Of a stretch of 24,349 nt of DNA, positions 1 to 24,349 are shown piece by piece. The notes under the pieces are model-generated. The model made no database searches, was not told the DNA's origin, and worked only from the letters and a program-made list of their open reading frames with translations. Numbering within the stretch: position 1 is the stretch's first letter; each line of letters opens with the position of its first letter. The position numbers and the translations under genes are program-made. Source of the DNA: Ectocarpus siliculosus (Eukaryota; Sar; Phaeophyceae; Ectocarpales; Ectocarpaceae). The stretch spans positions 2,978-27,326 of the forward strand of contig FN648555.1 of the NCBI GenBank assembly GCA_000310025.1. Reading direction: 5' to 3'.

Positions 1-1833
1 GACAGTTCCTTCCTGTTCGAGGTTTGTGTACCCTCCCTATGTAGCAAAATAAATATTTGATTGGTCTTTACAGTAGTTTCAAATATTTCGATGCGATGAG
101 CCAGCGAAGACATGCTCTGCGACGGAGTGTACTACTAGACCTACACTATTACTGTTCTTCGCCTCGTGAAGCCCCCTTCGCACCTCTAAGGGGGTCTTGG
201 TGTGGACTGTTGTCGGAGTTATGATACGCATGGTTTAGCTTCCGTGAGGAATATGCTGGTATCTGAATTGAATCCCGTGGTTCGAGCGATACATGCTACG
301 TATGTATACGTTGGTTTGTAATGGGTTTTCCTTTGGTTATTCCTTGGCATAGATTATTTTCGTTGCTTTTCTTCTCTCTGTCTCTTCATCGTATTCTTGT
401 GTCGATCTGTGACCCTGCATCCGGTCGGTTCGTTTGGCGGATCAGCGCGGGATACGGCAGCCAGAGTTTAGTGTAAGGACTGCAACAGCCACAACGTCAA
501 CGTTCAACGAGCACAGCAACAACTGATCACGATGACGATGAACAAGATGTAGGGGGAAAACTGCAAAAAGGTGACGTGATCCCCAAAATAACAAAATAAA
601 GGTTTACATCAATGCGTCTGGTGGAGAATAAGTTGTCGAATGCATGCATGACAACCTCAAAGGACATGACCCTCTTGCTACGGTACGCACGCTACCTTGC
701 CATCCTCATCCTGTGGCGGACACGCACTATTGCTCTAGAATCATGTGTGCACAGTCGCACAGAGCAGTCATCTACGTGACAGCATCCGTGTCCACCTTGC
801 CACTCCAAAACAAGCGAATTTCTTCTCTCCACAAAGGAAGCGCTTCGATCGCCGACCAAGGCACATTGTCGTCATATACGCTCTACACCACACACACAAA
901 ATAAATAACGTCACAGGTTCTCCTACAAATGACAACGCGTCTTGTTCGCGAAAATACTAGACTTCATGACCAACACGAAAATGAGGCTCCGGTATACTGA
1001 AGAGCAGCAGACTTAATTTTGTACACTTTCTTCGAACGTCAACCATTCGCAGAATCAGCTCAACAAAAAATGTATGTGCAAAAACGCAGCCCTTCAAACA
1101 AAGGACTGACTCGGCAAAGACCCCAACATACAGACCCAACATGCGGCATTGGAAAGCTACCTTTTCTAAAGATACCAGCTACATGCCGAATACTCCGTAG
1201 TGTTCTTTACCTATCACGAGCTCACCGTATTTCAGGAGCAAACAGCGATCAGCGGCAATCGCTAACCGTTTTTCAAACACCCATCTCGAATTCAAAGAAA
1301 CAGTAACACTTCTACAAGTATTGGGAACTAACTTACAACGGTTTTGGCACAACACGCTGGGGTCGGTCCGTTCCCAGACCCAGCCACACAGGACCCTCCA
1401 ATCAGCAATTGGCAATCCCACCACAAGGTTTACAGCAGTTGCTGTACTCGGCCAAAAGCGTTCGCCGACGCTCGAAAGTCCACTCACAATCTACACCAAA
1501 GTTGAGATCGCGTGTGGGAACAGAAAACAACGGCAGATACTGTAGAACACGTGGTATCGTGTATCTATCCAGATTCTAAGGCCCTGCTCTGTTTCTGATG
1601 TGCATTCGACAACAAAAAAACGCGTACTGCGAAACAAGGTAAAACATTTCGGCCTTCGGGGGCCACACCTGCGCGCTCCCAAGAAGCAACTCTGGGGGTA
1701 AACACAACATCCTTCTTGTGCTCTCGCGAAATATTGCGGGTTGTCACCGCATTTTACTACCACTAGTCTACACCGTTATATTACAATTCAAGCACCATCT
1801 TCTCCAACAACTCCTCCGTACTGGTGGAACCTC
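1..1833. other. 3' flank, no gene supported
   Basis: This is downstream of the minus-strand stop. Open frames are all under about 103 codons, overlap each other and show no family-like sequence or splice-consistent chaining. AATAAA occurs on the plus strand at 48-53, 595-600 and 900-905, and a minus-strand TGTAA lies at 1781-1785, just past the stop; any of these could be a 3'-end signal, but none is proven. Confidence 0.5.
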
Positions 1834-4800
1834 CTAGGCTTGGTCTTTCAGATCCCCAAGATCATGGTCATATCCATCGATCTCTCCTATAGACGATCCA
1901 ATGCTGATACCTAGGCCATGGCCGGAGCGAACGGCGGTAGGACCCCGGGTGAAGCTCAAGCCGTCCGTGCTCACTTCGGGTTCCACGTCCCCGTGCCGGG
2001 GGGAATGCATCCTACGAGCGGACTGGGTCCGGCCGCTCCAACCCCGAACAAAACTGCCGCTTTCTCCACTCTCTAACATAGATGACCCAACGCTCACCCC
2101 TAGCCCATCCCCTAGACGAACAGAGGTGTAGTCTTCGGCAAACACAAAGCTTTCCGGGAGGCCAGCGTCGTCATGGCGTGACGAACCCTGAGAAGCGAGA
2201 ACGGCCACGGCGTGAGCAGGGCCCGATGAGCAGACAGAGGAACGCCGCGGGTGATCACTCGCGATGGGCGCTCTACGTCCCAAGCCCCATCGCGCCCCGT
2301 CCCTCCTTTGTTCCCTGCTGCCGTCGACGTCGCTCGTGCCGATCGAAAGATCAGCTGCGGCCTTATCTGTATCGGCACCACCACCCATCGCCCCGTCCAC
2401 CCTGGGTTCTGCTGCTCCTGAATATTCGCTAGCCCGACGCCGGGGTAGATCGCTCTCGACCGGTGCATGATTGTACCCGACGAGCGTCGGAAACAAGCTC
2501 TTCCGACCGCCGCTCGCAACGGGGTTTCCACGAGAGCCCTGCCTGGCAGAGTCAACCCCGGGCTTAGCATCGCTCCGAATACCAAATGCGATCCTGTCCG
2601 CAGTATGTTCCTCCTCCTGAAATGCTCTGCCTCCGGAGACGTCTAATTCACCCACAGAATGAGCTGAGGTATCGGCAGAGTAGCCCGAGGTTCGGCGGGG
2701 AAGATCGCTGGCGACGGGAGTTTTGCCCTTTGAGCCCGCGGGCCACCCCAAGTCCCTTGATACGTTGTTGCTGCCGCCTGCCCTACGACTTGCCGACACG
2801 ACGAACCCGGACGAGCTGTCGACGTCTTCTGCGCTCGCACCACTGCTTTTCGACAAATCTTCGCCCGGGAGCACAGCTCTTCCTCTCACAAGGGAAGTCT
2901 CCATGGACCCGCGGCGTCTAGGCCGGTCGCTCTCAAGTGGCCTTGCAACTTGACCCATTAGTCCAGCGAAGACGGAGGTGCTCCTTGCCCCGGAGATAGA
3001 TCGTTCCCTGCCCTCACAAGCGGTCGCACCAGTACTGTCGGGATCGTTTCCAACCCAGACATCGCCGGTCTCCTCCCGCCAGGGCAAGAATTGACCTCGA
3101 CTCCCGTCCGCGCGCCCCGAAGAATCCGCAGAGTATCCCGAGCTACGGCGAGGCAGATCGTAAGCGACGGGCGCTTTATTCTTCAGACCCCAAAGCCCCG
3201 ATTCTCCCTTCCCAGACTCGCCGCGGTTGCTGTTCTCTTCGCTTGCCGTAACATCCACCCTCGGGAGGTCGTCCTCTTCCTCGGTGTTCATGTCGCTCTT
3301 GCCACCACCGTTGCCGGCGCCGATGCCCGAAGCACCCCCGTCCTCCTCCTCCTGAATAGACGCGCGCAGGCTGTTCATCGACTCGTCTACCGGATGATTC
3401 CACGCGTCTGCAGAGCGCCGGCGAGGGAAGGAGCTCTCGGTAGGGTTGTTCCGAGAGGTCAACGATAGTCGCGGAAAGGCGCCTCCAAACTTGCGTCGGC
3501 TCCCGCCATGGTGGTGGCCAGCACGTGTTTGTTGTTTGTCCGAGTCTGCGCTCAAGAACTCACTCGCAGCAGGAGAATCACATATAGCCGGGAGTATGTC
3601 TTCGGACACGTCGATTTCGGTTGAACCTCGAGCGCCCCGCGGAAGTTGAAATGGGCCTTTCGGGTTCCCCCGACCGCTACTGTCCATACTTTCATCAGCT
3701 CCCTCATCGCCATCGAGTTTCTCGTCGTCGATAGTGGTGCTTTCAGACTCCGGTACCGTTGCGGAGGGTACGGCGTTAGTCGCGGCCGCCAATGCAAGAC
3801 CAGCGACGCCCCTCCGCCTCGGCACGTCCTTCTCGACGGGAGGACGACTTCTCAGAAAGGCTAGCTTCGGTTCACCTTTCCTACCACCTCCGACCCGGCC
3901 CGCTCCCGATATCTGGTCGCTACCAACTCCCGTTGCTCCTGTCTCCTTCGGTGATGGCGTATAGTTCTCGTGCTCGTTCGACTCGCCACGTCGAATGATA
4001 CTTCTACTACTCCCCCCTTTCGCGGCCGAACTGCTTTCCGAGGCAGTATCACTGGAGGATATGAAGAGCGTATTCTGGAAGCGCAGGACACGCTCTTTTG
4101 CCGAGGAAATATTCGTCGGCCCAACGTCGTGTCGACATGGAGCGGTCGCGGACGCACCACGGGAATGATCAGCTCCTCCAAGACCATCACCTGTCATAAG
4201 TCCCCTCCCGCTAGCGCCAGCCTGGACCGTACACGTGCCGCCGCCAGAAGATCCAAAAACGGACGAGGCTTTCACGGAGACACGCTCCCTCTTGTCATCA
4301 TCGACATCTGTGGGGATGAAGTCGGACGAGTGGCTAGCGCATGGGGCGACACGGGGATCGCGTCCTCGCCCGCTCGAGTCCACACCCTGGTGTATCACAT
4401 CCCGACCGCTGGAAATACCTTCCACGACGCTCATACCGTTAATCGAAATGGCGGCATCGTGGTCCGTCGAGGCGAAGACCGCAGATTGGGTAGCAAGAGG
4501 TTCCGCGTAGTGCCCGCTCGAGTCCACTCCTTGCTGTATGATCTCCTTGCCGCTGGAAACACCTTCCACCACGCTCATACCGTTCAACGAAGCGGTCGCA
4601 TCGCGGCCGGTCGACGTAAAGACCGCGGATGGGCGAGCGGGCAGTTCCGTGTCTCGCCCGCTCGAATCCACCCCTTGCTGTATGATCTCCTTGCCGCTGC
4701 AAACACCTTCCACCACCCTCATACTGTTCAACGAAGCGGCCGCATCGCGGCCCGTCGAGGTAAAGACCGCAGATGGGGGAGCGGGCGGTTCAGTGTCGCG

Positions 4801-5397
4801 CCCGCTCGAGTCCACGCCCAGGTGCATCACACCCCGACCGCTGGAAACACCTTCCACGACGCTCATACCGTTCATCGAAACGGTCGCATCGTGGTCCGTC
4901 GAGGCGAAGACCGCAGATTGGGCAGCAGGAGGTTCCGCGTCGCGCGCGCTCGAGTCCACTCCTTGCTGTATGACCACCTTGCCGCTGGCAGCACCAGGCA
5001 CGGCGCTCATACCGTTCAACGAGGCGGTCGCGGCCCGGTTATCACCGTGCTGCAGAGAACTCTGCCTCGGAATGCCACCCCACGCGGTTGCTCGCGAGCC
5101 CGCCACCTCGCCACTAACGACAACAGGGGTGTGCACAGTGCCGATAGCGTTGAAACTCGGGCGGCGGGGTGGACCACCGTCGCCTTCCGTCCCGTCCGGC
5201 CCAATGCTCTTGTCCAACGGAGGGTACGGTCCCGAACGAGCAGCTGTGAGGAGGTGGGGTTTGCGAACGCCTTCACGAGTATCTCTCGCGCAGGCAAAGA
5301 CATTGTGCCTCAACATGGCGCACCACGTCCCACACCACTGCCGTCGGGTGAAGGTGCGAATGTAGTCTCGGGCCTCCGGGCTTTCGCCTTTCAACTG
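1834..5397 (-). CDS. Exon 32: long repeat-rich C-terminal tail
   Basis: A single 3,564-base exon encodes 1,187 residues and ends in TAG. The acceptor TTTCTGCCACAG is strong. The first 60 residues (QLKGESPEARDYIRTFTRR onward) are non-repetitive and Cys/Arg-containing. Next come five copies of a 48-residue unit with GVDSSGRD, SAVFASTDHDA and SLNGMSVVEG. The rest is Ser/Gly/Asp/Arg-rich with seven spaced copies of a motif like PVxSDLPRRxSGYS, and two copies of VRLGDGLGVSVGSS near the end. No catalytic domain or membrane span is visible. It is probably cytosolic and disordered; the function is unknown. Confidence 0.8.
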   Translation of the reverse strand, partial: QLKGESPEARDYIRTFTRRQWCGTWCAMLRHNVFACARDTREGVRKPHLLTAARSGPYPPLDKSIGPDGTEGDGGPPRRPSFNAIGTVHTPVVVSGEVAGSRATAWGGIPRQSSLQHGDNRAATASLNGMSAVPGAASGKVVIQQGVDSSARDAEPPAAQSAVFASTDHDATVSMNGMSVVEGVSSGRGVMHLGVDSSGRDTEPPAPPSAVFTSTGRDAAASLNSMRVVEGVCSGKEIIQQGVDSSGRDTELPARPSAVFTSTGRDATASLNGMSVVEGVSSGKEIIQQGVDSSGHYAEPLATQSAVFASTDHDAAISINGMSVVEGISSGRDVIHQGVDSSGRGRDPRVAPCASHSSDFIPTDVDDDKRERVSVKASSVFGSSGGGTCTVQAGASGRGLMTGDGLGGADHSRGASATAPCRHDVGPTNISSAKERVLRFQNTLFISSSDTASESSSAAKGGSSRSIIRRGESNEHENYTPSPKETGATGVGSDQISGAGRVGGGRKGEPKLAFLRSRPPVEKDVPRRRGVAGLALAAATNAVPSATVPESESTTIDDEKLDGDEGADESMDSSGRGNPKGPFQLPRGARGSTEIDVSEDILPAICDSPAASEFLSADSDKQQTRAGHHHGGSRRKFGGAFPRLSLTSRNNPTESSFPRRRSADAWNHPVDESMNSLRASIQEEEDGGASGIGAGNGGGKSDMNTEEEDDLPRVDVTASEENSNRGESGKGESGLWGLKNKAPVAYDLPRRSSGYSADSSGRADGSRGQFLPWREETGDVWVGNDPDSTGATACEGRERSISGARSTSVFAGLMGQVARPLESDRPRRRGSMETSLVRGRAVLPGEDLSKSSGASAEDVDSSSGFVVSASRRAGGSNNVSRDLGWPAGSKGKTPVASDLPRRTSGYSADTSAHSVGELDVSGGRAFQEEEHTADRIAFGIRSDAKPGVDSARQGSRGNPVASGGRKSLFPTLVGYNHAPVESDLPRRRASEYSGAAEPRVDGAMGGGADTDKAAADLSIGTSDVDGSREQRRDGARWGLGRRAPIASDHPRRSSVCSSGPAHAVAVLASQGSSRHDDAGLPESFVFAEDYTSVRLGDGLGVSVGSSMLESGESGSFVRGWSGRTQSARRMHSPRHGDVEPEVSTDGLSFTRGPTAVRSGHGLGISIGSSIGEIDGYDHDLGDLKDQA

Positions 5398-8300
5398 CTG
5401 TGGCAGAAACACACACAAGAAAGCGTTTTTTTCGTGTTAAACTGTGCTTGAAGTCAACGAGCTGACCTGACCCGCAACACGAAACGAACGATTCTTGCTA
5501 ATCGTCCAACTTTCAGTTCTTGTAAACGCTCTAATGCTTGTCTACCTACTGGTGTGTCATCTTTCAAGAGCCCGTTCAAGATTCACAATCCCGGGTCACA
5601 CAGACCAACTAATGTACAGCGCATGCCTTCAAAACTAGCGCGAGAATGCTCAGCAGGTACTTTCCCTCGACGATACTCACCAATCAAGGGCCAATTCCTT
5701 TGCTAGGGTACACAGCGAAATGCGCTACATAGCTGAGACTTGGAACTCAAAACCGAAGGGATACCGACCGACACAAGCCGAGGGAAATCACCGTAACACG
5801 CGAGAACGGGTTGTACGACGAAAGAAAAGCATGCACGCTACTGTATTAAACAAGAGCATTTCGTGTTCGCACACCATGCGTTGGTAACGCTATGCAGACG
5901 TCCACAATACCTGCTGCCCGGTCTTGCCCAAGGCTTTTCGTATGCGGTTGCGAATAGCTCCCATCACGATTGTCACAGCGTCCAAGTACACTGGGATTAC
6001 CAGAGCTGTGCAGGGTGTCAAACAACAACACAAGCGCCAACGGTAGGGTTGTCAAGTGAACATGGTTCAGAACTTTCATTATCGAAACTCTAAAAACTCC
6101 CCGTGCAGACGTTGTAGAGTATTTGAGCCGCGAGAGCAGCAAGGACAGGAGCTTGGGCTAGCTTAGCCGACAAAGGATAAACGCAAAAGAAATCTGCGGG
6201 TCTCGCGAGAATCGAGTCACGGTGTCGGTACCATGAGATACGCCCTGCAAACCACCATTTCCTGCAACTGCTGAGCTGCCGAACGGCTTCTGCCAGACTG
6301 ATTGTCTGGAGCTTAAGACTTCCATCAACAACAAGACCGCGTTGACTCACCGCAGAGCGAGACTATCTGTAGAACACCGACCGCAGAGTTCACATCTGTC
6401 GCTCTGCTTGTCCCCTCCCACTTGAGGGCTGCAACCGCCAATAATCCCGTGCTGACGGCATCGATGGCCACGATGCATGCTCCAATACCGTTGATCACAC
6501 TGCATTTTTCCGGACATAATCAAGAGGAACGGACGGCGGTATTAAGCGCTCACTCGAAAAGAAGGAGCAAATAAATATCGAACTGACCCGCATGCAGTCT
6601 GGTTGAACGCACACGCAGCGTTGTTTGAGCTTTGGCAACGCAGATATCCGTCTGAGGGGTAGAGCATCACGGAGCAGCGACGCGCAGAAGCAGCAACGGA
6701 CCGTTCTCGAACTAGTCCCAGTCCAAACGCACCGAACATGATTTTCAACCTCAGCTGGTCGGGCGGAATAGGCAGGGTAGAAGTTGTAAGGGCTACAAGG
6801 AAAGACGCAACGTACTGAACCGCTGGGGCGTGTAGAACGAGGCTATGCGATGTTGCAAAAAGGGGGATTCGTCTCGACCAGTGCGGTTACGGTCGTGAAG
6901 CACTACGCGTGCTACGGACTGCGACGGTCGCTCTTCAGCGTGGGTCGACACGCCCGGCTCACCTGTTCGCAAAAGGCTTGAGGCACACAAGGATGAGAAA
7001 CATCGCCGACTGTAGGCCGCAGAACAGAAGCAGCTGCACGTTGCTGTTGTCTATCATGACCCCGACCAAGGCGATGGAGGCCCACTGCAGAAAGGAGGAC
7101 GGGAAAGCGCAAGAGGCAGTGGCGAAGGACTTCCTGGACTCAAGCAGCGGTTGCCAAGGTAGTATTGGCCGGGGTACCAGTCTTTTGTTGTTCGCAGACA
7201 ACGTTCAAGCCTGGTAATCCGCTGCGGCAAGTGCGCCACAAGGCCACCGATCCCACGCTTTCCAGCTTTACCGAATTGATAACCCTACGTTGCGCAACAT
7301 ATGGAAGCCACAATTTTCAACTGCAACGTATGGCGGAACACGTTCATTCAGCGTTACTCGTCACGGCTACATGCCCGAAACCGATATCGCAGTCCCACCC
7401 ACCTCCACAAGCGAGATCACAATGAACCAAGTGCCCCGCTTGGTGTAGTCAACAAATACCGGCTCGAACCCGATCCGGAACCAGTCGCCCTCTCGTGTGA
7501 TGTTGCGATTCGGCGTTTGAACTGTCTCCCACTGCCCCTTGTCTGCCCAGGAAAAGAGGCTGTAGTTTTCGGCCCAGCTGCTCTTGAAATGGGACAGGAA
7601 GCCACCTGATTGAGAAAAATTGCAGACGGGCGTTGCGCTTGCTATTTCGAGCACCAAGCCCAAGTATGGAGGTGCTGTAGGGGCGCGAGTAACAACACGA
7701 GAGTAGATGACGTGTAGGCAATCGTGTGCAGACGGGTTTGTGCGTGCTGCCCCACCATCCCACCGCCCCACCATTGCTACGACCCCAGTGTTCCACGGCC
7801 GTGCTAACCTCGTCAAACGGGGTGGGCGTACCTCTGCAGTTGGGTGCGTTGCCATTGGTGCCGTCTTCGTCGTACGTCTTGAATATCAGCAGCTCGTCGG
7901 GACGAACCCGGACGAACAGAGTGCGGACGACCGTCGCGAACATCAACAGCGGGTACAAGACCTGTGTTTTTCACAAAACCGGCATCAGAAAAAAAACATT
8001 CCGAAGCATGGGAAAGGGTGAGTATTTGTGAAACGCAACGGTGTGACTTGGAAAAACGAACTACGCACGACCGGTTCGTATCACCGTCGTGTCGGCATCG
8101 TGCACGCAATCATTCTTGGCGTTCATCTACCAGGGCTTTCACCACCTTGAAAGCATGGAAACATGTGTAGCAGTAGAACGTAGCCGGTGTGCCGTCGTCC
8201 AGGATGTTGAGGATCGCGATATAACCTACTCCAACGGAAATCCCTCGAAACTGCTGTACGTGGCTGCGATAGAACCTAATGAACAAACAACCAGTATTCC

Positions 8301-11300
8301 TTCGAACACGTCATGGCAAGCAAAACAAAATCTCTGGAGCCCATCAAGGAGCTCTCAAGCTCACCATCGCTGCTATCGCCGTGTAAAACATCTCTGGGCA
8401 CTCAGAGTTCCGAATGGCAGACGCGAACGACGCCACGGCCCCCTCGAACGCGAAAAACAGGAACACCAGTTCCACGTGCGGGAAATGGAGCCAGGCCGAT
8501 GTCGAGTGCTCCCGGCACGTCGCCACCGGGCTCAGCTGATTCTCGCTGCACATGGGCACCAATCCTCGTCCTCCTTCCTCCTCGTCAGTTCTCTGTGACC
8601 TGTCACGTACAAGGGATGGGTTTCTAGAGCCGAACGGGCTGGGATCGGTGAGACCCGGGTTCGTCCGGCGTATCATCCTTCCGCCCCTGAATCGCGCCAG
8701 CAGCTCGCTGATAGGGGTGTTACGACGGCGTGCTCCGTCTAGGTTCTCTCGGGCGCGTTTCTGCATCGGCAATGTTTGATTGAAGACAGGGGGATTGGAA
8801 ACAGGGCAGGGAAATTGATGTGTTGCATTGTTCACGAACGAAATTTGCAACGGATAATCGCCTTGACATTGACCATAACGGCGGGATTTTAGTTGGGTGC
8901 CAAACTTGGCCCTCGTGTCATGACTGGGTGCTCACTGCCGGGGGGCTAGAGCGGAGTTACGATGCACTACACCCATTCCGGGGAGCTACGGTAACCCACC
9001 TAGTCGGTGACAGAAAAAACACGCAGATTATATATTTGTTCACCTTCGTCAACCAGAGTGCCTCTGCTCCGGACACCACCGCCACGTGAAGGAAGAATAT
9101 GGCAAGGAGAATGCCTAGCACCAGCGCAAGATTGCCCACGAATACCAAGGCGCCGATTTCACTTGCCCCAGTCTCGAAGATGCACCCGTCGGAGACGATG
9201 TCTTCGCCGATTTCCGCTGGCCACCACAGATTGATCCATCTTTTTAGTTTGGAAAAAGGAGTTGGGGACAGAGTAGAAAATATCAGGGTGGGCGAAGGGA
9301 TCTTGTGGAGGTTTCCTGTGGAAACGAAAGAATTGCCTGGAAATGCGGCGCACTTGACTCCGTCCTGTAGAGAAGGGCCTTGGGGCTACCACTATGTATT
9401 CCGCACGCAAGCCGGCGATAGGTGGTGTTTAGCACTTGTGAACAACGCTCCTAAGGCAAACTTGATCCTACACAAAGAAAGGAAGAGATAGCTCTAAACA
9501 TGCCAACACCGGCAACTGGGAAACCTGGAAAGAAAGACAGATATCGAGGACGGCCGCCAGTATCCGTTGCTTATCACACCTGAGACCGACGACGAAGTCG
9601 GCGAGCCAGGAACCTTGGCTTACGACATAGTCAACCAGCGACAGCATCGCAAGAAACTGGAGTTGCGTCATGAGCACGAACGCCAAAGTTGCCGAAGGCC
9701 TGCGGTGGCTGACGCGGGAGGGGCTATCTCCTTCGCCCGTCTCACCAACGGGCGCTACAGCACCAGCCTGCGAGAGACCAAGCAATGGTAGCATCGGATA
9801 TGGCAGTGCAGCACCCGGCAAAGACGACACGAAAAAGAAAAAAAATACGCTGTCTACGTTGCGCCAAGTTCGACCCTTCCTATCGGCGACGACCGCAAAT
9901 GCTCCATGAAAACGAGAACTACGCTTTAGGAAGCTGCAACGTAGTTGTGGCTTCTACCGGACACAGTACTACCAACACGGCGCCATTGCAATTAACGCCT
10001 CCATGGAATACCACTGTATCCGTCGTGGGACAGTAGATCCAATCTAGAATGGACCAAAATGTTGAGAACAAAACTGAACAGAGCAGACCCACCGTGCCCA
10101 CAAGGCCGCGGGAGCCGTTCGCAGATGCCCCCCCCGCTCCGCCCGCAGATGACACTGACCCATTGCCGTGGTTCGACCTGACGATGCTGCCGGTGGACAC
10201 CACCATTATGCCGATCAGGGCAAAGATGGACACCGCTCCAGCGGCTGTTGTCCCAGGGCTTTCTACCTAACGCGTGGTGGGAAATATGGAGCAAGGCAAG
10301 AGCGAGGTACCGGGCCAGGATACGAACGCTCGTCGTTGAAAGCCCCAGTGTTTGAGCAACATGGTATGGACCTCAAAGCGCTCACCGATACAAAACTGGT
10401 ACATGCCAAAGCCTTCAGCAATACACCTTCAGGTATACCCTGTGACACACCCGGCTAAATGGCAATCTCACCGGCGTTAGCAGCTAAATCTAAGCGGTTT
10501 CCATCATACCTCTCCAGTGCTACCCGAAGGTGCAGGAGTAGCTCCAGGGGAAGCCGTGGCCCCGGGAGCATACGTTGCTCCAGGAGATGGTGTTCGAATC
10601 GTGAGGGCCGGGGCCCATGTTTCACCGGGTGCAAGGGTAGTTCCTGGTGCAATCGTGATGATCGGCGCCACAGTAGCTCCAGGGGAAGCCGTGGCCCCGG
10701 GGGCAGACGTTGCTCCAGGAGACGGTGTTCGAATCGTGAGGGCCGGGGCCCACGTTTCACCTGGTGCAAGGGTAGTTCCTGGTGCGATGGTGGTGATCGG
10801 CGCCACAGAAGCTCCAGGGGAAGCCGTGGCCCCGGGGGCAGACGTTGCTCCAGGAGACGGTGTTCGAATCGTGAGGGCCGGGGCCCACGTTTCACCGGGT
10901 GCAAGGGTAGTTCCTGGTGCGATGGTGGTGATCGGCGCCACTGTAGCTCCAGGGGAAGCCGTGGCCCCGGGAGCATACGTTGCTCCAGGAGACGGTGTTC
11001 GAATCGTGAGGGCCGGGGCCCATGTTTCACCGGGTGCAAGGATAGTTCCTGGTGCAATCGTGATGATCGGCGCCACAGTAGCTCCAGGGGAAGCCGTGGC
11101 CCCGGGGGCAGACGTTGCTCCAGGAGACGGTGTTCGAATCGTGAGGGCCGGGGCCCACGTTTCACCGGGTGCAAGGGTAGTTCCTGGTGCGATGGTGGTG
11201 ATCGGCGCCACAGTAGCTCCAGGGGAAGCCGTCGCTCCAGGTGCAACAGTAACTGCAACAGCGCCGGCGACAGCGAAAATAGCACACCAAAAAACAACGG

Positions 11301-14300
11301 ACGACCAGCGGATAGGCAGCAGCAAACGGCACCTTAACGAAACGCGAATGCTTTCATTTTTCAGCGTACCGGGTGCGCACGTAGGGTCAAGTGGTGGCGT
11401 GATTACTAGTCATTGCCTATCGACGAGGATCGTCAGAAAAGCGAAACGAAGAAAAAAATAGAGCGTCGGCACGAAACAACACATCACTGAGCCCCTGCAC
11501 GAAAAGCAATACGAGGCTCCACTCGCTAGGACGTACACGGGTAACGTGTGAATCGCGCGGTTTCGCATGTAGAAAGCCAACAGCTAGGGGAAATCCGCAC
11601 CAACTCAACCATACGAGACCTTCTTCTGCCGGGCTTGGGGTCTGAACCGAAGGACTAAGAGGGTCGACGGCCGATTGCGGAACCGGCGTTTGTACCGGCA
11701 CAGGCGGCTCGGGCACAGGTGGAAGGGTCCGGTCAAACACAGGTGACATAGTCTCCCCAGGCGAAGGGGGGAGGGTTTCCTCTGACATTGGTGCCAGGGA
11801 TGGGGACGGTATGGGTGGGGTCGTTTGAGAAAGGGTAGGTGGCACAGTTGACTCGGGCACAGGTGGAAGGGTGCGGTCAAACACAGGTGACATAGTCTCC
11901 CCAGGCGATGGGGGAAAGGTTTCCTCTGAAGTCGGTGACAGGGTTTGGAATGCTACGGGAGGGGTCGTTTGCAAGAGGGTAGGTGGTACACTTGACTCGG
12001 GCACAGGTGGAAGGGTGCGGTCAAACACAGGTGACATAGTCTCCCCAGGCGATGGGGGGAGGGTTTCCTCTGAAGTCGGTGAGAGGGTTTGGAATGTTGC
12101 GGGAGGGGTCGTTTGCGAGAGGGTAGGTGGCACACTTGACTCGGGCACAGGTGGAAGGGTGCGGTCAATAGGTGACATAGTCTCCCCAGGTGAAGGCTGA
12201 AGCGTTTCCTCTGAATTCGGTGACAGGGTTTGGAATGCTACGGGAGGGGTCGATTGCGAGAGGGTAGGTGGAACAGTTGACTCGGGCACAGGTGGAAGCA
12301 CAGGTGACATAGTCTCCCCAGGTAAAGGCTGAAGCGTTTCCTCTGAATTCGGTGACAGGGTTTGGAATGCTACGGGAGGGGTCGATTGCGAGAGGGTAGG
12401 TGGCACACTTGACTCGGGCACAGGTGGAAGCACAGGTGACATAGTCTCCCCAGGTGAAGGCTGAAGCGTTTCCTCTGAATTCGGTGACAGGGTGTGGAAT
12501 GCTACGGGAGGGGCCGTTCGCGAGAGGGTAGGTGGCACAGTTGACTCGGGCGCAGGTGGAAGGGTCCGGTCAAACACAGGTGACACAGTCTCCCCAGGTG
12601 AAGGCTGAAGGGTTTCCTCTGAAATCGGTGACGGTGTTTGGAACGGAATGGGTGGGGGCCGTTTGCGAGAGGGTAGGGGGCATAGTTGGCTCGGGCACAG
12701 GTGAAAGGGTTTGCGGCGGAGACGGAGATGGCGTGGGTAGTGGCACCACGTCTGCATCCCGCAAACATGATCGACGGCAAACACGACGGACACGACGAAG
12801 GTGAAATATCAGAGACGGGTAAACTATTCGACACTGAAACGTAAGTGACACGGCCACAACTTGACGCAGAGCAAACGTTAATCTAACTCCCTGGCCCATT
12901 TCAGCTGATGAAGACGGCCACTCAAGCTACTCGGTATGAGAGCGAGTTCCAACTGACACCGGCGACAAGTCATCATTTAGCAGTCGGCGCTACACTTTGA
13001 CATGCCTACTTCTGACCACACCCCTCACTACCACCCGCTAGTCACTCACCGCGGGTAGGGGCGGGAGTCAACGGTGCCTGGGTCAACATCGGTCCCGGTG
13101 TTGGCGCCACGAAAGGCGCCGGAGAGGGTGCAGGGCTTCGCCTCCGTGTATCTTACGTAGATAGATTGTTCGTCGGGAGTAGCGACGCGAAAAAGAGTGA
13201 AGCGGGAACACGGCAGTTAGCATCAGTACATTCGGGTCCAAGTCCACAATAGGAAACTGAGGACGGTCCTAAAGCTACTCGGTATGAGAGCGAGTTCCAA
13301 CTGACACCGGCGACAATTCCAACCTCACAGCATTCCGTGCCACACCCTGACATGCTGACACTATTGATCACACACCCCTACCACCGTGGCGCTTGTCACT
13401 CACCGCGGGTAGGGGCTGGGGTCAACGGTGCCTGGGTCAACATCGGTCCCGGTGTTGGCGCCACGAAAGGCGCCGGAGTGGGTGCAGGGCTTCGCCTCCG
13501 TGTATCTTACGTAGATAGATTGTTCGTCGGGAATAGCGACGCGAAAAAGAGTGAAGGGGGAACACGGCAGTTAGCATCAGTACATTCGGGTCCAAGTCCA
13601 CAATAGGAAACTGAGGACGGTCCTAAAGCTACTCGGTATGAGAGCGAGTTCCAACTGACACCGGCGACAAGTCCAACCTCACAGCATTCCGTGCCACACC
13701 CTGACATGCTGACACTATTGATCACACACCCCTACCACCGTGGCGCTTGTCACTCACCGCGGGAAGGGGCTGGGGTCAACGGTGCCTGGGTCAACATCGG
13801 TCCCGGTGTTGGCGCCACGAAAGGCGCCGGAGAGGGTGCAGGGCTTCGCCTCCGTGTATCTTACGTAGATAGATTGTTCGTCGGGAGTAGCGACGCGAAA
13901 AAGAGTGAAGCGGGAACACGGCAGTTAGCATCAGTACATTCGGGTCCAAGTCCACAATAGGAAACTGAGGACGGTCCTAAAGCTACTCGGTATGAGAGCG
14001 AGTTCCAACTGACACCGGCGACAAGTCCAACCTCACAGCATTCCGTGCCACACCCTGACATGCTGACACTATTGATCACACACCCCTACCACCGTGGCGC
14101 TTGTCACTCACCGCGGGTAGGGGCTGGGGTCAACGGTGCCTGGGTCAACATCGGTCCCGGTGTTGGCGCCACGAAAGGCGCCGGAGTGGGTGCAGGGCTT
14201 CGCCTCCGTGTATCTTACGTAGATAGATTGTTCGTCGGGAGTAGCGACGCGAAAAAGAGTGAAGCGGGAACACGGCAGTTAGCATCAGTACATTCGGGTC

Positions 14301-17300
14301 CAAGTCCACAATAGGAAACTGAGGACGGTCCTAAAGCTACTCGGCGGAGAGCGAGTTCCAACTGATACCGGCGACAATTCCAACATCATAGCATTCCGTG
14401 CCACACCCTGACATGCTGATACTACCGATCACCCCCCCACTAGCACCGTGGCGCTTGTCACTCACCGCGGGTAGGGGCGGGGGTCAACGGTGGTTCGGTG
14501 AAGATCGGTCCCGGTGTTGGCGCCACGAAAGGCGCCGGAGAGGGTGCAGGGCTTGGCCTCCGTGTATCTTACGTAGATAGATGGTTCGCCGGGAGTAGCG
14601 ACGTGACAAAGAGTGAAACGAGAACATGGCAGTTAGCATCAGCACACGTCCAAGTCCACAATAGGAAACTAAGGATGGCCCTAAAGCTACTCGGCGGAGA
14701 GCGAGTTCCAACTGACACCGGTGACAAATCCAATCTCATGCCAGTCCGTGCTACACCTAGACATGCTGATACTACTGATCACGCACCCCCTATCACCGTA
14801 GCGCTTGTCACTCACCGCGGGTAGGGGCGGGGGTCAACGGTGGTTCCGTGAAGATCGGTCCCGGTGTTGGCGCCACGAAAGGCGCCGGAGTGGGCGCAGG
14901 GCTTGGCCTCGGTGTGTCTTAGTGATCGATGGTTCGTCGGGGGTGGCGACGTGACGAAGAGTGAGCGAGAACATGACAGTTAGCATGAGTACCTTCGGGT
15001 CCACATCCAACACAGACAACTGTGCCGGGCTAGTACACTGTCCACGTTGAATCATAGGTACAAATCATAACCAGCAACAAGTCCTACTGAGCACATTCAA
15101 CCCATCAAGTGCGACAATCACTCCGTACAATACCTTGTGGGCCGCTACAGAAAACAATTGACTATCCAGCGCAGGAAAATAGCGGACAAAACTGAAGAAG
15201 GTCGGTCACCTTCTACGCAGCATGTGGAATCGTCGCAACCGCCCTCGACACCGCACGTGACTTCACCACCAACCGGAGAAAATCCAGCCGGGCACAACGT
15301 GTCGCCAACATCGTTCAAGTACGAATCGCATGTGTACTCCGGGGCCATCGTGGGCGGTTGTGTGGCATCTGCAACGCAAACAAATGTCAGCATGAGAAAG
15401 GCAGGGAAGGCAAATTACACACTTGACTATCACCAATCCGTCGCCGCAAACGGTGACAAGGAGACCGCGAACGGACACCCAAGTGATCTGACCAATGGAC
15501 ACAATATCCGTTGCAACAACGTGAAGAACAGGGATACAAAATCCGGCAATACCGGCCAGGCACCTTAGCCACACTAGCCATCTCGGGCGTGTTCAGTTTG
15601 ATCCCAACCCCGTTCGGCCAACCCTATCGGATGGACAAACAATGACGGTACACAACAGCCATCCTCACCTTCATCGCAGCACGTCGCCTCGTCGCACTCC
15701 TCTCCGATGCCGCATGACACGCTCTCGGCATTGGCGATAGCACTGAACCCGGATGGACACAGGCTTGCACCGTTCACCGCATCCACGAACGAGTCGCACA
15801 TGAGCTCCACGTCTGGGAAGAATCGCAACAGCGAGACGACGACCAGACACCGCAACGGCATGAGCAACTCGACAAGCATGGAGAGGCTTTCATCAACAAT
15901 GGACAAATCACCCACACCAGTCGTCTCGGGCGGGTTCGGTTTGATTCCAAAACGTTGCCGCCAACGGTATTGGATGGGCAAAACAACGCATCGTACCAAA
16001 CAGCCATGCCCACCTTCATCGCAGCACGTCGCCTCGTCGCACTCCTCTCCGACGCCGCATGAGACGCTCTCAGCATTGGCGATAGCACTGAACCCGGATG
16101 GACACAAGCTTGCACCGCTCGCCGCATCCACGAACGAGTCGCACATGAGCTCCACGTCTGGACAAAACCGCAACAGTGAGACGACAACCACCAGATATCC
16201 CAAACGCGTGAAGGCTTTTGTCGACGTCCGGCGGCACGGTCACACTAGCCATCTCGGGCGGGTTCGGTTCGATTCCAACATCCTTCCGCCAACATTATCG
16301 GATGGGACAAACGATGCATCGTACCAAACAGCCATCCCCACCATCATCGCAGCACGTCGCCTCGTCGCACTCCTCTCCGACGCCGCATGAGACGCCCCCA
16401 GCATTGGCGATAGCACTGAACCCGGATGGACACAAGCTTGCACCGCTCGCCGCATCCACGAACGAGTCGCACATAAGCTCCACGTCTGGACAAAACCGCA
16501 ACAGTGAGACGACAACCACCAGATATCCCAAACGCATGAAGGCTTTTGTCGACGTCCGGCGGCGCGGTCACACTAGCCATCTCGGGCGGGTTCGGTTCGA
16601 TTCCAACATCCTTCCGCCAACATTATCGGATGGGCCAAGCAATGCATCGTAGCCAACAGCCATCCCCACCTTCATCGCAGCACGTCGCCTCGTCACACTC
16701 CTCTCCGATGCCGCACGACACGCTCTCGGCATTGGCGATAGCACTGAACCCGGCTGGACACAGGCTTGCACCGCTCTCCGCATCCACGAGCGAGTCGCAC
16801 ATAAGTTCCACATCTGGACAAAACCGCAACAGTGAGACGACAACCACCAGATATCCCAAACGCGTGAAGGCTTTTGTCGACGTCCGGCGGTCACACAAGC
16901 CATCTCGGGCGGGTTCGGTTTGATGCCAACATCCTTCCGACATTGTCGGATGAGACAAACAACGCATTGTAGCCAACAACCATCCCCACCTTCATCGCAG
17001 CACGTCGCCTCGTCGCACTCCTCTCCGATGCCGCATGACACGCTCTCGGCATTGGCGATAGCACTGAACCCGGATGGACACAGGCTTGCACCGCTCGCCG
17101 CATCCACGAACGAGTCGCACGTGTAGTCGATGGCTTGTGTCGACGCGGATTCACAGATTTTGGGGAGGTGGGGGGTACCCGGCAACAAAAACAGTCAGTT
17201 ACATTTCGACTTCGACGGCGTTGGACACTCTGTCGACAATACCATGTAGCAGCTGGTGTTGTCACCAGTACCATCAAGAAGATGGGTCCATCGTGCATTG

Positions 17301-20300
17301 TGCGTGGTGCGCGTGAACCAAATTAACTTGGCAAGCATGTTGACGTTGCTGTCTTGGGGTCGGTGGATACGCGTCTCTCACGTTGGCAACACGTGTCGTC
17401 GCTGCATTCGGCCATGGAGGAAGAGCTGCTGAGCCTCCTTCCCTCGCCATCGTCATCGTCGTCGCTGTATGCATAGATGTAGCAAGAACCTCCCAGGTTC
17501 GTGGATACGTCGTCACACGGCCAGTCTTCGCATCGTTCCTCGTCTACATCTATTGTCAGAGCACGAGCAACAAGCGCCGGGAACGAGCGGATGTTGAGCG
17601 TTGGCGGCGTGGCATACCTCGTCTACTACTGATACAACGCGATTGAGCGAATCGATCGAATCGGGGAGTACCGTCTGCTCCGCGCGGGAGGGCTACCGGT
17701 GTTGGTGAGAAGCCAAACCCTGACATAGCCGAGACTACCATACACTCACTGACTCGTACCTAACGGCGTATAAAAGAACTTCAACAGGCCTGCTGCAAAT
17801 GTACCAACGATCTTTGTTGTGCGGGTGAAGAACAAAGGCGTTTCGGAAGTGCTCTTCGGAGAGTATCGACTGTCATCTCTGGTGGATTCGCTTTCATTCC
17901 AACATGTTCCCCCCACCGATGCCATTTGCGCCACACAACGCACGGTAATCGACGGCTATCCTCACCTTCTTCGCAGCACGTCGCCTCGTCACACGCTACT
18001 CCGACGCCGCAGGAGATGCTTTCGCTATTGGCAATCGCACGGTACCCGGATGGACACAGGCTTGCACCGCTCTCGGTGCCCACGAACGAGTCGCATGTAT
18101 AGTCGATGACTTGTGTCGACGCCGGAATCCGCAGTTTTGAAGCGATGGGGGGTACGAGGCAACGCAAACGCTCAGCTACAACTTTGACTTAGACCGCGTA
18201 GGAGAACGGGTCGACAAAACCGTGTAGCAACTTGTGTTTTCACGGTATAATCGAGAAGATGGATCAAACGGGCAATGTGCACGCGGTGCGCATCAACCAA
18301 AATGATATTTCGATGTCGGCGGGTACTCGACCCAGCAAGCGTGAGACGCGGTGATGCCAAAGGTCCATGGTGGGAGTGAGGTAGAACTCGTACACATGCG
18401 GTCCCAAGGGCATGGTCCCGTTTCGGTCGGTGAAACCATCAACCAGCACTCTGTCTACATGTACATCCAAAACCTACAAGAAGACTGATTGGCAGGCGGA
18501 GGCAGCATGTCAAATGCTGCGCCTACCGACCGTAGTTATGCAAGGCTGAGTTTCACTTGCTACCCATCCTCCTCCCTCCCGAATTGCGATTCATGTACCT
18601 TAATCCACCCACTCGGCTATCGACACCAGCTGATGAGTCTACGCGTGACGGTTCGTCGATGCGAGCGATGGTTGACTTGACGCTCTTGATCGAACGTTTC
18701 ATCAAACGGTGGGTCTCACACAAGAAAGCACGGACCACAACCTGTCCGAATAGACTGCCGTACAGGCTTCCCGTTTTCGTGCAAAAGTCGATCGTTTTCT
18801 GCACGTGGTACAGTCTACAAAGGTGAGGTTAGTTGGCCATGGTAGTTTCAAAGGGGCAACAACGGGGGAGAGAAAAAATTGGAAACCACACGTCGCGCAG
18901 TAGGGCAGATGGCATCATCGCAAACAGGTGCGCACGTTGCCGTCGCGGAGGTTGTTCAGATGCCATCTGCTGGTTTCTGGATGATTGCATCATGATCAAG
19001 ATTCGGGATACCTGGTTCTGCGTTGAGGAGATCAAAACCAGGGCGATATCTACAGTCTCTTTACGGCTCTCACGTTGACAACACGTGTCGTCGCTGCATT
19101 CGCCCAGAGACGTGGAAGAAGAGCTGCTGAGCCTCCTTCTCTCGCCATCGTCATCGTCGTCGCAAGAACCTTCTAGGTTCGTGGATACATCGTCACACGG
19201 CCAGTCTTCGCATCGTGCCTCCTCTGTTGTCAGAGCACGAGCACCAAACGCCCGGAATGAGCGGGTGTCGAGCATTGGCGGCGTACCTGCACTCCGCAAC
19301 ATATCTCGCCTACTTCTTTGGAGACAATGCAGTTGAACGTATCGATCGAATCAAGGTGTATCGTCTGCTCTGCCCGGGAGGGCTACCGGTTTGGCGAGGT
19401 GCTGAACCCTGACATGGCCGCGACCAGATCAGACTAACTGCCTCGTACCTAACGGGCGATATACAATTTGGACAGGGCTACTGCAAGTGGACCAACGAAC
19501 TCTGTTGTGAGGGCGAGAGTGTTGAAAAACAAAGCAGTGTCACACGTTCTGTTCGGTGGGATAAACTTGGGAGAATATGATTCCAACATCTTCCTCCCAC
19601 CGATGTAGTATGGGCCAAACAACGCACGGTGTAGCCGACAGTCATGCTCACCTTCGCAGCAAGGCGTCACGTCACACTCTACTCCGATGCCGCACGAGAC
19701 GCTTTCGCCAAAGGAAATCGCAACGTACCCGGACGGACATAGGCTTGCACCGCTCTCGGCGTCCACGAACGAGTCGCACGTGTAGTCGATGACTTGTGTC
19801 GACGCCGGAATCCGAAGTTTTCGGGAAGGCGAGGGGTACGCGGCAACAAAAACAGTCAAATACAAGTTTGAGTTCCAAGACGTTAGAAAACGGGTTGACG
19901 AAACCGTGCAATAGCTGTGTTCTCACTGATGTCAGTCAACAATATGGACAAATCGGGGTTTTGCACATGTCGGTGGATATTTGTCTCAACATCCATGAAG
20001 CGCAGTGACGCCGATCGACAACGGTGGGAGATAGGTAGAGCTCGGAGACATACGGTCTGAACGGCACTACCCGTCAGGTTGATGAAACCATCAAACATCA
20101 CTCTGTCGATACGTGCATCAAATATAGACCGATGGGTATGCAGCGGCAGCACGTCATAGCCCCGACCACCAACCGTAGTTGTCGCTACTCAAGCTTGTGG
20201 TTCACTTGTTTATCCATCTCCTCCTCCCCTACATGCATTACTGGTACTGTGACCCGGCCACAATGATGTGGACGGCAGCTGAACAGTCTACGAGTGACTC

Positions 20301-22185
20301 GTTCGTGGATGCGAACAGCGTTGGAGTGCATGCTCTTGACAATACATACCATCAAACGGTGGTCTCATGCAAAGCAAGCAGGGACTACAAAGCTGTCCCA
20401 ATTGCCGTACAGGCCCCGCGTTTTTCGTGCAAGGGTCAATCGTTTCCAGCACTTCGTTTCCCGATAACGGGGAGGGTGCCCAACGGACTTTCGTATCATG
20501 GGCATGCGGTACAGTCTACCTAGGTGCGTTTCGCTGAGCATGGGAACAGAGACGGGGCAAGAGCGAAAATTGAGCCGTGCTGTAGTAAAAAAACGGCATC
20601 ATCGTAGAGTGGAATAACCGTGAACATTGGGGTCGCTGCGGGTGTTGTTCGGATCACCTGCTGGTTTCTGGATGGTTGCATCATGGTCAACTTCGGGATA
20701 CCTCCCCGACATGTGTCTGATACACGGGTACAAGTGCACAGCATTGCAAGCTTTGCATGCATCCGGGGGGGGAAGTGTGTTGAACCGATTTTTATGTGGT
20801 TTCGAGAGTCCGACCAAAGACATCGCCGAGAGAGAGAGAGGCGCGGTGGGAGATGACCCCTTCCGTGGGCTCTAGATCGGATCTATCGTCACCGTGGACA
20901 CAAGGATAGGTATGGACTGCGAGCGACGACAGTAAAAGCGTTGTAAAACAAAATACGAACATCGCTACACAATAATACAAACCTTCACAGGCTGGTTCTG
21001 CATTGAGGAGATCAAACCTGGGGGGTAGCTATAGGTTCATTGGGGCTCTCACGTTGGCAACACGTGTCGTCGCTGCATTCGCCCAGAGACGTGGAAGAAG
21101 AGCTGCTGAGCTTCCTCCTATCGTCGTAATTGTAGTTGTAGCAAGAACCTTCCAGGTTCGTGGATACATCGTCACACTGCCAGTCTTCGCATCGCGCGTC
21201 TGTTGTCAGAGTACGAGCAATAAGCCCCCGGAATGAGCAGGTGTTGAGCGTTGGCGGCGTACCTGCACTCAGCAACATATATCGTCTACTACCGATACAA
21301 AGGAATAGAACGTATCGATCGAATCGAGGTGTATCGGCTGCTCTGCACGACAGGGTTACCGAACTGGCGAGGCGCTGTACCGTGGCATGGCTGAGACTAC
21401 GTTGCACAAACTGCCTCGTATCTGACGGGCGAAAAGATTTTGGACAGGGCATGTGTACCAACTAATCGTTTTTGCGAGGGCGAGTTGGCTGAAGAATATA
21501 CGCGTATAACAGTTGATGCTCGGTGCGAATGGAGTTTGATCTCTGCTGGATTCGCCTTCATTCCAGCGCCTCCCCCGACCATTGTCGTCTTGCCCAAAAA
21601 CGCACCTTAGCCAACAGCCATCCTCACCTTCTTCGCAGCACGTCGCCTCGTCACACAGTTCCCCAATGCCACAAGGGATGCTTTCGTCAATAGTCAAACT
21701 GTAGCCGGATGGACACAGGCTTGCACCACTCGCATCCACGAACGAGTCGCAATAGTAGGTGATGGCTGGTGTCGACGCCAGAGTCCGCAGTTTTCGAGGG
21801 GGGGGGGGGGGCGGCGGCAACAGAAACAGTCAATTACACTTTGATTTGGAACGTGTTGGAGCAAGGGGCGACAAAACATGTAGCATCTGGCGTGCTCTCT
21901 GGAATTTCTCAGGGAAGATGGATAAATCGTGGAGTTTGCACGTGGCGCGCCTAAACCAAATCAACTCGGCATCGATGTCGACTTTGCTGTTTTGATGGTG
22001 GGTAGTTACTCGTGTCTCACGTTGGCAACACGTGTCGTCGCTACATTCGCCCAAAAACGTGGAAGAAGAGCTGATGAGCCTCCTACTCCAACCCGGTTCG
22101 CCTTCGTAGCCGTCGTAGCAGGGACCTTCCAGGTTCACCGATGTATCGCCACACGGCCAGTCTTCGCATCGTTCCTCGTCCTCAA
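1834..22185 (-). CDS. Giant mosaic membrane protein gene, 32 visible exons, 5' end missing
   Basis: Exons were chained on the minus strand by GT-AG sites and phase. Summed exon length is 9,837 bases; removing two leading partial-codon bases and one extra base in exon 20 leaves exactly 3,278 codons including the stop. The order is cysteine-rich modules (exons 1-13), proline-rich stalk exons (14-19), two long Pro/Thr repeat exons (20-21), about ten hydrophobic spans (22-31) and a long tail (32). The membrane core resembles stramenopile proteins usually labelled TRP-like, related to fungal Pkd2/FLC channels; that is recalled family resemblance, not a search result. The likely place is the plasma membrane with the repeats outside. 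No start codon or signal peptide was found above 22185. Two adjacent genes cannot be excluded, but continuous phase argues for one. Confidence 0.72.
4371..5033 (-). repeat. Five-copy 144-base repeat in the C-terminal tail exon
   Basis: The plus-strand landmark CGCTCGA recurs at 4371, 4515, 4659, 4803 and 4947, exactly 144 bases apart. Each unit encodes GVDSS(G/A)RD through SVVEGVSSG. Copies differ at many positions, mostly keeping the reading frame and the unit length. Confidence 0.92.
5911..6005 (-). CDS. Exon 31: transmembrane span 10 and basic juxtamembrane segment
   Basis: 95 bases, acceptor CCCTGCACAG, donor CAG|GTATTG. LVIPVYLDAVTIVMGAI ends the hydrophobic part; RNRIRKALGKTGQQ is basic and fits a cytosolic membrane exit. 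Confidence 0.72.
6351..6499 (-). CDS. Exon 30: transmembrane span 9
   Basis: 149 bases, acceptor AAAAATGCAG, donor GCG|GTGAGT. VINGIGACIVAIDAVSTGLL continues AVAALKW, then a short polar loop and AVGVLQIVSLC, which starts the next span. Confidence 0.68.
6702..6842 (-). CDS. Exon 29: transmembrane span 8
   Basis: 141 bases if the donor is CG|GTCCGT. LVLHAPAVQYVASFLVALTT is followed by PIPPDQLRLKIMFGAFGLG. The acceptor CATCGCATAG is fixed by phase. The donor is weak; it was chosen because it is the only nearby GT giving phase 2 for exon 30. A better-looking GTGCGT at 6732 would need a different acceptor for exon 30. Confidence 0.55.
6963..7084 (-). CDS. Exon 28: transmembrane spans 6-7
   Basis: 122 bases, acceptor TCCTTTCTGCAG, donor CAG|GTGAGC. 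WASIALVGVMIDNSN completes the span begun in exon 27; VQLLLFCGLQSAMFLILVCL forms the next, followed by KPFAN. The split codon gives Ser with exon 29. Confidence 0.72.
7403..7605 (-). CDS. Exon 27: Trp-rich loop leading to transmembrane span 6
   Basis: 203 bases, acceptor TTTCTCAATCAG, donor GAG|GTGGGT. GFLSHFKSSWAENYSLFSWA, then DWFRIGFEPVFVDYTKRG and the hydrophobic TWFIVISLVE. The FEPxFVDxxxRG segment immediately before a span is the most family-like motif of the membrane core. Confidence 0.72.
7772..7961 (-). CDS. Exon 26: transmembrane span 5 and loop
   Basis: VLYPLLMFATVVRTLFVRVR is followed by PDELLIFKTYDEDG and a loop with CRGTPTPFDEV. Acceptor AAAAACACAG. The end is uncertain: donors at 7771 (GTGGGG) and 7780 (GTAGCA, exon ending 7781) both give phase 1 and join in frame to exon 27; neither is strong. 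Confidence 0.65.
8365..8760 (-). CDS. Exon 25: basic loop and transmembrane span 4
   Basis: 396 bases (132 codons), phase 0-0, acceptor GCCGATGCAG, donor ATG|GTGAGC. It begins with a highly basic stretch (KRARENL, ARRRNTP, ARFRGGRMIRR), then Glu/Gly-rich sequence, a cysteine pair (PMCSEN, ATCREH) and the span VELVFLFFAFEGAVASFASA. It ends ECPEMFYTAIAAM, which continues hydrophobic into exon 26. The basic loop suggests this side faces the cytosol. Confidence 0.72.
9044..9239 (-). CDS. Exon 24: extracytosolic loop and transmembrane span 3
   Basis: 196 bases, acceptor CTAAAAAG, donor AAG|GTGAAC. INLWWPAEIGEDIVSDGC is followed by a strongly hydrophobic LVFVGNLALVLGILLAIFFL continuing through HVAVV. 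The lone cysteine after DG could pair with the GNxL-side loop of a neighbouring segment, but that is not testable here. Confidence 0.7.
9580..9767 (-). CDS. Exon 23: transmembrane span 2
   Basis: 188 bases, acceptor TGGTCTCTCGCAG, donor CAG|GTGTGA. A polar Gly/Ser/Arg segment precedes LAFVLMTQLQFLAMLSLVDY and a following SWLADFVVGL. The split codon joins exon 24 to give R-W-I-N-L-W. The LQFLAMLSLVDY/INLW pairing is what I associate with stramenopile TRP-like proteins (recalled, not searched). Confidence 0.68.
10093..10266 (-). CDS. Exon 22: first transmembrane span
   Basis: 174 bases, phase 0-0. After a short VESPGTTAA lead comes a hydrophobic span, GAVSIFALIGIMVVSTGSIV, then a Gly/Ser/Ala/Asn-rich loop. 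Acceptor CGCGTTAG, donor ACG|GTGGGT. The donor is chosen because it restores phase 0 with exon 23; a longer version is possible. Confidence 0.6.
10510..11252 (-). CDS. Exon 21: Pro/Gly/Ala/Thr stalk repeats
   Basis: 743 bases, acceptor after GCTGTTGCAG, donor GAG|GTATGA. It encodes five complete and one partial copy of a 45-residue unit with APGATASPGATVAP, ITTIAPGTTLAPGE and TWAPALTIRTPSPG. No cysteine or aromatic core except Trp; a rod-like or disordered, potentially glycosylated linker. Both strands are open across the repeat, but only the minus frame joins in phase to the flanking exons. Confidence 0.68.
10538..11240 (-). repeat. Coding minisatellite, 135-base unit (45 residues)
   Basis: Unit starts at 10538, 10673, 10808, 10943, 11078 and a partial at 11213. 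Copies differ by very few bases, and alternating variants (AYV versus ADV codon, GTGATGATCGG versus GTGGTGATCGG) recur in a higher-order pattern. Confidence 0.92.
11620..12751 (-). CDS. Exon 20: Pro/Ser/Thr stalk repeats, with a +1 frameshift
   Basis: Acceptor after GGGATGCAG, donor GAAG|GTCTCG. The N-terminal part reads PTPSPSPPQTLSPVPEP; most of the exon is a 48-residue repeat containing PPVPES, VPPTLSQTTPP, FQTLSP, SEETLPPSPGETMSP and FDRTL. Three central copies lack part or all of the FDRT segment. The exon is 1,132 bases, one more than a multiple of three, although both neighbouring phases demand a multiple of three. The extra base is in a G run at 12654-12658, where the reading frame switches. 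This may be a sequencing error or a real disabling change. The composition suggests a mucin-like O-glycosylated stalk. Confidence 0.65.
11690..12715 (-). repeat. Coding minisatellite, 144-base unit (48 residues)
   Basis: About seven to eight copies inside exon 20. Landmarks on the plus strand are GACTCGGGCACAGGTGGAAG and ACAGGTGACATAGTCTCCCC. Three central copies are shortened by small in-frame deletions of 6 or 12 bases. Confidence 0.88.
13050..13151 (-). CDS. Exon 19: proline-rich stalk exon, copy 6 of 6
   Basis: 102 bases. Last copy; its split codon joins to exon 20 as GAC (Asp), so the proline-rich theme continues directly into the next repeat type. Confidence 0.7.
13404..13505 (-). CDS. 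Exon 18: proline-rich stalk exon, copy 5 of 6
   Basis: 102 bases, same sites. Essentially identical to exon 16 at the protein level. Confidence 0.7.
13758..13859 (-). CDS. Exon 17: proline-rich stalk exon, copy 4 of 6
   Basis: 102 bases. One base change near the donor turns the final Thr-Arg into Ser-Arg. The donor GTGAGTGAC is intact. Confidence 0.7.
14112..14213 (-). CDS. Exon 16: proline-rich stalk exon, copy 3 of 6
   Basis: 102 bases. TRRRSPAPTPAPFVAPTPG then PMLTQAPLTPAP. Exactly 354 bases from exons 15 and 17, with introns almost unchanged. Confidence 0.7.
14466..14567 (-). CDS. Exon 15: proline-rich stalk exon, copy 2 of 6
   Basis: 102 bases. The PIFTEPPLTPAP end is shared with exon 14, showing that these two form a subfamily distinct from exons 16-19. 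Acceptor CTACGTAAG, donor CGCG|GTGAGTGAC. Confidence 0.7.
14816..14917 (-). CDS. Exon 14: proline-rich stalk exon, copy 1 of 6
   Basis: 102 bases, phase 1-1, 34 residues. It reads TPRPSPAPTPAPFVAPTPG, then a variable PIFTEPPLTPAP end. Donor CGCG|GTGAGTGAC is a textbook site. No cysteines; probably an extended, O-glycosylated linker (inference). Confidence 0.7.
15210..15368 (-). CDS. Exon 13: diverged A-type module
   Basis: 159 bases, phase 1-1. After a Pro/Thr-rich lead (ATQPPTMAPE) come YTCDSYLND, LCPAGFSPV, VTCGVEGGCDDSTCC. All six cysteines are kept, but the sequence is clearly older than its neighbours. The acceptor TTGCGTTGCAG is strong and the donor is GAAG|GTGACC. It links the cysteine-rich head to the proline-rich stalk. 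Confidence 0.75.
15669..15812 (-). CDS. Exon 12: A-type module
   Basis: 144 bases. Differs by DAVNGASLC in place of DAASGASLC. Acceptor TTCCCAG, donor GAAG|GTGAGG. The 345-base spacing to exon 11 is slightly longer than in the rest of the array. Confidence 0.77.
16014..16157 (-). CDS. Exon 11: A-type module
   Basis: 144 bases. It reads VELMCDSFVDAASGASLC, then IANAESVSCGVG and EECDEATCCDE. Acceptor TGTCCAG, donor GAAG|GTGGGC. It is taken as the representative A module. Confidence 0.78.
16342..16485 (-). CDS. Exon 10: A-type module
   Basis: 144 bases. Same frame and sites as exon 9; reads IANAGGVSCGVG instead of IANAESVSCGIG and ends CCDD. Exons 10 and 11 and their flanking introns are near-identical at exactly 328-base spacing. 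Confidence 0.77.
16670..16813 (-). CDS. Exon 9: A-type module
   Basis: 144 bases, phase 1-1. VELMCDSLVD is followed by LCPAGFSAIANAES and CGIGEECDEATCCDE. It carries Ser-to-Ala at the usual CPSG site. Donor GAAG|GTGGGG. Confidence 0.77.
16990..17133 (-). CDS. Exon 8: A-type module
   Basis: 144 bases, first of a run of A exons. It uses the ACACAAG acceptor context shared with exons 4 and 6 and begins IDYTCDSFVD, whereas exons 9-12 begin VELMCDS from a different acceptor (TTCCCAG or TGTCCAG type). It thus marks the join between the B/A alternating region and the A-only array. Donor GAAG|GTGGGG. Confidence 0.75.
17382..17549 (-). CDS. Exon 7: B-type module
   Basis: 168 bases, the longest B copy. 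It keeps RCEDWPCDDVSTNL, the serine run and ECSDDTCC, with an extended Tyr/Ser/Asp insert. Acceptor GACAATAG, donor CAAC|GTGAGA. This is the last B module; only A modules follow. Confidence 0.7.
17966..18109 (-). CDS. Exon 6: A-type module
   Basis: 144 bases. Acceptor after GTCGACACAAG, donor GAAG|GTGAGG. Cysteine contexts are YTCDSFVG, LCPSGYRAIAN, ISCGVGVACDEATCC. The intron upstream (18110-19073) holds relic coding-like sequence described separately. Confidence 0.72.
18264..18470 (-). other. Relic coding-like segment C, copy 1 (intronic)
   Basis: An open minus-strand stretch reads VHVDRVLVDGFTDRNGTMP, then LGPHVYEFYLTPTMDLWHH. It has a good acceptor-like TTCTTGTAG in front, but this would open the frame in phase 0, which does not fit the phase 1 exons on either side. 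I therefore take it as a remnant of another gene or a discarded exon inside intron 5. I do not recognise the domain. Confidence 0.35.
19074..19223 (-). CDS. Exon 5: B-type module
   Basis: 150 bases, phase 1-1. It is a clear B copy: ARCEDWPCDDVSTNLEGSC, a run of five Asp, ERRRLSSSSSTSLG, then ECSDDTCCQ. Acceptor GACAACAG, donor CAAC|GTGAGA. The acid-then-basic-then-serine insert between cysteines 3 and 4 is the variable part of B modules. Confidence 0.7.
19652..19792 (-). CDS. Exon 4: A-type module
   Basis: 141 bases, acceptor after GTCGACACAAG, donor GAAG|GTGAGC. It starts VIDYTCDSFVDAESGASLC and ends ECDVTPCCE, so the usual DEAT before the CC pair is replaced by DVTP. All six cysteines are kept. 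The 428-base intron to exon 5 equals the length of the exon 2-3 intron, as expected from segmental duplication. Confidence 0.7.
19940..20152 (-). pseudogene. Relic coding-like segment C, copy 2, frame-broken
   Basis: Homologous to 18264-18470: ARIDRVMFDGFINLTG matches VHVDRVLVDGFTDRNG, and PYVSELYLSPT matches PHVYEFYLTPT, but the two blocks lie in different frames. The copy is therefore non-coding now. It sits in intron 3 of the main gene, in the duplicated unit 19074-21052. Confidence 0.4.
20285..20340 (+). other. Inverted fragment of an A-module exon inside an intron
   Basis: Positions 20296-20313 on the plus strand are an exact 18-base match to the sense sequence of A exons (GACTCGTTCGTGGATGCG), which elsewhere run on the minus strand. 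Similarity continues weakly on both sides, and the related copy at 18622-18672 begins with TCGACACCAG, the same bases that precede A exons at their acceptor. Confidence 0.5.
21053..21199 (-). CDS. Exon 3: B-type module
   Basis: 147 bases, phase 1-1. It reads RCEDWQCDDVSTNLEGSC, then a Tyr/Asn/Asp insert instead of the pure aspartate run of exon 5, then RRKLSSSSS and ECSDDTCC. The acceptor is GACAACAG and the donor CAAC|GTGAGA. Confidence 0.7.
21628..21765 (-). CDS. Exon 2: A-type six-cysteine module
   Basis: This 138-base exon is the shortest A copy. Cysteines fall in the contexts YYCDSFVD, LCPSGYS, IPCGIG, ELCDEATCC. The acceptor is after GTCGACACCAG and the donor is GAAG|GTGAGG. The intron upstream carries a 14-base C run (minus strand) in its pyrimidine tract. 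Two residues are missing from the loop between cysteines 2 and 3 compared with other copies. Confidence 0.68.
22021..22185 (-). CDS. Exon 1 (first visible): B-type six-cysteine module
   Basis: This 165-base phase 1-1 exon has its acceptor after GACAATAG and its donor at CAAC|GTGAGA. The module opens with RCEDWPC, has a third cysteine in a GPC context, an acidic Gly/Tyr-rich insert, a serine run, and closes with ECSDDTCC. It is the most diverged B copy, reading CGDTSVN where the others read CDDVSTN. Because it starts with two bases of a split codon, at least one further exon must lie at higher coordinates. Confidence 0.65.
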
Positions 22186-22289
22186 CTATTGTCCGAGAAC
22201 GAGCAGAAAGCGTCGGGAATTAGTGGGTGATGAGTGTTGGCGGTGTACCTGCACTCCGTAGCATATCTTGCCTACTTTTTGGAGACGGT

Positions 22290-24349
22290 GCACTAGAATG
22301 TATATGCGTGTATATTAATAGCATTCCGACTGGGCCCATGCCTCGTGATTGGGTCGTTTCATGCTCTACCACGTTTTTTGGCGGTGGCCGGTTGCTGTGC
22401 TCTGTTTCGTCTAACTAGCCGAAGTGTCAGTTGACGGCGTTGGCTCTTGCCGTGAATACATCGGTGGACAGCGGCCGTTCGTCACGGCTCACAAGCAACG
22501 GCGTGGGGGGGAAGAGAGCAATCAGATACGGCAGGTGGCGACATACAGGGATAGTGTGCAGTCCTCACCAATCAAGCGAAATTGTTGCCGATTGTTAAGC
22601 ACACAGAACCCAAGTCGCATAGGCATCTCCCGAGGACGACAAGCACAACGTACCGTGACAAGCGCCCGGCGTCTAAAATATTCCCTGTGCGGTACCGCAC
22701 CGGGTGCGTACCAACCCCCGCTCATTTGTTGTAGTTATCTCACCGTCACAAAGAACCGATTGGCTATGGGCCACCTCGACACTGTTTTGTTGATCGTTAC
22801 ACGTGGAACAGTCGATTATTTTCTTTGGACAAAAACTTGTAGCCCGAGCGATGGCAGTTTCCTATGGACAATTGTACACAAATTTCGTGAATAGTACGAC
22901 TGACCGTATTATCTCCTAACTGGTGGATGGGGGGCCCGCCGAGGAGAGAAACTGTTCAAGGTAACCCAGTTGTTTTGGGCTGTTCCATAGGTAGTAGAGA
23001 TTGCCTACTCTTCACAAAACCAGACGGTGATGACAGAAAACGGGGCAAAAACAAGAGGAACAAATCTCACCCTGCAACTCCCTCTGGAGAGCACCGTCCG
23101 AAAAATCGTTGCGCCGATCATGCCGCCATGCCGACCCTTCTCGCTGGTCCGTCAAGGATGCACCAAGGTTGTACAGCGTTGGTGCATGACGGCCGTATTC
23201 ATGGTAGACAGGGGCGAACCGCAGTCGAAGCGGTGGCGCGCGGGTGGGCGCGAAAGCGGGAGCAGGGGCGCGGAGGGGTGGGGCAACAACACGAGTGGTC
23301 TGCCTGAGGAAGGGCGGCTGACTGCCTTGGATGGCGCAAGCAATCAGGCATCTCTTCTTGGTTGAGTAAGAAGATTCCGAACCATGCTGGCATCGATGCC
23401 TGGAGAGACTGTCCAAACTAAGCTACGTTATTGTGATCCCCGTACGCGATGCCATTCACCACCCCCAGTTACGATTCCGTGATATTCCCCCAGTCGCGGT
23501 ACAGTATGCCCTCCTAGGAGGTTAGGGGGGGTGTACTCAGAGCCCTGGATTAACGAGGGCATCGTGGTCAAGTCTCGACGCTTCGCAGCTTTCAACAAGG
23601 GCAGCACCACGAAAAGCCGCACGATTGAGCGTCTGACGAGAGGCATACACGTGACAAGCTCATGCGCATGCGGGCGTAAGACAAGCACGCACGTCAGCCG
23701 ACACGCAAATTTACAGGTATGTACAGCAGTGCCCATTCGCCCCGCCAGGTGTGCTTCAATGCAAACACGTCTCTTCGCCATCGAGCAAAGGACCTACGGC
23801 ATTTGTGACTTTCCTGCCGCTGAACCTGTGGCTGTTCTGCATCCCGCAAATTATCAACGGCTTACATCACTCCGGCGACTGGATTGCTCGGGGTGCCAAG
23901 GCCTCCCCTATGTGCCGTGACTCTGGCACGACGGTGTGGCTCATACAAACATATCCATCCTCAGTTACGTGCTCGCTTCTTGGGTCCTCTTGCTTTTCCT
24001 CTGTCCTTCTCTACTCCCCTCTCAGCAGACCTACAACATGTCCGAGGAACACCCTCGTCTTTTCTTGCCTATCATGTCGTCCCTCTCTCTCTTTCATGGA
24101 ATAAATATCTCCGTGGCGGATCTCTGTACCGCCACCAATCTCTCAACATATTCGTCTCTCTCCTCTCTCTTACCGACCATGACCAAAGCGCCCCGTCCTC
24201 CTCTTGAGAGTCGCCCTCCACAGCGCTATTCAAAACCTTCGCCGTAAGCCGTTCGCTCTCGCCTCCCGCAACAAGTGGCGCCCCGTTACCATTCCCTTCA
24301 ACCCGCGGTCCGCCTCCACGTTCGGTGTGGGGGGGGGGGGGGGGGGGGG
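22290..24349. other. 5' flank of the large gene, no gene supported
   Basis: The homology to other B-exon upstream introns fades near 22290. Beyond it, frames are short and overlapping. A plus-strand frame at about 24038-24247 begins MSEEHPRLFLP but has no recognisable domain and is followed by a G run. The missing first exon(s) of the main gene should lie here or beyond the window. The last 21 bases (24329-24349) are all G. Confidence 0.45.

What the first reader, a model, noticed from the sequence alone, without database searches (positions are those of the whole stretch)
10510..22185. Twenty consecutive phase 1 introns in the ectodomain, mixed phases in the membrane core
Every junction from exon 1 to exon 21 is phase 1, while junctions 21 to 32 are 0, 0, 2, 0, 0, 1, 0, 2, 2, 1, 0. 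Symmetric 1-1 exons can be duplicated, deleted or moved without breaking frame, which is the known hallmark of exon shuffling in extracellular modules. I recall comparable repeat-per-exon organisation reported for brown algal LRR-ROCO and NB-ARC-TPR genes. Here it is seen in a membrane protein with cysteine modules.
Basis: partly seen in the sequence, partly recalled or inferred. Interest (0 to 1): 0.8.

Follow-up and report, generated by a model that had tools for sequence, protein, structure and literature searches.

The report
Tandem exon array building surface protein
A probable brown-alga gene for a large membrane protein appears to have built its outer part by copying a few small exons, each with its neighbouring intron, over and over in place, which explains the run of equal intron phases and is the phase class best known from animal surface proteins.

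Summary
A minus-strand gene model (22185 to 1834) has 20 successive phase 1 junctions before the membrane core and mixed phases after it. These are not 20 independent facts: the exons are copies of a few kinds (six-cysteine modules A and B, a Pro/Thr stalk exon C, two repeat exons). Copies carry their introns: C3-C6 are 97-100% identical in exons and 98.8-99.6% in introns, and the two introns searched for in the 189 Mb assembly matched only this locus. The likely process is tandem exon-plus-intron duplication inside the locus, not movement between genes. The core belongs to a family of ten loci found; core splice sites checked are conserved, while the ectodomain of the nearest paralogue (C90: 14 A-like exons, about 77 stalk exons, phase 1) shares almost no DNA similarity with this one, and A modules cluster by locus. 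Corrections: exon 1 is not the 5' end (assembly gap); exon 20 is open only with a downstream acceptor; the 60-nt exon 29 is doubtful. Brown-algal LRR-ROCO and Tetrahymena LRR exon arrays are reported as phase 2, so a phase 1, cysteine-module membrane version is a new variant. Function is inferred only: a tunable adhesive or sensing surface protein, perhaps TRP-like.

The parts
22021..22185 (-).
   Evidence: phase 1 out, phase 1 acceptor; window abuts a gap
21628..21765 (-). Exon A1, six-Cys module A
21053..21199 (-). Exon B2
19652..19792 (-). Exon A2
19074..19223 (-). Exon B3
17966..18109 (-). Exon A3
17382..17549 (-). Exon B4
15669..17133 (-). Tandem exons A4-A8 (five 144-nt exons, units of 320-345 bp)
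15210..15368 (-). Exon A9, divergent A module
13050..14917 (-). Tandem exons C1-C6, 102-nt Pro/Thr stalk exons in 350-354-bp units; all 1-1
11620..12618 (-). Exon 20: 44-48-aa Pro/Thr/Ser repeats (from the upstream start 12751 the frame breaks)
10510..11252 (-). Exon 21: 45-aa Ala/Pro/Thr repeats; enters phase 1, leaves phase 0
5911..10266 (-). Membrane-core exons E22-E31 (E29 at 6792-6733 doubtful), leaving in phases 0,2,0,0,1,0,2,(2),1,0
1834..5397 (-). E32: conserved start, then long Ser-rich tail with 144-bp repeats; stop codon at 1834-1836

Best explanation
This is a gene for a large multi-pass membrane protein with a modular ectodomain: cysteine modules, then a long Pro/Thr-rich stalk, then a conserved membrane core and a long Ser-rich tail. 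The run of phase 1 introns arose because a few exon-plus-intron units bounded by phase 1 introns were multiplied in place by tandem duplication (unequal crossing over); every copy added to such a chain must be 3n long and inherits the phase. Shown by sequence: module-per-exon structure, copied introns, clustering of modules by locus, conserved core splice sites. Inferred: expression, topology, splicing, the recombination mechanism. Function (my estimate 0.35): an adhesive or wall/ligand-contacting sensor whose reach and valency are set by exon copy number, possibly with an ion-channel-like core. The confidence below is for structure and origin only; I lowered it from 0.85 to 0.82 after adding the A4-A6 result below.
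For: Open 3,186-aa model with consistent phases. Young copies share introns as well as exons: C3-C6 exons JC 0-0.03, introns after C3-C5 0.004-0.012; older B exons JC 0.08-0.21 against 0.34-0.51 for B>A introns. Pooled pN/pS 0.46 (A1-A8), 0.48 (B), 0.79 (C). One C intron matched 6 places and one A intron 5, all in this gene. The nine C90 core exons built by homology have canonical sites and the same phases. The E23|E24 junction, E24 donor and E26 acceptor are at the same codon in 9 of 9 members examined of 10 found. C90 stalk: 77 of 79 motif sites are followed by G|GT in phase 1, 0 in phases 0 and 2. C321 and C309: 7 and 7 stalk units found by motif, all with 1-1 borders at the nearest AG and GT. 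The A-module tree separates window from C90, support 92/92.
Against: No transcript evidence. In A4-A6 the exons diverge more than their introns (JC 0.104-0.112 against 0.039-0.065), and C2 is closer to C3-C5 in introns (0.045-0.058) than in exons (0.083); A1-A2 exons and introns differ equally (0.274, 0.288). So exon constraint is clear only for B and for the pooled codon ratios, and unit histories are not uniform; gene conversion may contribute. A1-A3 differ from other A copies at dS 0.22-0.76, up to more than the paralogue cores (0.41), so that part is old. Exon 20 needs an odd acceptor. In C90 stalk sites GGT is also a glycine codon, so the donor count is less independent than it looks; its acceptors are ambiguous. 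Genome DNA searches are heuristic, so 'only here' is not proof. Function is untested; the TRP match is below threshold and hhalign gives 3%.
Confidence: 0.82

Rival explanations
1. Classical exon shuffling: 1-1 modules were brought in from other genes by intronic recombination.
For: Exons coincide with modules and are class 1-1.
Against: A and B matched only in this family; modules cluster by locus.
Confidence: 0.06
2. The array is selected as a splicing repertoire: any set of 1-1 exons can be skipped or chosen in frame, giving many ectodomain isoforms, as claimed for brown-algal ROCO. Compatible with tandem duplication as the origin.
For: 20 exons of length 3n; alternative splicing of LRR exons is reported for ROCO (PMC11378527 abstract passage).
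Against: Pooled pN/pS of A and B is 0.46-0.48, not the diversifying selection claimed for ROCO; no RNA data.
Confidence: 0.2
3. Introns were inserted independently, or as introner-like mobile elements, into an already repetitive protein at identical sites.
For: Near-identical introns at matching sites.
Against: The two introns searched matched only inside this locus, 6 of 6 and 5 of 5 matches; the whole 354-bp unit is repeated.
Confidence: 0.03
4. A decaying gene or assembly artefact: collapsed or misjoined tandem repeats beside gaps.
For: Gaps on both sides of the window; exon 20 frame break; arrays of C321 and C309 reach contig ends.
Against: 3,186 codons open with canonical sites; core dN/dS 0.33 against C90.
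Confidence: 0.09

Closest known systems
Brown-algal LRR-ROCO candidate immune receptors (PMC11378527; passages seen)
   Same: Probably the same lineage; one repeat per exon, symmetric exons in tandem.
   Different: Those are 72-bp LRR exons in phase 2 on a ROC-COR protein; here phase 1 exons of 138-168 and 102 nt encode Cys modules and Pro/Thr stalks on a multi-pass core; no LRR, ROC or COR match in the Cys region or core.
Tetrahymena LRR genes with 90-bp exon arrays (PMC6564038; passages seen)
   Same: Many exons of fixed length, extreme phase bias, ectopic recombination proposed as origin.
   Different: LRR, phase 2, thousands of genes; here ten loci, phase 1.
Metazoan class 1-1 modular extracellular proteins (Patthy, PMC8001218; passages seen)
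   Same: Module = exon, 1-1, probably extracellular.
   Different: There modules move among different proteins and glycine linkers/signal-peptide borders are proposed to explain phase 1; here modules were seen only within the family and 0 of 20 junction codons are Gly, 13 are Asp.
Pfam PF06011 TRP-like channels
   Same: Weak match over E27-E30/31 of the window and C90 cores, E 0.0014-0.0024; not seen with a reversed sequence, which covered only the first 500 residues.
   Different: 17-18 bits against a cut-off of 28.5; 1 of 9 (partial) family members matched; family loci are not among 16 PF06011 matches in the genome; profile-profile probability 3%.

Membership tests
Class 1-1 exon-shuffled extracellular proteins | Exon borders coincide with module borders | tested here: met
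   (predicted exons)
Class 1-1 exon-shuffled extracellular proteins | Symmetric phase 1 introns on both sides of modules | tested here: met
   (predicted junctions)
Class 1-1 exon-shuffled extracellular proteins | Same module found in otherwise unrelated genes | tested here: not met
   A in two paralogues, B in one gene (single-sequence searches of one genome)
Class 1-1 exon-shuffled extracellular proteins | Extracellular location | not testable with these tools
   inferred from Cys modules, Pro/Thr stalk and hydrophobic core; the 5' end is in or beyond a gap
Brown-algal LRR-ROCO exon arrays | LRR exons of 72 bp in phase 2 | tested here: not met
   exons 102 and 138-168 nt, phase 1; definition
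Brown-algal LRR-ROCO exon arrays | ROC-COR domains | tested here: not met
   no such Pfam match in core or Cys region; tail exon not scanned
Brown-algal NB-ARC-TPR exon arrays | NB-ARC and TPR domains | tested here: not met
   no such Pfam match in core or Cys region; tail exon not scanned; source paper not held
PF06011 TRP-like channel | Score above Pfam gathering cut-off | tested here: not met
   17.2-18.0 of 28.5 bits
PF06011 TRP-like channel | Profile similarity to PF06011-type proteins of the same genome | tested here: inconclusive
   hhalign 3% and 0.3% probability; tblastn hit of one of eight loci at E 0.001
PF04942 CC domain | Score above cut-off | tested here: inconclusive
   25.5 bits for the whole Cys region, cut-off 20.6, but 0 single stretches pass

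The most novel reading that the evidence does not exclude
In brown algae, which evolved complex multicellularity independently of animals, a family of surface receptors expands and diversifies its ectodomain by class 1-1 exon arrays, so that exon copy number varies between individuals (or even tissues) and serves recognition or tunable adhesion: the animal phase-class rule reached independently, with a different reason for phase 1.
Probability: 0.2. Interest if true: 0.85.

Novelty: new variant of a known kind. Interest (0 to 1): 0.55.

Why it matters
Patthy (PMC8001218, passages) asks why exon shuffling is restricted to Metazoa and why it uses class 1-1 modules. The two non-animal exon arrays whose reports I could see in part, brown-algal ROCO and Tetrahymena LRR, are phase 2. 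A phase 1 array of cysteine modules and stalk exons outside animals gives an independent case in which the proposed reasons (glycine linkers, signal-peptide border) can be tested; here 0 of 20 junction codons are Gly. It also marks a family whose ectodomain length may vary between strains, which long reads can measure directly.

Tried and rejected
Led nowhere or rejected: LRR_1 search of G000, no match and no control match, so uninformative. PDB sequence searches of core and Cys modules: best E 0.1, nothing credible. AlphaFold of module A from 9 window copies: mean pLDDT 65, pTM 0.38, no Foldseek match in PDB with E up to 10. COR-A search: one hit, whose 3-kb locus showed no LRR motif match, so no in-genome phase 2 control was obtained. 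A 13,684-aa open frame at C479 proved to be N where sampled. hhalign of core against PF06011-type loci: 3% and 0.3%. In C90 the automatic exon picker gave 83 of 134 overlapping rows as 1-1 and 124 of 134 with donor phase 1; acceptors are ambiguous, so I rely on donors. C157, a compact paralogue, read by eye: two Cys exons both leave in phase 1, the second enters in phase 1, the entry of the first is ambiguous. In C309 a second array (352 bp, 3.5 copies) was not scanned for phases. Two papers most on point, Zambounis 2012 and Teng 2023, are not held. Paper searches; their listings showed no phase 1 exon array in brown algae, which is not proof of absence.

Full report
What is there. The minus strand holds one gene model from 22185 to 1834. 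From the 5' side: alternating six-cysteine modules B and A (B1 A1 B2 A2 B3 A3 B4 A4), four more A copies in tandem (A5-A8), a divergent A9, six tandem 102-nt Pro/Thr stalk exons (C1-C6), one exon of 44-48-aa Pro/Thr/Ser repeats, one of 45-aa repeats, then a hydrophobic core (E22-E31) and a 1,187-codon last exon with a long Ser-rich tail. The six cysteines are invariant in 9 of 9 A and 4 of 4 B copies.

The observation. Three corrections apply. The true 5' end is missing: the window abuts a gap of 4,743 N on that side, and the 2,977 bases before the window on the other side are all N. Exon 20 is open only from an acceptor at 12618. E29 is probably not an exon. Phases 0,0,2,0,0,1,0,2,1,0 remain for the core.

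How surprising is it. The 20 junctions are copies. Any chain of in-frame tandem exons must be made of 3n exons and then keeps one phase. Counting kinds instead of copies, the chance is roughly 0.004 to 0.012, assuming equal phases. A naive Fisher test of 20 of 20 against 2 of 10 gives 8e-6 but treats copies as independent, so I do not use it.

Where the copies come from. The repeat unit is exon plus intron: TRF finds a 354-bp unit, 6.0 copies, and a 328-bp unit, 3.7 copies. Young C copies are about as alike in introns as in exons. Older B copies keep exons far better than the B>A introns (JC 0.08-0.21 against 0.34-0.51), which supports the B exons as real. The same contrast is weak for A1-A3 (exons 0.16-0.27, introns 0.27-0.33) and reversed for A4-A6 (exons 0.104-0.112, introns 0.039-0.065). 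Pooled pN/pS is 0.46, 0.48 and 0.79 for A1-A8, B and C. One C intron and one A intron matched only this locus in the assembly (6 of 6 and 5 of 5 matches; a heuristic search). That speaks against dispersed intron elements and for tandem duplication in place.

The family. Core searches find ten loci: this one, C90, two on C487, C10, C321, C157, C309, C339 and C479. The E23|E24 junction (phase 2), the E24 donor and the E26 acceptor are at the same codon in 9 of 9 members examined (C479 was not examined). Window and C90 cores are identical at 427 of 551 residues, dS 0.41, dN/dS 0.33. Their ectodomains are not alike: DNA similarity (matches of 60 bases or more, E up to 1e-10) ends at the 45-aa-repeat exon. 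C90 has 14 A-like exons plus one other Cys exon, no match to B, and 79 stalk motif sites of which 77 are followed by G|GT in phase 1; 49 of 76 spacings are 335-370 bp. It also contains blocks of several exons repeated at 93-95% identity. C321 and C309 have 353- and 317-bp arrays; the stalk exons found by motif, 7 and 7, are 1-1 at the nearest AG and GT. In the A tree the two loci separate (92/92; W_A9 is a long branch). So phase 1 stalk exons are shared by the four members looked at for them, and the A modules expanded, or were homogenised, separately in each of the two loci.

What organism. EsV_1_7_cys gave 150 scored matches, all over the cut-off, out of 880 candidates, and none in 14 control genomes. 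That this domain is typical of brown algae is recalled; with it I take the genome as a brown alga, not proven.

How it works. Most likely a plasma-membrane protein that holds cysteine modules away from the cell on a Pro/Thr stalk and signals through a multi-pass core; exon copy number sets reach and valency. The window and C90 cores match PF06011 TRP weakly (E 0.0014-0.0024, below cut-off), and only when E29 is left out (one search had no match). Against it: only 1 of 9 partial members matched, the family's loci are not among the 16 PF06011 matches of the genome, and a profile comparison with eight such loci gave 3%. The reversed control covered the first 500 residues only. A 2024 survey reports TRP expansion in brown algae (PMC11085791, passages), which fits but does not test it. 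Location, glycosylation and channel function are inference.

Compared with what is known. ROCO arrays in brown algae are 72-bp exons in phase 2 (PMC11378527, passages); Tetrahymena LRR arrays are 90-bp exons in phase 2 (PMC6564038, passages); class 1-1 modules are presented as a metazoan feature (PMC8001218, passages). The present family is built like those arrays but meets the full membership tests of none. Glycine-rich linkers do not explain phase 1 here: junction residues are 13 Asp, 2 Pro, 2 Leu, 2 Glu, 1 Val.

Verdict. Observation right, shuffling reading half right: tandem exon duplication within loci. A new variant of a known kind, interest 0.55.

Noticed in passing
C479:957001-1002500 (L037-L039, sampled): A listed 13,684-aa open frame next to a family member is assembly gap (N) where sampled, not a gene.
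   Followed up: yes
window 20290-20313, + strand: A 24-nt inverted fragment of module A (92%, E 6e-5) lies in the intron between B2 and A2.
   Followed up: partly
window 4359-5031: A 144-bp tandem repeat, 4.7 copies, in the tail exon E32.
   Followed up: no
L033 and L035 (C321, C309): 353- and 317-bp exon arrays run to or nearly to the contig ends, so copy numbers may be lower bounds.
   Followed up: partly
L029 (C487:11001-20001): Upstream of this family member's core lie long arrays of 24/48/72-bp repeats that resemble the window's exon-20 repeat.
   Followed up: no
C90:83565-87241: Four clusters of tblastn matches to the window's single 45-aa-repeat exon, perhaps four exons: another mode of stalk turnover.
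   Followed up: no
G000: EsV_1_7_cys domains are very numerous: 150 scored of 880 candidates.
   Followed up: no
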